Positions 1-64,000 of a DNA stretch of 64,000 nt are shown piece by piece. Location: NCBI RefSeq assembly GCF_000620785.1, contig NZ_JIAI01000004.1, positions 1-64,000 of the forward strand, in the 5' to 3' direction. This DNA comes from Actinospineispora acaciae DSM 45401. GTDB taxonomy: Bacteria > Actinomycetota > Actinomycetes > Mycobacteriales > Pseudonocardiaceae. Under the pieces are notes generated by a model, which saw nothing but the letters and a program-made list of their open reading frames with translations, did not search any database and was not told where the DNA came from. Every line of letters begins with the position of its first letter. The stretch's first letter is position 1. The translations under genes and the position numbers were made by a program.

Positions 1-25
1 TACGCTTCAGTACATGTGAACGCAA

Positions 26-60
26 CAGTTCAGTCCAGATGAACTGGACGGGACAGTTCA
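26..60. promoter_or_regulatory. Probable autoregulatory operator of the TetR gene
   Basis: An inverted repeat CAGTTCA (26-32) / TGAACTG (40-46) contains a nested dyad GTCCAG / CTGGAC (33-38 and 44-49). A third copy of ACAGTTCA lies at 53-60, a direct repeat of 25-32 offset by 28 bp. The array ends 14 bp before the TetR start, where an autoregulatory operator is expected. Assignment to this regulator is inference from position and symmetry. Confidence 0.6.
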
Positions 61-73
61 GCGGGTTGGTAGC

Positions 74-739
74 ATGCGGGGCATGGCCGAACCACCCCGG
101 CGCACGCCCACCGGCGAGCGCGCCGACCTCAAGCGCCGGGCCATCGTCGACGCCGCCCGCGAGGTGTTCCTCACCCGCGGCTACGAAGCCGGCATCGACC
201 TCATCGCCCAGCGCGCCGACGTGTCCAAGGTGACGATCTACAACCACTTCGGGAGCAAGCGAGAGCTGTTCCTCGCGGTGATCCACGACGCCCTCGAAGA
301 CGCGCTCCAGCAACCGAAGTCGGCCCTGGAAAAGAGCCTGGCGGAGTCCAGCGACATGCGCGAGATCCTCATGCGGGCGGCGCGAGGATGGGTGACCGGA
401 ATGGCGCAGCCACAGGTACTTGCGCTACGCACCCTCGTCGCCAGCGAGGTGGAGCGATTCCCCGAGCTCGGCCAGGCATGGAAGGCCAACGGCCCCGGCC
501 CAACGTCCGCCATCCTCGTCGAGGAGTTCCGCGCACGCATCGACGCCGGCGAGCTCGACATCCCCGACATCGACCTGGCACTGGTCCAGCTCTACGCACT
601 CGTCCTCTACCCACACTTCGCCCACCTCGCATACGGCGAACGAATCAACAAAAACCGCGCCAACGAGCTCATCGACCGCGGCGTGGACATGTTCCTCACC
701 TACTACTCGGCCAAAACTGTGTCGCAACCCAACTGCTGA
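74..739 (+). CDS. TetR/AcrR-family transcriptional regulator
   Basis: A 221-residue protein of normal TetR length. The N-terminal helix-turn-helix (about residues 15-65) shows the family signature: a helix ending EVFLTRGYEAG, then VSKVTIYNHFGSKRELF. The C-terminal half resembles TetR ligand domains that end in a YxxxV helix. An ATG at 83 (MAEPPRR) is an equally possible start, and neither has a strong ribosome site. A repeat array just upstream suggests autorepression. The regulated gene is probably divergent and outside the window, since the next gene (773-1600) converges on this one. Ligand unknown. Confidence 0.9.
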   Translation: MRGMAEPPRRTPTGERADLKRRAIVDAAREVFLTRGYEAGIDLIAQRADVSKVTIYNHFGSKRELFLAVIHDALEDALQQPKSALEKSLAESSDMREILMRAARGWVTGMAQPQVLALRTLVASEVERFPELGQAWKANGPGPTSAILVEEFRARIDAGELDIPDIDLALVQLYALVLYPHFAHLAYGERINKNRANELIDRGVDMFLTYYSAKTVSQPNC

Positions 740-772
740 GCGACAGCCAGGCAGAGAACCGGCTTCGGTGCA

Positions 773-1600
773 CTATGGCTTGCGAGCGACCCCGCCGTGG
801 GCATCGATCTCCTGTACGGTGCCCACCTCCGCCAGGTTCGGCCGCCAGCGGGTGACCGGCACCAAGCCGGGCTCCACCAGCTCCCAGCCGTCGAAGATCC
901 GCTCCAGGTCCTCGGGCGTGCGCAGGTGGTACGCCACCGCCCCGGTCTCGGCGTAGCTCTCGCTGGCCCGGCGCTTGGCCTCGCCGGCGTCGGTGTCGTC
1001 CCACAACGCCAGATAGCTGCCGGACGGAACGGCCGCCGTCAGCCTGTCGACGATCGAACGCAGCTCGCCGAACTCGGCGACGTGGCCGAGCACGCCCATG
1101 AACATCACGGCGATCGGCTTGGTGAAGTTCAGCACGTTGCGGGCGCCATCGATGATCGACTCTGGGTCGTGCAGGTCCGCGTCCAGGTACGTGGTGACGC
1201 CCTCCGGGGTGGTGTTGACCAGCAACGCGCGAGCATGGGCCAACACCAGCGGATCGTTGTCCACGTAGACGACCCGCGCATCGGGCGCCACCGCCTGAGC
1301 GACCTCGTGGGTGTTCTGCATGGTGGGCAAACCGGTGCCGATGTCCAGGAACTGCCGCACCCCGGCCTCGGCGGCCAGGAAGCGCACAACCCTGATCAAG
1401 AACTGCCGTGACTGCTGCGCCATGGTCACGATGCCCGGGTTCAGCGCCACCCAGTCGTCACCGGCCGCGCGGTCCACCGGATAGTTGTCCTTGCCCCCCA
1501 ACCAGTAGTTCCACACCCGCGCCGAATGCGGCACATCCGCGTCGACCTTGAATCTCGGCCTGCCCGCGGGACTGCTGTCCGCCACTCCACCCTCCAGCAC
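773..1600 (-). CDS. SAM-dependent methyltransferase, PF04672 (DUF574) type
   Basis: A 275-residue protein of the actinomycete-specific methyltransferase family. The N-terminal signature VWNYWLGGKDNYPVDR (about 29-44) is followed by the SAM-binding motif FLDIGTGLPT (84-93). The acidic end of strand 2 is VVYVDNDPLV, and a later AVMFMGVLGHV segment is typical. Substrates of this large family are mostly unknown. A GTG seven codons in (VADSS) is an alternative start. It stands alone, converging with the TetR gene and separated by 85 bp from the dehydrogenase operon. Family assignment is secure; function is not. Confidence 0.9.
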   Translation of the reverse strand: MLEGGVADSSPAGRPRFKVDADVPHSARVWNYWLGGKDNYPVDRAAGDDWVALNPGIVTMAQQSRQFLIRVVRFLAAEAGVRQFLDIGTGLPTMQNTHEVAQAVAPDARVVYVDNDPLVLAHARALLVNTTPEGVTTYLDADLHDPESIIDGARNVLNFTKPIAVMFMGVLGHVAEFGELRSIVDRLTAAVPSGSYLALWDDTDAGEAKRRASESYAETGAVAYHLRTPEDLERIFDGWELVEPGLVPVTRWRPNLAEVGTVQEIDAHGGVARKP

Positions 1601-1685
1601 TACCGGCTACTCCATCGAGTGCCCATTCAAGTCGCACGTTCGCACCGACGCATCACGACCCCGGCGGGCGCCGGGACCGCGACGG

Positions 1686-2693
1686 TCATGGTCGCAGCAG
1701 TACCTTGACCGCGCCCGCGTGTTCGTCCGCGAGCAGGGCGAACGCCTCACCGACCCGGTCGAGCGGCAGCTCGTGGCTGACGATCAGGCCGGGGTCCAAG
1801 GCGCCGGCCGCGAACGCGCGCACCGCGTGCGACCAGGCGCGAGACGGCGCGCCGAACACCGTGTGGACGGTGACCGCGCCCTGCACCAGGTCGGCGGCGG
1901 ACAACGGCCGGTCGTCCGAGGCCGGTAGCCCGGTGAGGACCACCCGGCCACCGCGCCGCGCCAGGGCCACCGCCAGCCGCGCCGCGCCCGGCGCCCCGGC
2001 CGCCTCCAGCACCAGGTCGAACCGGCCCGGCTCGGCAGCCGCCCGGTCGGGGGTGAGCACCGCGCTCGCCCCGCACCGCCGCGCCAGCCCGGCGCGAGCC
2101 GCGCGCGGCTCCACCACCGTCAGCTCGCCCGGATGACAGGCCCGCAGCAGCTGGGTGGCCAGCAGGCCCAGGGTGCCGCCGCCGACCACGGCCACCGCCT
2201 CGCCCGGCACCGGCGCCGCCTTGAGGCAGGCCGCCGCGACACACGCGGCCGGCTCCAGCCCGGCGGCGGCGCGCAGGTCGGTCCCGTCGGGCAGCACGTG
2301 CAGCAGCCGGGCCGGAACCGTCAGGTAGTCCGCCCAGGCACCGGGCAGCGTGAACCCCGACTCCTCGTATCCGGCCTGGCACAGGTTGGTCTCACCGCGA
2401 CGGCACGCGTCGCAGCGCTGGCAGGAGCGGAAGTTCTCCCCCACCACCGGCCGGCCCACCAGCCCGGCGTCCACGCCCGCGCCCACCGAGGCCACCGTGC
2501 CCGACCACTCATGCCCCGGCACCACCGGATACCTCACCAGCTCGGCCGGGCGCCCGCCGGCCAGCACCTCCCGGTCGGACCCGCAGATGCCGGCCCAGGC
2601 GATCCGCACCAACGCCTCGCCGGCCCCCGGCGGCGCGGGCTCGGCCGGGCCCACCCGCAACCGGGTCGGCCCCTCGATGTACACCGCCCTCAT
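1686..2693 (-). CDS. Zinc-dependent medium-chain alcohol/polyol dehydrogenase
   Basis: A 335-residue medium-chain dehydrogenase. Catalytic zinc ligands are visible as ICGSD (Cys37) and GHEWSG (His61, Glu62). Structural-zinc cysteines are C91, C94, C97 and C105. The nucleotide fold carries VAVVGGGTLG (about 168-177). These features fit NAD(P)-dependent oxidation of a sugar alcohol or sugar acid, of the threonine/sorbitol dehydrogenase type. The start is the ATG at 2693, which overlaps the stop of the preceding truncated gene by 4 bp (ATGA), so it is translationally coupled as the last gene of the sugar operon. The open frame runs further upstream but without family similarity. Exact substrate unknown. 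Confidence 0.88.
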   Translation of the reverse strand: MRAVYIEGPTRLRVGPAEPAPPGAGEALVRIAWAGICGSDREVLAGGRPAELVRYPVVPGHEWSGTVASVGAGVDAGLVGRPVVGENFRSCQRCDACRRGETNLCQAGYEESGFTLPGAWADYLTVPARLLHVLPDGTDLRAAAGLEPAACVAAACLKAAPVPGEAVAVVGGGTLGLLATQLLRACHPGELTVVEPRAARAGLARRCGASAVLTPDRAAAEPGRFDLVLEAAGAPGAARLAVALARRGGRVVLTGLPASDDRPLSAADLVQGAVTVHTVFGAPSRAWSHAVRAFAAGALDPGLIVSHELPLDRVGEAFALLADEHAGAVKVLLRP

Positions 2694-3184
2694 GGAGACT
2701 GGGCCGGCACCGGCACCGCCGTGTCCAGCACCCCGATGTCGGTGACCAGGACGCTGCGGATACCGGCGTCGGCGGACCGCTCGATGTCGGCAAGGCACGC
2801 CACGAGCTGCTCGGTGCCGTGCGCCTGCGCGCCCAGTGCGCCAGCCCCGGACGCCACCGCCGCGGCGGAGGTGCCCCATCCCGCCAGCGGCCGGGCGAAC
2901 AGGCTCACCTCGATCGACCGGATCGCCGCCGTATGGACCATGGCGGACAGCTCGTCGTCGGTCAGCAGCATCCCGCCGCTACCCTGCGAGACGCGGTGCA
3001 CCGGCACGCCCCGCGCGTCGGCCTCGACGAGGACCTCGGACAGCACCTCGGGCCCCTCCACGCTCGGGATCTCCACCCGATACTGCGCGCCGTCCGGGAA
3101 CCGCTTCTCGCTGGACGGCACCGCATCGCCGTCCGAGGCCGCCAGCCCGCTGGAGGCCAGGAACTCCCGGATGTTCCGCATCAT
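2690..3184 (-). pseudogene. C-terminally truncated actinobacterial conserved protein (peptidase-U32-like)
   Basis: A 164-residue product beginning MMRNIREFLASSGL and containing FPDGAQYRVEIPSVEGP and VHRVSQGSGGMLL. I recognise this as the N-terminal half of a conserved actinobacterial protein of about 300 residues, often annotated U32-peptidase-like and found in sugar operons. Similarity stops after SVLVTDIGVL; ten unrelated residues follow before a TGA that overlaps the dehydrogenase start. The half carrying VxVPTDLT-like and C-terminal segments is absent. This looks like a deletion that fused the gene end to its neighbour while keeping the operon intact. A genuinely short paralogue is possible. 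The family recall is from memory and moderately certain. Confidence 0.6.
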
Positions 3185-4389
3185 CCGACGCCGAGCTGGA
3201 ACACGGTCGTCTGGTGATAGGTCTGGCCCGGGTTCAGCGTGGTGCTGGGGAACTCCGGGTGGTTGGGCGAGTCCGGGAAGTGCTGGGTCTCCAGCGCCAG
3301 CCCGGCGCCCTGCCGGTAGGCGTGGCCGCCGGTTCCGATGATCGTTCCGTCGAGGAAGTTCCCGGAGTAGAACTGGATTCCGGGCTCGGTGGTGAGCACG
3401 GTGAGCGTCCGCCCGGTCGAGGGGTCCTCCACCTTGGCGGCCTGCGCCAGCGAGGTGTCGTCTCCGCGGTTGATCGCCCAGTTCAGGTCGTAGCCCTGGC
3501 CGGTCAGCAGCTGCGGGTCGTTCGCGGTGATCCGGGCGCCGATCGCGGTCGGGGCGGTGAAGTCCATCGGCGTGCCCTTGACCGGGGCGAGCTGGCCGGT
3601 GGGGATCTGGGTCGAGTCGGTCGGGGTGTAGCGGTCGGCGTTGAGGGTCAGCCGGTGGTCGTAGATGCCCAGGGCGGACTCGCCGGCGAGGTTCCAGTAG
3701 CTGTGGTTGGTCAGGTTCACCACCGTCGGCGCGTCGGTGCTCGCCTGGTAGTCGATGTTCAGCCGGTTGGTCTGGTCGAGGGTGTAGGTGACCGTCGCCG
3801 TGAGCGCACCCGGATAGCCCATCTCCCCTGAAGGACTGACGTACTGCAGCTTCAGTCCGACCGTGTCGCCGCCCTGTTGCGGGGTGGCCTGCCACACCTT
3901 CTGGTCGAACCCCGCGGTGCCGCCGTGCAGGCTGTTGCCGTTGTTGTTCACCGGCAGCTGGTGGGCGGTGCCGTTGAGGGTGAAGGCGCCTTTGGCGATC
4001 CGGTTGGCGTAGCGGCCGATGATCGCGCCGAAGTAGGGGTTGCCCTTCTTCTTGGCGATGTCGAGATAGCCGTCCAGGGTGGCGAACCCGAGCACCACGT
4101 TGTCGACGTGGCCTCGGCGGTCGGGCACCTCCAGCGACTGGATGGTGCCGCCGTAGGTCAGGATCCGCACCGTCATGCCACGGCCGTTGGACAGCGTGTA
4201 GCGGCTCACCGCGGCGCCGTCCACCTGACCGAACGGCTCACTGGTCACGGTCGGCGCCTGGTTGGCAGCCGCGGAACTGGCTCCCGCCGAGGGCGGGGCG
4301 GGCGGCGTGCTCGTTGCGGTGCCGCCGCACGCTGTGAGGCCGACGATGCCGGCTATCGCTATCACTCTGACAAGCAGGATGCCGCGCAT
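3181..4389 (-). CDS. galM: Secreted lipoprotein aldose 1-epimerase
   Basis: A 402-residue aldose 1-epimerase (mutarotase), which interconverts alpha and beta anomers of free sugars. A lipoprotein signal peptide ends in LTAC (Cys21), followed by a Ser/Ala/Pro-rich linker to about residue 50, so it should act outside the membrane on sugars before uptake. Family motifs are IIGRYANRI, NNNGNSLHGG (His), NLTNHSYWNL (His) and a late ALETQHFPDSPNHPEFPST block that carries the catalytic Glu. A GGAGAG ribosome site precedes the ATG. It lies 9 bp after the ABC ATPase gene and overlaps the truncated gene by 4 bp, so it belongs to the same operon. Confidence 0.92.
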   Translation of the reverse strand: MRGILLVRVIAIAGIVGLTACGGTATSTPPAPPSAGASSAAANQAPTVTSEPFGQVDGAAVSRYTLSNGRGMTVRILTYGGTIQSLEVPDRRGHVDNVVLGFATLDGYLDIAKKKGNPYFGAIIGRYANRIAKGAFTLNGTAHQLPVNNNGNSLHGGTAGFDQKVWQATPQQGGDTVGLKLQYVSPSGEMGYPGALTATVTYTLDQTNRLNIDYQASTDAPTVVNLTNHSYWNLAGESALGIYDHRLTLNADRYTPTDSTQIPTGQLAPVKGTPMDFTAPTAIGARITANDPQLLTGQGYDLNWAINRGDDTSLAQAAKVEDPSTGRTLTVLTTEPGIQFYSGNFLDGTIIGTGGHAYRQGAGLALETQHFPDSPNHPEFPSTTLNPGQTYHQTTVFQLGVG

Positions 4390-4398
4390 GGGCTCTCC

Positions 4399-5166
4399 TC
4401 AGTCGTGGTTGAGGCGGTATTCGGCGTGCACGAGCTCGAGCAGTTCGGCGACGGAGGTGTCCTTGGACGGTTTGTCGAAGGTGATCTCGCCGTGTTGGAG
4501 CAGGTTGACGCGGTCGCAGACGTCGACGATCTGGCCGTAGTTGTGCGCGATCAGGATGATGGCGATGTCGCCGCGCGCCTTGAGCTGTTGGAGCAGGCGC
4601 AGGATCAGCCCGCCCTCCTTGGCCCCCATCGCGGCCAGCGGCTCGTCCAGCAGCAGCAGCTTGGCCTCGGAGTGCACCGAGCGGGCCACCGCGATGGCCT
4701 GGCGCTGCCCGCCGGAGAGCTGGCCGACCTGCGCGGTCACCGACGGGATGTTGATGCCGATCGCGTCCAGCGCCTCGCGGGCGCGGCGCTTCATCTCCCG
4801 GCGGCGCAGGAACGGCAGCGGCGCGTGCACCAGCTCCTTGTTCAGGTGCAGGTTCAGGTAGACCGGCAGCTCGTTGACCATCGCCAGGTCCTGGAACACC
4901 GTCTCGATGCCCAGCGACCGCGCGTGCGTGACCGACCGCAGCACCACCGGTTCACCCTCGAAGAACAGCTCACCGCCGTCCGGCCGGTGGAAACCGGTCA
5001 GGATCTTGATCAAGGTGGACTTGCCGGCGCCGTTGTCGCCGATCAGGCCGAGGATCTCGCCTCGGCGCACCGACAGGTTCACGTCGCGCAGCGCGCTCAC
5101 CGGGCCGAACCCCTTGCTGAGGTGCTCGGCCCGAACGACCTCGTCTGCTCTGATGTCGCTGCTCAT
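4399..5166 (-). CDS. Sugar ABC transporter ATP-binding protein, single-domain (FrcA-like)
   Basis: A 255-residue ATPase for the adjacent permease. Walker A is GDNGAGKST, the signature is LSGGQRQAIAVARS, Walker B is LLLLDEP, and the switch His is in ILIAHN. Ribose/xylose-class importers usually carry two fused nucleotide-binding domains of about 500 residues. This one has a single domain, as in the fructose importer FrcBCA. The start is the ATG at 5166, which overlaps the permease stop (ATGA). The frame is open far upstream, but that is antisense to nothing recognisable and merely shadows the permease and binding-protein genes. Confidence 0.92.
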   Translation of the reverse strand: MSSDIRADEVVRAEHLSKGFGPVSALRDVNLSVRRGEILGLIGDNGAGKSTLIKILTGFHRPDGGELFFEGEPVVLRSVTHARSLGIETVFQDLAMVNELPVYLNLHLNKELVHAPLPFLRRREMKRRAREALDAIGINIPSVTAQVGQLSGGQRQAIAVARSVHSEAKLLLLDEPLAAMGAKEGGLILRLLQQLKARGDIAIILIAHNYGQIVDVCDRVNLLQHGEITFDKPSKDTSVAELLELVHAEYRLNHD

Positions 5167-6137
5167 AGGGCGCTCATCCGCTTGCGCAGCACCGTCAGGT
5201 ACACGTTGATCAGCATCGCGACCAGGATCGCGATCCCCAGCACCACCGGGAACGCGCTGGCGTTGACCCCGGTCAGGTTGAACCCGTCGTACACGATCCC
5301 CAGCAACAGCGCCCCCAGGAACGCCCCGACCACCGTGCCCGACCCGCCAAGCAGCGCGGTGCCCCCGATCACCGCGGCGGCCACCGCGAAGAACATCGTG
5401 TTGAACCCGCCGTTGGTCGGGTCGTACGAGCCCACCCTGGTGCCCTGCAACACCCCGGCGAACCCGGCCAGCGTGCTGGTCAACGCGAAGTTGACCACCT
5501 TGACCGTGCCGGTGCGGATGCCCGACTCCGCCGCGCCGACCGGGTTGCCGCCGGTGGCCTGGGTGTACACGCCGAACCTCGTGGTGGACAGCACCACCTG
5601 CATCACCGCGACGATGAGCAACGCCCAGCCGAACTCGCTCCACGGCGCCTGCCCGATCCAGGTGGCCAGGCCTTCGCCGGTGGGCGCGGCGACCGGCGAG
5701 CCCCCGGAGATCACCAGCGAGATGCCCTGCAGCAGGAACGCCATGCCGAGCGTGGTGATGAACGCCGGCAGCCCGAACAGGGTGCGGATCAGCCCGTTGG
5801 CCGTCCCGATGAACGCGCAGACCACCAGGGAGCCGACCAGCGCGAGCAGCAGCGGCGCGCCCGCGTCGTAGAACAGGATCAGCACGAACGGCGACAGGGT
5901 GAACACGAACCCGGCGGACAGGTCGATCTCGCCGCAGATCAGCAGCATCACCTCGCCCGCGGCCACGATCGCCCACGGCGCCACGTACTGCGCGATCGTG
6001 TGGTAGTTGTCCACGGTGTTGAAGCCCACGCTGGTGGTGAGGCTGAAGTAGATCCCGGCGGCCACCGTCACCAGCAGGATGCTCAGCTCCTTGACCCGCA
6101 CCGAGCCGGCCAGCAGCGCGCCCACGTTGTTCGGCAT
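5163..6137 (-). CDS. Sugar ABC transporter permease (ribose/fructose class)
   Basis: A 324-residue hydrophobic protein with about 8-10 membrane segments and BPD_transp_2 features. These include the GEIDLSAGFVF motif after the first helices (compare GGIDLSVG in RbsC), GLPAFITTLGM, and a C-terminal AVIGGTALLGGSGTVVGAFLGALLLG block. It should form a homodimeric channel. It begins 3 bp downstream of the binding-protein stop and overlaps the ATPase gene by 4 bp, so the three form one importer unit. The regulator and enzymes nearby point to a sugar or sugar-acid substrate. Confidence 0.93.
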   Translation of the reverse strand: MPNNVGALLAGSVRVKELSILLVTVAAGIYFSLTTSVGFNTVDNYHTIAQYVAPWAIVAAGEVMLLICGEIDLSAGFVFTLSPFVLILFYDAGAPLLLALVGSLVVCAFIGTANGLIRTLFGLPAFITTLGMAFLLQGISLVISGGSPVAAPTGEGLATWIGQAPWSEFGWALLIVAVMQVVLSTTRFGVYTQATGGNPVGAAESGIRTGTVKVVNFALTSTLAGFAGVLQGTRVGSYDPTNGGFNTMFFAVAAAVIGGTALLGGSGTVVGAFLGALLLGIVYDGFNLTGVNASAFPVVLGIAILVAMLINVYLTVLRKRMSAL

Positions 6138-6140
6138 GCG

Positions 6141-7241
6141 CTAGCGGGTCAGCGCGGTCGCGGGCGGCAGCGGGATCGCCGAGGGCATCGGCACCATCGC
6201 CGCGTTCGGCCCGCCCTCGAACTTGCTGTTGGCCGACTGGTACGGGCCGACGTTCTCCTTGGTCACGAACGTGAGCCCGGTGTCGGTCACCGGCGGCGTC
6301 ACCAGCGTGCCGGACAGCCGGTACATGTACATGTACAGCACCGGCAGGAACCCCTGCAGGTACGCGGACTGGTCGATGGTGAAGTCCAGCGCGCCCGAGC
6401 CGACGCCCTTGATCGTGTCCGCCAGCGTGTCGTACCCGCCGGCGTGCACCTTGCCCTGCAGGTTCCGGCTGGTGATCAGCTGCGCGATGGACGCGGTGCT
6501 GCCGGCGTCGACCGCGTAGATCCCCTTCGCGCCGGGGTTGCCGGTGTACGCGGCGGTGATCGCGTTCAGCTCGGCGGCCTGCTCGGCCCCGGTGTTCACC
6601 GACCTGACGGTCACCCCCGGCGCGGCCTGCTTGAGCGCGTCGGTGATGCCGTCCAGCCGGGGTTGCACGTTGTTGCCGCCCGGCTGTGAGATCCCCACCA
6701 GGATGTCCCCGGACGTCACATCGCGAGCGATCCGCTGCCCCATCAGGAACCCCGACCGGTACAGGTCCTGCCCCACATACGTCAGCGGGAAGTTGTTCGC
6801 CGCCGTGGCGTTGTAGGCGATCACCGGGATGCCCTTGGCCAACGCCCGCTTGGTCGGCTCGACGAACGCGTTGTCGTCGGTCAACGCCACCGCGATGCCG
6901 TCGGCATTGCTGGTGATCGCGGTGTTGAACGCGTTGGCCATCTCCGAGACGTTGCCGTCCTGCGAGCCCGTCCACTGCGGCGCCGGCAACCCCAACAACG
7001 CCGCCGCATCCGCCAGACCGGTCCGGGTCGGCACGAAGAACGAGTTCGTCGTCACGTGGTTGACGAACACGAACCGCCACGGCGGCGTCGCCGGAAAACC
7101 GCCCGCCCCCTTACCCTCCGAACCCTGGCGCCCGCCGCCGCACGCGGCCAGCAGCGCGCCCACACCGACCGCGCCACCGCCGGCGCCGACCAGCCTCAGC
7201 GCCGCCCTTCGGGAGTAATCACTCGTCACCGTTGACGTCAT
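6141..7241 (-). CDS. Sugar ABC transporter substrate-binding lipoprotein
   Basis: A 366-residue periplasmic-binding-protein-like lipoprotein of the ribose/autoinducer-2 class (PF13407). The N-terminus has SRRAALRLVGAGGG, a possible twin-arginine signal, ending in the lipobox LLAAC, then a Gly/Ser linker. Body motifs include GIAVALTDDNAF, GIPVIAYNATA, GQRIARDVTSGDILVGISQPGG and a C-terminal ENVGPYQSANS segment. The start used is ATG 7241; ATG 7259 and a longer frame to 7301 are possible, but residues before 7241 do not look like a signal peptide. A predicted FadR-family operator (7302-7318) lies about 60 bp upstream, marking the promoter of the six-gene operon 7241-1686. Confidence 0.92.
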   Translation of the reverse strand: MTSTVTSDYSRRAALRLVGAGGGAVGVGALLAACGGGRQGSEGKGAGGFPATPPWRFVFVNHVTTNSFFVPTRTGLADAAALLGLPAPQWTGSQDGNVSEMANAFNTAITSNADGIAVALTDDNAFVEPTKRALAKGIPVIAYNATAANNFPLTYVGQDLYRSGFLMGQRIARDVTSGDILVGISQPGGNNVQPRLDGITDALKQAAPGVTVRSVNTGAEQAAELNAITAAYTGNPGAKGIYAVDAGSTASIAQLITSRNLQGKVHAGGYDTLADTIKGVGSGALDFTIDQSAYLQGFLPVLYMYMYRLSGTLVTPPVTDTGLTFVTKENVGPYQSANSKFEGGPNAAMVPMPSAIPLPPATALTR

Positions 7242-7301
7242 CACAGACCACGCATCCATCTCGGCGGGAACAACATCGACCCAAGCCCATCCTGCGTGCA
7301 C

Positions 7302-7318
7302 GAATGATTCAATGATTC
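7302..7318. promoter_or_regulatory. Predicted FadR-type operator, site 2
   Basis: GAATGATTCAATGATTC matches the perfect dyad at 8526-8542 at 14 of 17 positions. It lies between the dehydratase stop and the transporter operon, 60 bp upstream of the binding-protein start. The match is seen directly; the regulator assignment is inferred from the adjacent FadR-family gene. Confidence 0.7.
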
Positions 7319-7328
7319 GCCCAAACCG

Positions 7329-8492
7329 TCAAGCCCCGCGGTCGCCCCTGGACTGGCGCTGCTCCCAGCCCTCCACGAACAGGTTGAAGTTCACCGCCTC
7401 GCGCGGGTGTCGGGCGAGTTGCTCGCGGTCCAGCTCGACCCCCAGGCCCGGGCGGTCGGGCAGCGGGAAGTACCCGTCGACGACCTCGGGAAGGCCCGGC
7501 GCGCACCGCTTCACGAACGGGTCGGCGAAGTCGTTGAAGTGCTCCTGGATCTTGAAGTTCACCGTGGTCGCGGCCAGGTGCAGGTTCGCCGCCGTGGAGA
7601 TCGGCCCGCCCACGTTGTGCGGCGCCATCAGCAGGTAGTGGGCCTCCGCCTCGCCGGCCAGCTTCTTGGCCTCCCACAGCCCCCCGGAGTGGGTGATGTC
7701 GGTCTGGATGATGTCGGCGGCCCGCAGCTCGAACAGCTCCCGGTAGTCGAAACGGGTGTGCATGCGCTCGCCGGTGGCGATCGGGATCTCGGTGTGGGCG
7801 GCGACCTTGGCCAGCGCCTTGAGGTTCTCCGGCGGCACCGGCTCCTCGATCCAGGACGGGCGGTAGGGCACCAGCAGGTTCGCGATGCGGATCGCCGTCG
7901 CCGGGCTGAACCGCCCGTGCATCTCGATGAGCAGCTCCACGTCGGGGCCCACCGCGTCGCGGACCGCCTTGACCAGCGCGAGCGACCGGGCGGTCTCCTC
8001 GGCGTCCAGCTCGAACATGCCGGCGCCGAACGGGTCCAGCTTCAACGCGCGATAGCCCCGCCGCACCACCTCGGTGGCCGCCGCGTGGAACTCCTCGGGC
8101 GTGCGCTCGACCCGGTACCAGCCGTTCGCGTACGCCTTGACCCGATCCCGCACCGCGCCGCCGAGCAGCCGGTACACCGGCAGCCCGAGCGCCTTGCCGA
8201 TGATGTCCCAGCAGGCGATCTCGACCACCGCCAGCGCGGACATCGCGATCTCGCCGGCCCTGGCGTAGTCGTGGCGCGTCATCCGATGCACCAGGCCCTC
8301 GATCTCGAACGGGTCCGCGCCGAGCAGGTGGTTCGGCAACGCCTCGGCCAGGTATCCCAGCAGCGCGTCGGTGTGGTTGAGCATCCGCGCCTCGCCAAGG
8401 CCGCTGATGCCCTCGTCGGTCAGCACCTCGACGATCGTCAGGTTCCGCCACGGCGTACCCAGCACGTGCGTGCTCAATCCGGTGATCCGCAT
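7329..8492 (-). CDS. Mandelate racemase/muconate lactonizing family dehydratase, galactonate dehydratase-like
   Basis: A 387-residue enolase-superfamily enzyme, probably dehydrating a sugar acid to a 2-keto-3-deoxy acid. The capping domain runs to about 125, with SALAVVEIACWDIIGK. Barrel residues are KLDP (Lys151), LLIEMHGRF (Glu190, His192), SWIEEPVPPENL (Glu216/217), IATGERMHTR (Glu242), IIQTDITHSGG and MAPHN (His292). The arrangement EMH...EEP...GER...PH resembles D-galactonate dehydratase, although the first metal ligand is Glu rather than Asp. GGAAGGA precedes the ATG. It is transcribed away from its regulator with an operator 33 bp upstream, and its own stop is followed by a second operator for the transporter operon. 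The exact sugar acid is uncertain. Confidence 0.85.
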   Translation of the reverse strand: MRITGLSTHVLGTPWRNLTIVEVLTDEGISGLGEARMLNHTDALLGYLAEALPNHLLGADPFEIEGLVHRMTRHDYARAGEIAMSALAVVEIACWDIIGKALGLPVYRLLGGAVRDRVKAYANGWYRVERTPEEFHAAATEVVRRGYRALKLDPFGAGMFELDAEETARSLALVKAVRDAVGPDVELLIEMHGRFSPATAIRIANLLVPYRPSWIEEPVPPENLKALAKVAAHTEIPIATGERMHTRFDYRELFELRAADIIQTDITHSGGLWEAKKLAGEAEAHYLLMAPHNVGGPISTAANLHLAATTVNFKIQEHFNDFADPFVKRCAPGLPEVVDGYFPLPDRPGLGVELDREQLARHPREAVNFNLFVEGWEQRQSRGDRGA

Positions 8493-8525
8493 GAGCGGTC
8501 CTTCCGCCTGTTTGACATTATTGAT

Positions 8526-8542
8526 GAATCATTTGATGATTC
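8526..8542. promoter_or_regulatory. Predicted FadR-type operator, site 1
   Basis: A perfect inverted repeat GAATCAT-TTG-ATGATTC in the divergent promoter, 33 bp upstream of the dehydratase and 4 bp upstream of the regulator's GTG. It recurs nearly unchanged at 7302-7318. FadR/GntR-family sugar-acid regulators typically repress from such dyads. Confidence 0.75.
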
Positions 8543-8546
8543 GCAT

Positions 8547-9278
8547 GTGAACAGTACGCGGCCCGGGCCCCTCGGACGGCATCGCACCATGCACGGCAGG
8601 GTCGTGGAGCTACTGGGTCGCCGGATCGTCTCCGGCGAGTTCCCGCACGGCAGCCAGCTCCCCAACGAGACCGACCTCGCCGCCCAGCTCGACGTCAGCC
8701 GGGGCGGGATCCGCGAAGCGGTCAAGGCACTCGCCGCCAAGGGCCTGGTCGAGCCAAGGCCCCGGCTGGGCACCCGGGTACTGGCCCGCGACCACTGGAA
8801 CCTGATGGACCGCGAGGTCATCGACTGGCACGGCCAGATCGGACCCCCGGGCTTCCTGGACGACCTGCTCGAGCTGCGGCTCATGGTCGAACCCGGCGCC
8901 GCCCGGCTCGCCGCCGAGCGCGCCACCGACGAACATCTCGCCGCGCTCGACTCCGCCTACGCCCGCATGGCCGAGCACGCCCCCACGCTGCCCGACGGCG
9001 CCGAGACCTTCGTCCAGGCCGACCTGACCTTCCACCTCACCCTGCTGCGGGCCACCGACAACCAACTGATCCAACAGCTCGGCCGGCTGCTGCAAACCAG
9101 CCTCCATCACGGCCTGGAGGCCAGCTCACACGCACCGGGCGGCGTCGCGGCCACCCTCCCGCTGCACCACGCCGTCCTCGAGGCCATCCGCGCCCACCGC
9201 CCCACCGCCGCACACCGCGCCAGCACCCGACTGATCGAAACCACCCAAGCCGCGGTCCGACACATGGCAGAGAAGTGA
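8547..9278 (+). CDS. FadR-subfamily GntR transcriptional regulator
   Basis: A 243-residue regulator. The winged helix (about residues 15-80) contains GRRIVSGEFPHGSQLPNETDLAAQLDVSRGGIREAVKALAAKGLV-type sequence, followed by an FCD ligand domain. In the FCD domain LRLMVEPGAARLAAERA and FHLTLLRATDN supply the usual metal/acid-binding Asp/His positions. It is divergent from the dehydratase and probably represses both that gene and the importer, with the sugar acid as inducer. The start is GTG 8547, immediately after the operator and without a ribosome site, which would imply a leaderless transcript. ATG 8589 (229 residues) keeps the whole winged helix and is a real alternative. Confidence 0.88.
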   Translation: MNSTRPGPLGRHRTMHGRVVELLGRRIVSGEFPHGSQLPNETDLAAQLDVSRGGIREAVKALAAKGLVEPRPRLGTRVLARDHWNLMDREVIDWHGQIGPPGFLDDLLELRLMVEPGAARLAAERATDEHLAALDSAYARMAEHAPTLPDGAETFVQADLTFHLTLLRATDNQLIQQLGRLLQTSLHHGLEASSHAPGGVAATLPLHHAVLEAIRAHRPTAAHRASTRLIETTQAAVRHMAEK

Positions 9279-9337
9279 CACGCAGACCCTGTTCGAGGCG
9301 GCGACCAGAGCGGCCCGAGGCTTCGCCCCCATCACCA

Positions 9338-9350
9338 GTAACGACGTTAC
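9338..9350. promoter_or_regulatory. Short perfect dyad upstream of a methyltransferase gene
   Basis: GTAACG-A-CGTTAC is a 13-bp perfect inverted repeat in the 198-bp gap before the gene at 9477. It could be an operator. No partner site was seen and chance is possible. The rest of the gap shows nothing. Confidence 0.3.
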
Positions 9351-9476
9351 AGAGGACTGGCGACGCTCCCCTCGGACGGCGTTGATAAGCATCACGTGAA
9401 CGCCGACCCGCCGTAACCCTGACACCCGCCCACGGATGCCAGGCCGTGGACAAGCAACGCCTTAGTGTGTTGTGTC

Positions 9477-10262
9477 ATGACCACGCTGCGATTCGATGAG
9501 CGCGGTGCGCGGCGGACCGAGCGGATGTACGCGAGCCCCGATGTGGTGGCGCAGCGGGAACAGGTGCTGTCGCTGCTCGCACCGCAGCCCGGAGAGCGGG
9601 TGCTCGACGTTGGATCGGGGCCGGGCTATCTGGTGGCCTCCCTTGCCGAGGCGGTAGGCCCGGGCGGAACGGTGCACGGCCTTGACCCGAGCCCGGCGAT
9701 GAACGCGCTCGCCGCCGCCCGCACCCGAGAGCTGCCGTGGGCGCACATCGACGAGGGCGACGCGGTCGCGCTGCCCTACGCCAACGGCACGTTCGACGCG
9801 GCCGTGTCCACCCAGGTCTACGAGTACGTCACCGACGTCGCGGGGGCGCTCGGCGAGCTGCGGCGGGTGCTGCGGCCCGATGGGCGCGCCTTGATCCTGG
9901 ACACCGACTGGGACTCGCTGGTGTGGCATACGGCCGACCGGGAGCTGCACCGGCGCGTCGTGGCGGCGTGGGAGGAGCACCTCGTACACCCTCGGCTGCC
10001 CCGGACGCTGGCCGGGCTGCTGCGCCGAGCCGGTTTCCACGTCACCGGGCAGCGGGTGCACGTGATCTTCAACCCTCGGCTGACGGACGACTCGTTCAGC
10101 GCCGGCATGATGACGGCCATCGCCCGGTTCGTCGTCGGTCGACAGGGCCTGACCGAGGCCGATGCCTCGGCATGGCTCGCCGACCTCCGCGCGCGCGGCG
10201 ACGAAGGCGACTACCTGTACAGCGTCAACCGCTACGTATTCCAGGCCACTACGAGCAAGTAA
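9477..10262 (+). CDS. Class I SAM-dependent methyltransferase (UbiE/arsenite-methyltransferase-like fold)
   Basis: A 261-residue methyltransferase. Motif I is VLDVGSGPGYL (about 46-56), motif II is VHGLDPSPAMN, motif III is GDAVALPYANGTFDAAVS, and the post-motif is LRRVLRPDGRALILDTDWDSL. The C-terminus DYLYSVNRYVF is recurrent in a small actinobacterial subgroup that methylates small molecules. The N-terminal ERMYASPDVVAQREQVL helix matches that subgroup. The start is ATG 9477; an upstream ATG at 9465 adds only MCCV. No Cys triad typical of arsenite methyltransferases is present, so that label would be wrong. It is a single gene with no evident operon partner; substrate unknown. Confidence 0.88.
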   Translation: MTTLRFDERGARRTERMYASPDVVAQREQVLSLLAPQPGERVLDVGSGPGYLVASLAEAVGPGGTVHGLDPSPAMNALAAARTRELPWAHIDEGDAVALPYANGTFDAAVSTQVYEYVTDVAGALGELRRVLRPDGRALILDTDWDSLVWHTADRELHRRVVAAWEEHLVHPRLPRTLAGLLRRAGFHVTGQRVHVIFNPRLTDDSFSAGMMTAIARFVVGRQGLTEADASAWLADLRARGDEGDYLYSVNRYVFQATTSK

Positions 10263-10487
10263 ACGCCTCCGCATCGGTCTGCATCTCAGATGAACTGCTT
10301 CGGGGTACGACACGGTTCGTGCCGACCCTCGGCCGCGTCCGCTGTCGGCGCGGAAAGGTCACCGTGCTGGCCCCCAGGGTTCGCCGTTGGTCTCGTAGGC
10401 CGGCCGCCGGTCGGGTGTCGCTTGTCGAGTCTCGCTGATGACCGCTGAGGCTCGCCGCATGTGGGACCCCCTTGTCGCGCTGACGTC

Positions 10488-11961
10488 TCATGACAGGCGA
10501 GGGGTGTGCGAGGCCAGGTATTCCACCACTTCGCGCTGTTCGTTGTACTCCGCCCAGCCCGACGGGGTGGCCCGGTGCTCGGCGTCCTCGGCGTCCGGAT
10601 CGGCGCCCAACTCAAGCAGCGCTCGCACCATCGGCAGGTCACCGCGCCAGGCCGCCTCGTGCAGCGGGGTACGCGCGCCGGCCGGGTTCACCGCGAAGCC
10701 CAACGAGGCCAGCAACCGGACCGCGTCCAGCCTGCCCAGCTCGGCCGCCCGACAGACCAATGCCGGGTGCGCGGCCACCGCTCGCTCGGTCAGCGAGGGG
10801 TCGTCGGCGAGCAGCCGGGTGGCCCCGTCCCGGTCGCCGCGCATGCACCGGGCGACGAACTCCAGCATCGGATCACCTGCCCGCGCCCCGGCCTCGCGCA
10901 ACAGCCCTGCGACCTCCATGTTGCCCGACAGCATGGCCAGCTCGTACGCGTCCCAGCCTGCCGTGATCGGGTGCTCGGTGCCCAGGCCGTGCACGTCCAC
11001 CCCGGCCGTCAGCAGCAGCCGCACCCGGTTCGGCAGGCCCTCGGCGGCCGCGTGCAGCAGCGCGTCCTGCAACAGCTTCGCCGGGGTCGGGTGCATCGGC
11101 CCCATCCGCTGGTGCCACGGCCCGCCGGAGCCCCGGCCCAGCCCGTGCGCGAGCAGCAGCTCCAGCCAGTCGTTGCGGTCCTCACCGGGGCCGGCGAACG
11201 CGCGGTTATACAGCGCCTGGCTGTCGTTGGCGTCCGCGCCGGCCTCCAGCAGCAGCCGGGTCAGGGCCAGCTCATGTTGGTGCGGCGGCTGGTCGCTCTC
11301 CCCGCCGCCGAGCGCACCGGTCAGCGCGGTGAACGGGGACGGCAATCCCTCCCACAGGTAGCCGGCGTTCGGGTCGGCGCCGTTCACCAGCAGCAACCGG
11401 GCCACCCCCAGCGTGTCCTGGCCCGGGCCGTCCAGCCGCGAGTAGGCCAGGTAGAGCAGCGGCGGCCAGTCGAAAGGGCCGCCCTCCGCGTTGGCCAGCG
11501 ACGGGTCATCCGCCAGCGCGACCGCGGCCGCCGCCACCTCGCCGACCGCGGCCATGGTGTGGATGTTCGCGGTGGCCAGCTCGGGGTTGGTGGCGAGCAG
11601 CCGCCGCGCCTCGTCCAGGCGGGCCGGGGTGTCCTCGTCGGCGTAGGTCAGGCAGGCCAGCCGGAGCAGTCGGTCCGGGCCGGCCTCGTGGACGGGTTCA
11701 CGGTGCGGCGCGCGCGTGTAGCGGCCCACCTGGATCAGGTGCTCGGTCAGCCGTGGCCAGCTGAGGAAACCGTAGGAGCGGGCCCAGCGCCAGCTGCGCG
11801 TCCGCACGGGACAGCTCGGCGAGCGCCACGTCCCTGGGGTGGAACTCGCGGACCAGCGAGCCCGCCTCCGGGTCACCGGCGCGCGCCCCGCGGTGCAGCT
11901 GTTTGGCCTGTTTGCGCAGGTTTTCCAGGTTCGGGTCACTGGGCAGGCGACGGGCAGGCAC
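10488..11961 (-). pseudogene. Ankyrin-repeat protein gene with a single-base frameshift
   Basis: The gene starts at GTG 11961, behind a strong AAAGGAGG ribosome site (about 11968-11975), with VPARRLPSDPNLENLRKQAKQLHRG, the usual N-terminus of actinobacterial ankyrin proteins. Near 11780 the frame reads LALGPLLRFPQL, but removing one G from the GGG run restores LALARSYGFLSWPRLTEHL, which continues in the other frame to the stop at 10488. The remaining roughly 430 residues hold ankyrin repeats such as ARLLLVNGADPN, LTRLLLEAGADAN, TPLHEAAWRGDLPMVRALLELGADPDA. Function would be protein binding. Either a recent inactivating mutation or a sequencing error in a short G run explains it. Confidence 0.8.
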
Positions 11962-12070
11962 GACGGCCTCCTTTCCGGCTTGCCTGGTGTTCGCATGATC
12001 AGGCAGGAGAAGGAGGTCGGTACACAGGTATCGCGCATGCAACAGGTGGGCTGAGCCCTTCCCGCGAACC

Positions 12071-12091
12071 GGCGGCGCCCCGTGCGCCGCC
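12071..12091 (-). terminator. GC-rich hairpin, possible terminator
   Basis: GGCGGCGC (12071-12078) pairs perfectly with GCGCCGCC (12084-12091) across a 5-nt loop. It lies just after the stop of the minus-strand nitrilase remnant at 12098. There is no T run, as is common for actinomycete hairpin terminators. Function is inferred. Confidence 0.45.
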
Positions 12092-12097
12092 ACCATG

Positions 12098-12325
12098 CTA
12101 GCCGGGTGGATCTGTCGCCAACCACGGGGTTCCGGTGAGAATGATCTCCGCGCCCCGCACCGTCAGCACCCGCGCCGACTCCGGGAACTCCCTGTCGCAG
12201 CAGATCATCATGCCGACCCTGACCGGCCCGTTGCGGGTGTCCAACTCGACAACGCCGAAGCCGTCACCGGGCACCAGCGCCGCCTCCATACCGAAGTCGC
12301 AGGTGTGCACCTTCGAGTAGTGCGC
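12098..12325 (-). pseudogene. Carbon-nitrogen hydrolase (nitrilase family) remnant
   Basis: About 75 residues match the middle of nitrilase-superfamily amidases: HYSKVHTCDFGMEAALVPGD, with the catalytic Lys in YSKVH, then VRVGMMICCDREFPESARVL, containing the catalytic Cys, then GAEIILTG. The N-terminal Glu-containing part and the C-terminal third are missing. Upstream of HYSK the frame turns to unrelated sequence, and the natural continuation into a VVLERAGA-like helix sits in another frame. It is therefore truncated at both ends. Part of the opposite strand just upstream encodes a universal-stress-protein fragment. Confidence 0.72.
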
Positions 12326-12463
12326 CCGCGCGCTCGAGCACCACCGCGCGCTCGGCTTCGAGGTGCAACCGCACGACGACGGCCAGGAGTACGGCTCCGC
12401 CGACGAAACCCACGTACGCCCGGGCGCGAGGTGCTCGATGCCGGACCAGCGCAGCACCTTTCC

Positions 12464-12649
12464 GGCGTCCGACGCGGCGACCCCGCTGGTGAACTGGCCA
12501 AGGCGGCGCAGGAGAGCAACGCGCTGCTCATCGTGCTCGGCAGCCGAGGCGGCGGGCTCGCCGCGAGGGTCACGCGCTGGATCAGGCCGTCGGTGACGCG
12601 TCGAGCGATCCGGTGCCAGCACAGGCCCGTCCTCGTGGTACCCGCCTCA
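12464..12649 (+). pseudogene. Universal stress protein C-terminal remnant
   Basis: About 62 residues beginning GVRRGDPAGELAKAA and running through NALLIVLGSRGGGLAARVTR to HRPVLVVPAS match the C-terminal third of UspA-family proteins, including the ATP-binding GSRG-x-G and the closing PVLVVP strand. No start codon or N-terminal two thirds can be found. The region is a junction of gene fragments, with the nitrilase remnant on the other strand ending about 140 bp away. Confidence 0.7.
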
Positions 12650-12727
12650 ACGAGATCAGACCACCACGGCAGGCCCGTGTCGAAACGGCTGGCTCGACGG
12701 TTCTCGAACTCGGGGTGGAGCGCGGCT

Positions 12728-13178
12728 ATGACCGAATGCCAGGCGACCGACCTGCTGCACACCCTGACCGCGGCCCAGAACCAGCTGACCGACCAGCTCA
12801 GCTCCGTGCTGGCAAAAGCAACGCAGTTCCCTCGAAGAATGGTGGGTGCTCTCCACGCTCGCCGACGGCGCGGGCCACACGATGAGCGAGATAGCCAGGG
12901 CCGTGCTCATGCCCGCCTCAACCCTCACCAAGCTGGTCAACGCAATGGTGATGCGCAAGCTCGCCTACCGCCGACCAGACCGCACCGACCGACGCAAGAT
13001 CGTGATCCACCTGTCCGCCCGAGGCCGCGCCACCTACGACCGCCTTCACCAGACCCTCGACGCATCCACCGACCACATCGACACCGGACCCCTCTACACC
13101 CTCTACCGGGAACTAGCCCACTGGCTCGATGCCGAACACCCGCGCCGCATTCGCCCTTCGTCGCCGCACTCCACATAA
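12728..13178 (+). pseudogene. MarR-family regulator with a single-base frameshift
   Basis: The frame from ATG 12728 (GGTGGAG upstream) reads MTECQATDLLHTLTAAQNQL...SSVLAKA, then leaves the family sequence. Dropping one A from the AAAA run at about 12814-12818 gives AKQRSSLEEWWVLSTLADG, joining a second frame. That frame continues TMSEIARAVLMPASTLTKLVNAMV and RRPDRTDRRKIVIHLSARG, the MarR winged helix and its DxRxxxxxLT-like wing, to the stop at 13178. The repaired protein would be about 150 residues, normal for MarR. Polymerase slippage, an assembly error or true decay are all possible. An internal ATG at 12846 gives a 110-residue piece that keeps the recognition helix. Confidence 0.75.
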
Positions 13179-13292
13179 CCAACAACCACACCGCTCACCT
13201 TGCGGGTCGGACCGAATGTGCGACCCGTTCATGTTCGGCCACCTGGTGGATACCGGTTCACCCCCTGACAGCGCCTCGCTACGGTGAGGCGC

Positions 13293-13892
13293 ATGGAGCC
13301 CCAGGTGGGTGAGGTCACCGCGACGGTGAGCGTCGGGGTGCTGCTCGCGCCGCCTCCGGAGGAGCTGGGTGGGTGGCTGGCCGACGCGGCGGCATTCGAC
13401 AGCGCCGGCGCCGACGCGATCTGGGTGGACCTCCCCTCGGGCACGGGGCTCGATCCGCTTGCGGTGACGGCGGCGTTGGCGAGCCTGACGTTCCGGTCCC
13501 TGCTGGTGGCGGCCCTGCCGAGGTCCCCGGGCGGTTGGCGTGCCGACACGCTCGCCACGATCGCGCGGCTGAGCCACGGGCGCCTTGCACTGTGCGGCGA
13601 ACCCTCGGCGTTCGCCGATCTCACCGAAGGCGACGAGGGCCGGCCCGACCTGGCGCTGTTCCGCCGGCTCGACGACGGGGTCTTCGAGCGTGCCTCGGCG
13701 GGCGGCACACCGGAACGCTGGATGCGGACCGCGTCGCCGGAGGGTCGAGCGGCCTGGCGGGTGGCGTTGGCCGAGGCCGCCGAACGCGGGGTCGGTGGGC
13801 TACTCGTACCCGCCGGGCCTCGGTTGCTGGATATCTTGCGCAACCCGGACGCACGGGGCGACCGAAGTGATCTTCAGCTCGCCCAAGGTTAG
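13293..13892 (+). CDS. Short luciferase-like monooxygenase-fold protein (uncertain)
   Basis: A 199-residue protein with SVGVLLAPPPEELGGWLADAAAFDSAGADAIWVD near the start, then LDPLAVTAALASLTFRSLLVAALP and LATIARLSHGRLALCGE. This order of strand-helix units resembles the first part of LLM flavin monooxygenases, but the family is usually over 300 residues and the flavin-binding C-terminal half is not evident. The final third is arginine- and alanine-rich with no recognisable motif. GTG 13284 is an alternative start; GGTGAGG lies close upstream. It could be a degenerate or minimal LLM protein. No clear partner; an inverted repeat and the formate dehydrogenase operon follow. Confidence 0.55.
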   Translation: MEPQVGEVTATVSVGVLLAPPPEELGGWLADAAAFDSAGADAIWVDLPSGTGLDPLAVTAALASLTFRSLLVAALPRSPGGWRADTLATIARLSHGRLALCGEPSAFADLTEGDEGRPDLALFRRLDDGVFERASAGGTPERWMRTASPEGRAAWRVALAEAAERGVGGLLVPAGPRLLDILRNPDARGDRSDLQLAQG

Positions 13893-13927
13893 CCTTTCCA
13901 AATAAAATCGTTCCTCACGTTATTCAC

Positions 13928-13952
13928 TCAATGCCCCTGACCAGGGCATTGA
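13928..13952. promoter_or_regulatory. Inverted repeat upstream of the formate dehydrogenase operon
   Basis: TCAATGCCC (13928-13936) and GGGCATTGA (13944-13952) form a perfect 9-bp dyad with a 7-nt spacer in the AT-rich gap before the GTG at 14039. It could be an operator for the operon or a terminator for the preceding gene. No T run follows, so an operator seems somewhat more likely. Confidence 0.45.
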
Positions 13953-14038
13953 CTCCTACAGCACACGATGGGAACAATTCAATACCCTGGTCGCCCGTTG
14001 GGGTGTGAGCGGGCGGTCGCCTGGCGAGGAGGCCAGCC

Positions 14039-17000
14039 GTGGATATCACCCGACGTGAGTTCCTGGGCGGGACGGTTGTGAGCGGGCTCGGGGCTTCGGC
14101 CCTGGGTTTCGACGTCGTCCGGGCGAGGATGGTCAAGCAGCGGTTGCGCATCGAGGGTGCCACGGTGTCGCACTCGGTCTGCCCCTACTGCGCGGTCGGT
14201 TGTGCGCTGCTGGCCTACACCCGCAAGACCGGGGACGGCAAGGTCGAGCTGCTCCAGATCGAGGGCAATCCGGACAGCCCGGTCAACGAGGGCAGGCTGT
14301 GCCCGAAGGGCGCGACGGCGCTGCAGCTGGCCGTGTCCAGCCGGCGGGTGACGAGCCCGCGCTACCGCGCGGCCGGGGCGAGCGAGTGGAAGGACGTGTC
14401 CTGGGACTTCGCCCTGGACAAGCTTGCGCAGAACATCAAGGCATCGCGGGACCGCACGTTCGTCGCCACCGACGCCGGCGGGAACACGGTGAACCGTTGC
14501 GAAGGCATCGCGTTCGCCGGCGGGGCGGCGTTCAGCTCCGAGGAGGGCTATTTCGCCACCAAGGTCATGCGCGGGCTCGGCCTGATCCACCTGGAGCAGC
14601 AGGCCCGCGTTTGACACGGCCCCACGGTGGTCAGTTTGGCCGCCACCTTTGGCCGAGGCGCCATGACGAACCACTGGCGCGACATCAGGCACGCCGACGT
14701 GATCTTGATCAATGGTGCCAACCCCGCCGAGGCCCACCCGGTCGGCTTCCAGTGGTTCATGCGGGCGAAGCTGGACCGCGGTGCGAAGATCATCCATGCT
14801 GACCCCCGGTTCACCCGCACCTCGGCGGTCGCCGACACGCACCTACGGATCCGGACCGGCACCGACGTCGCCTACTTCGGCGGCCTGATCAACTACGTGC
14901 TCCAGAACCGGCTCTACCACGACGAGTACGTGCGCTACGCGACCAACGCCGGGCTGGTGGTGAAGGAGGGCTACGCCTTCACCGACGGCATGTTCAACGG
15001 GTACGACCCGGCCAAGCGGAGCTACGACACCACGGCGTGGGCCTACGAGACGGGCCCCGACGGGTTCGCCGTGGTGGACATCGACCACCCCCGCTCGGTG
15101 CTCAACCTGATGCGAGCGCATTACGGCCGCTACACCCCGGAGATGGTGGAGCGGATCACCGGCATCCCGCGCGAGCAGTTCCTCGGGGTGGCCCGGACCG
15201 TCGGCGAGACCGGGCGGCCGGACAAGGTGATGACGATCGTGTACGCGGTCGGCCTGACCCACCACACCACCGGCGTGCAGCTCATCCGGTCGGGCGCGCT
15301 GCTGCAACTGCTGCTGGGCAACATCGGCAGGCCGGGCGGTGGCATGAACGCCGAGCGCGGCCACGCCAACATCCAGGGCAACACCGACCACGCGATCTCC
15401 TGGGAGATCCTGCCCGGCTACCTGAAGATCCCGGCGCCCGGCCAGCGCAACCTGAACGACTACGTGGCGCAGAGCGCGACCACGCCGCTGCGCCCGAACT
15501 CGCAGAACTTCTTCGGCGCGAACTACCGCAAGTTCATGGTCAGCCTGCTCAAGGCCTGGTACGGCGACGCCGCGCGCCCGGACAACGAGTTCGCCTTCCA
15601 CCACATCCCCAAGCCGGCCTCGAACTCGTCCTGGATCTCGATCTTCGACGCGGCGCTGCGGGGCAAGATGGAGGGGCTCCTGCTGTCCGGGATGACGGCC
15701 ACCAGCATCGGCCCCGACTCCAACCAGGTCCTCCAGGCGCTGTCCAACCTCAAGTGGCTGTGCGTGATGGACGCCTACCCGACCACGAGCTCGGAGTTCT
15801 GGCGCGCCCCGGGGATCGACCCGGGACGCGTCCAGACCGAGGTGTTCATGCTGCCGGCCACGCACTGGATCGAGAAGGACGGGTCGTTCACCAACAGCGG
15901 CCGCTGGGCGCAGTGGAAGGACCAGGTGCTCCCGCCGGAAGGGGACAGCCGGCACGACCACTGGATCCTCGCCGACCTCTTCGCCAGGGTGCGCCGCCTC
16001 TATGCCCAGCAGGGCGGCAAGTACCCGGATCCGATCATGGAGCTGACCCTGCCGTACCGGGACCCGACCAAGCCCGAGCTGGACGAGCTCGCCCAGGAGA
16101 TCAACGGCCGGGACCTCGCCACCGGCAAGCGCCTGGACACCTTCGCCGCGCTCCGCGACGACGGCGGCACCATCGCCGGCGACTGGATCTACACCGGCCA
16201 CTACCCGGAGAGCGGCAACCTGACCAGACGCCGCGACGGGGTGCAGGACCCGAAGCGCAACGACCCGACCGGGATGGGCTTCTACCCCAACTGGGCCTGG
16301 AGCTGGCCGCTGAACCGGCGCATTCTCTACAACCGGGCATCCGCCGACACCCAGGGCCGGCCGTGGGACCCGACCCGGGCCGGCATCGGCTGGAACGCCG
16401 CCGCCGGCAGGTGGGTCGGCGACGTGCCCGACTACCCACCCACCGCCAACCCCGCCGATCCCGCCTCCCCGCTGCCGTTCATCATGACCGGGGAAGGCAC
16501 CGGCCGGCTGTTCAGCAACTCGGTGGCGGACGGGCCGTTCCCCGAGCACTACGAGCCGATCGAGTCACCGGTCGGCAACCCGCTGCACCCGGCGGTGGCG
16601 ACCACGCCGGCGGCATTCCTCTACGACAAGCAGGCCGGGCGCCCCGACCGGTTCGGCACCCCGGCGGAGTTCCCGTACGTGGCCACCAGCTACCGGCTCA
16701 CCGAGCACGAGCACTACATCACCCAGCAGGTGGACCAGCTCGTCCAGCTCCAACCCGAGGCCTTCGTCGAGGTCCCCGCCGCGCTGGCCAGGGAGAAGGG
16801 GATCACCAGCGGCGACCTGGTGCGGGTCTCGTCCAAGCGCGGCAAGCTCGAGGTGCGCGCGGTGGTGACCAAACGTCTCGGGCCCCTGCGGGTGGACGGG
16901 CAGCGCATCTACCAGATCGGCATCCCGATCCACTGGGGCTTCGTCGGCATCCGGACCGGACAGCACTGGCTGGCCAACGCGCTCACCCCGTTCGTCGGCG

Positions 17001-17059
17001 ACGCCAGCTCCCGCACGCCCGAGTTCAAGGCCTTCCTCGTCAACATCGAGAAGATCTGA
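14039..17059 (+). CDS. fdnG: Formate dehydrogenase alpha subunit, selenocysteine-containing (in-frame UGA at 14612)
   Basis: A 1006-residue molybdopterin oxidoreductase that oxidises formate to CO2. A twin-arginine signal (DITRREFLGG) begins at a GTG preceded by GAGGAGG. The [4Fe-4S] motif CPYCAVGC...CPKG follows at about 48-90. At 14612-14614 a TGA interrupts LEQQARV-U-HGPTVVSLA. This is the same context as selenocysteine in E. coli FdnG (ARVUHGPTV), and the frame continues without break to 17059 through FGRGAMTNHW, GANPAEAHPVGF, DPRFTRTSAVAD and a C-terminal molydopterin domain. Sec would be residue 192. Length matches FdnG (about 1015). A hairpin follows the UGA. It is exported and membrane-anchored through the downstream subunits. 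Selenocysteine insertion genes are not in the window. Confidence 0.93.
14612..14647 (+). promoter_or_regulatory. Selenocysteine UGA codon and candidate SECIS hairpin
   Basis: TGA at 14612-14614 is followed 11 nt later by GGTGG (14626-14630) pairing with CCACC (14643-14647) around a 12-nt loop containing TCAGTTTGG. Bacterial SECIS hairpins sit at this distance within the coding sequence. Pairing is seen directly; SelB binding is inference and the apical loop was not modelled. Confidence 0.7.
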
Positions 17060-17913
17060 TGTCCGGCGCGCGGACCGTGACCAGCCCGTGGGCGGACCAC
17101 CGCCGCAGGGCCGCGGCGCTGCGCGAACGCCACGAACACGCCGCCGAGATGCTCACCCTGTACCTCGCGCTGCTGGACGTCTGGGAGCAGGCATGGCCTC
17201 GGACGCGAGCCGATCCTCCGGCCGCCGACGAGCTCGCCGGGTGGGCCGAGGAGCACGTGCTGCCGCACGCCGTCGAGGCCACCGAGCGACACGGCCCCCC
17301 GCTGCTGGTGGAGGGCGTGCGCGAGCTGCTCGACCGAGCCGCGACCGGGCGGGTGCTGCGCGGCTGGCTCGCCGGTGAGGACCTGACGCCGGTCGAGAGG
17401 TATCTGGCCCGCGCGGTCCTGCGCGGCCCACTGGAGACGATCGACGCCGGCGCCGCGTGCGCCCGCGACCCCGCCCCCCGGAACGAGCGGAGCTGCCCGC
17501 GCTGCGCCGGCCCGCCACAGCTGTCCTTGCGCGCCGACGCCAAGGACGGACTCGTCGCGGGCCGACGGCGGCTGGCCTGCGCCCGCTGCGGAACCACCTG
17601 GGCCTACTCCGCCAGCAGCTGTGCCTGCTGCGGCGAGACCGACGGTGCGCGGCGCACCATCTTCGCCGAGCACCACGACGGGCCGAAGGTGGGGCGCGGC
17701 AACGGCCACGTCCCCCCGGGCTCCGACCCGCCGCTGTTCCCCCACCTACGCATCGAAGCGTGCCAGGGCTGCTCGCGGTATCTGATCGACATCGACGCCG
17801 GCATCGACCCCCTGGCCGTGGCCGAGGTCGACGAGCTCACCGCGCTGCCGCTCGACCTCTACGCGGCCGAGCGGGGCCTGACGAAGATCACACCCAACCT
17901 GATGGGGTTCTGA
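17059..17913 (+). CDS. fdhE: Formate dehydrogenase accessory protein FdhE
   Basis: A 284-residue FdhE-family protein, needed for maturation of formate dehydrogenase. The C-terminal rubredoxin-like metal-binding part shows paired CxxC motifs: SCPRCAGPP, ACARCGTTW, SSCACCGE and ACQGCSRYLIDID. The ending ITPNLMGF matches the typical FdhE C-terminus. The start ATG overlaps the alpha-subunit stop (TGATG), so it is translationally coupled, and its place between the catalytic and Fe-S subunits is a common actinobacterial order. The frame is open far upstream, but that is a shadow of the alpha subunit. Confidence 0.9.
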   Translation: MSGARTVTSPWADHRRRAAALRERHEHAAEMLTLYLALLDVWEQAWPRTRADPPAADELAGWAEEHVLPHAVEATERHGPPLLVEGVRELLDRAATGRVLRGWLAGEDLTPVERYLARAVLRGPLETIDAGAACARDPAPRNERSCPRCAGPPQLSLRADAKDGLVAGRRRLACARCGTTWAYSASSCACCGETDGARRTIFAEHHDGPKVGRGNGHVPPGSDPPLFPHLRIEACQGCSRYLIDIDAGIDPLAVAEVDELTALPLDLYAAERGLTKITPNLMGF

Positions 17914-17914
17914 C

Positions 17915-18751
17915 ATGGTGGAGATCACCCCTGGCCGCGCGTACGGCTTCTTCACCGACACCAGCGTGTGCATCGGCTGCAAGGCCTGCGAGGTCGCCTG
18001 CAAACAGTGGAACGAGCTTCCCGGCCACGAACCGTCGTTCCTCGACGGGTTCGACAACACCGGCCGCCTGGACGCCCAGAACTGGCGGCACGTGGAGTTC
18101 ATCGACAACGTGCCCGATGAGACGATGTCCAGCGGCCAGGGCACGGCCTGGCTGATGATGTCGGACGTCTGCAAGCACTGCCAGCACGCCAGCTGCATGG
18201 AGGTCTGTCCGACCGGCGCGATCATCCGCACCGAGTTCGACACCGTCTACATCCAACCCGACGTCTGCAACGGCTGCCGCGACTGCATAGCCGCCTGCCC
18301 CTACGACGTCATCGGCATCGACCAACACAGCGGCGTCGCGCAGAAGTGCACCCTGTGCTACGACCGGCTCCAGGGCGGGATGGAACCCGCGTGCGCCAAG
18401 GCCTGCCCCACCCAGTCGATCCAGTTCGCGCCGCTCGACGAGCTGCGCATGACCGCACGCAGGCGCGTCGCCGACCTGCACGCCCAAGGGGTCACACAGG
18501 CCCGGTTGTACGGCGAGGACGACACGGTCTACGGCGGCCTGAACGCGTTCTTCCTGCTCATGGACGCCCCGGAGTCCTACCAACTGCCCGACAAGGAGAA
18601 CGCCGTGCTGCCCAGCCGCAACAACGTGGGCGGCTACCTGGGGATGCTGGTCACCGCCGTGCTCGGCCTGCTCGCAGGGCTGGTCGCGCTGCGCCGGCGC
18701 CGCGAGCCCGCCGCCGAGACGCCCCCCGAGCCGGGGGGAGGCGAGGACTGA
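17915..18751 (+). CDS. Formate dehydrogenase iron-sulfur (beta) subunit
   Basis: A 278-residue ferredoxin-type electron-transfer subunit with four [4Fe-4S] cysteine sets: CIGCKACEVACKQW (about 20-33), CKHCQHASCMEVCPTGA, CNGCRDCIAACPYDV and CTLCYDRLQ...CAKACPTQ. A C-terminal membrane helix (YLGMLVTAVLGLLAGLVAL, about 240-260) and an RRRREP stop-transfer anchor it, as in FdnH. No own signal peptide is present, consistent with co-export on the alpha subunit's Tat signal. It starts 1 bp after fdhE and overlaps the next gene by 1 bp. It passes electrons from the alpha subunit to the membrane subunit. Confidence 0.93.
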   Translation: MVEITPGRAYGFFTDTSVCIGCKACEVACKQWNELPGHEPSFLDGFDNTGRLDAQNWRHVEFIDNVPDETMSSGQGTAWLMMSDVCKHCQHASCMEVCPTGAIIRTEFDTVYIQPDVCNGCRDCIAACPYDVIGIDQHSGVAQKCTLCYDRLQGGMEPACAKACPTQSIQFAPLDELRMTARRRVADLHAQGVTQARLYGEDDTVYGGLNAFFLLMDAPESYQLPDKENAVLPSRNNVGGYLGMLVTAVLGLLAGLVALRRRREPAAETPPEPGGGED

Positions 18752-19692
18752 TGTCGCCGTCGGTCGCCCAGCACTTCGCCGGCCCGCCGGAGTGGACCTG
18801 GTACATCCTGTTCTACTTCTTCCTCGCCGGCCTGGCCGGCGGGTCCTACGCGATCGCCACCCTGCTGCGGCTGCGCGGCGAGCCGGCCGACGAACCCGCC
18901 GCCCGGCTCGGCTACTACGTCGCCCTCCCGGCGATGATCATCTGCCCGCTGCTGCTCGCCCTGGACCTGAGCAGGCCGGAGCGGTTCTGGCACATGCTGT
19001 GGAACACCTCACCGGGCGCGGCGAGCCTGAACTTCAAGCACTGGTCGCCGATGTCCGTCGGCTCCTGGGCGCTGGTCGCGTTCGGCGCCGTCGCGACGGT
19101 GTCGTTCGTCGAGGTTTTGGTGCGGGACCGGGTGATCCGCGTCGGGCTCGCCGACCGCGCCGTGCGGCTGCTCGACGGCACCCCCGGCAAGGCCCTCAAC
19201 GCGATCGGAGCCCTGCTCGGGCTCTTCATCGCCGGCTACACCGGCGTGCTGCTGTCGGTGTCGAACCAGCCGGTGTGGAGCGACACCTGGGCTCTCGGCG
19301 GCCTCTTCCTCGCCTCCGGCCTGACCGGATCGGCCGCGCTGCTGATACTCCTGTGCCGCTTGCGCGCACCGGCCCGGGACAGCATCGGCGCGCTCGAGGT
19401 CTCCGAGCGCCTCTACGCCCTGCTCGAGATCGCGCTGATAGTCGTGTTCGCGCTCACGCTGATCCCGGCCGGCACGCTCGGTGAGGTCTTCGGCTTTCCG
19501 TGGATCCTGCTCTGGCTGGTCGCCCTCGCCGGGCTCGCGCCCGGCCTCGGCTCACTGGCAACCGTCCGGCTCGCCACCACCGAGACCGGCACCGTGCCCG
19601 TCGCGGTGACGCGGACGGTGGTCGCCCAGCCAGCCCTGGTGCTGCTCGGCGTCCTCGCCCTGCGAGCCGTGATCATCTTCAGCATCCAGTGA
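18751..19692 (+). CDS. NrfD/PsrC-type membrane subunit of formate dehydrogenase
   Basis: A 313-residue protein with about 8-9 membrane helices and the NrfD signature near the start (WTWYILFYFFLAGLAGGSYAIATLL). It includes LDLSRPERFWHMLWNTSPGAASLNF and IGALLGLFIAGYTGVLLSVSNQPVWSD, both typical of the family. It replaces the b-type cytochrome FdnI of E. coli and should hand electrons to menaquinone. The GTG/ATG boundary is set by the overlap with the beta-subunit stop at 18751, with GGGGGAGGCGAGG upstream. It is the last gene of the operon; no terminator hairpin was seen before the small gene at 19733. Confidence 0.9.
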   Translation: MSPSVAQHFAGPPEWTWYILFYFFLAGLAGGSYAIATLLRLRGEPADEPAARLGYYVALPAMIICPLLLALDLSRPERFWHMLWNTSPGAASLNFKHWSPMSVGSWALVAFGAVATVSFVEVLVRDRVIRVGLADRAVRLLDGTPGKALNAIGALLGLFIAGYTGVLLSVSNQPVWSDTWALGGLFLASGLTGSAALLILLCRLRAPARDSIGALEVSERLYALLEIALIVVFALTLIPAGTLGEVFGFPWILLWLVALAGLAPGLGSLATVRLATTETGTVPVAVTRTVVAQPALVLLGVLALRAVIIFSIQ

Positions 19693-19732
19693 CCCACCCT
19701 CGGCTTCCCCTCACCCCCCGCGGCGGTAGCCA

Positions 19733-20005
19733 ATGGCACTCCCAGACGACGAGGAACGAAAGCTGGTCGAGATCGAACAAGGCCTTGCCAGCGACGATCC
19801 CCGACTGGCTCACCGGTTCGTTCAGCTACCCGGGCCGACGGTCGGCTCGCTGGTCGCGACGACCATCGGGATCATCGTGCTGCTCAGCGCCGGGGCAGCG
19901 ATCATCTCGATCGGCGCGCAACTCCACTCCCCCGCGGTGATCGCCCTCGGCGCGGTGTGCACCGCGCTCCTGCCGACGCTGGCAGGCCCTCGGCTTCGCC
20001 GATAG
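19733..20005 (+). CDS. DUF3040 small membrane protein
   Basis: A 90-residue protein with the DUF3040 N-terminal pattern ALPDDEERKLVEIEQGLASDDPRLAHRF, then two hydrophobic segments (about 33-55 and 65-85). It is an abundant actinobacterial family of unknown function. It lies 40 bp after the formate dehydrogenase operon and may be read through from it, but it has no known link to formate metabolism. Confidence 0.8.
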   Translation: MALPDDEERKLVEIEQGLASDDPRLAHRFVQLPGPTVGSLVATTIGIIVLLSAGAAIISIGAQLHSPAVIALGAVCTALLPTLAGPRLRR

Positions 20006-20239
20006 CCCGGTCGAACGTGTCCGCCACGAGCTCGCTCCACCCCGTCCGGACGGCGTCATAATGCCTCTACCGCTCGTCGGCCACCCCACCAGCGGTCAGG
20101 GTTGCCACCGTGACCATGCCGCCGGTGTGAGTCCTGCCGCTGGCTGGTGCAGCACGCGGCGGGTCGTCGACAAGCCGCCCTCGCAGATTCCTCGCCGCCG
20201 CTGTCTCCCCCGCGGCGGCCCGAACGCGAGAGACCGAAC

Positions 20240-20430
20240 CGTCGACGTGCCCGTCGTCGACGCCGCCCACAGCCCGGAGGCGGCCGGGCCGAAACGAACC
20301 TCCTTGCCCTCCAGGTAGCCCCCCGACTGGTCCGCGGTGACCGCCGGCTGACCAACACCAACGCGACCACGAACGACAACGGCAGCATGATCCGCACCAC
20401 CGTGCGGCTCAGGTCCACCGGGGTGCTCGG
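20240..20430 (-). pseudogene. Internally deleted remnant of KdpA (potassium-transporting ATPase subunit)
   Basis: On the minus strand, [23 protein letters not shown] matches the membrane segment near residue 180 of KdpA. About 40 bp later, in another frame, [19 protein letters not shown] followed by STTGTST matches the [10 protein letters not shown] block near residue 315. The intervening roughly 120 residues, both ends of the gene, and kdpB/C/D/E are absent here. The reading frame is broken, so no product is expected. The rest of the 488-bp gap 20006-20493 shows no gene. Confidence 0.72.
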
Positions 20431-20493
20431 CCGCAGCACCGTCAAGCGTCGGGCCGGCCGCCGATCTTCATTCGGCCGGCCGCGCCAGCTGTT

Positions 20494-22944
20494 CTAGTCG
20501 GGTCCGATGTGGATGGTTCCGGCGGCGCCGTCGATGGTGATGGTCTGTCCGGTGGTGATGGTGTGGGTGGCGTCGCGGACGCAGATGACGGCGGGGATGC
20601 CGTACTCGCGGGCGACGGTGGGTCCGTGGGCGGCGGGTGAGCCGGTCTCGGTGACCAGTCCGGCGGCGGTCATGAACAGTGGGGTCCAGCCGGGGTCGGT
20701 GGTGGGGGCGACGAGGATCTCGCCGGGTTCGATGCGGGCGCCGGCGGGGTCGCGGATGACCCGGGCGCGGCCGGTGGCCTGGCCGGCCGCCGCGGGCATG
20801 CCCACCAGGACGCCGTCCTGGGCGGCGGGGGGCGGGGTGAGGGTTTCCAGGTCGGTGCCGTCGGAGAGCAGCCCGGCGGGGACCTGGGTCCGGCGCAGTT
20901 CGCGCTGGTAGTCGGCTCGGCGTCGGGCCAGGAGCCCTCGGTGGTCGACGCGGTGGTGCACGGCGGCGGCGAGTTCGTGCAGGTCGAGGAACATGACGTC
21001 CTCGGCGCGGTCGAGCAGGTGGTTCTCGGTGAGCTCGGCGCCGATCAGGAGCAGCTGGTGGCGGGCCTGCGCCAGGGGTGCGAGCCAGGCGAACTTGCCG
21101 ATCTCGCGCAGCCCGCCCAGCGCGCGTGCCCGGCGAATCATGGCCACCGCGATCCTGCCCCGGACGGAGCGGGCCCGCGCGGCGAGTTCGTCGATCTTCG
21201 CCTCGGCGGTGGCGGCGGCGCGGGCGAACCGCTGCTCCGGGCTTTGGGCCGGGTCGTCGAGGCGCAGGTAGTTGGCGATGGTGGCGAACAGCGGCGTGGG
21301 GTCCTCGGCCCAGCGGGGCAGGCCGACGTCGATCTCGCCGGCCGCGCGCCGCCCGTAGGCGGCGAGGAAGGCGTCCAGGCCGATGTCGGGCAGCGCGTGT
21401 GCCCGGTAGCGGGCGGTGAGCCGCTCGGGCGGAGTGGTGGTCAGCAGCTCGCGGTGTTGGCGTGCATTGTCGGCCAGCCGCCACAGCGCGAGGTCCATCT
21501 CGGTGGTGACGTTGTGCGGCATCCCGCCCATGGTGATGTCGACCTCGCCGTCGGCCGCGACACCCCTGAGCAGGGCCGCCGGGGCGCTGGCGAGCATAAC
21601 CCCGGTCATCAACGGCCAGGTCAGGGCCATCATGTCCCGACCCATGATCGGCCGCTGGGCGTCCTCGATCACGTAGCGCAGCCGGTCCGCCGCGCTGGCC
21701 GGCTCGCCAGGCCCGACAGCGGCGCCGCCGATCCGGTCCAGCGCGCGCAGCGCACGCTCGCGCGCGGCGTGTGGTCGGGCCAGGCTGCGCGTGATGCCGA
21801 TGACCCCGCCCGGGGTGAGCCGCAGGGTCATCTTCAGCGCGGTGCTCGCCCGGAACGGAAGACCAAAGGTCGGGGCGAACCGGGGGTCGTCGAGCAGGCG
21901 TTCGACCATCCCCCGGACCCTCGGGCCGTAGGCGTCCAGGCCTTTCGGCAGCCGTCGCCGGGTCCACCTGCTACGCGCCAGGTCGGTGATGTCGGCGTAG
22001 GCGCGCCCACCGACGGGCACGATCCGCCTGATTCCGTCCAGCGGGTCGACCCGCACCCCCATCGCGGTCATCCACCCCGCGGCCGCCACCTTGAGCACGG
22101 CCAGGCCCATCGGGGTGAACGGTCGCAGCATCCCCTGGATGTGCCCGAACTCGAAGTACAGCCGGGTCTGACCGACTTCGGCGCGCGGAGGCTGGGGGAA
22201 CAGGGTGGTGATCGGCCGACACTGCAGCAACCAGAGCACGCCGTCGGCGTCGATCGCCCACTCGATGTCCTGGGGCGTCCCGAAATGCTGCCGCAGGCGC
22301 ACACCAGCGCTGCCCAGCTCGTCGAGCTGGGCACGACCCAGGCAGCCGCGCTCACCGGAGTCCACGGTCCGGCTCGGGTCGGTCCAGACGTAGTGGTCGG
22401 GGACCACCGTGCCGTCGACGATCGCGGTCCCCAGGCCGGGAGCGGCATCGATGATCGTCTCGGTCCGGTTGCCGGTGACCGGGTTCGCGGTGAACACCAC
22501 GCCCGCCACCACCGGGTCGACCATGCGTTGCACCACCACGGCCATGGCGACCGTGTCGTGGTCGATGTTGTTCGCCTCCCGGTAGGCGACCGCGCGCTCG
22601 GTGTGCAGCGACGCCCAGCACGCCCGCACCGCACCGACCAGCCCGTCGGCGCCTCGGACGTTGAGGAACGTGTCCTGCTGGCCGGCGAAGCTGGCCTCCG
22701 GCAGGTCCTCGGCGGTGGCGCTGGAGCGCACCGCGACCCGCCCGTCGGTGTCCGCGACCAGCCCTCGGTAGGCCTCGACCAGCTCGTCCTCGTCGAGCGT
22801 GCCGGACCGGTGGGCGCGGGTGGTCAGGCAGAACCCGTCCGGTACCCGCTCACCCGCCCTGATCATCTCGCCCAGGCCGGCCGCCTTCCCGCCGACCAGG
22901 TCGACCATGCTCGCGTCGATCTTCGCCAGATCGATCACGTTCAT
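20494..22944 (-). CDS. PEP-synthase/rifampin-phosphotransferase-like enzyme
   Basis: An 816-residue three-domain protein. The N-terminal ATP-grasp domain (about 1-260) has VGGKAAGLGEM, RVAVRSSATAEDLPEASFAGQQDTFLNV, QRMVDPVVAGVVFTANP, and EWAIDADGVLWLLQCRPIT. The middle (about 265-700) is a long helical domain. The C-terminal swivelling His domain has ETGSPAAHGPTVAREYG, with His773 as phospho-acceptor. Pyruvate-water dikinase and rifampin phosphotransferase share this layout; the large middle domain and length (Rph is about 865) favour the latter. Rph moves the beta-phosphate of ATP to rifamycin, inactivating it. A different substrate is possible. The gene's start lies within the 3' end of a MarR gene. 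Confidence 0.8.
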   Translation of the reverse strand: MNVIDLAKIDASMVDLVGGKAAGLGEMIRAGERVPDGFCLTTRAHRSGTLDEDELVEAYRGLVADTDGRVAVRSSATAEDLPEASFAGQQDTFLNVRGADGLVGAVRACWASLHTERAVAYREANNIDHDTVAMAVVVQRMVDPVVAGVVFTANPVTGNRTETIIDAAPGLGTAIVDGTVVPDHYVWTDPSRTVDSGERGCLGRAQLDELGSAGVRLRQHFGTPQDIEWAIDADGVLWLLQCRPITTLFPQPPRAEVGQTRLYFEFGHIQGMLRPFTPMGLAVLKVAAAGWMTAMGVRVDPLDGIRRIVPVGGRAYADITDLARSRWTRRRLPKGLDAYGPRVRGMVERLLDDPRFAPTFGLPFRASTALKMTLRLTPGGVIGITRSLARPHAARERALRALDRIGGAAVGPGEPASAADRLRYVIEDAQRPIMGRDMMALTWPLMTGVMLASAPAALLRGVAADGEVDITMGGMPHNVTTEMDLALWRLADNARQHRELLTTTPPERLTARYRAHALPDIGLDAFLAAYGRRAAGEIDVGLPRWAEDPTPLFATIANYLRLDDPAQSPEQRFARAAATAEAKIDELAARARSVRGRIAVAMIRRARALGGLREIGKFAWLAPLAQARHQLLLIGAELTENHLLDRAEDVMFLDLHELAAAVHHRVDHRGLLARRRADYQRELRRTQVPAGLLSDGTDLETLTPPPAAQDGVLVGMPAAAGQATGRARVIRDPAGARIEPGEILVAPTTDPGWTPLFMTAAGLVTETGSPAAHGPTVAREYGIPAVICVRDATHTITTGQTITIDGAAGTIHIGPD

Positions 22945-23386
22945 CGCGGATCCTCCTCGCCGCCTTCGCGTACAGCTCCATGCCCTGCATGACGATCTCC
23001 CGCTCCCCCGCCGTGAGATGGCCCCACAACTCCAGCTGCGCCCGCACCCGCACCATCCGCAACCGACGCAGCACCCCCGCCCCCGCCTCGGTCAGCCGGA
23101 CCCGTCGCACCCGCCGATCAACCGGATCCTCATACCGCTCGGCGAACCCCCGCCGAACCAGGCCGTCGACAATCCGGCTCGTCCGCGACAACGACCGCCC
23201 CAACACCTCGGCAAGCTGCTTGACCGTCGGCTCCCCACCCCGCTCCAACACCTGCAGCAACACCGAGTCCAACACCCGCAGGTCATCACCCTCATGCATC
23301 CGCACCAGCGAAGGCATCAGATCCCGCTGCATCGACCCCAGCAGCTCCAACAGCCGCTCAGCCTCATCCAACTTGCTACCCCGCAT
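22850..23386 (-). CDS. MarR-family transcriptional regulator
   Basis: A 178-residue regulator with MarR features: LRVLDSVLLQVLERGGEPTVKQLAEVLGRSLSRTSRIVDGLVRRGF and the wing YEDPVDRRVRRVRLTEAG. The last 30 residues (Arg/Gly/Asp-rich) lie in the 95-bp overlap with the downstream gene and look like frame run-on. The ATG touches a dyad at 23386-23407 and has no ribosome site, so the message may be leaderless and autorepressed. Coupling with the phosphotransferase-like gene implies it senses that enzyme's substrate. Confidence 0.85.
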   Translation of the reverse strand: MRGSKLDEAERLLELLGSMQRDLMPSLVRMHEGDDLRVLDSVLLQVLERGGEPTVKQLAEVLGRSLSRTSRIVDGLVRRGFAERYEDPVDRRVRRVRLTEAGAGVLRRLRMVRVRAQLELWGHLTAGEREIVMQGMELYAKAARRIRDERDRSGEDRREHGRPGRREGGRPGRDDQGG

Positions 23387-23407
23387 TAATTGCGAACTAG
23401 CAACTAA
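23386..23407. promoter_or_regulatory. Probable MarR operator abutting the start codon
   Basis: TTAATTGC (23386-23393) and GCAACTAA (23400-23407) form a dyad with one mismatch and a 6-nt spacer. It begins at the first base of the regulator's own ATG, in an AT-rich patch unlike its surroundings. Position and symmetry suggest autoregulation. Confidence 0.6.
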
Positions 23408-23449
23408 TTTAGGCCGGGTCGACCAGTGCTGTCCAGACGCGTGCGAGGG

Positions 23450-24202
23450 CTAGTGGTGGTCGGCGCGGTTCCACCAGGCCGAGGTGCCCAGGACGCCGAT
23501 GGCCGCGGTCGCGGCGGCAAGCCCGAAGCTGCCCGCACCGACGCTGGTCGGCCCGAGCATGCCGCTGGCGATCGCCGGTACCGACCACGGGTACATCCCG
23601 CCGACGCCGGCGCCGGCCAGCACGACCCCGAGGACCACCGCGAAAGCCGTTGTCGCGATTCCGGCCAGATAGCCTCGCCCGACGCTGGTGGCCAGGGCGA
23701 TCGGGCCGACGAGGACCGCGTTGAACCCGAGCACGATGGCCGGTGACTCAAGCGCGTCCAGTGACCATCCCGGCAGGCCGAGCAGCGCGCTCAGGCCCGC
23801 CGAGGCCGCGAGCTGAAGGCATCCGAGCAGCAGCATCCAGGCGGTCATCACGATGAGCTTGGCGGTAACGACGGCCGTGCGTGAGGTGGGCAGGGCGAGC
23901 AGGTCCAGTGCGGTGCGGTCGCTGAACTCACGGCCGAACGCCCAGGTGATCAGGAACCCGAACACGACCAGGCCACCGATGGCGTCGATCTCGGTGACCG
24001 CCCGGACGTAGCCGGCGACGTCACGGGTCAGCCCCATCGCCGTCAACTTCGCGCCGACCGCGCCTTCCGGTGTCGCGCCGGCCACGAAGCTGGCCGCCAT
24101 CAGGGTCGGCGCCAGGATGGCCGCGACACTCACCCACCGCGCCCGTGACCTGCGCAGCTTGAGCGCTTCGGCCCACAGCGCCGCACCCATACCGGTCCTC
24201 AT
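23450..24202 (-). CDS. ABC transporter permease (ABC-2 type)
   Basis: A 250-residue membrane protein with about six helices and the ABC-2 pattern: a short cytosolic ALWAEALKLRRSRARWVS entry, a helix, then GFLITWAFGREFSDRTALDLLALPTSRTAVVTAKL, where EFSDRT is characteristic, and a final AAATAAIGVLGTSAWW helix. The ATG at 24202 overlaps the ATPase stop (ATGA). It partners the ATPase at 24199-24921 as an exporter under the TetR gene upstream, as is common for drug or peptide efflux. Confidence 0.87.
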   Translation of the reverse strand: MRTGMGAALWAEALKLRRSRARWVSVAAILAPTLMAASFVAGATPEGAVGAKLTAMGLTRDVAGYVRAVTEIDAIGGLVVFGFLITWAFGREFSDRTALDLLALPTSRTAVVTAKLIVMTAWMLLLGCLQLAASAGLSALLGLPGWSLDALESPAIVLGFNAVLVGPIALATSVGRGYLAGIATTAFAVVLGVVLAGAGVGGMYPWSVPAIASGMLGPTSVGAGSFGLAAATAAIGVLGTSAWWNRADHH

Positions 24203-24921
24203 GGCCTGGCCCGTTGCTCGTGCTCGGTGAGCATCCCGAGAAACACGTCCTCCAGGTTCCGCCCGCCGCACGTGCAGTGCGGCAGCGCCGCCGTGTCGAG
24301 CTCGGTCAGCAGCCGCCCCTGGTGGATCATGCCGACGCGGGTTGCCACCCGGGCGACCTCGGCCAGGATGTGGCTGGAGACCAGCACCGTGACGCCCTCG
24401 GTGGCGAGGTCGACCAGCAGCGCGCGCAACCAGACGATCCCCGCCGGATCCAGGCCGTTGCCGGGCTCGTCGAGGACCAGCAGGTCGGGTCGGTGCACCA
24501 GCGCCTTCGCCAGGCCCAGCCGCTGGGCACTGCCGAGGGACAGCTCCCCAGCCCGGCGCGACGAGTACCGCTCCAGCCCTACCAACCCGAGGATCGCATC
24601 AACGGCTCGCCGGTCACGCACACCGCGCAACCGGGCGGCGAGCAGCACGTTCTCGCGCGTGGTCAGATCGGGGTAGCAGTGCGCGCCGTCGACCAGATGA
24701 CCGACCTTGCGCCACTCGGGCCGGGATCGACCGAACAGCCTCGCCTCGCCCGAGGTCGGCCGGGTCATGCCGAGCAGCATCCGAATAGCGGTGGACTTCC
24801 CGGCGCCGTTCACACCGAGGAACCCGTAGATCTCGCCCGACTCGACCCGCAGGTCAAGGTCCGCGACGGCCAGCGTGCGCCGGTAACGCTTGGTCAGTCC
24901 CCGGGTCTCGATCACACTCAT
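24199..24921 (-). CDS. ABC transporter ATP-binding protein (drug/peptide exporter class)
   Basis: A 240-residue ATPase with Walker A GVNGAGKSTAIRMLLG, signature ELSLGSAQRLGLAKAL, Walker B LLVLDEPGNGLDP and switch VLVSSHILAEV. The signature has LSLGSAQ in place of LSGGQ, a variation known in CcmA/BcrA-like exporters. It lies in an operon TetR-ATPase-permease with 4-bp overlaps on both sides. Confidence 0.9.
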   Translation of the reverse strand: MSVIETRGLTKRYRRTLAVADLDLRVESGEIYGFLGVNGAGKSTAIRMLLGMTRPTSGEARLFGRSRPEWRKVGHLVDGAHCYPDLTTRENVLLAARLRGVRDRRAVDAILGLVGLERYSSRRAGELSLGSAQRLGLAKALVHRPDLLVLDEPGNGLDPAGIVWLRALLVDLATEGVTVLVSSHILAEVARVATRVGMIHQGRLLTELDTAALPHCTCGGRNLEDVFLGMLTEHEQRARP

Positions 24922-25472
24922 CGGTCGATCACCTCCAGGGCCGTCTCGATCAGCTCACGCACGTCCGCGCGGCCGCCCTCGGCGGCCCACCGCAGCAACG
25001 CCACGCCCACCGCCCCGAGGCACGCGGCGGCCGCGACCTCGACTTCGAACGGATCCTCACCCGCCAGCGCGGCGACGATCGCTCGCCCGGTGGCGTACTG
25101 GTTCTCCCACAGACGAGCGCGCAGCGCCGGGGTGTCCATGATCAGGCGCACCCTGGCCAACGTCAGCTCGGCGGCCTCACCGGACAGCTCACCCCAGCCC
25201 ATCAACAGGCCCTCGCCGATCCTGCGCGTCAACGGGCCTTCCGAAGGACCGGCGGCGATACGCTCGGCGATCACTTCGTCGTAACCATCGGACATGACCA
25301 GGTCTTCCTTCGTGGGGAAATGTCGGAAGACCGTCATCGCCGAGACCTCGGCCGCCTCGGCCACCTCCGCGACCGTCACACCGTGAAAGCCGCGCTCCAG
25401 GAACAACCGCAGGGCTTCGCGTTGAATCTTGGCCCGCGTCCGGTCGCGCTTGAGCTGGCGCAACCCCACCAT
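24918..25472 (-). CDS. TetR-family transcriptional regulator of an ABC exporter
   Basis: A 184-residue regulator with HTH LRLFLERGFHGVTVAEVAEAAEVSAMTVFRHFPTKEDLV (about 20-60). Its stop overlaps the ATPase start (ATGA), so it heads the exporter operon and should autoregulate it. Two tandem dyads lie immediately upstream, the nearer one ending at the base before the codon triplet region of the ATG, with no ribosome site between. A leaderless start is implied. It is inferred to respond to the compound exported by the pump. Confidence 0.88.
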   Translation of the reverse strand: MVGLRQLKRDRTRAKIQREALRLFLERGFHGVTVAEVAEAAEVSAMTVFRHFPTKEDLVMSDGYDEVIAERIAAGPSEGPLTRRIGEGLLMGWGELSGEAAELTLARVRLIMDTPALRARLWENQYATGRAIVAALAGEDPFEVEVAAAACLGAVGVALLRWAAEGGRADVRELIETALEVIDR

Positions 25473-25474
25473 AC

Positions 25475-25504
25475 GTTAGAGACTAACATCTGCTAGTCAC
25501 TAAC
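25475..25504. promoter_or_regulatory. Tandem TetR operators
   Basis: GTTAGAGACTAAC (25475-25487, perfect GTTAG/CTAAC dyad) and GCTAGTCACTAAC (25492-25504) are two 13-bp related motifs with starts 17 bp apart. They lie directly in front of the TetR ATG at 25472. Binding by this regulator is inference. Confidence 0.68.
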
Positions 25505-25521
25505 AAATACTCAACCGATCG

Positions 25522-26313
25522 CTACGAGATGGTGCTCGGTCGGCCCGTGGCACTGGCGTTGGTGTTGGTGGCGAGCGCGGCGCCCACCTGGCTGGCGAGC
25601 GCGGCCGCGACCCGGAGCTGCTCCGGCGACGGCCTGACCACGCTGGTGGCGGCCGTGAGCAAGAACCGCCCATACACCACGCCGCCGCTGCGCACCGCGA
25701 GTGCGATCTCGGTGTCGGTGGGCAGGCCCAGCCGTCTCAGGTCGACCGGGTGGCCGTTGTAGCTGACCGCTCCGTCGCTGTCGATGGCCGCGAGGACCGG
25801 GCCGTCGCCGCGGTCGAACCGGCAGCGGTCGATCTGCAGCAGCTCCACGATCTGCTCGCTGACATGCTCGACCAGCGACTCGATCGAGGACTGGCCGGCG
25901 CCCACGGTGGCGGCCGTACGCAACACCCCGTCCAGATAGCCCTGCTCGCGGCTGGCCCTGGCCTGCTGGCGCCGGCCCCACAGCGCGATCTCGGCGACCC
26001 CGGCGCCGACCACCATGAGCAGCACCGCGGTCTCGATGTCGGCCCGGTCGGTGATGGTGAACTGGTTATAGGGCTCGGTGAGGAAGAAGTCGAACCACAC
26101 CGCGCTCGACAACGCGGCCACCAGCCCGGCCGACCGGATCCCGGTCGCGGCCGCCGCGACCACCAACAACACCAACCCCAGCGCGGCATTGGTGTTCGCC
26201 ACGCTGTCCCGAACCAGCGCGAGCACCGCACACGCCGCCAGCGGCCCCACCGCGGCGACACCGACAAACAGCGGACGGTGAGACACCAACCAACCCGACG
26301 GGCTCATGTTCAT
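25522..26313 (-). CDS. DUF4118-GAF protein, KdpD-like sensor without kinase
   Basis: A 263-residue protein. About residues 10-105 hold four membrane helices of the DUF4118 type found in KdpD (NAALGLVLLVVAAAATGIRSAGLVAALSSAVWFDFFLTEPYN). A GAF-like domain (about 130-250) follows. No histidine-kinase phospho-acceptor or ATPase domain is present, so it is a sensor fragment by design or a reduced KdpD. ATG 26340 is an upstream alternative. It is convergent with nothing and shares a short gap with the TetR gene. Its role is unknown. Confidence 0.75.
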   Translation of the reverse strand: MNMSPSGWLVSHRPLFVGVAAVGPLAACAVLALVRDSVANTNAALGLVLLVVAAAATGIRSAGLVAALSSAVWFDFFLTEPYNQFTITDRADIETAVLLMVVGAGVAEIALWGRRQQARASREQGYLDGVLRTAATVGAGQSSIESLVEHVSEQIVELLQIDRCRFDRGDGPVLAAIDSDGAVSYNGHPVDLRRLGLPTDTEIALAVRSGGVVYGRFLLTAATSVVRPSPEQLRVAAALASQVGAALATNTNASATGRPSTIS

Positions 26314-26709
26314 GCCCGCCAGTGTCCTCGCCCCCGGCACACCCAGGCCAGCCCATCACCGGGCCGGCAACCCAATCTCGCAACACCACACCGACCGAGA
26401 CTCCCAGCACGGTCAGTACCGGACCGCCGCGGCCTTCTCTCGATATCCGCAAGAGCCCGCCGTTCGCGCCTCCGCTCGCTCGCGGGCGGCGATCGAGGAC
26501 TTAGGTCTCTATCCCTGCCCGCTGACCCGCTCCGCCGCCCACGCCTGGCACTTCGATCTGGCGCCCTACCAAGCCGGGTCATTCGGAACGGATGAGGACT
26601 CCAGGCCGAGCCGGCTTGACGCTGGGCTGGACGTGGTGCTCTCGCGGTTGTCGGCGTCCGCCGCCTGTCCGGGGTGCCGGCGGACGGGTCGGGTGTGGGA
26701 GGCGGGTGC
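26314..26709. other. Intergenic gap of 396 bp
   Basis: The divergent space between the DUF4118 protein and the membrane protein at 26710. No gene, strong repeat or RNA was seen. It presumably carries promoters for both. Confidence 0.5.
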
Positions 26710-27279
26710 GTGGACGGCAGCGGGTTGGGGGTGTTGGCGGTCGGGCTCGTGCTGTGTTTCCTCGGGATCCGGTCGTTGCACCTCGCGGTCGCCGCGTCCG
26801 GGTTTGCGCTCGGCTGGCTGATTGCGGAGGGGCTGGGCTCGGGGCCGGGTGTCGCCGCCGTGGTCGGGCTGGCGACCGCGTTGGGGGCCTGGGTTGTGGT
26901 GATGCTGGTGCTGCGTGCGGCGCTGTTCTTCGTGGGGGCGATCACGGGCGGCGTGGTGGGCGCCAAGCTCTTTGGCCTGCTGGAGCACGGGGAGGGCAGC
27001 GTGCTGCTGGCCATCCTGTTCGTCGTCGCGGTCGGGTTCATCGCGGGGCTGACCGCGCAGCGGTTCCGCTCGGCGGTGCTGGCCGTGGCCTGCGCCCTGG
27101 GCGGCGCCGGACTCGCGCTGAGTGGGTTGGCGCGGTTGTTTCCCGGGACGCTGGGTCTGCTGCGCGTTCCGAACTCCGCCGCCGAGGCCGTGATCAGCAC
27201 CGCGGTGTGGCTCGCGCTCGCCGGGAGTGGGTGGGCTTTCCAACGAAGGCGTACACGCGAGCGTCGTCCGGCCGCCTGA
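26710..27279 (+). CDS. Multi-pass membrane protein (DUF4203-like)
   Basis: A 189-residue protein with about six or seven hydrophobic helices separated by very short loops, including LGVLAVGLVLCFLGIRSLHLAVAASGFALGWLIAE and AGLTAQRFRSAVLAVACALGGAGLAL. This resembles TM7S3/DUF4203-type proteins of unknown role. The start is GTG 26710, because GGAGG lies 7 bp upstream; GTG 26674 in the same frame lacks a good site. The tail RRRTRERR is cytosolic. It converges with the DUF2252 gene. Confidence 0.68.
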   Translation: MDGSGLGVLAVGLVLCFLGIRSLHLAVAASGFALGWLIAEGLGSGPGVAAVVGLATALGAWVVVMLVLRAALFFVGAITGGVVGAKLFGLLEHGEGSVLLAILFVVAVGFIAGLTAQRFRSAVLAVACALGGAGLALSGLARLFPGTLGLLRVPNSAAEAVISTAVWLALAGSGWAFQRRRTRERRPAA

Positions 27280-27296
27280 CCCGACCCCCGGCGCGC

Positions 27297-28736
27297 TCAG
27301 ACCCCGGGCTCGGCCGTGATCCGGCCGGAGCCGATCGCGGCCAGAAGCGTCTGGTGGTCGCGTTCGTTCTGGTCGGCGTAGCCGCTGGCGAACGTGGCGG
27401 CTGCCTGGTCGAACGCGCGGCTGGAACCGAGGTAGGCGGCGATGGCAATGCGGTCCCCGGTTCGCGCGTGGGCCTTGGCGAGCGTCCAGCCGCACAGCTT
27501 GCCGTAGGCGCGCATTCCGGCCGGCACCATTGCCTCGACGTCCGCGGAGCCCTTCCAGTCCCGCAGTTGGCGAAGATAGAAGTCTCGGTTGCTCCCGTCG
27601 AAGCCCTCGGCGCGCAGCCAGCCGAGGAAGATGTCGCTGACGCTCTGCATGAGTCGCTGCCCGACGACCACGCGCTGCCCGGAATTCTCGTACTCGCTGG
27701 GGCCGACGTACTCGGCCAGCACCGACGGTCCCGCCTCCTTCGCCTGGAGGAACAGCGGGTCACGTGCGTCGTCGCCGAGCATCAGCAGCATCCACGAGCG
27801 GGTGCCCACACTGCCGACTCCTACGACCTTGCGAGCCATGTCCACCAGCCGATACCGGTCCAGCAGCACCCTGCGCTCCGGTTCCAGCGTGTCCCGATAG
27901 GCACGAACCAGGTCGCGCAGCTGCTGTTCGATGGCCTCGGCGCGCCCCGGGTCGGCGACCACGTCCGCGACCGGAACGATCAAGGGTGGCTCCGGGCGGA
28001 TCCGGGGCCGGCCGTCGTGAACGGTGGCGAATCGGCCGAGTGCCCCGAGGTTGTCCCTGGTGTGGGCCTTGGCGACGCCACGGGCGAGCTTCTTGCCCTG
28101 GCGGCCGCCCAGCCTAGATCCGACGATCGACTCCACTTCGGACACGTCGGCGCGGGCGTACCAGACATCCAGGGCGGTGCGCGTCGCGAAGTCGCGCATC
28201 GCCTCCCGATACGCGGCGACGGCCACGAGGACGATGTCCCGTCGCTGCTTGGTGGTAAAGCCGTTGTCCCGACCGGCGATCTCCAGACTCGTCGTCAGGC
28301 GTTTGACGTCCCATTCCCACGGCCCGGGCTGCGTCTCGTCGAAGTCGTTGATGTCGAAGACGAGCCGGCGCTCAGGGGAGGCGAACAGGCCGAAGTTCGA
28401 CAGGTGCGCGTCGCCGCACGCCTGAACGATCAGCCCGGATCGAGGTGTGCGGGCGAGGTCACCGGCCATGGGCAAGGCGGCCCCCCGAAAGTAGGTGAAC
28501 GGCGATGCGGCCATTCGCCCGTAGCGGATGGGCAGCAGTTCCGGCACCCGGGTTGCCGCCTGGCGTTGCAGCAGCTCCACCGGGTCCGGCCGGTCGGGCT
28601 GGGGTGTGAACGCGGCGTGGCTGGAGCGGGGCACCTCGGTCCTGGCCGCGCGCCCACGGGCTTCCCGTTGTTCCCGGGTGGGGCGAGGTGAGTCCCCGCC
28701 CGGTCCATGGCGCCGATCGGTGGTCGTCTGGCTCAT
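27297..28736 (-). CDS. DUF2252 family protein
   Basis: A 479-residue DUF2252 protein. Features are RYGRMAASPFTYFRGAALPMAGDL, CGDAHLSNFGLFASPERRLVFDINDFDETQPGPWEWDVKRL, VGSVGTRSWMLLMLG and GRTLAKAHARTGD-type ends. The fold is related to aminoglycoside-phosphotransferase kinases; GDAHLSNFG and DINDFDE look like the catalytic and metal loops. Its function is undetermined. ATG 28736 (MSQTTTDRR) is used; 14 more residues are open upstream. It opens the stress-island gene set. Confidence 0.85.
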   Translation of the reverse strand: MSQTTTDRRHGPGGDSPRPTREQREARGRAARTEVPRSSHAAFTPQPDRPDPVELLQRQAATRVPELLPIRYGRMAASPFTYFRGAALPMAGDLARTPRSGLIVQACGDAHLSNFGLFASPERRLVFDINDFDETQPGPWEWDVKRLTTSLEIAGRDNGFTTKQRRDIVLVAVAAYREAMRDFATRTALDVWYARADVSEVESIVGSRLGGRQGKKLARGVAKAHTRDNLGALGRFATVHDGRPRIRPEPPLIVPVADVVADPGRAEAIEQQLRDLVRAYRDTLEPERRVLLDRYRLVDMARKVVGVGSVGTRSWMLLMLGDDARDPLFLQAKEAGPSVLAEYVGPSEYENSGQRVVVGQRLMQSVSDIFLGWLRAEGFDGSNRDFYLRQLRDWKGSADVEAMVPAGMRAYGKLCGWTLAKAHARTGDRIAIAAYLGSSRAFDQAAATFASGYADQNERDHQTLLAAIGSGRITAEPGV

Positions 28737-28788
28737 ACGGAACTCTGCGCACCGGCGGGCGGGCCCGGCATCCCCCACAACGGGCGGG

Positions 28789-29451
28789 TCACGGCAGCGC
28801 GCGAAGGTCCACGACCCCCTTCACCACGAGGTACAGGCCCAGGACTCCGCAGAACACGACCACGATGGTTCGCTGGTGCCGCCTGGCCCAGGCGGTGCCT
28901 CGTTCGAGGAGGTCACGGGACACGCTCGGGCGGTAGACCGACATCACGAGCGCCACGATCGCGAGGCTGAACCACAGGGCGTTGTAGACGAGCACCTGCA
29001 GGATGCCGTTGACCGGTCCCGACGCGGTCCCGATGATGGCGTTGAGCGCGGCGAGGTAGACCAGGCCGGGCAGGTGGGTCAGGACTCCGGCCAGGGCCGC
29101 GACGGGCGGGGTCAGGTGCCGTAGCCGACGCTGCATCCAGGACTCGTCAGCGGGGTCGGCGGCGCGCCGGTGCACCCGCCCGGTCCAGGCGCCGGCGGCG
29201 TAGCCCAGGGCCGCGGCGCCGATGACGATGTTGAGCAGCGCGCGGCCGGCCGTCGCCGTGCTCGACGAGCTGTGGCCCTGCAACGCCAGTACCGCGAGCG
29301 CGCCGATGGTCAGGCTGAACGCGAGGCCGGCGAGGATGTAGGCGACCAGCAGTCGTTGCGGGCGGTGGGTGGACAGCATCGCGTAGACGGCCGCCGCGCT
29401 GGAGGGGCGGACCACGGTGGTCAGCGCGAGGACGAGCGCTTCGGGGCTCAC
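28789..29451 (-). CDS. GAP-family membrane protein (Sap/PF11139-like)
   Basis: A 220-residue protein with six predicted helices in the GAP (Sap, sulfolipid-1-addressing) pattern: VLALTTVVRPSSAAAVYAMLSTHRPQRLLVAYILAGLAFSLTIGALAVLAL, a central basic loop DESWMQRRLRHLTPP, then LTHLPGLVYLAALNAI. Mycobacterial members help move glycolipids across the membrane. GTG 29451 is 21 bp after the short SHOCT stop, so it may share an operon with the fragments upstream. Confidence 0.78.
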   Translation of the reverse strand: MSPEALVLALTTVVRPSSAAAVYAMLSTHRPQRLLVAYILAGLAFSLTIGALAVLALQGHSSSSTATAGRALLNIVIGAAALGYAAGAWTGRVHRRAADPADESWMQRRLRHLTPPVAALAGVLTHLPGLVYLAALNAIIGTASGPVNGILQVLVYNALWFSLAIVALVMSVYRPSVSRDLLERGTAWARRHQRTIVVVFCGVLGLYLVVKGVVDLRALP

Positions 29452-29472
29452 GGCGCGGGCCGAGCACGCCGA

Positions 29473-29565
29473 TCAGGTGTTCAGGATCCGGCTCTTCTCC
29501 CGCTCGAACTCGGCGTCGGTCAGCACGTCCTGGGTGTGGGCGAGTCCACGAAGGAGACCGGGCAT
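29473..29565 (-). CDS. Minimal SHOCT-domain peptide
   Basis: A 30-residue reading frame beginning MPGLLRGLAHTQDV and ending LTDAEFEREKSRILNT, which is the SHOCT helix pair. SHOCT proteins usually carry it at the C-terminus of about 90 residues, often beside DUF6325 genes. This copy keeps only the domain. Whether it is translated is unclear: it may be a natural mini-gene or the end of a decayed gene. Confidence 0.5.
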   Translation of the reverse strand: MPGLLRGLAHTQDVLTDAEFEREKSRILNT

Positions 29566-29589
29566 GGCGCCTTCCCTTCTCGACGGCCT

Positions 29590-29736
29590 TCAGGCCCCAA
29601 CGGTTTCGGTGCTGTCCAGCGCGGCGGCCAGGTCCTGGACCGGGATCCGGCCCTCGGCGAGGAGTTGGCCGCCCGCGCGGTGTACGGCCGCGACGAACGG
29701 TGCCGCCCACACGTTCTGGTAGACCACGATTCCGGC
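29590..29736 (-). pseudogene. N-terminally truncated DUF6325 fragment
   Basis: Residues matching the last third of DUF6325 proteins: TEPGNAAGIVVYQNVWAAPF followed by VAAVHRAGGQLLAEGRIPV and QDLAAALD. The first roughly 90 residues of the usual 140 are absent, replaced by a Gln/Arg-rich stretch open to 29814. The order DUF6325 then SHOCT is the family's usual neighbourhood. A copy of the island palindrome (29811-29827) lies at the truncated end. Confidence 0.6.
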
Positions 29737-29810
29737 CGCGTTGCCCGGCTCCGTTCGTTCCGCTCGTTCCTGCCCTCGGGCAGGCTGGGAACCGGACGCG
29801 CGGGCCGGCC

Positions 29811-29827
29811 TCATCCCCGGCGGATGA
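29811..29827. promoter_or_regulatory. Island palindrome, copy 1
   Basis: TCATCCCCGGCGGATGA: perfect 6-bp arms TCATCC/GGATGA with a 5-bp spacer. It lies upstream of the DUF6325 fragment and downstream of a 56-residue membrane-peptide gene. Confidence 0.7.
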
Positions 29828-29832
29828 CCCGG

Positions 29833-30003
29833 TCAGCCGGACCGCGCGTCGGTCGTGGAGGTTCCCGGCCGGGCGAGGAACTCGATCACGGCAAGCGCGA
29901 CGAGCAGCCCGGTGGCGATGAGCAGGATCGCCCCCCGCGGTCCGCGCGCGCACCAGCTGATCGGCCGGGGCGACGGCGATCGTGGGATGCACCCGAGGGA
30001 CAT
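29833..30003 (-). CDS. Small single-helix membrane protein
   Basis: A 56-residue frame from ATG 30003 to the TGA at 29833-29835: MSLGCIPRSPSPRPISWCAR, then one long hydrophobic helix GAILLIATGLLVALAVIEFLA and a short polar tail. GAGG lies about 9 bp upstream. It sits 13 bp after the gene at 30017-30475 and probably shares its message. Family unknown; the clean helix with flanking arginines argues it is real. Confidence 0.5.
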   Translation of the reverse strand: MSLGCIPRSPSPRPISWCARGPRGAILLIATGLLVALAVIEFLARPGTSTTDARSG

Positions 30004-30016
30004 CGCACGGACCTCG

Positions 30017-30475
30017 TCAGCGTTCGAGCTCCCCGCCGTGCACGATGATCGCGTAGATCACGACCACGTCGAGCGCGATGATGATCGTGGACCACACCGG
30101 GTAGGCGGGGAGGAACACCAGGTTCGCGATCGCGCTCAGGCCGGCCACGAGAACGCCGACCACCCGTGCCGCGGTGTTCCCGGTCAGCAGCCCGAACCCC
30201 ACCAGCAGGCCGACCACGCCGAGCGCGAAGTGCAGCCAGCCCCAGGCGTTGTAGTCCACGTTCACGACCAGCCCGTTCTGGCGCACCACGTAGAAGCCGT
30301 TGTTGAACAGGGCCACCAGCCCTTCGATCAGCTGAAAGACACCAAGAATGATCAACATGGTGCCGGCGAAGGCGACCCAGCCGGCCCAACCGGTGACCGC
30401 GCGCGCCGATCTCTCGCTCGAGGGACGGTTCGCGGCTCCGGCGGGACCGCTGTGGGCGGTCGATGCATCGGTCAT
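30017..30475 (-). CDS. Four-helix membrane protein (DUF7144-like)
   Basis: A 152-residue protein with a polar N-terminus (about 1-35) and four helices: WVAFAGTMLIILGVFQLIEGLVALF, then YNAWGWLHFALGVVGLLVGFGLL, RVVGVLVAGLSAIANLVFL and STIIIALDVVVIYAIIVHG. The GWLHFALG motif between helices 2 and 3 is typical of a family common in actinobacterial stress clusters; function unknown. An AGGAG site precedes ATG 30475, so the upstream 10 codons are not used. Confidence 0.75.
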   Translation of the reverse strand: MTDASTAHSGPAGAANRPSSERSARAVTGWAGWVAFAGTMLIILGVFQLIEGLVALFNNGFYVVRQNGLVVNVDYNAWGWLHFALGVVGLLVGFGLLTGNTAARVVGVLVAGLSAIANLVFLPAYPVWSTIIIALDVVVIYAIIVHGGELER

Positions 30476-30597
30476 GACAGATCTCCTGCGGTCGGGGATG
30501 GCCACCTTGGGCGAGGTCGAACAGCCACGCGGTCGACGTCGCTAACAGATGTCCCTCCGAGTGGACGGTCGTGCTCGGCGGGTGAGGGCCCAGGCCG

Positions 30598-31083
30598 TCA
30601 TGCGGCGAACGCGGTCCGCAGGGCGTTCTCCTGCTCCTGGGACAGGTTCGTGGAGAGCAGCTGGGGCTTCTGCTCGGCGAAGGCCTCGCTGACCTTGTCC
30701 ATGACGGCCTCGGAGGTCATCACGAACAGGGCGGACGTGCCCGGGGTGACCTCGTCGCGGGTTCGCTTGATGAAGTCGTCGTCGATGCCGACGTCGCCCA
30801 GCGCTCCGGTGATCGCTCCGGTGGCCGCGCCGAGCGCGGCTCCGATCAGCGGGATGAAGAAGAGCAGGCCGAAGAGCATGCCCCAGAACATGCCGCCCAG
30901 AGCGCCGGCACCGGCCAGGTTGTGCAGCTGGCGGGTCTTCGGGCGCTTGGCGTCGGCGGGCCAGGACACCGTTGCCGCGTCGTGCACCGTGATCAGCTGC
31001 TGTTTCGACAGGGCTTCTAGCGTTGTGACGGCGTCGTCGGCGCCGGTGGCGCTGTCGAACTTCCAGACGGTGAGGGTCGCCAT
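30598..31083 (-). CDS. DUF1269 family membrane protein
   Basis: A 161-residue protein of the DUF1269 family. It has the N-terminal domain ATLTVWKFDSATGADDAVTTLEALSKQQLI, a Gly/Ala-rich hydrophobic middle (GGMFWGMLFGLLFFIPLIGAALGAATGAITGALGDVGI) and the C-terminal block VTPGTSALFVMTSEAVMDKV. A GAAGGAGG site precedes the ATG. Members are often stress-induced; the mechanism is unknown. Copy 2 of the island palindrome lies 62 bp upstream. Confidence 0.85.
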   Translation of the reverse strand: MATLTVWKFDSATGADDAVTTLEALSKQQLITVHDAATVSWPADAKRPKTRQLHNLAGAGALGGMFWGMLFGLLFFIPLIGAALGAATGAITGALGDVGIDDDFIKRTRDEVTPGTSALFVMTSEAVMDKVSEAFAEQKPQLLSTNLSQEQENALRTAFAA

Positions 31084-31144
31084 CGTTCCTCCTTCGGTGC
31101 GAGTCGTCGGTGAGCCAGCGTGTGCGGTGGCGGCGCGAGGCGCG

Positions 31145-31161
31145 TCATCCGTCGCGGGTGA
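31145..31161. promoter_or_regulatory. Island palindrome, copy 2
   Basis: TCATCCGTCGCGGGTGA, one mismatch between arms. It is 62 bp upstream of the DUF1269 start and just beyond the DUF389 stop. Confidence 0.6.
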
Positions 31162-31167
31162 CCCGGC

Positions 31168-32166
31168 TCAGGTGGCGGGCCTGGTGACGTCCAGCTCCCG
31201 GGTTCCGCCGACGACGAGCGACAGGCGCGCAGGCACCTCGGCCAGTCCCGCCTGGTCGAGCGCGCGACGCAGCGAGGGCGCGTCCGCGCCGGGTGGCGGG
31301 CCGACGGCCGCGACGCGCAGCACCCCCCGTTGCATCGACACCTGCACCACCTGCCAGGACCGTGCCCTGGCCCACCGGTCCGCCACCGGCTGCGCGGTGG
31401 CGACGATCGCCTGGTCGCGGAAGACCTGGTAGCTGCCGAGCCCGAGCGGGACGGCCACGACGAGCACGAGCAGCGCGACCACGACGATCGTTCGTGCGCG
31501 CAGGCGCCCGACCGGTTGCCCGGCGCCGAGGGCGGCGGCCCGCACCCGGTAACCGATCAGCACGACCGTGCCGGTGGCGATGATCGCGGTCACGTTCGTG
31601 GCGAACAGAAGCAGCGCACCCGCCGCCTGCGCGGGGGCACCGGACTCCAGCGTCAGCCCGACCACGGACAGCGGTGGGACGAGCGAGATCGCGATCGCGA
31701 CCCCGGGCAGGGCGTCGGAGATGTCCGAGCGCACCAGGGCGAAGGCTCCGACGGCGCCGGTCGCGAGCGCGGAGACCAGGTCGATCAGCTTCGGGTCGAC
31801 CCGGCCGGCGACCTGTGTGTTGGTGTCGGCGACGATCGGCCCGGGGACCAGCAGGCCGAGCGCGTAGCCGAGGGCGACGACCACAACGGCACCGGCGACG
31901 ACGAGCACCGCGCTCCTGACGACCCGGCGACGATCGGCGAGGACGAGCCCGAGCGCGGTACCCAGGATCGGCGTCATCAAGGGCGCGACGATCATCGCCC
32001 CGATCACGGTGGCGACCGAGTCGGCCACCACCCCGGCGCCGGCGATCACCGCGGCCAGCACGAGCAGCGCCCAGAAGGCGGAGCGCTGCCGAGGCTGGTC
32101 GAGGAACAGCGCGCCGGCCATGCGCTCGATGTCGGCGCCGGTGACGCCCGAAGCCGTGGTCATCAT
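31168..32166 (-). CDS. DUF389 family membrane protein
   Basis: A 332-residue protein. The first 200 residues are a DUF389 membrane domain with DSVATVIGAMIVAPLMTPILGTALG, DISDALPGVAIAISLVPPLSVVGL and ATNVTAIIATGTVVLIGYR; the SLVPPLSVVG motif is diagnostic. The C-terminal soluble part (about 235-332) has a repeated helix-strand pattern. Function is unknown. ATG 32166/32163 is used; the frame is open further but without similarity. It is divergent from the SulP gene, sharing palindrome copy 3. Confidence 0.85.
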   Translation of the reverse strand: MMTTASGVTGADIERMAGALFLDQPRQRSAFWALLVLAAVIAGAGVVADSVATVIGAMIVAPLMTPILGTALGLVLADRRRVVRSAVLVVAGAVVVVALGYALGLLVPGPIVADTNTQVAGRVDPKLIDLVSALATGAVGAFALVRSDISDALPGVAIAISLVPPLSVVGLTLESGAPAQAAGALLLFATNVTAIIATGTVVLIGYRVRAAALGAGQPVGRLRARTIVVVALLVLVVAVPLGLGSYQVFRDQAIVATAQPVADRWARARSWQVVQVSMQRGVLRVAAVGPPPGADAPSLRRALDQAGLAEVPARLSLVVGGTRELDVTRPAT

Positions 32167-32264
32167 CGCGGCACCGGCGCGCGTGTGCGCGCATCGATGC
32201 GCGGAGCCGGTGGCGGGTGGCCTGCCATGGTCGCCCAGCGTGAGCGCCGCCGCCGGGTTCCTCC

Positions 32265-32281
32265 TCACCCGTGGGGGATGA
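32265..32281. promoter_or_regulatory. Island palindrome, copy 3
   Basis: TCACCCGTGGGGGATGA, between the divergent DUF389 (99 bp) and SulP (67 bp) starts. Confidence 0.7.
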
Positions 32282-32347
32282 CGTGCCGGCGCGGCGGTGA
32301 CGACGACAGTGACGGTATACGGCCGGCGGGTGCGGAAGGGGAGATCG

Positions 32348-34045
32348 ATGCGGATGCTCGCCTCGCTCGGCGAGCTCCGGACGGCCTGGCGACGCGAGAC
32401 GCTGGGCGCGGACGCGCGCGCGGGGGTCGTGCTCGGGGTGGAGAGCGTGCCGGACGGCCTGGCGAGCGGGCTGTTGGCCGGGGTCAACCCCGTCTCGGGC
32501 CTGTACGCGTACCTGTTCGGGATGGTCGGCGGCGCGCTGTTCACCGGTTCGACGTACATGGCCGTGCAGTCCACCGGCGCGATGGCGGTCGTGGTGGCCG
32601 ACGTCGACCTGGGTTCGCGCGCCGACCCCGAGCGGTCGCTGTACACGCTTGCGCTGGTCACCGGGGTGGTGATGATCGTGGCAGGGGTGGCGCGGCTGGG
32701 TCGGTTGCTGCGGTTCGTGTCCACCTCGGTGATGACGGGGTTCATCACCGCCGTCGGTGTCAACATCGTTCTCGGTCAGCTCGGGAACTTCACCGGGTAC
32801 CAGGCGCCCGGCGGGGGCCGGCTCGGCCAGGCGCTGGGGCTGCTGCTCGCGCTGGGTCGTGTCGATCCCGCCTCGACGGCGGTCGGCGTCGTCACCGTCG
32901 TGCTCATCCTGGTGTTGCGGCGCACGCGGTTGCGGTCGCTCGGGTTGGTCGTCGCCGTGGCGGTGGGCTCAGGGCTCGGCATGCTGTTCGGTGCGTTGGG
33001 TGCGCCGGTGGCGCGGCTCGACGGGATCGTCGCGATACCCCGGTCGCTTCCGCTGCCGGTGCTGCCGGCGTTCGCGGAGATCCCGGGGCTGCTGGTCCCA
33101 GGGCTGTCGCTCGCGTTCGTGGGCCTGGTGCAGGGCGCGGGGGTGTCGGCGGGGGTGCCGAACCCGGACGGGTCGCGCCCCGACCCGTCGCGGGACTTCG
33201 TCGGCCAGGGCGCCGGCAACATCGCCTCGGCCGTGTTCCGAGGGATGCCGGTGGGCGGTTCGATGTCGGCAAGCTCGCTGCTCGCCGAGGCCGGCGCGCG
33301 GACCCGGCTCGCGCCGCTGTTCGCCGGGATCGTGATGGGCGCGGTCATCCTCCTGCTCGGCGGCGTCATCGGATACGTCGCCATGCCAGCGCTCGCCGGC
33401 CTGCTGATCGTGGTCGGCGCCGGTTCGATCCGGCCGGCCCAGGCGCTCTCGGTGGCCCGTACCGGCGCGGTCCAGCTCACCGTCATGGCCACCACGTTCG
33501 TGCTGACGCTGGTCGTCCCGTTGCAGTACGCCGTGCTGGTCGGGATCGGGCTCTCGATCATCCTGCACGTCGTGCGGCAGTCCAGCCGGATCAGGATGAG
33601 ACAGCTTCAGCTCCGCGGCGGGAGGCGGGTGCGCGAGACGGCGCCACCCGAGGAGGTGCCGGGCGGGCAGGTGATCGTGCTCCAGCCCTACGGCAGCATC
33701 TTCTTCGCCGCCGCTCCCGCGCTCGAAGCACAGCTGCCCTCGGTGCGCGACGGGTCGACGGGCAGCGCCGTGATCCTTCGGTTGCGCGGAGTCGACGACG
33801 CCGGCGCGACCTTCATCGACGTCCTCACCAGGTTCGCGGCCGCCCTCGCACGCTCCGGATCGAGGCTGATGGTGGTGACCGACAACCCCCGGATCCGCCG
33901 GCAACTGGAGGTGACCGGCGCCCTGGGAGCCCTCGGGGAGGACAACTTCTACGCCGGTGACGAATGGGTGGGCCGGGCGTTGCGCCGGGCCTACCGGGAC
34001 GCGACCGGCTGGGTGCGCGAGCACGAAGCGGGCGGTCAGCGGTGA
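32348..34045 (+). CDS. SulP-family anion transporter with STAS domain (1)
   Basis: A 565-residue SLC26/SulP protein. The membrane domain (about 1-420) begins VVLGVESVPDGLASGLLAGVNPVSGLYAYLFG and includes STYMAVQSTGAMAVVVADV and QGAGNIASAVFRGMPVGGSMSASSLLAEAG. The C-terminal STAS domain (about 440-550) has AVILRLRGVDDAGATFIDVL. It may carry sulfate, bicarbonate or another anion; the PVGGSMSAS loop differs from GGMVVNGSLSKTA in the other copy, suggesting different substrates. ATG 32348 follows GAAGGGGAG. Its stop is 10 bp from the converging SulP gene. Confidence 0.88.
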   Translation: MRMLASLGELRTAWRRETLGADARAGVVLGVESVPDGLASGLLAGVNPVSGLYAYLFGMVGGALFTGSTYMAVQSTGAMAVVVADVDLGSRADPERSLYTLALVTGVVMIVAGVARLGRLLRFVSTSVMTGFITAVGVNIVLGQLGNFTGYQAPGGGRLGQALGLLLALGRVDPASTAVGVVTVVLILVLRRTRLRSLGLVVAVAVGSGLGMLFGALGAPVARLDGIVAIPRSLPLPVLPAFAEIPGLLVPGLSLAFVGLVQGAGVSAGVPNPDGSRPDPSRDFVGQGAGNIASAVFRGMPVGGSMSASSLLAEAGARTRLAPLFAGIVMGAVILLLGGVIGYVAMPALAGLLIVVGAGSIRPAQALSVARTGAVQLTVMATTFVLTLVVPLQYAVLVGIGLSIILHVVRQSSRIRMRQLQLRGGRRVRETAPPEEVPGGQVIVLQPYGSIFFAAAPALEAQLPSVRDGSTGSAVILRLRGVDDAGATFIDVLTRFAAALARSGSRLMVVTDNPRIRRQLEVTGALGALGEDNFYAGDEWVGRALRRAYRDATGWVREHEAGGQR

Positions 34046-34055
34046 CGGCGCGCGC

Positions 34056-35762
34056 TCAGTCCGGCGCCGGCCGCTGGAGGACCGTGGCCACGGCCTCATC
34101 CAGCGTGGAACAGGCCAGGATGGGTCCGCCGGCCAGGGCGAGCACGTCGCGCACCTGACCGACGTCGCCGGCGATGGCCAGCCGGATGCCGTCGCGCTCG
34201 AGGTCGGTCCGCAGCCGCTGAAGCATCGCCGCGGCCGTGACGTCGACGAACGGCACCGTCCGCGCGTCGAGCACCACCGCGCGGACAGTTCCCTCGCCGG
34301 CCAACGCACGCAGCCGCTCGCGGACGTGGTCGGCGTTGGCGAAGAACAGCCCGCTCTCCACCCGCGCCACGATCACGCCCGGCGCCCCGGCACCCTCCGG
34401 GTTGCGGGCGAGGTCGACCCACGTCCCCGGCGTGGCCGGCGCCCGGCCGAGCACCGCCACGTACGGACGCGACACCCGGTACAGCAGGAGAAGAAGCGAC
34501 ACCGTGATGCCGATGAACAACCCGGGCAGGGTGTCGAACACGAGCACGCCCAGCAGCGCCGCGACGGCGGCGGCGAAGTCCGCGCGGGCCGCCGGGCCGT
34601 AGATGCTGCCCAGCCGGTGGGTCCAGATCCCGTACAGCGTCCGCAGCGCCGCCAGGTCGACGAGCTCGATGACCGCCACGATGACGATGGCCGCGAGCAC
34701 GGCCTCGGGCAGCCGCTCGAACAGGCCGGTCAGGAACAGCAGCGTCAACAGGGTCAGCGCCGCCACCGTCAGCCCGGAGACCTGGGAGCGGGCGCCCGCG
34801 CCGCCGTTGACGGCCGTCTTGGACAGGCTGCCGTTGACGACCATCCCCGACGACAGGCCGGCACCGACGTTGGCGGCGCCGAGCCCCAGCAGCTCACGGT
34901 TGGCGTCGATGTCGTACCCGGCCTTCGCGGCGTAGGTCTTGGCGGCGCCCAGTCCCTCCGCGAACCCGACCAGCAGCACGCCCAGTGCGGGGCCGACCAG
35001 CCCGAGATAGTCGCCGAGCCCGATCCCGGCCGGCAGGCCGAACGAGGGCAGGCCCCGCTCGATCGGCCCGACGATCGCCACCCCCCGGTCGTCGAGGCCG
35101 AACAGGATGACGGCCAGCACCCCGAGCACCACCACGACCAGGGATCCGGGCACCAGCGGGACCACCTTGCGCAGCATCGCCAGCACCGCCAGGGCGGCCA
35201 GCCCGACCCCGAGCGTGGCGAGGCTTGCCCCGCCCAGGTGAGCCACGAGCCCCCCGACCTGCTCGAAGAAGTTCCCGGACGCCTTCTCGACCCCGAAGAG
35301 CTTGGGGAGCTGGCCGGCGATGATCGTCAGCGCCAACCCGATGATGAATCCCTTCAGCACCGGCTCGGAGATCAACGACGCGATGAACCCGAGCCGCAGC
35401 AGGCCCGCGAGGACGCCGACGACCCCGGCGACGAGGGCGAGCGTGACGGTGAAGGCGGCGTAGCGGGCGGTACCGGCCCCGGCGAGGCCGGCCACGATCG
35501 CGGCGGACAGCGCCGCCGTGGCCGACATGGGTCCGACGACCAGGTGCCGGGAGGACCCGATGAGGGCGTACAGGAGCAGGGACGCGACCGCCGCGTAGAG
35601 GCCGACCACCGGAGAGACGCCCGCGATGGTGGCGTAGGCCAGTGACTCGGGCACCAGCACGGCCCAGACCGTCAGGCCCGCCACCAGATCGGCGCGCAAC
35701 CACGACGGCCGGTAGTCCCGCAACGTCGCCATCAGCCCGGGCGCGGGCGGACCTGGCCGCAC
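34056..35762 (-). CDS. SulP-family anion transporter with STAS domain (2)
   Basis: A 568-residue SulP protein. LVAGLTVWAVLVPESLAYATIAGVSPVVGLYAAV is the conserved first block, followed by SSRHLVVGPMSATAALSAAIVA, then GLGAANVGAGLSSGMVVNGSLSKTAVN. A STAS domain (about 450-560) contains RAVVLDARTVPFVDVTAAAMLQRL. GTG 35762 has GGGAGG 7 bp upstream; ATG 35732 is an alternative. It is likely to import sulfate or bicarbonate. It is divergent from the AI-2E-family gene, with palindrome copy 4 between. Confidence 0.9.
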   Translation of the reverse strand: MRPGPPAPGLMATLRDYRPSWLRADLVAGLTVWAVLVPESLAYATIAGVSPVVGLYAAVASLLLYALIGSSRHLVVGPMSATAALSAAIVAGLAGAGTARYAAFTVTLALVAGVVGVLAGLLRLGFIASLISEPVLKGFIIGLALTIIAGQLPKLFGVEKASGNFFEQVGGLVAHLGGASLATLGVGLAALAVLAMLRKVVPLVPGSLVVVVLGVLAVILFGLDDRGVAIVGPIERGLPSFGLPAGIGLGDYLGLVGPALGVLLVGFAEGLGAAKTYAAKAGYDIDANRELLGLGAANVGAGLSSGMVVNGSLSKTAVNGGAGARSQVSGLTVAALTLLTLLFLTGLFERLPEAVLAAIVIVAVIELVDLAALRTLYGIWTHRLGSIYGPAARADFAAAVAALLGVLVFDTLPGLFIGITVSLLLLLYRVSRPYVAVLGRAPATPGTWVDLARNPEGAGAPGVIVARVESGLFFANADHVRERLRALAGEGTVRAVVLDARTVPFVDVTAAAMLQRLRTDLERDGIRLAIAGDVGQVRDVLALAGGPILACSTLDEAVATVLQRPAPD

Positions 35763-35830
35763 GGCAACCTCCCCTCCGCCGCTTCCGATCGCCTCGGACT
35801 CATCGGAGCCGAGCGCACCTCATCCGTGCC

Positions 35831-35847
35831 TCACCCGGGAGGGATGA
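35831..35847. promoter_or_regulatory. Island palindrome, copy 4
   Basis: TCACCCGGGAGGGATGA, 38 bp before the AI-2E-family start and 69 bp before the divergent SulP start. Confidence 0.7.
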
Positions 35848-35884
35848 TGCGTCGGAGGTGCCCACGGCGGCAGCATGCCGGTTC

Positions 35885-37015
35885 ATGGCGACCGTGACCG
35901 AACCGCCGAAGCGTCGCTGGCCCCTCCCCCGTGGCCTGATCGTGCTGCTCGCCCTGGCGGCCATGGTCATCGTCGCCGCCGGGCTGCGCGCGTTCGCGGA
36001 CATCCTCGGGCCGGTGTTCCTGGCGCTGATACTCACCGTCGCCGTGCATCCGCTGATCACCCGCCTACGGCGCCGGGGCGCCCCGACCTGGCTGGCGGTC
36101 ACGGTGACCTTGCTGGCCACCTTCGTGATCGTGCTCGGGCTCGCCGCGGCGCTGGCGCTGTCGGTCGCGCAGCTGGCGACCCTGTTGCCCGAGTACCAGG
36201 ACCGGTTCGCCGCGCTCGTCCAGGACGCCGTGGCCTGGCTGCGCGGCCTGGGCGTGGGCACCGAGCAGGTGCAGGCCGTGCTCAAGAAGGTGGACTTCGG
36301 AGCGGTGGCGGGAGTGCTGGGCAGCATGCTCGCGGGCCTGGCCGGCGCGTTCTCCAACCTGGTGTTCCTGCTCGCCGTCCTGCTGTTCATGGGCCTGGAC
36401 GCCGCCGGTTTCCCGTCGCGCCTCACGGCCGTCGCGCGCTCACGTCCGGATGTCGCCTCGGCGTTCACCTCGTTCGCGCGGGGAACCCGCAGCTACCTGG
36501 CGGTGTCGACCGTCTTCGGACTGATCGTCGCGGTGTTCGACGGGGTCGCGCTGGGGTTGATGGACATACCGCTGCCGGTGCTGTGGGCGCTGCTGGCGTT
36601 CATCACCAACTACATCCCGAACATCGGCTTCCTCATCGGGCTCGTGCCACCCGCCCTGCTCGGGCTGCTCGAGGGCGGGCCCCGGCTCATGCTGCTCGTG
36701 ATCGTGGTCTACTGCGTCATCAACTTCGTGATCCAGTCGGTGATCCAGCCGAAGTTCGTCGGCGACGCCGTGGACCTGTCGCTGACCCTGACCTTCCTGT
36801 CGCTGGTGGTGTGGTCGTGGCTCATCGGGCCGCTCGGCGCGCTGCTGGCCATCCCGCTGACCCTGCTCACCAAGGCCCTGCTGCTCGACATCGACCCGCA
36901 GACGCGCTGGATGACGTCCATGGTGACGATGGGCGCACCGGCACCCCCCGCGCCCGTCCCGCTCCAGCGCACCGGTCCCGACCAGGACGCGCCGGCCAGG
37001 ACCGCGCCGCACTGA
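35885..37015 (+). CDS. AI-2E family transporter-like membrane protein
   Basis: A 376-residue protein with eight predicted helices in the PF01594 pattern: LRAFADILGPVFLALILTVAVHPLITRLRRRGAPTWLAVTVTLLATF, a long soluble loop (about 110-170), then ALLAFITNYIPNIGFLIGLVPPALLGLLEGG and QPKFVGDAVDLSLTLTFLSLVVWSWLIGPLGALLAIPLTLL. Family members include AI-2 exporters and Na+/H+ antiporters. A Pro/Ala tail follows. The stop is 7 bp from the converging BASS gene. Confidence 0.87.
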   Translation: MATVTEPPKRRWPLPRGLIVLLALAAMVIVAAGLRAFADILGPVFLALILTVAVHPLITRLRRRGAPTWLAVTVTLLATFVIVLGLAAALALSVAQLATLLPEYQDRFAALVQDAVAWLRGLGVGTEQVQAVLKKVDFGAVAGVLGSMLAGLAGAFSNLVFLLAVLLFMGLDAAGFPSRLTAVARSRPDVASAFTSFARGTRSYLAVSTVFGLIVAVFDGVALGLMDIPLPVLWALLAFITNYIPNIGFLIGLVPPALLGLLEGGPRLMLLVIVVYCVINFVIQSVIQPKFVGDAVDLSLTLTFLSLVVWSWLIGPLGALLAIPLTLLTKALLLDIDPQTRWMTSMVTMGAPAPPAPVPLQRTGPDQDAPARTAPH

Positions 37016-37021
37016 CCGCCG

Positions 37022-38008
37022 TCACCGCTCAGGCCCGGCAACGACCCCCGAACCCGGTGGAGCGGCGCCGAGCTCGGTGTGCCCCACGGCATCGGAATCG
37101 GAATCGGAATCGGCATCGGCCCCGGCCCGGTCGCTCGCGCGGTCGGGCTCCGCGCCACGCCGGCGAGCGAGCCAGGACGCGACCGGTATCTCGACGGCCA
37201 GCCCCACCAGCAGGATGCCGGTGAGGCCGGCGAGGATCGCAGGGTCGTTGCCGAACCCGATCGCGACCGCGGCGAACGCGGGCCTGGCGTTGCGGGTCGG
37301 CGCGATCAACGCGACCGTCGTACGGGTCGTGGCGCCACCGCGGGCAAGACACCACCCGGCCACGGCGCCGACGACGGTGAACACCGCGGCGGCCGCCAGG
37401 GTCCGGGAACCGATCAGATCGACGATCTGCTCCCAGCTGCCGAGCACACCGAACGCGAGCACACCGACAAAGGCGAGGTTGGAGCCACGGGCGACCGGCG
37501 GCATCCAGCCCGCCGCGGTCTCCGGCGCCCAGGCCCGCACGGCCAGCCCCACCGCGAACGGCACCAGCTGCAGGACGGCGACACCCGCGATCAGCCTGCC
37601 GATCGGAATGCTGATGTCCGCGCCGAGGTCCGCCCAGCCGATGAGCAGGTTCGCCGTGATCGGGAACGTCACGCTTCCCATGGCGGCGAGGACGACCTGA
37701 AGCACCGAGCCGGTGACCACGTCCCCCTTCTGGATCATCGCCAGCTTCGCCCCGAACGGCGCACCCGGCGAGGAGGCCACCAGCACCAGCGCGACGACAC
37801 CGGCGGTGGACAACGCGAACACCCGCCCCACCACCAGCCCGAGCAGCGGCACCACCACCAGGTTCGCGACCAGCACCAACCCCACCAGGACGCCGTTGCG
37901 CAGCACCCCGAGCAGCGCCGGAACGCTGGTGCGCAACCCGGCCGAGAGCATCGTGGCCACCACGAACACCACAAGCACCGTGTTCAACAAGGCGGTGAGA
38001 ACGTCCAC
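37022..38008 (-). CDS. BASS/SBF-family transporter (bile acid:sodium symporter-like)
   Basis: A 328-residue protein with about nine or ten helices. LVVGRVFALSTAGVVALVLVASSPGAPFGAKLAMIQKGDVVTGSVLQVVLAAMGSVTFPI carries the conserved SPGA...Na-binding region, and LIAPTRNARPAFAAVAIGFGNDPAI the second. The acidic C-tail (about 290-315) is encoded by a hexamer repeat giving (Asp-Ser)n. The substrate could be a carboxylate or sulfonate; the alkylsulfatase gene is divergent and shares the promoter gap, so an amphiphilic product is a tempting but unproven idea. Copy 5 of the palindrome is 37 bp upstream. Confidence 0.82.
   Translation of the reverse strand: MDVLTALLNTVLVVFVVATMLSAGLRTSVPALLGVLRNGVLVGLVLVANLVVVPLLGLVVGRVFALSTAGVVALVLVASSPGAPFGAKLAMIQKGDVVTGSVLQVVLAAMGSVTFPITANLLIGWADLGADISIPIGRLIAGVAVLQLVPFAVGLAVRAWAPETAAGWMPPVARGSNLAFVGVLAFGVLGSWEQIVDLIGSRTLAAAAVFTVVGAVAGWCLARGGATTRTTVALIAPTRNARPAFAAVAIGFGNDPAILAGLTGILLVGLAVEIPVASWLARRRGAEPDRASDRAGADADSDSDSDAVGHTELGAAPPGSGVVAGPER
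37091..37120. repeat. Hexanucleotide tandem repeat
   Basis: Three ATCGGA units followed by two ATCGGC units, encoding alternating Asp and Ser/Ala in the BASS transporter tail. This is a potential slippage site that keeps the reading frame. Confidence 0.85.
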
Positions 38009-38044
38009 AGCCGCTCAGCCTGGCCGGCCCACGATCGCGTGACC

Positions 38045-38061
38045 TCATACCCAAGGAATGA
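38045..38061. promoter_or_regulatory. Island palindrome, copy 5
   Basis: TCATACCCAAGGAATGA, the most divergent copy, 37 bp upstream of the BASS start. Confidence 0.5.
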
Positions 38062-38196
38062 CCCGGCCCGGCGGGCGGTCGGTGTCCGTCGAAGCCTGCC
38101 TGATGTCGCCGTCTCACAACACGTCTGCCGCGGTCGCCTACCGGTGCGCTCAGCCCCGAAGCAGGCCGGGGTCAGGCCCAGCGAGCAGCAACGCTT

Positions 38197-38213
38197 TCAC
38201 CCCCAGCGGATGA
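38197..38213. promoter_or_regulatory. Island palindrome, copy 6
   Basis: TCACCCCCAGCGGATGA, 36 bp upstream of the alkylsulfatase start. Confidence 0.65.
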
Positions 38214-38248
38214 TGAGGATCCGTCCAGGGGGCCGCGAGGCTGGTTGC

Positions 38249-40138
38249 ATGACAGCTCCGAAGTACGCGGCTACGGCGATCGTCCAACAGCAGGAGGAGT
38301 TGCTCAAGCTCCTGCCCTTCTCCGATATGCAGGACTTCGACGATGCCAGGCGAGGCCTGGTCGCCCCGATCGAGTCACCCGTCGTCGACGAGGACGGGAA
38401 GGTCCTGTGGGACAACTCGACCTATTCGTTCCTCGAGGGTGACGCCCCGGACAGCGTGAACCCGAGCCTGTGGCGCCAGTCGAAGCTCGCCGCGATCGGA
38501 GGGCTGTTCGAGGTCACCGAGGGGATCTACCAGGTCCGCGGCATGGACCTGTCGAACACGTCCTTCGTGGAGGGCCACGAGGGTGTCGTCGTGATCGACA
38601 CCCTGCTGTCGGCGCAGACGGGCGCGGCGGCGCTGGACCTTTACCGCAGGCACCGCGGTGACCGGCCGGTCAAGGCGGTTGTCTACACGCACTCGCACGC
38701 CGATCACTTCGGCGGGGTGAAGGGCTTCGTGACGCAGGACGAGGTCGACGCGGGGACCGTGAAGATCTTCGCTCCCGACGGGTTCATCGAGGAGGCGGTC
38801 TCGGAGAACGTATACGCGGGGACCGCGATGAACCGCCGGGCCGGGTACATGTACGGCGCGGCATTGGCCCGAGGCCCGCGCGGTCAGGTCGGCGCGGGCC
38901 TCGGGCAGACGCTGTCCACCGGCACGGTCTCGCTGATCGCGCCGACGGACGTCATCACCACGACGGGGCACGTCGAGACCGTCGACGGCGTGCGGATGGT
39001 CTTCCAGATGGCTCCGGGCACCGAGGCGCCGGCGGAGATGCTCATCTACCTGCCGGACTTCAAGGCACTCTGCGCCGCCGAGGACGCCACGCACAACCTG
39101 CACAACCTGCTGACCCTGCGCGGCGCGGTCGTGCGCGACCCGCACGCCTGGGCCCACTACCTCACCGAGACGATCGACCTGTTCGGAGGCGACGCCGACG
39201 TCGTCTTCGCCTCCCACCACTGGCCGACCTGGGGCACGGACCGCGTTGTCGAGTTCCTGTCGACGCAGCGGGACCTGTACGCCTACCTGCACGACCAGAC
39301 GCTGCGCATGATGAACAAGGGGTTGGTCGGTCCGGAGATCGCCGAAGAGATCATCCTGCCCGCCACGCTGGAGAACGCCTGGAACGCCCGCGGCTACTAC
39401 GGCTCGGTCAGCCACAACGTCAAAGCCATCTACCAGCGCTACCTCGGCTGGTTCGACGGCAACCCGGCCCACCTCTGGGAGCACCCGCCCGTGGAGAAGG
39501 CCAAGCGCTACGTCGATTTCATGGGCGGCGCCGACGCCGTCGTCGAGAAGGCGCGAACCGCGTACGACGCAGGCGACTACCGGTGGGTCGCCGAGGTCCT
39601 CAACCACGTCGTGTTCGCCCAGCCCGACCACCCCGCCGGTCGCGAACTGCTCGCCGACACCTACGAGCAGCTCGGGTACGGCTCGGAGAACGGCACGTGG
39701 CGCACCTTCTACCTGTCCGGCGCGACCGAGCTGCGCGACGGCCCGTTCGGGACGCCCACGGAGACGACCGCACCCGACGTGATCGGCCAGCTCACTCCGT
39801 CGATGTTGTTCGACGCCATCGCCATACAGGTCGACGGGCCACGGGCGTGGGACGAGAACCTCAGCATCGACGTGGTGCTCACCGACGTGCACGAGCGGTA
39901 CCGCCTTCGCCTCGCCAACGGCGTGTTGACCTACAGCCCTCGCCCGCAGAAGGGCGACGCGGACGCGGTGCTCACCACGACACGACGTGCGCTACCCGCG
40001 CTCGCGGCGGGTGGCCTGAGCGCCGAAGGCCTCGCCACAGCGGACATCGCGCTGACCGGTGACGCCTCGGTCCTCGCACGCCTCGCAGGCGTCTTGGACC
40101 CGGGCGACAAAACCTTCGCCATCGTCACTCCGGACTGA
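38249..40138 (+). CDS. Alkylsulfatase, metallo-beta-lactamase fold (SdsA1/BDS1-like)
   Basis: A 629-residue enzyme hydrolysing primary alkyl sulfates (such as SDS) to alcohol and sulfate. The MBL domain (about 100-380) has the zinc motif THSHADHFGG, then the AEDATHNLHNLLTLRGA and FASHHWPTWGTDR blocks. A dimerisation segment (about 385-520) has NAWNARGYYGSVSHNVKAIYQRYLGWFDGNP. A SCP2-like C-terminal domain (about 525-629) has IQVDGPRAWDENLSIDVVLTD, thought to bind the alkyl chain. No signal peptide is seen, so it is cytosolic or exported by another route. It is divergent from the BASS transporter. Confidence 0.92.
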   Translation: MTAPKYAATAIVQQQEELLKLLPFSDMQDFDDARRGLVAPIESPVVDEDGKVLWDNSTYSFLEGDAPDSVNPSLWRQSKLAAIGGLFEVTEGIYQVRGMDLSNTSFVEGHEGVVVIDTLLSAQTGAAALDLYRRHRGDRPVKAVVYTHSHADHFGGVKGFVTQDEVDAGTVKIFAPDGFIEEAVSENVYAGTAMNRRAGYMYGAALARGPRGQVGAGLGQTLSTGTVSLIAPTDVITTTGHVETVDGVRMVFQMAPGTEAPAEMLIYLPDFKALCAAEDATHNLHNLLTLRGAVVRDPHAWAHYLTETIDLFGGDADVVFASHHWPTWGTDRVVEFLSTQRDLYAYLHDQTLRMMNKGLVGPEIAEEIILPATLENAWNARGYYGSVSHNVKAIYQRYLGWFDGNPAHLWEHPPVEKAKRYVDFMGGADAVVEKARTAYDAGDYRWVAEVLNHVVFAQPDHPAGRELLADTYEQLGYGSENGTWRTFYLSGATELRDGPFGTPTETTAPDVIGQLTPSMLFDAIAIQVDGPRAWDENLSIDVVLTDVHERYRLRLANGVLTYSPRPQKGDADAVLTTTRRALPALAAGGLSAEGLATADIALTGDASVLARLAGVLDPGDKTFAIVTPD

Positions 40139-40308
40139 GTCATCCCGCCGCCGGAACGGCCTGACACGAACGCGACACGACGTGCGCCCGCGCCGACCCA
40201 GCGCCCTGACTCGTCCTGAGCCGGGGTTCGGACTCGACGAACTCCGGTGGTCGATCGGCCGTGACCAAGATGTCAGTGTGGGGATCGGAACGCGTGTCCC
40301 CCGACCGG

Positions 40309-40950
40309 TCAGCTCGCCGGGGTCGTGGCGGGCCTGCCGAACGCGCCGATTGCCGTCACGGCTCCGTGCACGATCATCACGATGCCGAGCACCCACGCCA
40401 GGGTGACCGCGCTGATGACCGGCATGGACAGCACGACGACGCCCGCGATGAGCCCCACCACACCGCCGAGGATCGCCCAGCCCCTGCCCCGTTGGCTGCG
40501 TCCCGCGACCCCGGCCGCGAGTTCCATCACGCCGTTCACCAACCAGAACAGTCCGACCACGATCGCCAGGAACACCGCGGTCGCGACCGGTGAGCGCAGG
40601 CACATCACCCCGGCGATGATCGCCAGGATGCCCACGAGCACGCCGATGACCTTCGTCGCGGTCGAGGTGTCCGGGACCGCGAGCACCCAGACGGTGCGGA
40701 ACAGTCCCAGGATGAGCAGCTGGATCCCGAAGATCGCCGCCAGGACCAGCGCGGTCACACCCGGCCAGGCAACGGCGAGGATGCCGGCGATGACGGCAAG
40801 CACCCCGTAGGCGACCGGCCACCATCTCGACTCACCGACGTCGGCCATGACATCCGCGACGTCGCGTCGACCGGGCGTTCCTGACGCGCGATGCTGGTGC
40901 GTCGCCGACGGCCCGGGTGTCTGTGCGGCCGCTCCCGTCCCCTCGGTCAT
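40309..40950 (-). CDS. HdeD-like acid-resistance membrane protein (DUF308)
   Basis: A 213-residue protein. A polar N-terminus (about 1-40) is followed by six helices in the HdeD pattern, three repeats of a two-helix DUF308 unit: SRWWPVAYGVLAVIAGILAVAWPGVTALVL, then VGILAIIAGVMCLRSPVAT and GWAILGGVVGLIAGVVVLSMP. GGGAGG precedes ATG 40950. E. coli HdeD supports acid resistance at high density. Copy 7 of the palindrome lies 74 bp upstream. Confidence 0.85.
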   Translation of the reverse strand: MTEGTGAAAQTPGPSATHQHRASGTPGRRDVADVMADVGESRWWPVAYGVLAVIAGILAVAWPGVTALVLAAIFGIQLLILGLFRTVWVLAVPDTSTATKVIGVLVGILAIIAGVMCLRSPVATAVFLAIVVGLFWLVNGVMELAAGVAGRSQRGRGWAILGGVVGLIAGVVVLSMPVISAVTLAWVLGIVMIVHGAVTAIGAFGRPATTPAS

Positions 40951-41023
40951 GCTGCCTCCCCGCGCGTCGAAGTGCGTGTGCACGATGCGGTGGCCAGGGT
41001 GAAGGCCTCCCGAGCCCGCCGCC

Positions 41024-41040
41024 TCACCCGGCGCGGATGA
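41024..41040. promoter_or_regulatory. Island palindrome, copy 7
   Basis: TCACCCGGCGCGGATGA, 74 bp upstream of the HdeD-like start. Confidence 0.65.
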
Positions 41041-41060
41041 TCCTTGGGTGCGCGTCCGGC

Positions 41061-41261
41061 TCAGTCGGGGAGCCGGTGCAGGTCGATGAGCTCCAGCCCG
41101 AGGTTGCGGAACCGCGCGAGGATGCCGTCGAGGTGCGCACGATCCTGAACCGCCCCGTAGAGCGTGGTGCCGCGCGGGTCGACCATGGAGACCTTCAGCT
41201 CAGGGAACGCGGCCCTTGCGGTCATGGACAGGGGGCGCGCCAACGTGAACTCATACCGCAC
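41061..41261 (-). CDS. Small conserved protein of unknown function
   Basis: A 66-residue protein: VRYEFTLARPLSMTARAAF near the start, then a centre with TTLYGAVQDRAHLDGILARF and the ending GLELIDLHRLPD. I have seen this compact alpha-beta pattern repeatedly in actinobacterial stress clusters, without a known function. GTG 41261 has AGGAGG 8 bp upstream, which decides the start although the frame is open much further. Copy 8 of the palindrome is 69 bp upstream. Confidence 0.65.
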   Translation of the reverse strand: MRYEFTLARPLSMTARAAFPELKVSMVDPRGTTLYGAVQDRAHLDGILARFRNLGLELIDLHRLPD

Positions 41262-41329
41262 GAGCTCGACCTCCTGGACACGGCACCACCTGCTCAGCAC
41301 CAGGATGTAATCGCCGCCGGCGCCGGTCG

Positions 41330-41346
41330 TCACACGGGAGGGATGA
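41330..41346. promoter_or_regulatory. Island palindrome, copy 8
   Basis: TCACACGGGAGGGATGA, 69 bp upstream of the 66-residue protein gene and just beyond the LuxR-type gene stop. Confidence 0.6.
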
Positions 41347-41349
41347 ACG

Positions 41350-43941
41350 TCAGAGCAGACCGAGCCGCCCGGCGGCGGCGATAGCGTCGCGTCGGGTCCC
41401 GACGTCGAACTTCCGGTAGATGCTGCGCTGATGGGTCTTGATCGTGTTGACACTGACCCCGAGATCGTCCGCGATCTCCTCGGAGGTGCGCAGCGAGCGC
41501 AGCTCGGCGAGCACCTCCAACTCGCGGTCGCTGAGACGCTCGGCGGGACCGAGCGCGCGCCCGGGAACGGCACGCAGGACGTGGTGCACGAATGGCTCAA
41601 GGCGGCCGAACCGGCCCAGGTATCGGGCGACCAGAGCCCGAGTTCGCCGGCCTCCGTCGTCGAACGGGCGCAGCGCATTCAGCGGCTCGGCGACCCGCGC
41701 GGCCTCGATCAACGCCCGGCGCGTGCGTCGCGTATCACCGCAGAGGTCGGCGCTCACCGCGTCGAGCAGCCAGGCCTGCACGGTCGAGACCGGCGAGACG
41801 CAGGTCGAGGCCCGGGCGAGCACCGGAGCAAGGCACCGCTGGGCCGCGGCAACCCGGCCACGATGGAGCTCGACGGTCGCCCTGAGCACGTTGGCCTCGC
41901 CGGCGTCTCCCAACGACTGGGTCACGTGCTGGGTGGCTTCCGCCGCCCAGCCCGTCTCGCCCACCCACAGGCTCATCCGCGTGAGCGCCTCGGCCGCGAA
42001 CGCCACCCACACCGGCTCGAGCGGGCCGGACATCGCGGCCCACGCCCCTCGGATGGCCGCCGGATACGACCGCAGTGCCTCCCGAGTCGCGGACCCGGAT
42101 CGCACGGCGCGATCGAACCTCACGGTGGCGCCGAGGGCGGTCGCCGCGAACGCCGAAGCCGGGTCTGCCTCGGCGTCAAGCAGCCGGCCAGACAGCGACG
42201 AGTACCCGTTCGCGTCGGCGCGGTCGAGCCGCAGGTACGCGACGTGCCCCGCGGTGAGGTAGGCGGACCCGCAGGCCGCTGTCTGTTCCTGTCCCCGCGC
42301 GCGGGCGAAGTCGATCGCGGCCTGAGCCCGCGCGCCCGCCTTGTCGAAGTCGCCCCACGACATCGCCGTCGCGGCCAGCCCGGCCAGGCATCGCAGGACC
42401 ACGTACTCATGGCCGTGGCTGTCGGCCGCGTCGAGCGCCCGGCGCAGGGCCGGCTCGGCCTTGTCGGCAGCGCCGTGCAGCAGGTGGGTGGTGCCCACGG
42501 TCAGCTGGGCGAGCTCGTCGACCTCGGGGTCGTTCGCCGCGCGCGCCGCCGCCTCGAGATCGTCAAGGGTCGTGTCCGCGGCGCCGGTCGCGTGGCCGCT
42601 GCGCACGCGCAGCACGGCGTGCAGCGCCGCCCACCGCGGATCCTCGGTCCGCACGCTGTCCAGCGCGGCGTCCGCCTCGGCCACGTCGCCGGCCTCCAGG
42701 GCCGCGGCCGCCTCCATCAGCCGCACCGAGGGCAGCTCGGCCAGCCGCGCGGGGACGTGCGCGACGAGCGAGCGCAGCCCGTCGGCCTGCCCCGACAGCA
42801 CCAGCCCAGGCCCCGCCCGTTCGATGAGATCGGCGGCCTGAGCGGCATCGTTCGCGGCGAGCGCATGCCCGACACCACGGCGCGGATCGTCATGCTCGGC
42901 ATACCACCGCGCCGCGGCGCGGTGCAGCCGTGCCACCGACGCCTCTCCCTGCGTACGTCGCAGCTCCGCGCGCAGGTAGCCACGCAACAGGCGGTGGTAC
43001 CGATAGGTCCCGGTGGTGCCCGCCGAGAACTCGGTGAGAGCGTTGCACCGGCAAAGATGATCAAGAATCTCACCCGCGTCGTCGAGCCCGGACAGCTCGC
43101 CGGCCAGCGCCGGTGTCAGCTCGTCACACACGGACGTGCGCAGCATGAATCCGTGCTCGCGGGGCGACTGGTGCGCAAACAGCTCGCCGACCAGATAGTC
43201 GGCGACCGCGCGATGGCCGCTGGCGAACCCCGCGAGCAGCTCCGTCTCGTCGCCGGTCTCCAGCGCCATGGCGGCCAGCCGAAGGCCCGCCGCCCATCCC
43301 TCGCTGAGCTCGATCAGCGCATCCATCGCGGCGTCGTCGAGACGAAGACCATGACCGCCGAGCAGCTCAACCGCCTCGTCCCTGGTGAAGGCCAGCTCGC
43401 GAGCCCGGATCTCACGCAGCCTCCCATCCACCCGGAGCCGGGGGAAGCCCAGCGCCGGCTCGAACCGGCCCGCGAGAACGAAGCGCAGCGAAGACGGCGG
43501 CCACCGCAGCAGCAAGCTCAGGCTCCGCAGCAGATCAGAGTCGGACAGATGCTCGATCTCGTCGAGAAACACCCACACCGGTTCACGCAGCTCGTCGGCC
43601 GCGCACACGAACTTGGTGACGAACTCGAGGTCGGGCCGACCGCCCCCCGGCACCGCGACATCGAGCATCGGCAGCGTAGCGAGGACCGTAGCCCAGACCG
43701 AGCGGGAGTCGTCGCCCTCGCTCAACGAGACCCAACCGGCCCGCCCGACGGACTGTGCCCACTCCGCCAGCAGCGTCGTCTTCCCCGACCCCGGCGGCCC
43801 GGTGACCAGAACGACGTCCTCCGACGTCTGGTCGGTACCCGTCCCAGGCATACCGGACAGCCGCGGCCGAGCCACGAACCGATCCGCCACCGCCGGGATC
43901 CTCGTCCTGAAGCCGCTCGGCGCTCGCCCGCCGCGGACCAT
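41350..43941 (-). CDS. Large LuxR-family regulator with ATPase domain (MalT/LAL-type)
   Basis: An 863-residue regulator. The N-terminal STAND ATPase has Walker A TGPPGSGKTTLLAEW (about 47-61) and an acidic Walker B-like VWVFLDEIEHL, followed by an arginine-containing LRFVLAGRFEPAL sensor. A long alpha-helical, TPR-like repeat region (about 330-780) follows. The C-terminal LuxR HTH has RLSDRELEVLAELRSLRTSEEIADDLGVSVNTIKTHQRSIYRKFDVGTR. ATG 43941 sits after GGGAGGGG; ATG 43980 upstream is possible. Such proteins activate transcription when an inducer frees the ATPase. It lies at the edge of the palindrome island and is one candidate for its regulator. Confidence 0.9.
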   Translation of the reverse strand: MVRGGRAPSGFRTRIPAVADRFVARPRLSGMPGTGTDQTSEDVVLVTGPPGSGKTTLLAEWAQSVGRAGWVSLSEGDDSRSVWATVLATLPMLDVAVPGGGRPDLEFVTKFVCAADELREPVWVFLDEIEHLSDSDLLRSLSLLLRWPPSSLRFVLAGRFEPALGFPRLRVDGRLREIRARELAFTRDEAVELLGGHGLRLDDAAMDALIELSEGWAAGLRLAAMALETGDETELLAGFASGHRAVADYLVGELFAHQSPREHGFMLRTSVCDELTPALAGELSGLDDAGEILDHLCRCNALTEFSAGTTGTYRYHRLLRGYLRAELRRTQGEASVARLHRAAARWYAEHDDPRRGVGHALAANDAAQAADLIERAGPGLVLSGQADGLRSLVAHVPARLAELPSVRLMEAAAALEAGDVAEADAALDSVRTEDPRWAALHAVLRVRSGHATGAADTTLDDLEAAARAANDPEVDELAQLTVGTTHLLHGAADKAEPALRRALDAADSHGHEYVVLRCLAGLAATAMSWGDFDKAGARAQAAIDFARARGQEQTAACGSAYLTAGHVAYLRLDRADANGYSSLSGRLLDAEADPASAFAATALGATVRFDRAVRSGSATREALRSYPAAIRGAWAAMSGPLEPVWVAFAAEALTRMSLWVGETGWAAEATQHVTQSLGDAGEANVLRATVELHRGRVAAAQRCLAPVLARASTCVSPVSTVQAWLLDAVSADLCGDTRRTRRALIEAARVAEPLNALRPFDDGGRRTRALVARYLGRFGRLEPFVHHVLRAVPGRALGPAERLSDRELEVLAELRSLRTSEEIADDLGVSVNTIKTHQRSIYRKFDVGTRRDAIAAAGRLGLL

Positions 43942-43967
43942 CACCCCTCCCGACCCATTGAGTGATA

Positions 43968-43977
43968 TGTGATCACA
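43968..43977. promoter_or_regulatory. TGTGATCACA palindrome upstream of the LuxR-type gene
   Basis: A perfect 10-bp palindrome 27 bp upstream of the LuxR-type start. Its arms resemble CRP half-sites but lack the usual 6-bp spacer, so the binding factor is unknown. Confidence 0.35.
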
Positions 43978-44386
43978 CACACTCTCCGTGTGCGGCCCTC
44001 AACCACTGTGCTCGTGCGCAGCACCGACCCGCAATGCCCGAACAGGTGCTTTGCCTGCACATTTGGCGCAGTACCGCCCCCGCACACCCCGCACTCGTAG
44101 CCAACCGATGTACAGAGAGTGAGCGATGCGCTCACGCGGCAGGCCGGCTTCGGGGTCGAAGGCCGGCGCCCCAAGTCCCAAGAGGCGGACACGCGCGACT
44201 CCGAAACCGTGGAGCGTTGTGCGTCCAAGCAGCAGGACCGCTACGCCGGTGGCGGACACGCCGGCGAGCAGCGGCGCGAGGGTGGTGCACACGCTGAGGG
44301 ATCGGGCCCTCACCTGCTACCGCGGGGCAGAGTTCGCGAACGACGACGAACTCTCAGTCGAACATGGCGTCAGGATACCATGAATG

Positions 44387-44398
44387 ACTTATATAAGT
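44387..44398. promoter_or_regulatory. ArsR-type operator candidate
   Basis: ACTTATATAAGT is a perfect 12-bp palindrome in a strikingly AT-rich patch, ending 23 bp before the GTG chosen for the ArsR gene. ArsR-family operators are AT-rich dyads in this position. Confidence 0.6.
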
Positions 44399-44421
44399 GG
44401 AGACTAGTACGGTCCTTGGTT

Positions 44422-44829
44422 GTGCACGCGTTCGACATCCTTGGCGACCCGGTGCGCCGGCGCATTCTGGAGCTGCTCGCCGACGGCGAACAGACCTCTG
44501 GCGCGATCACGGACGTGATCCGGGCCGAGTTCGGGCTCTCCCAGCCGGGTGTCTCACAGCATCTGCGCGTGCTGCGTGACAGCGGGTTCGCGTCGGTGCG
44601 GGCTGAGGGCGCTCGCCGGTTCTACGCCGTCGAGCCCGCGCCGCTGAGCGAGGTTGACGCGTGGTTGGACCGGTTTCGCCGGTTGTGGGAACAACGCCTC
44701 GACGCTCTGGGAACCGAGCTGGCGCGGGGCAGGCGTGCAGCTCGGACTCCGGCCGGCGGGGAGCCCACCCGACCGGCCGAGCCCGGCACCGATGCGGACA
44801 AGACCGATCCATCAGCGAAGGGAACATGA
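44422..44829 (+). CDS. ArsR-family transcriptional regulator
   Basis: A 135-residue regulator: HAFDILGDPVRRRILELLADGEQTSGAITDVI, recognition helix LSQPGVSQHLRVLRDSGFASVRAEGARRFYAV, then a Trp-rich dimer helix. There are no metal-binding cysteines, so it is of the type that pairs with SRPBCC/AHSA1 genes. The GTG at 44422 is chosen because the operator-like palindrome lies upstream. ATG 44380 is in frame but would place the palindrome inside the coding region. It is followed by the SRPBCC gene 1 bp later. Confidence 0.85.
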   Translation: MHAFDILGDPVRRRILELLADGEQTSGAITDVIRAEFGLSQPGVSQHLRVLRDSGFASVRAEGARRFYAVEPAPLSEVDAWLDRFRRLWEQRLDALGTELARGRRAARTPAGGEPTRPAEPGTDADKTDPSAKGT

Positions 44830-44830
44830 C

Positions 44831-45475
44831 ATGAAAGACGTATTGGACGAACTGGCCGCCGCGCGCCGAGCGATGGGCAAGGGCAGCGTGCCCGCCGGCG
44901 ACGCGTACACCATCGAGGTGCGGCGTCGATACGAAGCGCGGATCGACGACGTCTGGGACGCCCTGACCAGCCCCGAGCGGCTGCCTCGCTGGTTGAAACC
45001 GGTCACCGGGGACCTGCGGCTTGGCGGGAAGTTCGAGCTGGACGGTGGTGAGCACGGCGAGATCCTCCGGTGCGAGCCGCCGCGTCTGCTCAAGGTGTCC
45101 TGGCTCTACGGACCGGACGCCGACGCTTGGCCCGGCACGAGCGAGGTGGAAGTGCGCCTGGCCCCGGGCCCGACCGGCGACACCGAGTTCGAACTGATCC
45201 ACGCAGCGATCGTCGAGGAGCCCCTCTTCCCGACCTACGGCCCCGGTGCCGGCGGCGTTGGCTGGGACCTGCATCTCCTCGCCCTGGCCCGGCTGTTGGC
45301 CGATGGCGAGACCGCCGACCACGAGGGCGTCCAGCAGTCGCCCGAAGGGCGCGAGTTCATCCGGCGCAGCGCCGCGGCCTGGGGACGGGCTCACCTGGCC
45401 GCTGGTGGCGAACCGGAGCACGTCGCGGCCGCGGTCGAGGCCACCACCAAGTTCTACGCACCCGACCCGACCTGA
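44831..45475 (+). CDS. SRPBCC (AHSA1-like) protein
   Basis: A 214-residue protein with the START-like fold: VRRRYEARIDDVWDALTSPERLPRWLKPVTGDLRLGGKFELDGGEHGEILRCEPPRLLKVSW. A C-terminal helical part has YGPGAGGVGWDLHLLALARLLA, typical of the AHSA1 subgroup that follows ArsR genes. It probably binds a small hydrophobic ligand. It is co-transcribed with the regulator. Confidence 0.85.
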   Translation: MKDVLDELAAARRAMGKGSVPAGDAYTIEVRRRYEARIDDVWDALTSPERLPRWLKPVTGDLRLGGKFELDGGEHGEILRCEPPRLLKVSWLYGPDADAWPGTSEVEVRLAPGPTGDTEFELIHAAIVEEPLFPTYGPGAGGVGWDLHLLALARLLADGETADHEGVQQSPEGREFIRRSAAAWGRAHLAAGGEPEHVAAAVEATTKFYAPDPT

Positions 45476-45516
45476 CATCCCCACCGCGGCGGGCTGACCA
45501 GCATTCCTGGAGACGG

Positions 45517-46080
45517 ATGTCAGACCTCTCCGTCGAGGAGCAGGACGAGCAACACAACAGCATGTCCCACACCTGGAAAGAATGCGCGATGAAGTACACC
45601 AACTCGATCGAGATCGCCCTGCCGAGGGAGAAGGTGGCCCAGCTGCTTGCCGACCCTGCACACCTACCGAGGTGGCTGCGGGGCCTGGTGCTGCACGAGC
45701 CGGTGAATGGGATACACGGGCAGCTCGGTACGACGTCGCGGGTCGTGATGCGGTCGGGGCAGCGGACGATCGAATGCACCGAAACGATCACACGCCGGGA
45801 TCCGGCCGACCTGCACGGGATCCCCCAGGGGATCGTCGTTCACTTCGACCGCGAGATCGTCGGCGCGGGCATGTGGAGCGTCGTGCGCGATCGGCTGACC
45901 GAAGCCAATCCGGAGACGACGCTCTGGGAGAGCGAGAGCGAATACCGGTTCAGCGGCCTGCTGATGCGGCTGGTGGGGCTTCTCATGCCCGGCGCCTTCC
46001 ACAAGCAGTCGCAGCAACACATGCGGGACTTCAAGGCGTTCGCCGAACAGGGCAAGGATGTCCGCAAAGGAAGGGACTGA
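45517..46080 (+). CDS. SRPBCC-domain protein
   Basis: A 187-residue product. The core from MKYTNSIEIALPREKVAQLLADPAHLPRWLRGL is a polyketide-cyclase-like SRPBCC domain, ending with GLLMPGAFHKQSQQHMRDFKAFAEQ. ATG 45517 follows GGAGACGG. ATG 45589 begins right at the domain and is equally plausible, giving 163 residues. It lies 41 bp after the ArsR operon gene and may be part of it. Confidence 0.78.
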   Translation: MSDLSVEEQDEQHNSMSHTWKECAMKYTNSIEIALPREKVAQLLADPAHLPRWLRGLVLHEPVNGIHGQLGTTSRVVMRSGQRTIECTETITRRDPADLHGIPQGIVVHFDREIVGAGMWSVVRDRLTEANPETTLWESESEYRFSGLLMRLVGLLMPGAFHKQSQQHMRDFKAFAEQGKDVRKGRD

Positions 46081-46131
46081 TCTGTCGCAATCAGCAACGG
46101 TCGGAGCGCCCAGGCGAGCACTGTTCCGGTT

Positions 46132-46147
46132 ACCAACGAGCGTTGGT
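46132..46147. terminator. Convergent-gene hairpin
   Basis: ACCAACG and CGTTGGT, separated by 2 nt, lie between two converging stops (46080 and 46152). The stem could act as a bidirectional terminator; an operator is an alternative. Confidence 0.4.
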
Positions 46148-46151
46148 GTGT

Positions 46152-48266
46152 TTACGCGTGGCGGCGCAGGGTGAGGCCGGCGGGCGGGCGCACGGCCTCG
46201 GCGACCTGCTTGGCGCGTACCTGGGCACGTGTAGCCGAGCGAAGCCGCCGCGACAGGCCGGCCGGTTGAGCGTCAGCGGCGCGGTGCCCGCTGTCGCGGC
46301 CCGCCCCGGCGAGCTCGGACTCTGCCAGATGCATGAGGCGGGCGAGCTCGGCGCCCGCCTCGGGACAGCCGTCGAACGCGGCGAGCGCCTCGGATGCATG
46401 GGCGAGGTGCGCCCGCGCCCGCCGCTCGGCATCGGCCAGCACCTCGGCGGGCGATGCCGCCAGCGTGATCTCCCAGAACGCGTTGGTCTCGTCGACGTAG
46501 TAGTAGCCATGGCCCGGATCGGGGGTGGCCAGCCCGCGAGCGGCCGGTCCGACGCAGGCGCGGTAGGTACCGGAGCCGTCGGCCCTCGGGGCCATGAGGG
46601 CGGTGAACGCGTTGCCCCGGTGCGCGACGGAGGAGTTCCACCGTTCGCCGGCGTGCCAGCGCTCGGCGACCTCCCGGACGTCGCCGGGCGGAATCTCGCC
46701 GCTGGTGTGGTACAGGGCGTCCAGGTAGTCCAGGTCGATCCGCCCGTAGCCCTCCATCATCGCCCGGTAGTGGAAGCGGTTGCGGCCCTCGCTGGTCTTG
46801 GTGATCAGGCGGCGGATCGCGATGGGTCCGGGCGCCTCGTGGATGACCCGGGGATCGACCGTGTGCCACCCGCCGGCCAGGGAGTACTCGTAGCCCGTGC
46901 GCGGCGCCCCGTTGAGGTGCCCGGAGCGGGGGCTCAGCGCGTTGTTGTTGGCGTAGAGGAAGTCGTGCGGCGACCCGTAGGCGTCGTAGGTGGCCTCCCT
47001 GATGATCGGGTCTGGATCGTCGGGGCAGCCGTTGCGGGCCTCGAAACAGAACGCCCGCTCGCCGTCGGCCCACAGCCCGCCGGCCGTCCCCAGGGTGACC
47101 CCGGCGTCCCCCACCGGCAGCCGCAGCATCATGTCCCGGGCCTCGGCGGCGCTGTCGGCGAACTGCAGCGCGTGGAAGGTGGCGGCGCCTCGGCGGACGC
47201 CGTACCCCCACTGGTCCCTCGGCTCGCCGCCGCTGGCGCCGCCGTGGTGGACGTAGGCGACGCCCCTGCTGTTCATCCCCGGGTGGCCGCCGAGGTAGTC
47301 GCGGCCGATCATCGGGATGGAGCCCTTCACCGAGAAGGGCGTGTAGACGAAGCTGTGGCCGTCCGCCGGGAAGGCGACGATGGTCGCCTGGAACGTGCAG
47401 TCGTGGTCGGTGGTCGCGCCGGCCACCAGCCGCCCGTCCGCGGTCGCAGCGCCCCAGGCGCACACGCCGCTGCACAGGTCCGGGACGCCGGCCCTGGGCG
47501 GTGACCCTCCGAGGTAGGCCGCGTTCGTGCGCTCGCCGGCGGCGTCGGACTCCGCGTAGGCGAAGGGCCTGGACTCGGTGGCGAACGGGCGGGTGCCGGT
47601 CCAGATCGCCAGCACCTGGTCGTAGGACATCGACGCACCGTCCGCCCAACCCTCGACGAAGGCCAGCACCTCGGGCATGTGCCGGCGCAGTTGCGCCTCC
47701 CAGATGCGCAGCTGGGCGGTCTCCGCCGCGTCCAGCCGCCTGGCCGCCTGCGGCGCGAAGATCCACCGCCCGAAGATCTCGATGACCTGCTGGGCGTACT
47801 GGCGCCCCATGTCCCGGTTCGATCCCTGCAGCACCACGATGGGGCAGATGGACGGCACCAGCGGGACGTCCCCGGCGAAGCTGATCTCGCTGCCCGCCCG
47901 GCCGACGAGCTCGGGGAGCGGGGCGTCGAGGACGCGGCCCGCGCGGCAGGCGTCCTGGATCCGCCCCGCGGCGCCGGTGACCTCGCCGAACATCGCGACG
48001 ACGGTGTCGAGGTCGCCCGAGGCGCCCAGCGGCGGGGCGAAGTCGCCGTAGGTGCCGTCGATGCGGCCGAGCATCCACTTGGCCCGGGCGAGGTCGACGG
48101 TCACCCGCTCCAGCGCCCGCCGGGTGGCGACGTACACCGGGTCCCACCAGTCGCGCTCGACCAGCGCGCGGTTGGCGTCGTGCAGCGCGTCGTGTGCGTC
48201 GTGGCGCGCCGCGAATGCCGGGCCCAGCTCGGCTGTGTCGATGTCGGACGGCGATTCGACGGACAT
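46152..48266 (-). CDS. C45-like Ntn hydrolase/acyltransferase
   Basis: A 704-residue protein. A long N-terminal region (1-264) leads to DLCSGVCAWGAATADGRLVAGATTDHD, where Cys265 is at the position of the self-cleaving nucleophile of C45 acyltransferases (compare DGCTT in isopenicillin N acyltransferase). The downstream body contains HPGMNSRGVAYVHHGG and NGCPDDPDP. The size and the 264-residue propeptide are larger than usual for the family, which is about 350. It would hydrolyse or transfer an amide-linked acyl group. It is the last gene of a nine-gene operon, 1 bp after the binding-protein gene. The family call is moderate. Confidence 0.7.
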   Translation of the reverse strand: MSVESPSDIDTAELGPAFAARHDAHDALHDANRALVERDWWDPVYVATRRALERVTVDLARAKWMLGRIDGTYGDFAPPLGASGDLDTVVAMFGEVTGAAGRIQDACRAGRVLDAPLPELVGRAGSEISFAGDVPLVPSICPIVVLQGSNRDMGRQYAQQVIEIFGRWIFAPQAARRLDAAETAQLRIWEAQLRRHMPEVLAFVEGWADGASMSYDQVLAIWTGTRPFATESRPFAYAESDAAGERTNAAYLGGSPPRAGVPDLCSGVCAWGAATADGRLVAGATTDHDCTFQATIVAFPADGHSFVYTPFSVKGSIPMIGRDYLGGHPGMNSRGVAYVHHGGASGGEPRDQWGYGVRRGAATFHALQFADSAAEARDMMLRLPVGDAGVTLGTAGGLWADGERAFCFEARNGCPDDPDPIIREATYDAYGSPHDFLYANNNALSPRSGHLNGAPRTGYEYSLAGGWHTVDPRVIHEAPGPIAIRRLITKTSEGRNRFHYRAMMEGYGRIDLDYLDALYHTSGEIPPGDVREVAERWHAGERWNSSVAHRGNAFTALMAPRADGSGTYRACVGPAARGLATPDPGHGYYYVDETNAFWEITLAASPAEVLADAERRARAHLAHASEALAAFDGCPEAGAELARLMHLAESELAGAGRDSGHRAADAQPAGLSRRLRSATRAQVRAKQVAEAVRPPAGLTLRRHA

Positions 48267-48267
48267 C

Positions 48268-49962
48268 TCATCCCCCGTTCGTCAGGTGCGGCCTGGTGTA
48301 GAAGTCCTTGTTGGTGGCGACCAGGAGGAAGCTCGGGAAACCTGTCCACCGGTCGTTGTGGGCACTGATCTCGGGTATCTCCGCGATCGGATAGGCCGCG
48401 CGCGCCAGGTAGTACATCTCCTGCAGCTTCATGATCCCGGCGTCGCGCTGGGCGGGGTCGCGGGAGGTTGCCCGGTACAGCTCGTCGTAGGCGGGATCGG
48501 TGAACCCGGTGAGGTTCCAGGCGCACCACGACGAGCTCACGTAGTGGTCGAGCGTGTCCAGGGGGTTGATGTCGGAGATGTCCACGTCCAGCCACAGGTC
48601 CCAGCCGGTGTAGCCGCGCCGGGTGGTGGCGTCGCAGTCGGCGCCGAGGGTCTTCGCCCAGGTCGCCGGCTCGTCCCCGACGGTGAGCTGGGTGGCGTCG
48701 ACCCCGAGGTCACCCAGGTTGGAGCGCAGGATGGTGGCCGCCCGCGTGATGTTGAACGGCCACGAGTTCGGCGTCACGACCTCGTAGGCCATGCGGTGCG
48801 TCGGCTGCCCGGAGCCGGCCGGCACGATCCGCACGCCGTCGGGTCCGCGCCGGTAGCCGAGCTCGTCCAGGATCCGGTTCCCGGCCGCGCAGTCGTGGTC
48901 GCGCGCGGGCAGCGCACGGTTGGCGTACTGGCTGGTGCTCCCGAACAGGGTCTCGATCCTCCGCGCGTACCCGTGGAAGACCACGTCGATGACGTCCTGG
49001 CGGTCGATGCAGTAGCCCAGCGCCTCCCGGACCCGGGGGTCGAGCAGCTCGCGGTTCTCCGTCTTGTTCGGGTTGCTGTTGAACAGCAGGTCCAGCTGCT
49101 CGAACGACGGATCCGCGGACACCGTCGCACCGGGCGTCTTGCGCACGGCCGGAACGGCCGAGGTGGGCACCGAGAGGATGACGTCGACCTCGCCGGCGCG
49201 GAAGGCGTGGACCATCGAGTCGGCGTTGGTGAACAGCGTCAGGGTCAGCACCTTCGCCCGCGCGGGCGGGCGGTAGTAGTCCGGATCGCGGACGAAGACC
49301 ACTGTGCCCCTCGGGTCGAACCGTTGCAGGCGATACGGGCCGCCGGTGACCATCCCGCCCGGGCGCTGGTCGGGCCGGTAGGCCTGCAGGCCCCGCCCGT
49401 CCCCGGTCGCCAGCGGCGCCCACACGTGCTCGGGCAGCAGCGGAACGCCGCCGACCGCCTCCAGCGCGTCCGACCGAACCGTGTGGTAGTCGACCACCAG
49501 CGTGGTCGGGTCCGGCGCGCTGGCCCGCTCGATGCCGGCCACCACGCCGGCCATCCTGCTGGTGGGGCCGTCCCGGAACCTCAGGGTCGTGTTGATCGTC
49601 CACGCCGCGTCCCGCGCGGTGATGGGGCCCCCGTCCGACCACTTCGCGGTGGGCCGCAGGTGGAACGTGATGCGCCGGTAGTCCGGCGCGATGTCCCACG
49701 ACGTCGCCAGGTCCGGCGCCGGGTGCCAGCCGCCGGCACCGGCGTCCTGCTCGATCAACCGGGGGTAGGCCAGCATCTTGCCGATCCCCGACGGGAGGGT
49801 CAGCGTCAGCCACGGGTTGAGCGACTGGGAGGTCTCGACCACCCCGACGCGCAGCACGCCGCCCTCCGCATCGGCGCTCGACACCCGGGCCGCCGTGCCG
49901 TTCCCGCAGGCCGCAACCATCAGCGCGACGACGACGGCGAGACCCACCCTCCTGCCGGTCAC
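48268..49962 (-). CDS. Oligopeptide/opine-type ABC substrate-binding lipoprotein
   Basis: A 564-residue SBP_bac_5 protein. The signal LAVVVALMVAAC gives a lipid-anchored Cys. Motifs are VVETSQSLNPWLTL, TFHLRPTAKWSDGGPITARDAAWT, GGPYRLQRFDPRGTVVFVRDPDYY and DVILSVPTSAVPAV. GTG 49962 overlaps the ATPase stop (GTGA). It should present a peptide-like, opine or glycoside substrate to the OppB/C-type permeases. Confidence 0.9.
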   Translation of the reverse strand: MTGRRVGLAVVVALMVAACGNGTAARVSSADAEGGVLRVGVVETSQSLNPWLTLTLPSGIGKMLAYPRLIEQDAGAGGWHPAPDLATSWDIAPDYRRITFHLRPTAKWSDGGPITARDAAWTINTTLRFRDGPTSRMAGVVAGIERASAPDPTTLVVDYHTVRSDALEAVGGVPLLPEHVWAPLATGDGRGLQAYRPDQRPGGMVTGGPYRLQRFDPRGTVVFVRDPDYYRPPARAKVLTLTLFTNADSMVHAFRAGEVDVILSVPTSAVPAVRKTPGATVSADPSFEQLDLLFNSNPNKTENRELLDPRVREALGYCIDRQDVIDVVFHGYARRIETLFGSTSQYANRALPARDHDCAAGNRILDELGYRRGPDGVRIVPAGSGQPTHRMAYEVVTPNSWPFNITRAATILRSNLGDLGVDATQLTVGDEPATWAKTLGADCDATTRRGYTGWDLWLDVDISDINPLDTLDHYVSSSWCAWNLTGFTDPAYDELYRATSRDPAQRDAGIMKLQEMYYLARAAYPIAEIPEISAHNDRWTGFPSFLLVATNKDFYTRPHLTNGG

Positions 49963-50945
49963 GATGTCTCCACCAGCCAGCAGGCGGCGCGGTGGCCGTC
50001 GACGTCCGGGAGCCGGGGGTCGTCGCGGCGGCAGCGCTCGGTCACCGCCGGGCATCGGGGGTGGAAGCGGCAGCCGGGCGGGACCGCGCCGGCGTCGGGG
50101 ATCTCGCCCCTCAGGACGCGTGGCTGCCCGCGCCGGCGCGGGTCGGCGGACGGGACGACCGACAGCAGCGCCCGCGTGTACGGGTGGCGGGGCGCGCGGA
50201 CGACGGCCTGGGCCGGGCCCTCCTCGACCACCCGGCCCAGGTACATCACGGCGATCCGGTCGGCGAAGTGGGCGGCGGTGGACAGGTCGTGGGTGACCAT
50301 GACGATGGCGAGGCCGTCGCGGCGCAGGCCGTCGAGCAGCCGCAGGATGCCGGCCCGCACGGAGACGTCGAGCATCGACACCGGCTCGTCGGCCACGATG
50401 AGCTCCGGCCCGAGGATCAACGCGGCGGCGATCGCGACGCGCTGGCGCTGGCCACCGGACAGCTCGTGCGGATAGCGCTCCAGGAACCGCTCGGGCGGGG
50501 TCAGCCCGGCCCGCTCCAGCGCCCGCGACACCGCCGCCCGGCGCCGCTCACGGGTGCCGCCCGTGCGGTGGATCAGCAGCGGTTCCTCGACGGTGGCGCG
50601 GACCCGGAAGCGTGGGTCCAGCGACTCGTAGGGATCCTGGTGGATGAGCGCGACGCGGCGGCGCATCGCGCGCAGCCGGCGCTCGTCCAGGCCCGCGACG
50701 TCCTCGCCGTCGAAGCGGACCCGCCCGGAGTGCGGCTGGACCAGGCGCAGGCCGGCGTGGGCCAGCGTGGTCTTGCCGCAGCCGGACTCGCCGACGACGG
50801 CCAGCATCTCGCCCCGCGCCACGGACAGCGTGACGCCGTCGACGGCGGTGACGTACCCGCGCCCCCGGCCGGCCAGCGCGCCGAGCAGGCTCCGCCGCGC
50901 CGGGAACCGGACCGCGACCCGATCCAGGGTGAGCAGCTCGGTCAT
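49959..50945 (-). CDS. Opp/Dpp ABC transporter ATP-binding protein (OppF-like)
   Basis: A 328-residue ATPase with Walker A GESGCGKTTLAHA, signature ELSGGQRQRVAIAAAL, Walker B LIVADEPVSMLDVS and the C-terminal oligopeptide extension with CRFHPRCPAVTERC, a possible Fe-S/zinc motif typical of OppF/DppF. It overlaps both neighbours by 4 bp. Confidence 0.93.
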   Translation of the reverse strand: MTELLTLDRVAVRFPARRSLLGALAGRGRGYVTAVDGVTLSVARGEMLAVVGESGCGKTTLAHAGLRLVQPHSGRVRFDGEDVAGLDERRLRAMRRRVALIHQDPYESLDPRFRVRATVEEPLLIHRTGGTRERRRAAVSRALERAGLTPPERFLERYPHELSGGQRQRVAIAAALILGPELIVADEPVSMLDVSVRAGILRLLDGLRRDGLAIVMVTHDLSTAAHFADRIAVMYLGRVVEEGPAQAVVRAPRHPYTRALLSVVPSADPRRRGQPRVLRGEIPDAGAVPPGCRFHPRCPAVTERCRRDDPRLPDVDGHRAACWLVETS

Positions 50946-51742
50946 CGCGCCACCTCTCCCCACAGGTCGGGCGTGGCCTCGAACAGCAGCCGGGTGTAGG
51001 GATGCCGAGGCCGGTGGTAGAGGTCGTCGACGGTGCCCGCCTCCGCGATCTCGCCGGCGTACAGCACGGCGGCCCGCGCGCAGGTCTGGGCGACGACGGC
51101 GAGGTCGTGGGTCACGAGCACCACCGCCAGGCCCAGCTCGTCGGCCAGCCGCCCGAGCAGCTCCAGGATCTGGGCCTGCATCATCACGTCCAGGGCCGTC
51201 GTCGGCTCGTCGGCCAGCAGCACCGACGGGTCGCACGCCAGCGCGAGCGCGATCGAGGTCCGCTGGCGCATGCCGCCGGACAGCTCGTGCGGGTACGCGC
51301 GCGCCCGCGCCGGCGGGATGCCGACCAGTTCGAGCAGCTCGGCGGCCCGCAGGCGGGCGCGCCTGCCCCGGGCCACGCCGTGCAGCTCCATCGGCTCGAC
51401 CAGCTGGTCGCCGATCCGGCGCACCGGGTTCAGGGCGTTCATCGCCCCCTGGAAGACCATCGCGACGCGGCGCCAGCGGATCGGGCGCAGGCCCTCCTCG
51501 CCGCCGGCGAGCACGTCCCGGCCGTCCAGCAGCACCCGCCCCGCCACGCTGGCCGACGCCGGGAGCAGCCCCATCACGGCCATGATCGCGGTCGTCTTGC
51601 CGCTCCCCGACTCCCCGACCAGCCCCATCCGCTCGCCGCGGTCGAGGGCGAACGAGACGCCGCGCACCGCGTGCACCTCGCCGCCGTCCGGCAGCTCGAA
51701 CCAGACGTGCAGGTCCCGCACCTCAAGCAGCGGCATCGTCAT
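50942..51742 (-). CDS. Opp/Dpp ABC transporter ATP-binding protein (OppD-like)
   Basis: A 266-residue ATPase with Walker A GESGSGKTTAIMAVMGLL, signature ELSGGMRQRTSIALAL, Walker B VLLADEPTTALD and HPYTRLLFEATPDLW. It lacks the C-terminal Cys-rich extension of full OppD (about 330 residues) but ends naturally. It overlaps the permease gene by 20 bp. Confidence 0.92.
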   Translation of the reverse strand: MTMPLLEVRDLHVWFELPDGGEVHAVRGVSFALDRGERMGLVGESGSGKTTAIMAVMGLLPASASVAGRVLLDGRDVLAGGEEGLRPIRWRRVAMVFQGAMNALNPVRRIGDQLVEPMELHGVARGRRARLRAAELLELVGIPPARARAYPHELSGGMRQRTSIALALACDPSVLLADEPTTALDVMMQAQILELLGRLADELGLAVVLVTHDLAVVAQTCARAAVLYAGEIAEAGTVDDLYHRPRHPYTRLLFEATPDLWGEVAR

Positions 51743-52607
51743 CGACCTCTCGCGGGACCGGCGGGCGAACGCGGAAGCGCCGCCCGGACAGGTGTCCGAC
51801 CCGCAGCCGGGGGTTCAGCGAGTCCTCGATCGACTGGCCGACCATCGTGCAGGCCAGCACCACGGCCGCCACGCACACGCCGGGCGGGACCACCGCCCAC
51901 CAGGCATCGTTGAGCACCGCCGCGCCCCGGAACGAGTTCTGGATCAGCCGCCCCCACGAGACCAGCGTCGGGTCGCCGAGGCCTAGGAACGCGATGAAGG
52001 TCTCCGCGAAGATCGCGCTCGACACCAGCAGCACGGTGTTGGCGATCAGCAGCGGGGCCACCTGGGGCAGCACGTGCCGGGTGATCACGCGCGGGTGGCC
52101 GGCGCCCAGCGCCCGGGAGCGGGTCACGTACGGCCGGGCGCGCAGCGTCTTGACCTGCGCGCGGATCACCCGGGCGGTGTACGTCCAGTAGACCGCGCCG
52201 ATGATCAGGACGACGTTGGTCAGCGTCCGCCCGAACAGCGCCGCGACCACGATCATGGTCGGCACCGTCGGGAGCACGATCACGTAGTCGGTGATCCGCA
52301 TCAGCACGCCGTCCGTGCGCCCGCCGAAGTAGCCGGCGACCAGCCCGACCAGGCCGCCGACCGCCGCCGCCACCGCGGCCGCCGCGAAGCCGATGACCAG
52401 CGACACGCGGGTGCCGTCGAGGAGCAGCGACAGCATGTCCACGCCGCCGTCGTCGGTCCCGAGCGGGTGGGCCGGGCTCGGCGGCTCGTACACCGCGCCC
52501 GACCTGGCGGTGGTGCTGTAGGGGGCCAGCAGCGGGCCGAGCACGCCGGCCGCGACGAAGGCGACGACGATCACCAGCCCGACCCGCGGTTGGCGCCCGG
52601 CGCTCAT
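51723..52607 (-). CDS. Opp/Dpp ABC transporter permease (OppC-like)
   Basis: A 294-residue permease with an N-terminal helix, the HPLGTDDGGVDMLSLLLDGTRVSLVIG signature of DppC/OppC, and about six helices. The EAA loop is GAGHPRVITRHVLPQVAPLLIANT. It overlaps OppB by 4 bp and OppD by 20 bp. Confidence 0.92.
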   Translation of the reverse strand: MSAGRQPRVGLVIVVAFVAAGVLGPLLAPYSTTARSGAVYEPPSPAHPLGTDDGGVDMLSLLLDGTRVSLVIGFAAAAVAAAVGGLVGLVAGYFGGRTDGVLMRITDYVIVLPTVPTMIVVAALFGRTLTNVVLIIGAVYWTYTARVIRAQVKTLRARPYVTRSRALGAGHPRVITRHVLPQVAPLLIANTVLLVSSAIFAETFIAFLGLGDPTLVSWGRLIQNSFRGAAVLNDAWWAVVPPGVCVAAVVLACTMVGQSIEDSLNPRLRVGHLSGRRFRVRPPVPREVDDDAAA

Positions 52608-53578
52608 GCGATCACCCGAGGGTCGAGCGCGGCGTAGAGGAGGTCGGCGGCCAGGTTGCTGAGGATCACCGTGACCGTCACGACCAGGAAGATGCCCTGG
52701 AGCACCGGCCAGTCCCGCTGGTCGATCGCGTGCACGGCGCGCAGCCCGACGCCGGGATACGAGAACACGTACTCGATCGTGATCGCGCCGCCGGCGATGA
52801 ACCCGATCGACATGGCGACCGCCGTGACCTGCGGCAACATCGCGTTACGGAATGCGTGCCGCCAGACGATCCGCCGGTCCCGCATGCCCATGGCCCTGGC
52901 CGTGAGGACGTAGTCCTCTCCCAGGGTCTCCAGCATGGACGACCTGCTGATCATCGTGAACTCGCCGAAGATCACCAGCGCCAGCGTCGACACCGGCAGG
53001 ATCATGTGGCGGAGGCGGTCGCCCACCACCTCCCACGTCGACGCGTCGGCGAGCACGCCGAGCATCGGGTCCACCGCGCCCGCCGCCGGCACGCCGAGCC
53101 AGCCGGCCACGAACAGCACCATCAGCAGCCCCAGCCACTGCGGGGGAAGCGCGTGGCACACCAGCGCGGTCCAGGTGGTGCCCCGGTCCACCGCGGTGCC
53201 GCGCCGCCAGGCCGCGAGGACACCGGTGCCGACGCCCAGCGCGACGGCCACGACCAGGCTCAGCGCCATCACCGGCACGGAGTTGAGCAGCGGCGGCCCG
53301 ATCTCCTCCAGCACCGGGCGCCGCGAGTCCAGCGAGAGCCCGAGGTCGCCGTGGGCCAACCCGCTCAGGTAGATCCAGTACTGCTCCGGCAGCGGCCGGT
53401 CCAGGCCCAGGGCGTGGCGCTGGGACGCCCGGAACTCGGCGGAGCACTGGCCGCACTGCAGGGCGGTGACCGCATCGCCGGGGACGGCGCGGAAGAGCAC
53501 GAAGTTGAGCGAGATCGCCATGACGATCGTGACCATCGCGAACGCCACCCGCCTGACGACGACGTCCGCGCGCCTCAT
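52604..53578 (-). CDS. Opp/Dpp ABC transporter permease (OppB-like)
   Basis: A 324-residue permease: NFVLFRAVPGDAVTALQCG, LGLDRPLPEQYWIYLSGLAHGDLGLSL, and EAA loop GMRDRRIVWRHAFRNAMLPQVTAV, ending PGVGLRAVHAIDQRDWPVLQGIFLV. ATG 53578 overlaps the amidohydrolase stop by 4 bp; the frame is open upstream only as a shadow. Confidence 0.92.
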   Translation of the reverse strand: MRRADVVVRRVAFAMVTIVMAISLNFVLFRAVPGDAVTALQCGQCSAEFRASQRHALGLDRPLPEQYWIYLSGLAHGDLGLSLDSRRPVLEEIGPPLLNSVPVMALSLVVAVALGVGTGVLAAWRRGTAVDRGTTWTALVCHALPPQWLGLLMVLFVAGWLGVPAAGAVDPMLGVLADASTWEVVGDRLRHMILPVSTLALVIFGEFTMISRSSMLETLGEDYVLTARAMGMRDRRIVWRHAFRNAMLPQVTAVAMSIGFIAGGAITIEYVFSYPGVGLRAVHAIDQRDWPVLQGIFLVVTVTVILSNLAADLLYAALDPRVIA

Positions 53579-54504
53579 CGCTCGCCGCCTCGGGGTGCCA
53601 GGAGCAGCCGCTCGGCGGTGCCGTGCTCGATCGCCGAGCGTGCCTCGGCGCTCACGCCGAGCCGATCCATGATCCCGATCGTCTGCTCGATGTAGTCCAG
53701 CCCGCCGCCGGGGCCGAACGGCGTGTCGCTGCCGAACAGGACCCGTTCGGCGCCGAAGAAGTCGAGGGCGCACCGCGCGGCGGCGGCCGATCCGGACACC
53801 GCGGTGTCGGCGTAGGCGCGTCGCAGGTCGGCGCGGACGGCCTCGGACAGCCGTCCTTCGAAGAACGGCACCATCGCGCCGCCGTGGTGGGCGATCACCA
53901 CCGCGTCCGGAACCCGCCGGAACAGGCCGGCGTGCGCCAGCCGGGCCAGCGCGACAGTGGTCGCGTACGGCCAGCCGAAGGTTCGCCACAGCCCGTGCTC
54001 GGACTCCGCCTCGCCGGGGTAGTCGGGGATCGGCATCCGGGCCGGATGCAGCAGGCACGGCAGCCCGGCGGACAGCGCCGTCTCCAGCGTCGGCAGCACC
54101 GCCGGGTCGTCGAGCGGCCGGCCGTCCAGGTCGGTGTGGCACTGGAAGCCGACCAGCCCGAGGTCCGCGAAGCGCGCGATCTCCCGTTCGGTGGCGCGCG
54201 GGTCGCACAGCGGAAGCTGCCCGAACGCGCCGGGGAACCGCCGGGGATGGTCCGCGACCAGGCCGGCCAGCTCCTCGTTCAGCTCGGCGCACAGGTAGGG
54301 CAGGCGCGCGGCGTCGACGAGCGTCTCGGGCGGTGGGACGGCGACCGAGGCCACCTGCCGGTACCCGGGGAACCGGTCGATCATCTCCAGGCGGGCACCG
54401 ACGTCGGTGAGCGCCCTGACGTCCTCCCGGTACGGGCTGTCCGTGGCCGCCACTCGCGCGGCGTACCGGGGCGGGTGAACGTGTGCGGCAACGTCGACGA
54501 TCAC
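53575..54504 (-). CDS. Amidohydrolase_2 (ACMSD-type) family hydrolase/decarboxylase
   Basis: A 309-residue TIM-barrel metalloenzyme of PF04909: VDVAAHVHPPR (metal His pair), FQCHTDLDGRPLDD, LPCLLHPARMP (His), VVIAHHGGAMVPF (His) and FGSDTPFG (Asp). The group includes ACMS decarboxylase and gamma-resorcylate decarboxylase, as well as hydrolases of lactone rings. The neighbouring ring-cleaving dioxygenase makes a role downstream of aromatic ring opening plausible. Confidence 0.85.
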   Translation of the reverse strand: MIVDVAAHVHPPRYAARVAATDSPYREDVRALTDVGARLEMIDRFPGYRQVASVAVPPPETLVDAARLPYLCAELNEELAGLVADHPRRFPGAFGQLPLCDPRATEREIARFADLGLVGFQCHTDLDGRPLDDPAVLPTLETALSAGLPCLLHPARMPIPDYPGEAESEHGLWRTFGWPYATTVALARLAHAGLFRRVPDAVVIAHHGGAMVPFFEGRLSEAVRADLRRAYADTAVSGSAAAARCALDFFGAERVLFGSDTPFGPGGGLDYIEQTIGIMDRLGVSAEARSAIEHGTAERLLLAPRGGER

Positions 54505-54535
54505 GTTTCCTCCGCTTGCTGGTGAGCGGGTTGAT

Positions 54536-55171
54536 CTAGGGTCGGGTCATCGAGTCGAGCAGTTCCGCCGCGGCCGCGATCCCGGTGTCGTCGATCTCGT
54601 GCGCGCCGCCGGGCCGAACCTCCAGCCGGACCCGCGCGCCCATCCCGGCCAGCGCCGAGGCGGTCTCCCGCACCCGGGCCAGCGGGACGTGGTCGTCGTT
54701 GTCACCGCAGGCCAGGAGCACGGGCGTGCCGTCCAGCCGGCCGGTGTGGTCGGGCGGTCCGATGAGCCCGCCGATCAGGCCGATCACGGCCCCGTAGCGG
54801 GCCGGGCGCCGAGCCAGGTACTCCAGCGCGAGGCAGGCACCCTGGGAGAACCCCACCAGGGCGGTCCGGCTTCGGGGCAGGCCGGCCCGGTCCACGCGTT
54901 CCACGACGTCGTCGACGGCCGCCAGCGCCGAGTCCAGCCACGGCTGGTTGCGCTCCAGGGGGTCCAGGAAGCTGTGCGGGTACCAGCTCCCGCCGGCGGC
55001 CGAGGGCGCCAGGAACCAGCGCGAGCGGCCGCCGAGGCGCGGCGCCAGCTCGGCGATGCGCTCCGGGCTGTCGTGGCGCCCGTGCAGGAGGATGACCGCG
55101 GCCGAGGCGCCCACCTCGCTCCCGAGCTCCAGCACGCGACCACTGCGGTGTGGCCCGTTTCCGGTGCCCAT
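54536..55171 (-). CDS. Phospholipase/carboxylesterase-type alpha/beta hydrolase (MhqD-like)
   Basis: A 211-residue esterase with VILLHGRHDSPERI (oxyanion), nucleophile GFSQGACLALEY (Ser), CGDNDDHVPLARV (Asp) and GGAHEID (His). In Bacillus the same pairing of a carboxylesterase (MhqD) and a VOC dioxygenase (MhqO) detoxifies quinones. It lies 2 bp after the dioxygenase gene and 31 bp before the amidohydrolase. Confidence 0.86.
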   Translation of the reverse strand: MGTGNGPHRSGRVLELGSEVGASAAVILLHGRHDSPERIAELAPRLGGRSRWFLAPSAAGGSWYPHSFLDPLERNQPWLDSALAAVDDVVERVDRAGLPRSRTALVGFSQGACLALEYLARRPARYGAVIGLIGGLIGPPDHTGRLDGTPVLLACGDNDDHVPLARVRETASALAGMGARVRLEVRPGGAHEIDDTGIAAAAELLDSMTRP

Positions 55172-55173
55172 CC

Positions 55174-56124
55174 TCAGGCGTTGGGGTCGTGGATGGGCGG
55201 CAGCGTCCGCTCCAGCCGGCCCCGCCACGGCTCCAGGAAGACCGGGAGCTTGAACGACTGGCCGAGGAACTCCTCGGGCTCGTCCCGGGTGAAGCCCGGC
55301 ACGTCGGTGGCGACCTCGCAGCGGACGCCGCCGGGCTCGCTGAAGTAGAGCGAGTGGAAGTAGGCGCGGTCGACGATCGGCGTCGCCTCGATCCGGTGCC
55401 GGCGCAGGTCCGCCGCGTGCGCGTAGAGCGTGTCGCGGTCGGGCGCGCGGAAGGCGATGTGGTGCACGGCCCCGACACCGATCCGGCCGCCTCGGTCGTC
55501 ATCGTCGTCGTCGGTGCGCAGCAGGTCGATCCGGTCGGCCAGGCACCCGTCACCGGTCTCGAACCGCGTGCGGTCGCCCTCCTCGCCGACCCGGCGGTAG
55601 CCCAGCGCCTCGACCAGGAACCGGGCCGTGGCGGCGGTGTCGCGGTGAGCGATCGTGACACCCGAGAAGCCCCGCAGGTGCTCCTGCGCCGGCACCGGGG
55701 AGTTGGCCCACGGGTGCACCTGCGCCACGGACGCCCGGCCGACGATCTCGACGGACATGTCGTCCGGGTCCTTGAACGCCACCACCTCCTCGCCGAACCG
55801 GACCAGGCGCTCCACCTTGGTCCCGGCCCGCTCCAGCCGGTCGGTCCAGTAGCCCAGCGCGGCGGCCGGCGCGGCGAACGACGTGCCCACGACCAGCCCG
55901 GCGCCCTCCCGGCCACGCCGCTCCTCGGGCCAGGGGAAGAACGTCATCGCCGTGCCCGGCGCGGCCAGGCCGTCGCCGTAGTACGTGTGGTAGGTCTCCG
56001 GGTCGTCGAAGTTGACAGTCTTCTTCGCGAACCGAAGCCCCAGCAGCCCGCAGTAGAAGTCGATGTTGCGCTGTGCGTCGCCGCAGATAGCGGTCACGTG
56101 GTGCAGCCCGACGGTCTCCGTCAT
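55174..56124 (-). CDS. Ring-cleaving dioxygenase (VOC family, MhqO/MhqA-like)
   Basis: A 316-residue VOC protein with two repeated domains. ETVGLHHVTAICGDAQRNIDFYCGLLGLRFAKKTVNFDDPETYHTYYGD opens the first, VHHIAFRAPDRDTLYAHA the second, and GGVRCEVATDVPGFTRDEP supplies the last ligand (Glu). These give a His/His/Glu iron site for opening a hydroquinone- or catechol-type ring. It is the first gene of the nine-gene operon; the promoter faces the XRE-GntR regulator. Confidence 0.9.
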   Translation of the reverse strand: MTETVGLHHVTAICGDAQRNIDFYCGLLGLRFAKKTVNFDDPETYHTYYGDGLAAPGTAMTFFPWPEERRGREGAGLVVGTSFAAPAAALGYWTDRLERAGTKVERLVRFGEEVVAFKDPDDMSVEIVGRASVAQVHPWANSPVPAQEHLRGFSGVTIAHRDTAATARFLVEALGYRRVGEEGDRTRFETGDGCLADRIDLLRTDDDDDDRGGRIGVGAVHHIAFRAPDRDTLYAHAADLRRHRIEATPIVDRAYFHSLYFSEPGGVRCEVATDVPGFTRDEPEEFLGQSFKLPVFLEPWRGRLERTLPPIHDPNA

Positions 56125-56143
56125 GGACGCCTCCGGTGGTCCT

Positions 56144-56185
56144 GTTGACGTCCTGAACGTATCCACTCGTGTATACGTTGTCAAC
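56144..56185. promoter_or_regulatory. Dyad array in the divergent promoter of the catabolic operon
   Basis: AACGTAT (56156-56162) and ATACGTT (56173-56179) form a perfect 7-bp dyad. It is flanked by GTTGAC (56144-56149) and GTCAAC (56180-56185), which are also mutually complementary. It lies 20 bp upstream of the dioxygenase start and 66 bp upstream of the regulator start. Confidence 0.6.
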
Positions 56186-56250
56186 AGACCGGCGAACCAC
56201 GGCAAGATCCAGTCGCGCGGGTACGATGACGGCAAATCGAGGAGCCGCGG

Positions 56251-57084
56251 ATGCCAGAGCAGCCCACCGCCGCGCTCAGCGCCGCGGTGCGTGAGCGCCG
56301 GGTCGACCTCGGTCGGACGCTGGCCGAGGTCGGGGCCGACGCCGGGGTGTCCGTCTCCTACCTCAGCCTGATCGAGCGCGGGCTGCGGCGCGCCCCCGCG
56401 GCCGTCGCCGGTCGCCTCGAGCTGGCGCTGGAGATGGATCCGGGCAGCCTGGCCGCGCTGGACGACGACGGCTCCGGCCACGCCGTGGAGCGGACGTACC
56501 GGTTGATCCGGCGCGCCATCCTGGACGGCGACCTGCGGCCCAACGAACGGATCCTCCAGGCCGAGCTGGCCGAACGGTTCGGCGTGAGCCGCACGCCGGT
56601 GCGCGAGTCCCTCCAGCGCCTGGAGGCGGAAGGCCTGGTCGACAGCAGCGTCGGGCGCGGCTGGAAGGTGCATGAGCACACGGCTCGCGAGGTGCGCGAC
56701 ATCTACGAGCTGCGCGCCGCGCTGGAGGGCTACGCCGCCCGCCTCGCCGCCGAGCGCGCCACCCGCGCCCAGTGCGATCGCATCCTCGAACTGGCGGGCG
56801 CCCGCGAGGGCGTGTCGTACGTCGAGGAGAACGAGGAGTTCCACGCCGCGGTCGCCCACGCCTCGGGCAACCAGATGCTGATCACCGCGATCGACCAGAA
56901 CATCCAGCACCACTTCAACCGCCGGCTGGCCGGCCTCTACACGGCCCGCGACCGCACCCTCGCCCGCCGTGAGCACCACGCCATCGCGACGGCGATCGGG
57001 CGCTCGCATCCCGCGCGCGCCGAAGCGGTGAGCCGACGGCACGTGGCGCGCTCGCTCGAGCTGGTCCTGCGCGTTCAGTCCTGA
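56251..57084 (+). CDS. XRE-GntR fusion regulator (HTH + winged HTH + FCD)
   Basis: A 277-residue regulator with two DNA-binding domains. An XRE-type HTH (about 8-62) reads RRVDLGRTLAEVGADAGVSVSYLSLIERGLRRAP. It is followed by a GntR winged HTH (about 75-145: IRRAILDGDLRPNERILQAELAERFGVSRTPVRESLQRLEAEGLV) and an FCD ligand domain (about 150-270: ELRAALEGYAARLAAERA, ENEEFHAAVAHASGNQML). GAGGAG precedes the ATG. It is divergent from the nine-gene operon and its stop is 8 bp from the LivF stop, so it may control both operons. The fusion is visible in one uninterrupted frame. Confidence 0.9.
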   Translation: MPEQPTAALSAAVRERRVDLGRTLAEVGADAGVSVSYLSLIERGLRRAPAAVAGRLELALEMDPGSLAALDDDGSGHAVERTYRLIRRAILDGDLRPNERILQAELAERFGVSRTPVRESLQRLEAEGLVDSSVGRGWKVHEHTAREVRDIYELRAALEGYAARLAAERATRAQCDRILELAGAREGVSYVEENEEFHAAVAHASGNQMLITAIDQNIQHHFNRRLAGLYTARDRTLARREHHAIATAIGRSHPARAEAVSRRHVARSLELVLRVQS

Positions 57085-57092
57085 CCCGCTCG

Positions 57093-57836
57093 TTACCCGG
57101 CGCCGCTGTGCGCGGAGGAGCCGCCGAAGTAGAGGTCCGCGATCTCGGGGTTGTTCAGGACCTGCTCGGCGGGGCCGGTCAACCTGACCTGGCCGCCCTC
57201 CATGACGATGCCGTGGGTGGCCAGGCGCAGGCCGAACCGCACGTTCTGCTCGATCAACAGCACGGTTCGGCCGGCCTCGCTCATCCGGCGCACGCTCTCG
57301 TAGGCGCCCTGAAGGGCCTTCGGGTCGAGCCCGACGGACGGCTCGTCCAGCAGCACCATCCTTGGCTCCAGCATGAGGGCGCGGGCGAACTCCACCATCC
57401 GCCGCTGCCCGCCGGAGAGGTTGCCCGACCTGTCCTCTGCGCGCTCGGCGACGATGGGGAAGATCTCCTGGACCCGGGCGTAGTTCGTCCGGACCCGGGC
57501 CCGGTCGCGGCGCAGCGGGTACGCGCCCATCAGGACGTTCTCCCGCACCGTCATGTCCGGGAACAGGCCCTGCGACTGCGGGACCTGGACGACGCCGGCC
57601 TGGATGATCTTCGCGGGCGGCCTGCCCCCGATCGGCTCGCCGGCGAACAGCACCTGCCCCGCCCTCGGCGCGAGCAGCCCGCTGACCAGCCGCATCACCG
57701 TGGACTTGCCGGCACCGTTGGGCCCCACGATGCAGGCGATCGAGCCTTCCTCGACGGCGAGGTCCACGCCCCGCAGGACGTCGCCGCCGCCCCGGTATCC
57801 GGCGACGACGCCGCGCAGCTCCAGCAGTGGTGTCAT
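57093..57836 (-). CDS. Branched-chain-type ABC transporter ATP-binding protein (LivF-like)
   Basis: A 247-residue ATPase: GPNGAGKSTVMRLVSGLL, NLSGGQRRMVEFARAL, MVLLDEPSVGLDP, VLLIEQN and the LivF-type ending NNPEIADLYFGG. ATG 57836 overlaps the LivM-LivG stop by 4 bp. It is the last gene of the second operon. Confidence 0.92.
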   Translation of the reverse strand: MTPLLELRGVVAGYRGGGDVLRGVDLAVEEGSIACIVGPNGAGKSTVMRLVSGLLAPRAGQVLFAGEPIGGRPPAKIIQAGVVQVPQSQGLFPDMTVRENVLMGAYPLRRDRARVRTNYARVQEIFPIVAERAEDRSGNLSGGQRRMVEFARALMLEPRMVLLDEPSVGLDPKALQGAYESVRRMSEAGRTVLLIEQNVRFGLRLATHGIVMEGGQVRLTGPAEQVLNNPEIADLYFGGSSAHSGAG

Positions 57837-59596
57837 GGCCGAGGGTGCCCCTGTCCCGTGAGCTCGTCACCGAGGTAGGCGTCCCGGACGAGCGGGTCGC
57901 GTTGGATCTCGGCGGGGGTACCAGACGCGAGGCACGAGCCTCGGGCCAGCACCAGCACGCGGTCGCTCAGCTCCAGGATGAACGGCATGTTGTGCTCCAC
58001 GATGAGGAAGGTGATGCCCCGCTGGTTGAGGGCCAGGATCAGCCCGGCTATCCGCTCGACCAGGCGCGGGTTGATGCCGCCGGCGGGCTCGTCGAGGAGG
58101 ACCAGCGTGGGGTCGAGCATCAGGACCTGCGCCAGCTCGACCAGCTTGCGCTGCCCGTAGGACAGCGAGCCGCAGGGTTGGTCGCGGAATCCGTGCAGGC
58201 CGACGAAGTCGAGCAGCTCCTCGGCGCGGTCGGCGCTCGTGACCGCGTGCGGCGAGTACGGCGCCACCACGTTCTCCAGGACCGTCAGGCGGGCGAACGA
58301 CCGGGTGAGCTGGAACGTGCGGCCGAGGCCTCGGTGCGCGCGGGTCCACGGCGGAAGGCCGTCGATGCACTCTCCGGACAGCCACACGTGCCCGGCGTCG
58401 GCGCGCATCGTGCCGCCGATCAGGTTGAACGTGGTGGTCTTGCCGGAGCCGTTGGGGCCGATCAGCCCGGTGATCGAACCGTGCGGGACCTCGAACGAGC
58501 AGCCGTCCACCGCGCGCAGGCCGCCGAACGACCTGCGCAGCCCCTCGACGCGCAGCAGCGGCTCGCGAGCGTCGGGCTCGGCCCTCCGAGCGCGCACCAC
58601 CAGCGCGCCGCCGCCCGGCTCGACGTCCGCCAGCCGCCGCCCGACCGCCGAGGCGGTGCCACGCGCCCGCCGCGCCCGCAGCCAGGCGCGCGCGCTGGGC
58701 AGCAGGCCGGTCGGCAGGAACAGCACGACGACGACCATGAGCCCGCCGACGATGAACAGCCGGGCGTTCCCGCCGCCGAACGTCTGGTTGCCGTAGTAGT
58801 CGATCAGCTCCAGCAGGAACGCCCCGAGCACCGGGCCGTACCGGGTGCCGGCCCCGCCGAGCAGCACCGCGAGCAACAGCTGGCCGCTCAGGACCAGGCT
58901 GAACGTGTCCACCGGGTCGACGAAGCCGGCGTAGTAGGCGTAGATCCCGCCGTCCAGGCCGAGCAGCATGGCGCTGAGCACGAACCCGACGATCTTGTAC
59001 GCATGCGTGCCGATGCCGATCGTCGCGGCCTTGTCCTCGTCCTCGCGGATGGCCAGCAGGCCCATGCCCAGCCGCGTCCGCCGCAGCCGGGCGGACAGCA
59101 GCAGGGCGCCGGCGAGCAGCGCGAGCAGCGCATAGTGGAACGGCCAGTTCTGGAAGTCCCGGTCCCAGCCCAGCGTCGGGAGCGGCAACCCGGCCGGCCC
59201 GCCGGTGAGGTCCTGCCACTGGGTGGCGACGAACTGCACGAGCAGCAGGGCCACCATGGTCAGGACCACGAAGGCGTGCCCCCGGCCCCGCACCGCGACC
59301 GCGCCGACGAACAGGGCGTACCCCCCGGAGGCCAGCGCCGCGACCGGCAGCCAGAGGAACGGCGAGCCGCCGGCGTGCTCGGCGAGGACGGCCACGGTGT
59401 ACGCGCCGACACCGAACGGCACCGCCTCGCCGAAGGAGTAGTAGCCGGCGTAGCCGCCCATGATGTTGACGGCCACCGCGCCGGCCGCCAGCACCAGGGA
59501 CAGGATCACGATGTTCTGGTCCGCCTGGTTGGACACCACCAGCGGGAACACCGCGAGCAGCAGCCCGGCGGCGGCGACGGCCAGCCGGCGGGTCAC
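57833..59596 (-). CDS. Fused LivM-LivG permease-ATPase of branched-chain-type ABC importer
   Basis: A 587-residue fusion. Residues about 1-310 form a LivM-type permease (VAVNIMGGYAGYYSFGEAVPFGVGAYTVAVLAEH, LGMGLLAIREDEDKAATIGI, GGAGTRYGPVLGAFLLELI). Residues about 345-587 form a LivG-type ATPase (LIGPNGSGKTTTFNLIGG, RTFQLTRSFARLTVLENV, SLSYGQRKLVELAQVL, LLDEPAGGINP). A linker of about 35 residues joins them. GTG 59596 overlaps the LivH stop. LivM-LivG fusions are known but uncommon. Confidence 0.9.
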   Translation of the reverse strand: MTRRLAVAAAGLLLAVFPLVVSNQADQNIVILSLVLAAGAVAVNIMGGYAGYYSFGEAVPFGVGAYTVAVLAEHAGGSPFLWLPVAALASGGYALFVGAVAVRGRGHAFVVLTMVALLLVQFVATQWQDLTGGPAGLPLPTLGWDRDFQNWPFHYALLALLAGALLLSARLRRTRLGMGLLAIREDEDKAATIGIGTHAYKIVGFVLSAMLLGLDGGIYAYYAGFVDPVDTFSLVLSGQLLLAVLLGGAGTRYGPVLGAFLLELIDYYGNQTFGGGNARLFIVGGLMVVVVLFLPTGLLPSARAWLRARRARGTASAVGRRLADVEPGGGALVVRARRAEPDAREPLLRVEGLRRSFGGLRAVDGCSFEVPHGSITGLIGPNGSGKTTTFNLIGGTMRADAGHVWLSGECIDGLPPWTRAHRGLGRTFQLTRSFARLTVLENVVAPYSPHAVTSADRAEELLDFVGLHGFRDQPCGSLSYGQRKLVELAQVLMLDPTLVLLDEPAGGINPRLVERIAGLILALNQRGITFLIVEHNMPFILELSDRVLVLARGSCLASGTPAEIQRDPLVRDAYLGDELTGQGHPRP

Positions 59597-60471
59597 GCCA
59601 CGTCCTCGCGCAGCCGCGCGCCGAGCAGCCCGTGCGGCCGGGCCAGCAGCACCAGGAACACCACGACGTACGGCACCGCGGTGGTCCACACCAGGCCGAC
59701 GTACCGGGAGGTCAGGCTCTCCGCGACGCCGAGCACCAGGCCGGCGATCACGGTGCCGCCGATGCTGCCCATGCCGCCGAGCACCACGATCGCCAGCAGC
59801 CGCACCAGCCACTGCGTCCCGGAGCCCGGGACGAACGAGAACAGCACGCCCACTATCGACCCGCCGGCCGCCGTGGCCGCGACGCCGAGGGCGAACGTCA
59901 TGGCCGACACCCCACCGACGTCGACCCCGACCAGCTCGGCGCCCCGGGGGTTGGCCGAGGCGGCCCGGATGGCCCGGCCGGTCCAGGTGTGGCGCAGGAA
60001 CGCCACCAGCGCGACCAGCAGCAGCACCGCCAACCCCACCCCGAACAGCTGCACCTTCGGCAGGAACAGCCCGCCGACGTGGTAGGAGTCGTCCACGTAG
60101 GACGGCCGGATCGACTTGGTGTTGTTGCCCCAGATCGTCCCCATCGAGGCCTCGACCAGCAGCGCGAGCCCGAACGGGAGCAGCACCGAGGCCCCGACGA
60201 ACTCCTCGCGCACCGGCCGGATCAGCACGCTGTAGAGCGCCCAGCCGAGGCCGAACATCAGCGGGGTGGTGACGACCAGCGCGAGCAGCGGGTCGAGCCC
60301 GGTGGCCTGCCAGATCGTGTAGGTGAGGAACGCGGCGAGGATGAGCAGCGCGCCGTGCGCGAAGTTGATGATCCCCATCACGCCGTAGATCAGCGACAGG
60401 CCGCACCCGACGAGCGCGTAGGTGCCCCCGATGAGCAGGCCGAGCACGACGGCCTGGGCAAGGTCGGTCAC
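59593..60471 (-). CDS. Branched-chain-type ABC transporter permease (LivH-like)
   Basis: A 292-residue permease: GLLIGGTYALVGCGLSLIYGVMGIINFAHGALLILAAFLTY is the LivH signature, followed by TGRAIRAASANPRGAELVGVDVGGV (cytosolic loop) and LLAIVVLGGMGSIGGTVIAG. ATG 60471 lies 12 bp after the binding-protein stop. Confidence 0.92.
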   Translation of the reverse strand: MTDLAQAVVLGLLIGGTYALVGCGLSLIYGVMGIINFAHGALLILAAFLTYTIWQATGLDPLLALVVTTPLMFGLGWALYSVLIRPVREEFVGASVLLPFGLALLVEASMGTIWGNNTKSIRPSYVDDSYHVGGLFLPKVQLFGVGLAVLLLVALVAFLRHTWTGRAIRAASANPRGAELVGVDVGGVSAMTFALGVAATAAGGSIVGVLFSFVPGSGTQWLVRLLAIVVLGGMGSIGGTVIAGLVLGVAESLTSRYVGLVWTTAVPYVVVFLVLLARPHGLLGARLREDVA

Positions 60472-60483
60472 CTCGGCCCCCGT

Positions 60484-61707
60484 TCAGCAGGCCCGCCAGC
60501 AAGCGCGGACGGTGGTGGTCTGGGCGAGCTCGGGCGGCAGGATGATCCGGGTGCGGCCGCCCTGCCACTGGCCGGTGGCCACCACGCCCTGGGAGATCCC
60601 CTTCGCATCCCAGGACAGCTTCCCGGCGACGGTGTCCACCGAGTTGGCCCGCAGCCAGTCGGCGAGCTTGCGCTGGTCCTTGACGCCCTCCTCGCCGACG
60701 GCGGTGAGCGCGGCGGTGAGGACCTGGCCGGCGGCGAAGGCGTAGGCGGCCAGGCCGGACGGGTCGGTGTGGTACAGCTCCCGGAAGGCGGCCACGAACG
60801 CGGGGTTGTCCCGGCTGTTCAGCTCGACGTTGTAGCCGGCCGGGTAGAACACGCCCTCGGCGTTGGCGGCGCCGATCGCCGCCGGGTACTCCTTCAGGAA
60901 GGCCGGCGCGTTGGTCTGGTAGAGGAACCTCGGCGTGGCTCCGGCCTTCATCAGCGCGCGGACCAGCGCCGTCTCGTCCTCGAACCCACCGGCGTCGATC
61001 ACCACCTGGGCGCCGCTCTGCTTGACCTGGGCGGCGATCGGGTCGAAGTTCTGGGTGCCCATCGGGTAGGTCTCGTTGACCACGGTGGCCACCCCGGCGG
61101 CCTCCAGGATCGGCTTGATCGCCTCCACGGTGGTGCTGGTGAACGGGTCCTGGGTGAGTACGTAGGCCGCCGTCCTCGGACGCTGGTCGGCGGGCAGGTT
61201 GGCCAGGTAGCGGGCGAACGGCGTGCCGAACTCCCACGGTGCGGCCGGCTCGGTGTAGAACAGCAGCCGGTTGCCGCGCTCGAAGACCTGTCGCGCCCCG
61301 CCCGCCGGGTTCAGGTAGAGCTTCCGGTGGCGTTCGGCCACCGTGGAGGCCGGGATGGTCAGCCGGCTGGAGAAGGTGCCGACCACGAAGTCCGCGCGGT
61401 ACCGCTCGATCAGCGCGTTGTAGTCGCTGATGACCGTGTTCTGGTCGTCGGCGTCGTCGAGGATCTTGAACGCGACCTGCCGGCCGAGGATGCCGCCGGA
61501 GGCGTTGATCACCTTCTCCCACGCCCGGTAGCCCTGCTCCACCGCGACGCCGGTCTGGGAGTCCGCGCCGGTCAGCGGCAGGGAGGTGCCGATGAGCAGC
61601 GGCGTGGTGGACCTGTCGGCCCCGGCGCCGCCGCACCCGGTGACCAGCGCGGCGACCAGCAACGCCGCCACCCCTCGGCCCAGGCGGGCCGCGCGGCCGC
61701 GCGTCAT
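60484..61707 (-). CDS. Branched-chain-type ABC substrate-binding lipoprotein
   Basis: A 407-residue Peripla_BP_6 protein. The signal LLVAALVTGC gives a lipid-anchored Cys25. Motifs include IGTSLPLTGADSQTGVAVEQGYRAWEKVINASGGILGR, FVVGTFSSRLTIPASTVAERHRKLYLNPAGG and VFYPAGYNVELNSRDNPAFVAAF. The C-terminus RACWRAC has two cysteines. Substrates of this class include amides, urea and aromatic acids as well as branched-chain amino acids. Confidence 0.9.
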   Translation of the reverse strand: MTRGRAARLGRGVAALLVAALVTGCGGAGADRSTTPLLIGTSLPLTGADSQTGVAVEQGYRAWEKVINASGGILGRQVAFKILDDADDQNTVISDYNALIERYRADFVVGTFSSRLTIPASTVAERHRKLYLNPAGGARQVFERGNRLLFYTEPAAPWEFGTPFARYLANLPADQRPRTAAYVLTQDPFTSTTVEAIKPILEAAGVATVVNETYPMGTQNFDPIAAQVKQSGAQVVIDAGGFEDETALVRALMKAGATPRFLYQTNAPAFLKEYPAAIGAANAEGVFYPAGYNVELNSRDNPAFVAAFRELYHTDPSGLAAYAFAAGQVLTAALTAVGEEGVKDQRKLADWLRANSVDTVAGKLSWDAKGISQGVVATGQWQGGRTRIILPPELAQTTTVRACWRAC

Positions 61708-62660
61708 GGCCGGCTCCGGTTCGTGGTCGATGCCATCGGCAGGAAGTGGTCGTCGACCAGCCGCCCTGGGAGCGGGTCGGTGACCGAGGCGCTCACCGCG
61801 CCGGGGCCGCCCGCCTCCGCGCGCAGCCCGGCCACGGCGGCCAACGCGGCAGGGTCGACGCGCCCGTCCACCACCACGCCCTCGCGCGGCGAGGTCAGCA
61901 CGGCGTGGAAGGCCTCGACGTCCGGGGCGCCCAGCCCGGTCTGCTCCGCGAGCAGGCGCAGCGCGGCCGAGCGGCCCTCGGGCGCGACCAGCTCAGCGGC
62001 GGCGGCGAGCCATCCGGCCAGGAAGGCCCTCGCCAGCTCGCCGTGCTCCTCCACCCAGCGCCCGGTGGCCGCGACGACCGTGCCCAGGAAGGGGCCGACC
62101 ACGTCGGTCACCCGTGCCAGCCGGCGGCAGCCGGACGCGATCGCGGCGAGGTCGTGCCCGCCGTAGAGCAGCGTGGCGGTGAACGCGCCGTCGAGCAGCG
62201 CGGCCCGCCGGCGCGGTGTCCCGCCGACCGGTACCGCCCGGTAGTCGCGGTCGCGCTCCAGGCCGTGCGCGGCGAGCGTCCGGTACAGCGCGAACGCGAA
62301 ACCCGACCGCACCGCGTCCACCCCGACCGTCCCGCCGCGCAGCCCGGCGATGTCGCCCACCCCGGGTGCGCCGACGACGGAGAGCCCGAGCCCCCTGTCC
62401 GCGGCGGCCAGGATCCGCACGTCGTGCACGCCGCCGAGCGGGTTGGCCGGGTCGAAGCGGTAGCCGAGCACGTTGTCCGGGCTGGTCAGCACGAGGTCGT
62501 AGCGCCCGGCGAGCAGGTCGCGGAACTGTTCGACCGACGAGCCGACCCGGGCCTGCTCTATGTCGAGGCCGCGCGCCGCGAAGTGCCCCGCGTCGGCGGC
62601 CAGCCGCGCGATCGGCGAGGGGCCGAACACCCCGAGGGTCAACCGTGTCGTGGCGCTCAT
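61704..62660 (-). CDS. NMT1/THI5-like (SsuA-type) protein without signal peptide
   Basis: A 318-residue protein of the NMT1 fold: TLGVFGPSPIARLAADAGHFAARGLDIEQARV near the start, then LLAGRYDLVLTSPDNVLGYRF and LRGGTVGVDAVRSGFAFALYRTL. No signal peptide or lipobox is present, although binding proteins of this fold normally are exported; MSATTRLTLG reads as a direct cytosolic start. It overlaps the next binding-protein gene by 4 bp. It could be a cytosolic sensor or enzyme, or use a missed start. Confidence 0.78.
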   Translation of the reverse strand: MSATTRLTLGVFGPSPIARLAADAGHFAARGLDIEQARVGSSVEQFRDLLAGRYDLVLTSPDNVLGYRFDPANPLGGVHDVRILAAADRGLGLSVVGAPGVGDIAGLRGGTVGVDAVRSGFAFALYRTLAAHGLERDRDYRAVPVGGTPRRRAALLDGAFTATLLYGGHDLAAIASGCRRLARVTDVVGPFLGTVVAATGRWVEEHGELARAFLAGWLAAAAELVAPEGRSAALRLLAEQTGLGAPDVEAFHAVLTSPREGVVVDGRVDPAALAAVAGLRAEAGGPGAVSASVTDPLPGRLVDDHFLPMASTTNRSRP

Positions 62661-62664
62661 CCGA

Positions 62665-63993
62665 TCACCTCGCCCCGGCCAGGACGTGCCCGCGCGCGGC
62701 CGCCAGGTCGCGGCGCAGCCGGCCCTCGTCCACGCCCACCAGCCGGCCGCCGCGCTTGCGGAACTCCCCCGCCACCAGCACGGAGTCCACGTCGGCCGCC
62801 GACGCGTGGCACACCACGTGCGCGGCGAGGTCGCCGGCGCCGAGCCCGAACGGGGCGGTGGCCAGCAGCAGCACGTCGGCGTCCTTGCCCGGGATGAGGC
62901 TGCCGGCCCGGTCGCCGAGCCCGAGCGCGCGCGCCGCGTCGACGGTCGCCAGCCGGACCACGTCCCGGGCGGTGAGCGCCGGCACCCGGGGCGTGCGCAC
63001 CGCGTCCCGGCCCTCCATCCGCTCGCGTTGCGCGTCGAACAACCGCTGGAGCTGGAACGCCAGCCGCAGCTGCACCAGCAGGTCCGCGTTCACCCCGCTC
63101 GGGATGTCCACGCCGAGCGTCACCGGCACGCCGTGCCGCAGCGCCCGGCCGGTCACCGGGTAGCGCCCGCTCATCCCCGCCTCGATCTCCGGCGTCACCG
63201 CGATCACGCCGCCGCGCGCGGCCAGCAACGCCAGCTGCTCCGGCCCCGCCGACTCCTGGTGCACCCAGACGATGTCCGGGCCGAGCAGGTCACGGCGGTG
63301 CAGCTCGTCGATGTCGCCGGGGTCCACGGAGTGCACGGTGGCGAGCACCCCCAGCTCGCGCGCGCAGGCCAGCTCGCGCGCCCCGGTCGGCGCGTCCACG
63401 TGGTCGATGTTGTTCAGCGCGATCGCCATCCGGACCAGGCCGTCGCCGGCGAGCGCGTCGGCGACCCTGGCGGCGTCGCGGACCCGCTGGTCATGGCCGG
63501 TGAACGCGCGGCGCGCCACCTCCGGGCGGTCCCGGAAGCTGTAGCCGAACAGCGCGCGCACGCCGGCGTCGCGCAGCGCGGCGACCGAGGCGTCGGCGTG
63601 CTCGGGCGAGTTGACCGAGTGGCAGAAGTCGACGACGGTCGTGGTGCCGTGGGAGAGCGCCTCGACCGCGCCGCCGTAGGTGGCGGCGTACATGTCCTCC
63701 GGGCGGTAGCGGCCGGCCAGCGGGTGCACCGTGGGGAAGTACTCCCCCGCCCAGCACTGCGCCGCCAGGCCGCGCAGCGGCACCTGCCACAGGTGCACGT
63801 GCGAGTCGATCAGCCCGGGCATGACCAGCGTGTTCGCCGCGTCGACCGTCTCGTCGGCCGGCACGTCCAGCTCGGCGGCGACCGCCGCGATGCGCCGGCC
63901 CTCGACGAGCACGTCGCCGCGCGGCAGGTCACCGAGCTCGGGGTCCATGGTCAGGACCGCCCCGCCCTTGATCAGTGTGCGACGCTCGGTCAT
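62665..63993 (-). CDS. Amidohydrolase (TRZ/ATZ, cytosine-deaminase-like family)
   Basis: A 442-residue metal-dependent hydrolase of PF01979: GLIDSHVHLWQVPLRGLAAQ (His pair), GTTTVVDFCHSVNSPEHAD, LATVHSVDPGDIDELHR (His), IVWVHQESA, GVPVTLGVDIPSGVNADL (Asp) and the SLIPGKDADVLLL end. The group removes amino or chloro substituents from triazines and pyrimidines and opens cyclic amides. Only 7 bp lie upstream in the window (AGGCGAG), so it may not be the first gene of its operon. Confidence 0.85.
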   Translation of the reverse strand: MTERRTLIKGGAVLTMDPELGDLPRGDVLVEGRRIAAVAAELDVPADETVDAANTLVMPGLIDSHVHLWQVPLRGLAAQCWAGEYFPTVHPLAGRYRPEDMYAATYGGAVEALSHGTTTVVDFCHSVNSPEHADASVAALRDAGVRALFGYSFRDRPEVARRAFTGHDQRVRDAARVADALAGDGLVRMAIALNNIDHVDAPTGARELACARELGVLATVHSVDPGDIDELHRRDLLGPDIVWVHQESAGPEQLALLAARGGVIAVTPEIEAGMSGRYPVTGRALRHGVPVTLGVDIPSGVNADLLVQLRLAFQLQRLFDAQRERMEGRDAVRTPRVPALTARDVVRLATVDAARALGLGDRAGSLIPGKDADVLLLATAPFGLGAGDLAAHVVCHASAADVDSVLVAGEFRKRGGRLVGVDEGRLRRDLAAARGHVLAGAR

Positions 63994-64000
63994 CTCGCCT

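What the first reader, a model, noticed from the sequence alone, without database searches (positions are those of the whole stretch)
29811..41346. Eight-copy 17-bp palindrome marks a compact stress-island regulon
Reading the intergenic spaces from 29.8 to 41.3 kb shows the same 17-bp dyad eight times: 29811, 31145, 32265, 35831, 38045, 38197, 41024 and 41330. The pattern is TCAYMC-N5-GGRTGA, for example TCACCCGTGGGGGATGA, TCACCCGGGAGGGATGA and TCACCCGGCGCGGATGA. Seven copies lie 36-75 bp upstream of at least one start, in front of DUF1269, SulP (both), AI-2E, BASS, alkylsulfatase, HdeD-like and a 66-residue protein. Several sit in divergent promoters. I did not find comparable copies in the other promoters of this window, though some half-matches exist. 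I do not recognise the motif as any named actinobacterial box. The regulator could be the LuxR-type protein at 41350-43941 or one outside the window.
Basis: partly seen in the sequence, partly recalled or inferred. Interest (0 to 1): 0.9.

Follow-up and report, generated by a model that had tools for sequence, protein, structure and literature searches.

The report
MalT-type switch for a transporter island
A short mirror-image DNA site repeated in front of most genes of one stretch of a Pseudonocardia-type genome is very probably the docking site of a large MalT-like activator encoded in the same stretch; the same site and kind of regulator have been published in another actinobacterium, so this is a clear new case of a known kind that turns out to be widespread.

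Summary
The exact palindrome occurs at nine places in the 9.93-Mb genome, seven of them in this 11.5-kb island; one more copy with a mismatch lies at 26579. All nine island copies have a -10-like nAnnnT hexamer 23-24 bases behind the dyad in at least one direction, so the dyad sits where a -35 box would be. In relatives the motif is fixed at spacing 5, mostly intergenic, and about 65-fold denser near genes for large MalT-like LuxR regulators (LAL) than elsewhere. Its presence follows the LAL tree. The site is not new: Droste et al. 2020 (PMC7567727) described TCATCC-5nt-GGATGA as the MalT activator site of a 51-gene region in Actinoplanes, with malT deletion and overexpression. Added here: the Pseudonocardia island and its content, spread over many actinobacterial families, the shared promoter geometry, and a conserved 66-residue protein found, in this set, only in LAL-bearing genomes. 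Binding, inducer and physiological role are untested; 'stress' is inference.

The parts
   Evidence: weak sub-cut-off Pfam match TM7S3_TM198 (E 0.0042)
29811..29827 (-). dyad copy; -10-like CAGCCT at 29782-29787; faces a 45-residue ORF and then SfLAP (28789-29451 -)
31145..31161 (-). dyad copy; -10-like CACGCT at 31117-31122; faces DUF1269 (start 62 bases from the dyad), followed by DUF7144
32265..32281 (.). dyad copy in a divergent promoter; -10-like hexamers on both sides (32305-32310 + for SulP, 32237-32242 - for DUF389)
35831..35847 (+). dyad copy; -10-like CAGCAT at 35871-35876; faces AI-2E transporter (ATG 38 bases from the dyad); no -10 on the SulP side
38045..38061 (-). dyad copy (TCATTC...GTATGA on -); -10-like CAGGCT at 38017-38022; faces the SBF/BASS transporter (GTG 37 bases from the dyad)
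38197..38213 (+). dyad copy; -10-like GAGGCT at 38237-38242; faces the alkylsulfatase (ATG 36 bases from the dyad)
41024..41040 (-). dyad copy; -10-like CACCCT at 40996-41001; faces the DUF308/HdeD-like gene (GTG 41 bases from the dyad)
41330..41346 (-). dyad copy (TCATCC...GTGTGA on -); -10-like CATCCT at 41302-41307; faces the 66-residue gene; lies 3' of the LAL gene
28789..29451 (-). SfLAP-family membrane protein
   Evidence: Pfam PF11139
30017..30475 (-). DUF7144 protein; the family most often found behind the dyad in relatives (17 of 100 proteins)
   Evidence: PF23636
30598..31083 (-). DUF1269 protein
   Evidence: PF06897
31168..32166 (-). DUF389 protein, 332 residues
   Evidence: PF04087, (in the 532-residue frame); start chosen
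32348..34045 (+). SulP-family transporter with STAS domain
   Evidence: PF00916, PF01740, (scanned from 32297)
34056..35732 (-). second SulP-family transporter with STAS domain; control by the dyad doubtful
   Evidence: PF00916, PF01740
35885..37015 (+). AI-2E family transporter
   Evidence: PF01594
37022..38008 (-). SBF/BASS-type sodium symporter
   Evidence: PF01758
38249..40138 (+). alkylsulfatase (metallo-beta-lactamase fold, dimerisation and C-terminal domains)
   Evidence: PF14863, PF14864, PF00753
40309..40983 (-). DUF308/HdeD-like membrane protein
   Evidence: PF03729; NCBIfam HdeD, below its cut-off
41061..41261 (-). 66-residue protein of an unnamed conserved family, predicted ferredoxin-like fold, found in the set only in LAL-bearing genomes
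41350..43941 (-). LAL (MalT-like STAND-LuxR) regulator: AAA ATPase, MalT-like TPR, GerE helix-turn-helix; candidate activator (start may be 43980)

Best explanation
The dyad TCAYCC-N5-GGRTGA is the operator of the MalT-like LAL regulator encoded at 41350-43941. The regulator's GerE domain binds the two inverted GGRTGA half-sites as a dimer (inferred), just upstream of promoters that have a -10-like nAnnnT element 23-24 bases behind the dyad and no evident -35 box. It recruits RNA polymerase there, as the genetics of Actinoplanes MalT suggests. When a ligand switches the STAND ATPase on (inferred from MalT), the island is expressed together: DUF1269-DUF7144, DUF389/SulP, AI-2E, SBF transporter, alkylsulfatase, HdeD-like, the 66-residue protein, and possibly SfLAP and the 26.7-kb ORF. 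Shown here: the sites, their geometry, their near-restriction to the island, and their linkage with LAL genes in relatives. Inferred: binding, activation, ligand, function.
For: Seven of nine exact genome sites are here. All 9 island sites have a correctly spaced -10; P about 5e-10 against the island's intergenic background. In 80 regions around LAL hits there are 83 copies at spacing 5 and at most 2 at any other spacing from 0 to 15, reversed control 0; 80 of 89 copies (6 window copies included) are intergenic although 85% of bases are coding. nAnnnT at offset 23 or 24 in 72 of 112 gene-facing sites, at most 6 at any other offset up to 60; window left out, 66 of 103 facing versus 12 of 63 not facing a gene. 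Density near LAL is 56.7 per Mb, 65-fold that in the rest of the same 47 genomes; the 64 genomes with LAL average 6.3 copies, the 36 without 1.25. The motif label needs 15 changes on the LAL tree against 33.4 on shuffled labels, 0 of 500 as low; one subclade has it in 1 of 16 proteins, its sister in 36 of 46. Among named genomes, 49 of 78 LAL loci hold it (105 copies, 100 intergenic). The LAL matches E. coli MalT (PDB 8bob, E 2e-31; NCBIfam MalT, E 5e-62); recognition helices read SVNTIKTHQRSIY and AATTIKTHIRNLY. Same site, same -35 position and genetic evidence in Actinoplanes (PMC7567727).
Against: No binding or expression data for this genome. The window LAL is only about 30-43% identical to its relatives and scores 210 bits against the MalT model cut-off of 537. 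Starting from motif clusters instead of LAL genes, only 8 of 18 clusters have a LAL in their 20-kb region and 10 have none, three of these ten having a listed LAL within 15 kb of a copy. 39 of 80 LAL regions have no exact copy. The 36 genomes without a LAL hit still hold on average 1.25 copies. The LAL gene itself has no exact dyad in front of it. One SulP gene lacks the -10. The ORF at 26674 has 3 homologues in the fetched loci, none dyad-led. The gene caller was home-made.
Confidence: 0.85

Rival explanations
1. The dyad is bound by another regulator, encoded elsewhere or near the island, and LAL is only a frequent neighbour.
For: 10 of 18 motif clusters lack a LAL inside their 20-kb region. 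In the own genome only 9 of 91 first-look LAL candidates were scored, so other LAL-like genes may have been missed. A TetR gene (24918-25472) with ABC-transporter genes lies just outside the island.
Against: In the ten clusters without LAL inside, among the 25 of 202 families that were listed, no transcription-regulator family was seen in more than 2 of 150 proteins scanned (GntR 2; HU-type Bac_DNA_binding 3). Among the proteins scanned between 26.6 and 44 kb only the LAL has a regulator domain. Motif presence follows the LAL tree. malT deletion lowers transcription of the Actinoplanes region (PMC7567727).
Confidence: 0.1
2. LAL binds the dyad as a repressor, or the dyad works through a dedicated sigma factor.
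For: Some LAL proteins repress, e.g. SCO6993 (PMC9628970, passages read). A fixed distance to the -10 would also fit a sigma factor.
Against: The dyad is symmetric and serves both directions at 32265, which does not fit a directional -35. Actinoplanes MalT activates. Between dyad and -10 the A+T fraction stays at 0.12-0.35 at every position, so there is no common AT-rich -35 hexamer.
Confidence: 0.06
3. The copies are a dispersed repeat or terminators without regulatory meaning.
For: Inverted repeats in intergenic DNA can be terminators or mobile repeats (general knowledge).
Against: The spacer sequence is free, the spacing is fixed at 5, copies face gene starts, and a -10 follows at a fixed distance. 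By eye no run of T follows the window copies. The genome holds only two exact copies outside the island. Rfam at gathering threshold finds nothing in 26-45 kb.
Confidence: 0.01

Closest known systems
MalT regulon (MRLGR) of Actinoplanes sp. SE50/110, Droste et al. 2020, PMC7567727
   Same: Palindrome TCATCC-5nt-GGATGA; dyad overlapping the -35 region, about 34 nt from the start of transcription; large local region of poorly annotated genes; MalT-like LAL gene inside it; no maltose genes. A locus of Pseudosporangium ferrugineum, one of the species compared in that paper, carries 3 exact copies beside LAL, DUF7144, DUF1269 and AI-2E genes (L181).
   Different: Other family (Pseudonocardia); arms are a mixture of TCATCC and TCACCC (in relatives position 4 is C in 67% and T in 33%); content is SulP, AI-2E, SBF, alkylsulfatase, HdeD, DUF389; the LAL is divergent (31% identity to the P. 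ferrugineum one). No expression data.
E. coli MalT and the maltose regulon
   Same: STAND-ATPase/TPR/GerE protein; half-site GGRTGA resembles the MalT box GGA(T/G)GA; box near -35 (as cited in PMC7567727 and PMC9628970).
   Different: Here an inverted repeat with fixed spacing 5, not direct repeats; no maltose gene found; identity low.
SCO6993 of Streptomyces coelicolor (LAL repressor), PMC9628970
   Same: LAL protein binding short palindromes in promoters.
   Different: Sites have other sequences; negative regulator of antibiotic activator genes.

Membership tests
MalT-like LAL (large ATP-binding LuxR) regulators | AAA/STAND ATPase, MalT-like TPR and C-terminal GerE domain in one protein of about 900 residues | tested here: met
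   Pfam: GerE and AAA_22 above cut-off; TPR_MalT (E 3e-10) and AAA_16 (E 4e-7) somewhat below their curated cut-offs. MalT NTPase of PDB 8bob E 2e-31.
MalT itself (NCBIfam NF003420 equivalog) | score above the curated cut-off of 537 bits | tested here: not met
   210 bits, E 5.3e-62: MalT-like, not MalT.
Actinoplanes-type MalT regulon (MRLGR) | palindrome TCATCC-5nt-GGATGA at several promoters of one region | tested here: met
   in the relaxed form TCAYCC. Only 29811 has both arms TCATCC; 31145, 32265, 35831, 38197 and 41024 have one TCATCC and one TCACCC arm; 26579, 38045 and 41330 differ further.
Actinoplanes-type MalT regulon (MRLGR) | dyad overlaps the -35 region, about 34 nt from the transcription start | tested here: met
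   by sequence only: -10-like hexamer at 23-24 bases in 9 of 9 sites; no mapped starts
Actinoplanes-type MalT regulon (MRLGR) | LAL gene inside the region | tested here: met
   41350-43941
Actinoplanes-type MalT regulon (MRLGR) | transcription lost when the LAL gene is deleted; higher on maltose | not testable with these tools
   needs the organism
Actinoplanes-type MalT regulon (MRLGR) | shared gene content | tested here: inconclusive
   DUF7144, DUF1269, AI-2E and LAL shared with L181 and other Micromonosporaceae loci; the paper's supplementary gene lists could not be read here
E. coli maltose regulon | direct repeats of the MalT box and maltose genes as targets | tested here: not met
   direct GGRTGA repeats: at most 8 at any spacing 0-15 in the 80 regions; no maltose gene among the island proteins scanned

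The most novel reading that the evidence does not exclude
The window belongs to an actinobacteria-wide class of MalT-like regulons in which LAL paralogues with a common inverted-repeat code control mobile modules of membrane transporters and small unknown proteins (DUF7144, DUF1269, DUF389, AI-2E, SulP, HdeD, DUF2252), together with a dedicated small ACT-like protein (the 66-residue family) that tunes the LAL, much as MalY, Aes and MalK (the latter two recalled) do for MalT. MalT would then have left sugar metabolism and become a general environmental switch in this phylum.
Probability: 0.4. Interest if true: 0.68.

Novelty: new member of a known kind. Interest (0 to 1): 0.5.

Why it matters
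It turns a single published case into a rule that can be used: given a LAL gene of the right subclade, part of its regulon can be read off the genome from the dyad plus the -10 at 23-24 bases. That gives targets for many uncharacterised LAL regulators and places several proteins of unknown function (DUF7144, DUF1269, DUF389, DUF2252 and the 66-residue family) in one regulon, which makes their role testable.

Tried and rejected
Direct and everted repeats of the half-site and other spacings showed no comparable signal (everted at most 6, direct at most 8, inverted at other spacings at most 2). Rfam at gathering threshold found nothing in 26-45 kb. A look for regulators other than LAL in motif clusters gave no common family among the 25 listed (proteins of 100-900 residues only). 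The pattern with a -10 was written for offsets 22-23 only and misses the offset-24 promoters; I use only its rows for G000. In some searches the DUF389 coordinates were out of frame, so their '0 homologs' and '0 families' for DUF389 are invalid; one search repeats the homolog search with 31168-32166 and finds two homologs, one of them dyad-led. Labels of L134 (cyanobacterium) and L178 (Frankia) contradict the record titles (Rhodococcus, Nocardia) and were ignored. Exact copy C16:76029 (L009) was not followed further. Literature: six searches; of the papers listed, PMC7567727 is the only one that I saw to describe the site; PMC11205506, PMC10427625 and the others were seen in listings only. Of PMC7567727 I read the abstract, parts 2 and 3 of 6 of the text and the Discussion; of PMC9628970 passages only. 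The DosR-type dormancy regulon was considered from memory and dropped because the recalled box differs; not tested.
Full report
WHERE IT IS. The window lies in a 9.93-Mb genome of 93 contigs; the window has 71.5% G+C.

THE OBSERVATION. The eight copies exist. The exact pattern TCAYMCN5GGRTGA is found at nine places of the whole genome, seven of them between 29811 and 41346; the same pattern read backwards is found nowhere. With one mismatch there are 78 forward matches against 20 for the control, so single-mismatch copies elsewhere are partly chance. A ninth island copy, one mismatch, is at 26579. This is mainly a local regulon.

PROMOTER GEOMETRY. Aligning 112 gene-facing sites (9 of them from the window) showed a -10-like nAnnnT hexamer starting 23 (45 of 112) or 24 (27 of 112) bases behind the dyad, with at most 6 at any other offset up to 60. 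Without the window: 42 and 24 of 103 gene-facing sites, against 7 and 5 of 63 that do not face a gene. In the named set it is 42 and 31 of 123. In the window each of the nine copies has it in at least one direction, and 32265 has it in both. Against the intergenic background of the island (4.7% per direction) nine of nine has a probability of about 5e-10; the offsets had been found on the set that included the window rows. With a -10 there, transcription should start about 35 bases behind the dyad, which agrees with the 34.4 +/- 1.0 given for Actinoplanes (PMC7567727). AI-2E, SBF, alkylsulfatase and HdeD-like start codons lie 36-41 bases behind the dyad, so these messages may be nearly leaderless (inference).

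RELATIVES. TCAYCCN5GGRTGA occurs in 78 of 100 genomes of the order, the own genome included (446 copies summed; 15 for the reversed control by my count of the table). Homologues of the window LAL at E up to 1e-20 occur in 64 of these 100 (at most nine candidates per genome were scored and the list of places was cut, so this is a lower bound). I fetched 80 regions of up to 20 kb around listed LAL hits, in rank order, neighbouring hits merged, lower-ranked ones left out: 83 copies at spacing 5 in 41 regions; other spacings 0-15 give 0-2; reversed control 0; direct and everted repeats reach at most 8 and 6. 80 of 89 copies (six of them in the window) are intergenic while 85% of bases are coding by my gene caller. 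Density near LAL is 56.7 per Mb, 65-fold that in the rest of those 47 genomes. The 64 genomes with LAL have on average 6.3 copies (5 have none), the 36 without 1.25 (17 have none); within the genus 6.4 (46 genomes) against 2.2 (14), p 0.0018. Results against: 39 of 80 regions have no exact copy, some of them short contigs. Of 18 motif clusters picked without regard to LAL from the site lists of seven genomes (not all listed clusters; those of G085 and G094 and a second one on G093:C11 were left out), 8 have a LAL inside the 20-kb region and 10 have not; three of the ten (L200, L209, L212) have a listed LAL within 15 kb of a copy.

WHICH REGULATOR. On a tree of 102 full-length LAL proteins (E. 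coli MalT included, unlabelled) the label 'dyad within 8.5 kb' needs 15 changes, shuffled labels 33.4 on average, none of 500 as low; tandem copies and close relatives inflate this, and the 8.5-kb limit was my choice. One subclade, half of whose members have the recognition helix HSTVKTH, carries the label in 1 of 16 proteins; its sister in 36 of 46. Recognition helices with HSTV: 0 of 8, but one of the eight (L041) has a copy at 9.0 kb, just over the limit. The window LAL and its nearest relative (L100) both carry the label. The rival that another regulator is the binder has no good candidate: among 150 proteins (100-900 residues) of ten clusters without LAL inside, the 25 listed families of 202 show no transcription-regulator family in more than two. 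A TetR gene stands at 24918-25472, outside the island.

NAMED GENOMES. A profile of 12 LAL proteins brought 78 loci of named organisms (the best 80 of 507 were kept, and several are the same Pseudonocardia contigs as above). 49 of 78 hold the dyad: 105 copies, 100 intergenic, at most 3 at any other spacing, reversed control 0. They include Pseudonocardia, Amycolatopsis, Kibdelosporangium, Modestobacter, Rhodococcus, Jiangella, Occultella, Ornithinimicrobium, Actinoplanes, Dactylosporangium, Catenulispora and members of Nitriliruptorales and Thermoleophilales. The seven Solirubrobacterales loci and the one Streptomyces locus had none.

WHAT IS CONTROLLED. Of 100 proteins directly behind a dyad in relatives, 17 are DUF7144, 11 diacylglycerol-kinase-like, 6 MFS, 5 DUF1269, 5 NUDIX, 4 AI-2E, 4 Rieske, 4 GerE, 3 DUF308, 2 SulP. 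Counting homologues of window proteins among 2475 distinct genes of the fetched loci (242 dyad-led): DUF7144 34 of 85 dyad-led, DUF1269 11 of 42, HdeD 6 of 19, SulP 6 of 26, DUF2252 6 of 27, AI-2E 7 of 56, 66-residue protein 5 of 66, SfLAP 1 of 6, alkylsulfatase 1 of 5, SBF 0 of 2, DUF389 1 of 2, the ORF at 26674 0 of 3. So part of the island recurs behind dyads; SBF and the 26.7-kb ORF do not. Whether these genes serve stress, ion balance or nutrient uptake is not known.

PRECEDENT. Droste et al. 2020 (PMC7567727; abstract, parts 2-3 of 6 and Discussion read) found the palindrome TCATCC-5nt-GGATGA at 17 transcription starts of a 51-gene region in Actinoplanes, overlapping the -35 region, and showed by deletion and overexpression that the LAL protein MalT activates most of it; maltose genes were not affected. 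They found the motif in four other Micromonosporaceae, among them P. ferrugineum, whose locus here (L181) holds 3 dyads, LAL, DUF7144, DUF1269 and AI-2E. They note the likeness to the E. coli MalT box. In six literature searches I saw no report of the site outside Micromonosporaceae; most subscription papers and all preprints are missing from that library, and apart from the two papers named I saw listings only.

SIDE RESULT. The 66-residue protein beside the LAL belongs to a family without Pfam or NCBIfam match. It is found in 49 of 100 genomes, all 49 among the 64 with a LAL hit and none among the 36 without; 57 of 129 places lie within 1 kb and 106 within 10 kb of a listed LAL, 23 farther away or on contigs without a listed LAL. 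AlphaFold2 gives beta-alpha-beta-beta-alpha-beta with mean pLDDT 89.9; Foldseek matches are ferredoxin-like folds including ACT domains, none significant (best E 0.013). A partner or sensor role is a guess. It also sits beside LAL genes of the subclade without the dyad.

VERDICT. New member of a known kind, with a useful generalisation.

Noticed in passing
window 41061-41261 (-); alignment A4: 66-residue protein family without Pfam or NCBIfam match, predicted ferredoxin/ACT-like, present in 49 of the 64 genomes with a LAL hit and 0 of the 36 without, mostly near a LAL gene; possible LAL partner.
   Followed up: partly
L105 13079-15583, L106 13089-15701, L102 5109-7694, L081 10451-12982: LAL paralogues whose recognition helix has decayed (PIDEAQARLRMIY and similar; GerE E 0.021 in L105), several of them beside intact ones; they may have lost DNA binding and modulate the intact copy.
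   Followed up: no
window 14039-17059 (+): Molybdopterin oxidoreductase in two ORFs of one frame split by a TGA in ...ARVUHGPTV..., a context recalled from selenocysteine formate dehydrogenases; the genome has a tRNA-Sec candidate at 75 bits, over the family cut-off. Probably one gene.
   Followed up: partly
L049, L133, L158, L176 and others: In some relatives the dyad stands in front of LAL genes themselves (11 of 202 LAL homologues dyad-led), suggesting autoregulation there; the window LAL has no exact dyad upstream.
   Followed up: no
G000:C5:112343-112359 (L008 1501-1517): One of two exact dyads outside the island, with a spaced -10 on the minus strand and 11 bases before the predicted start of a 496-residue minus-strand gene, a start that would lie upstream of the -10 and may be misplaced; possible distant target.
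   Followed up: partly
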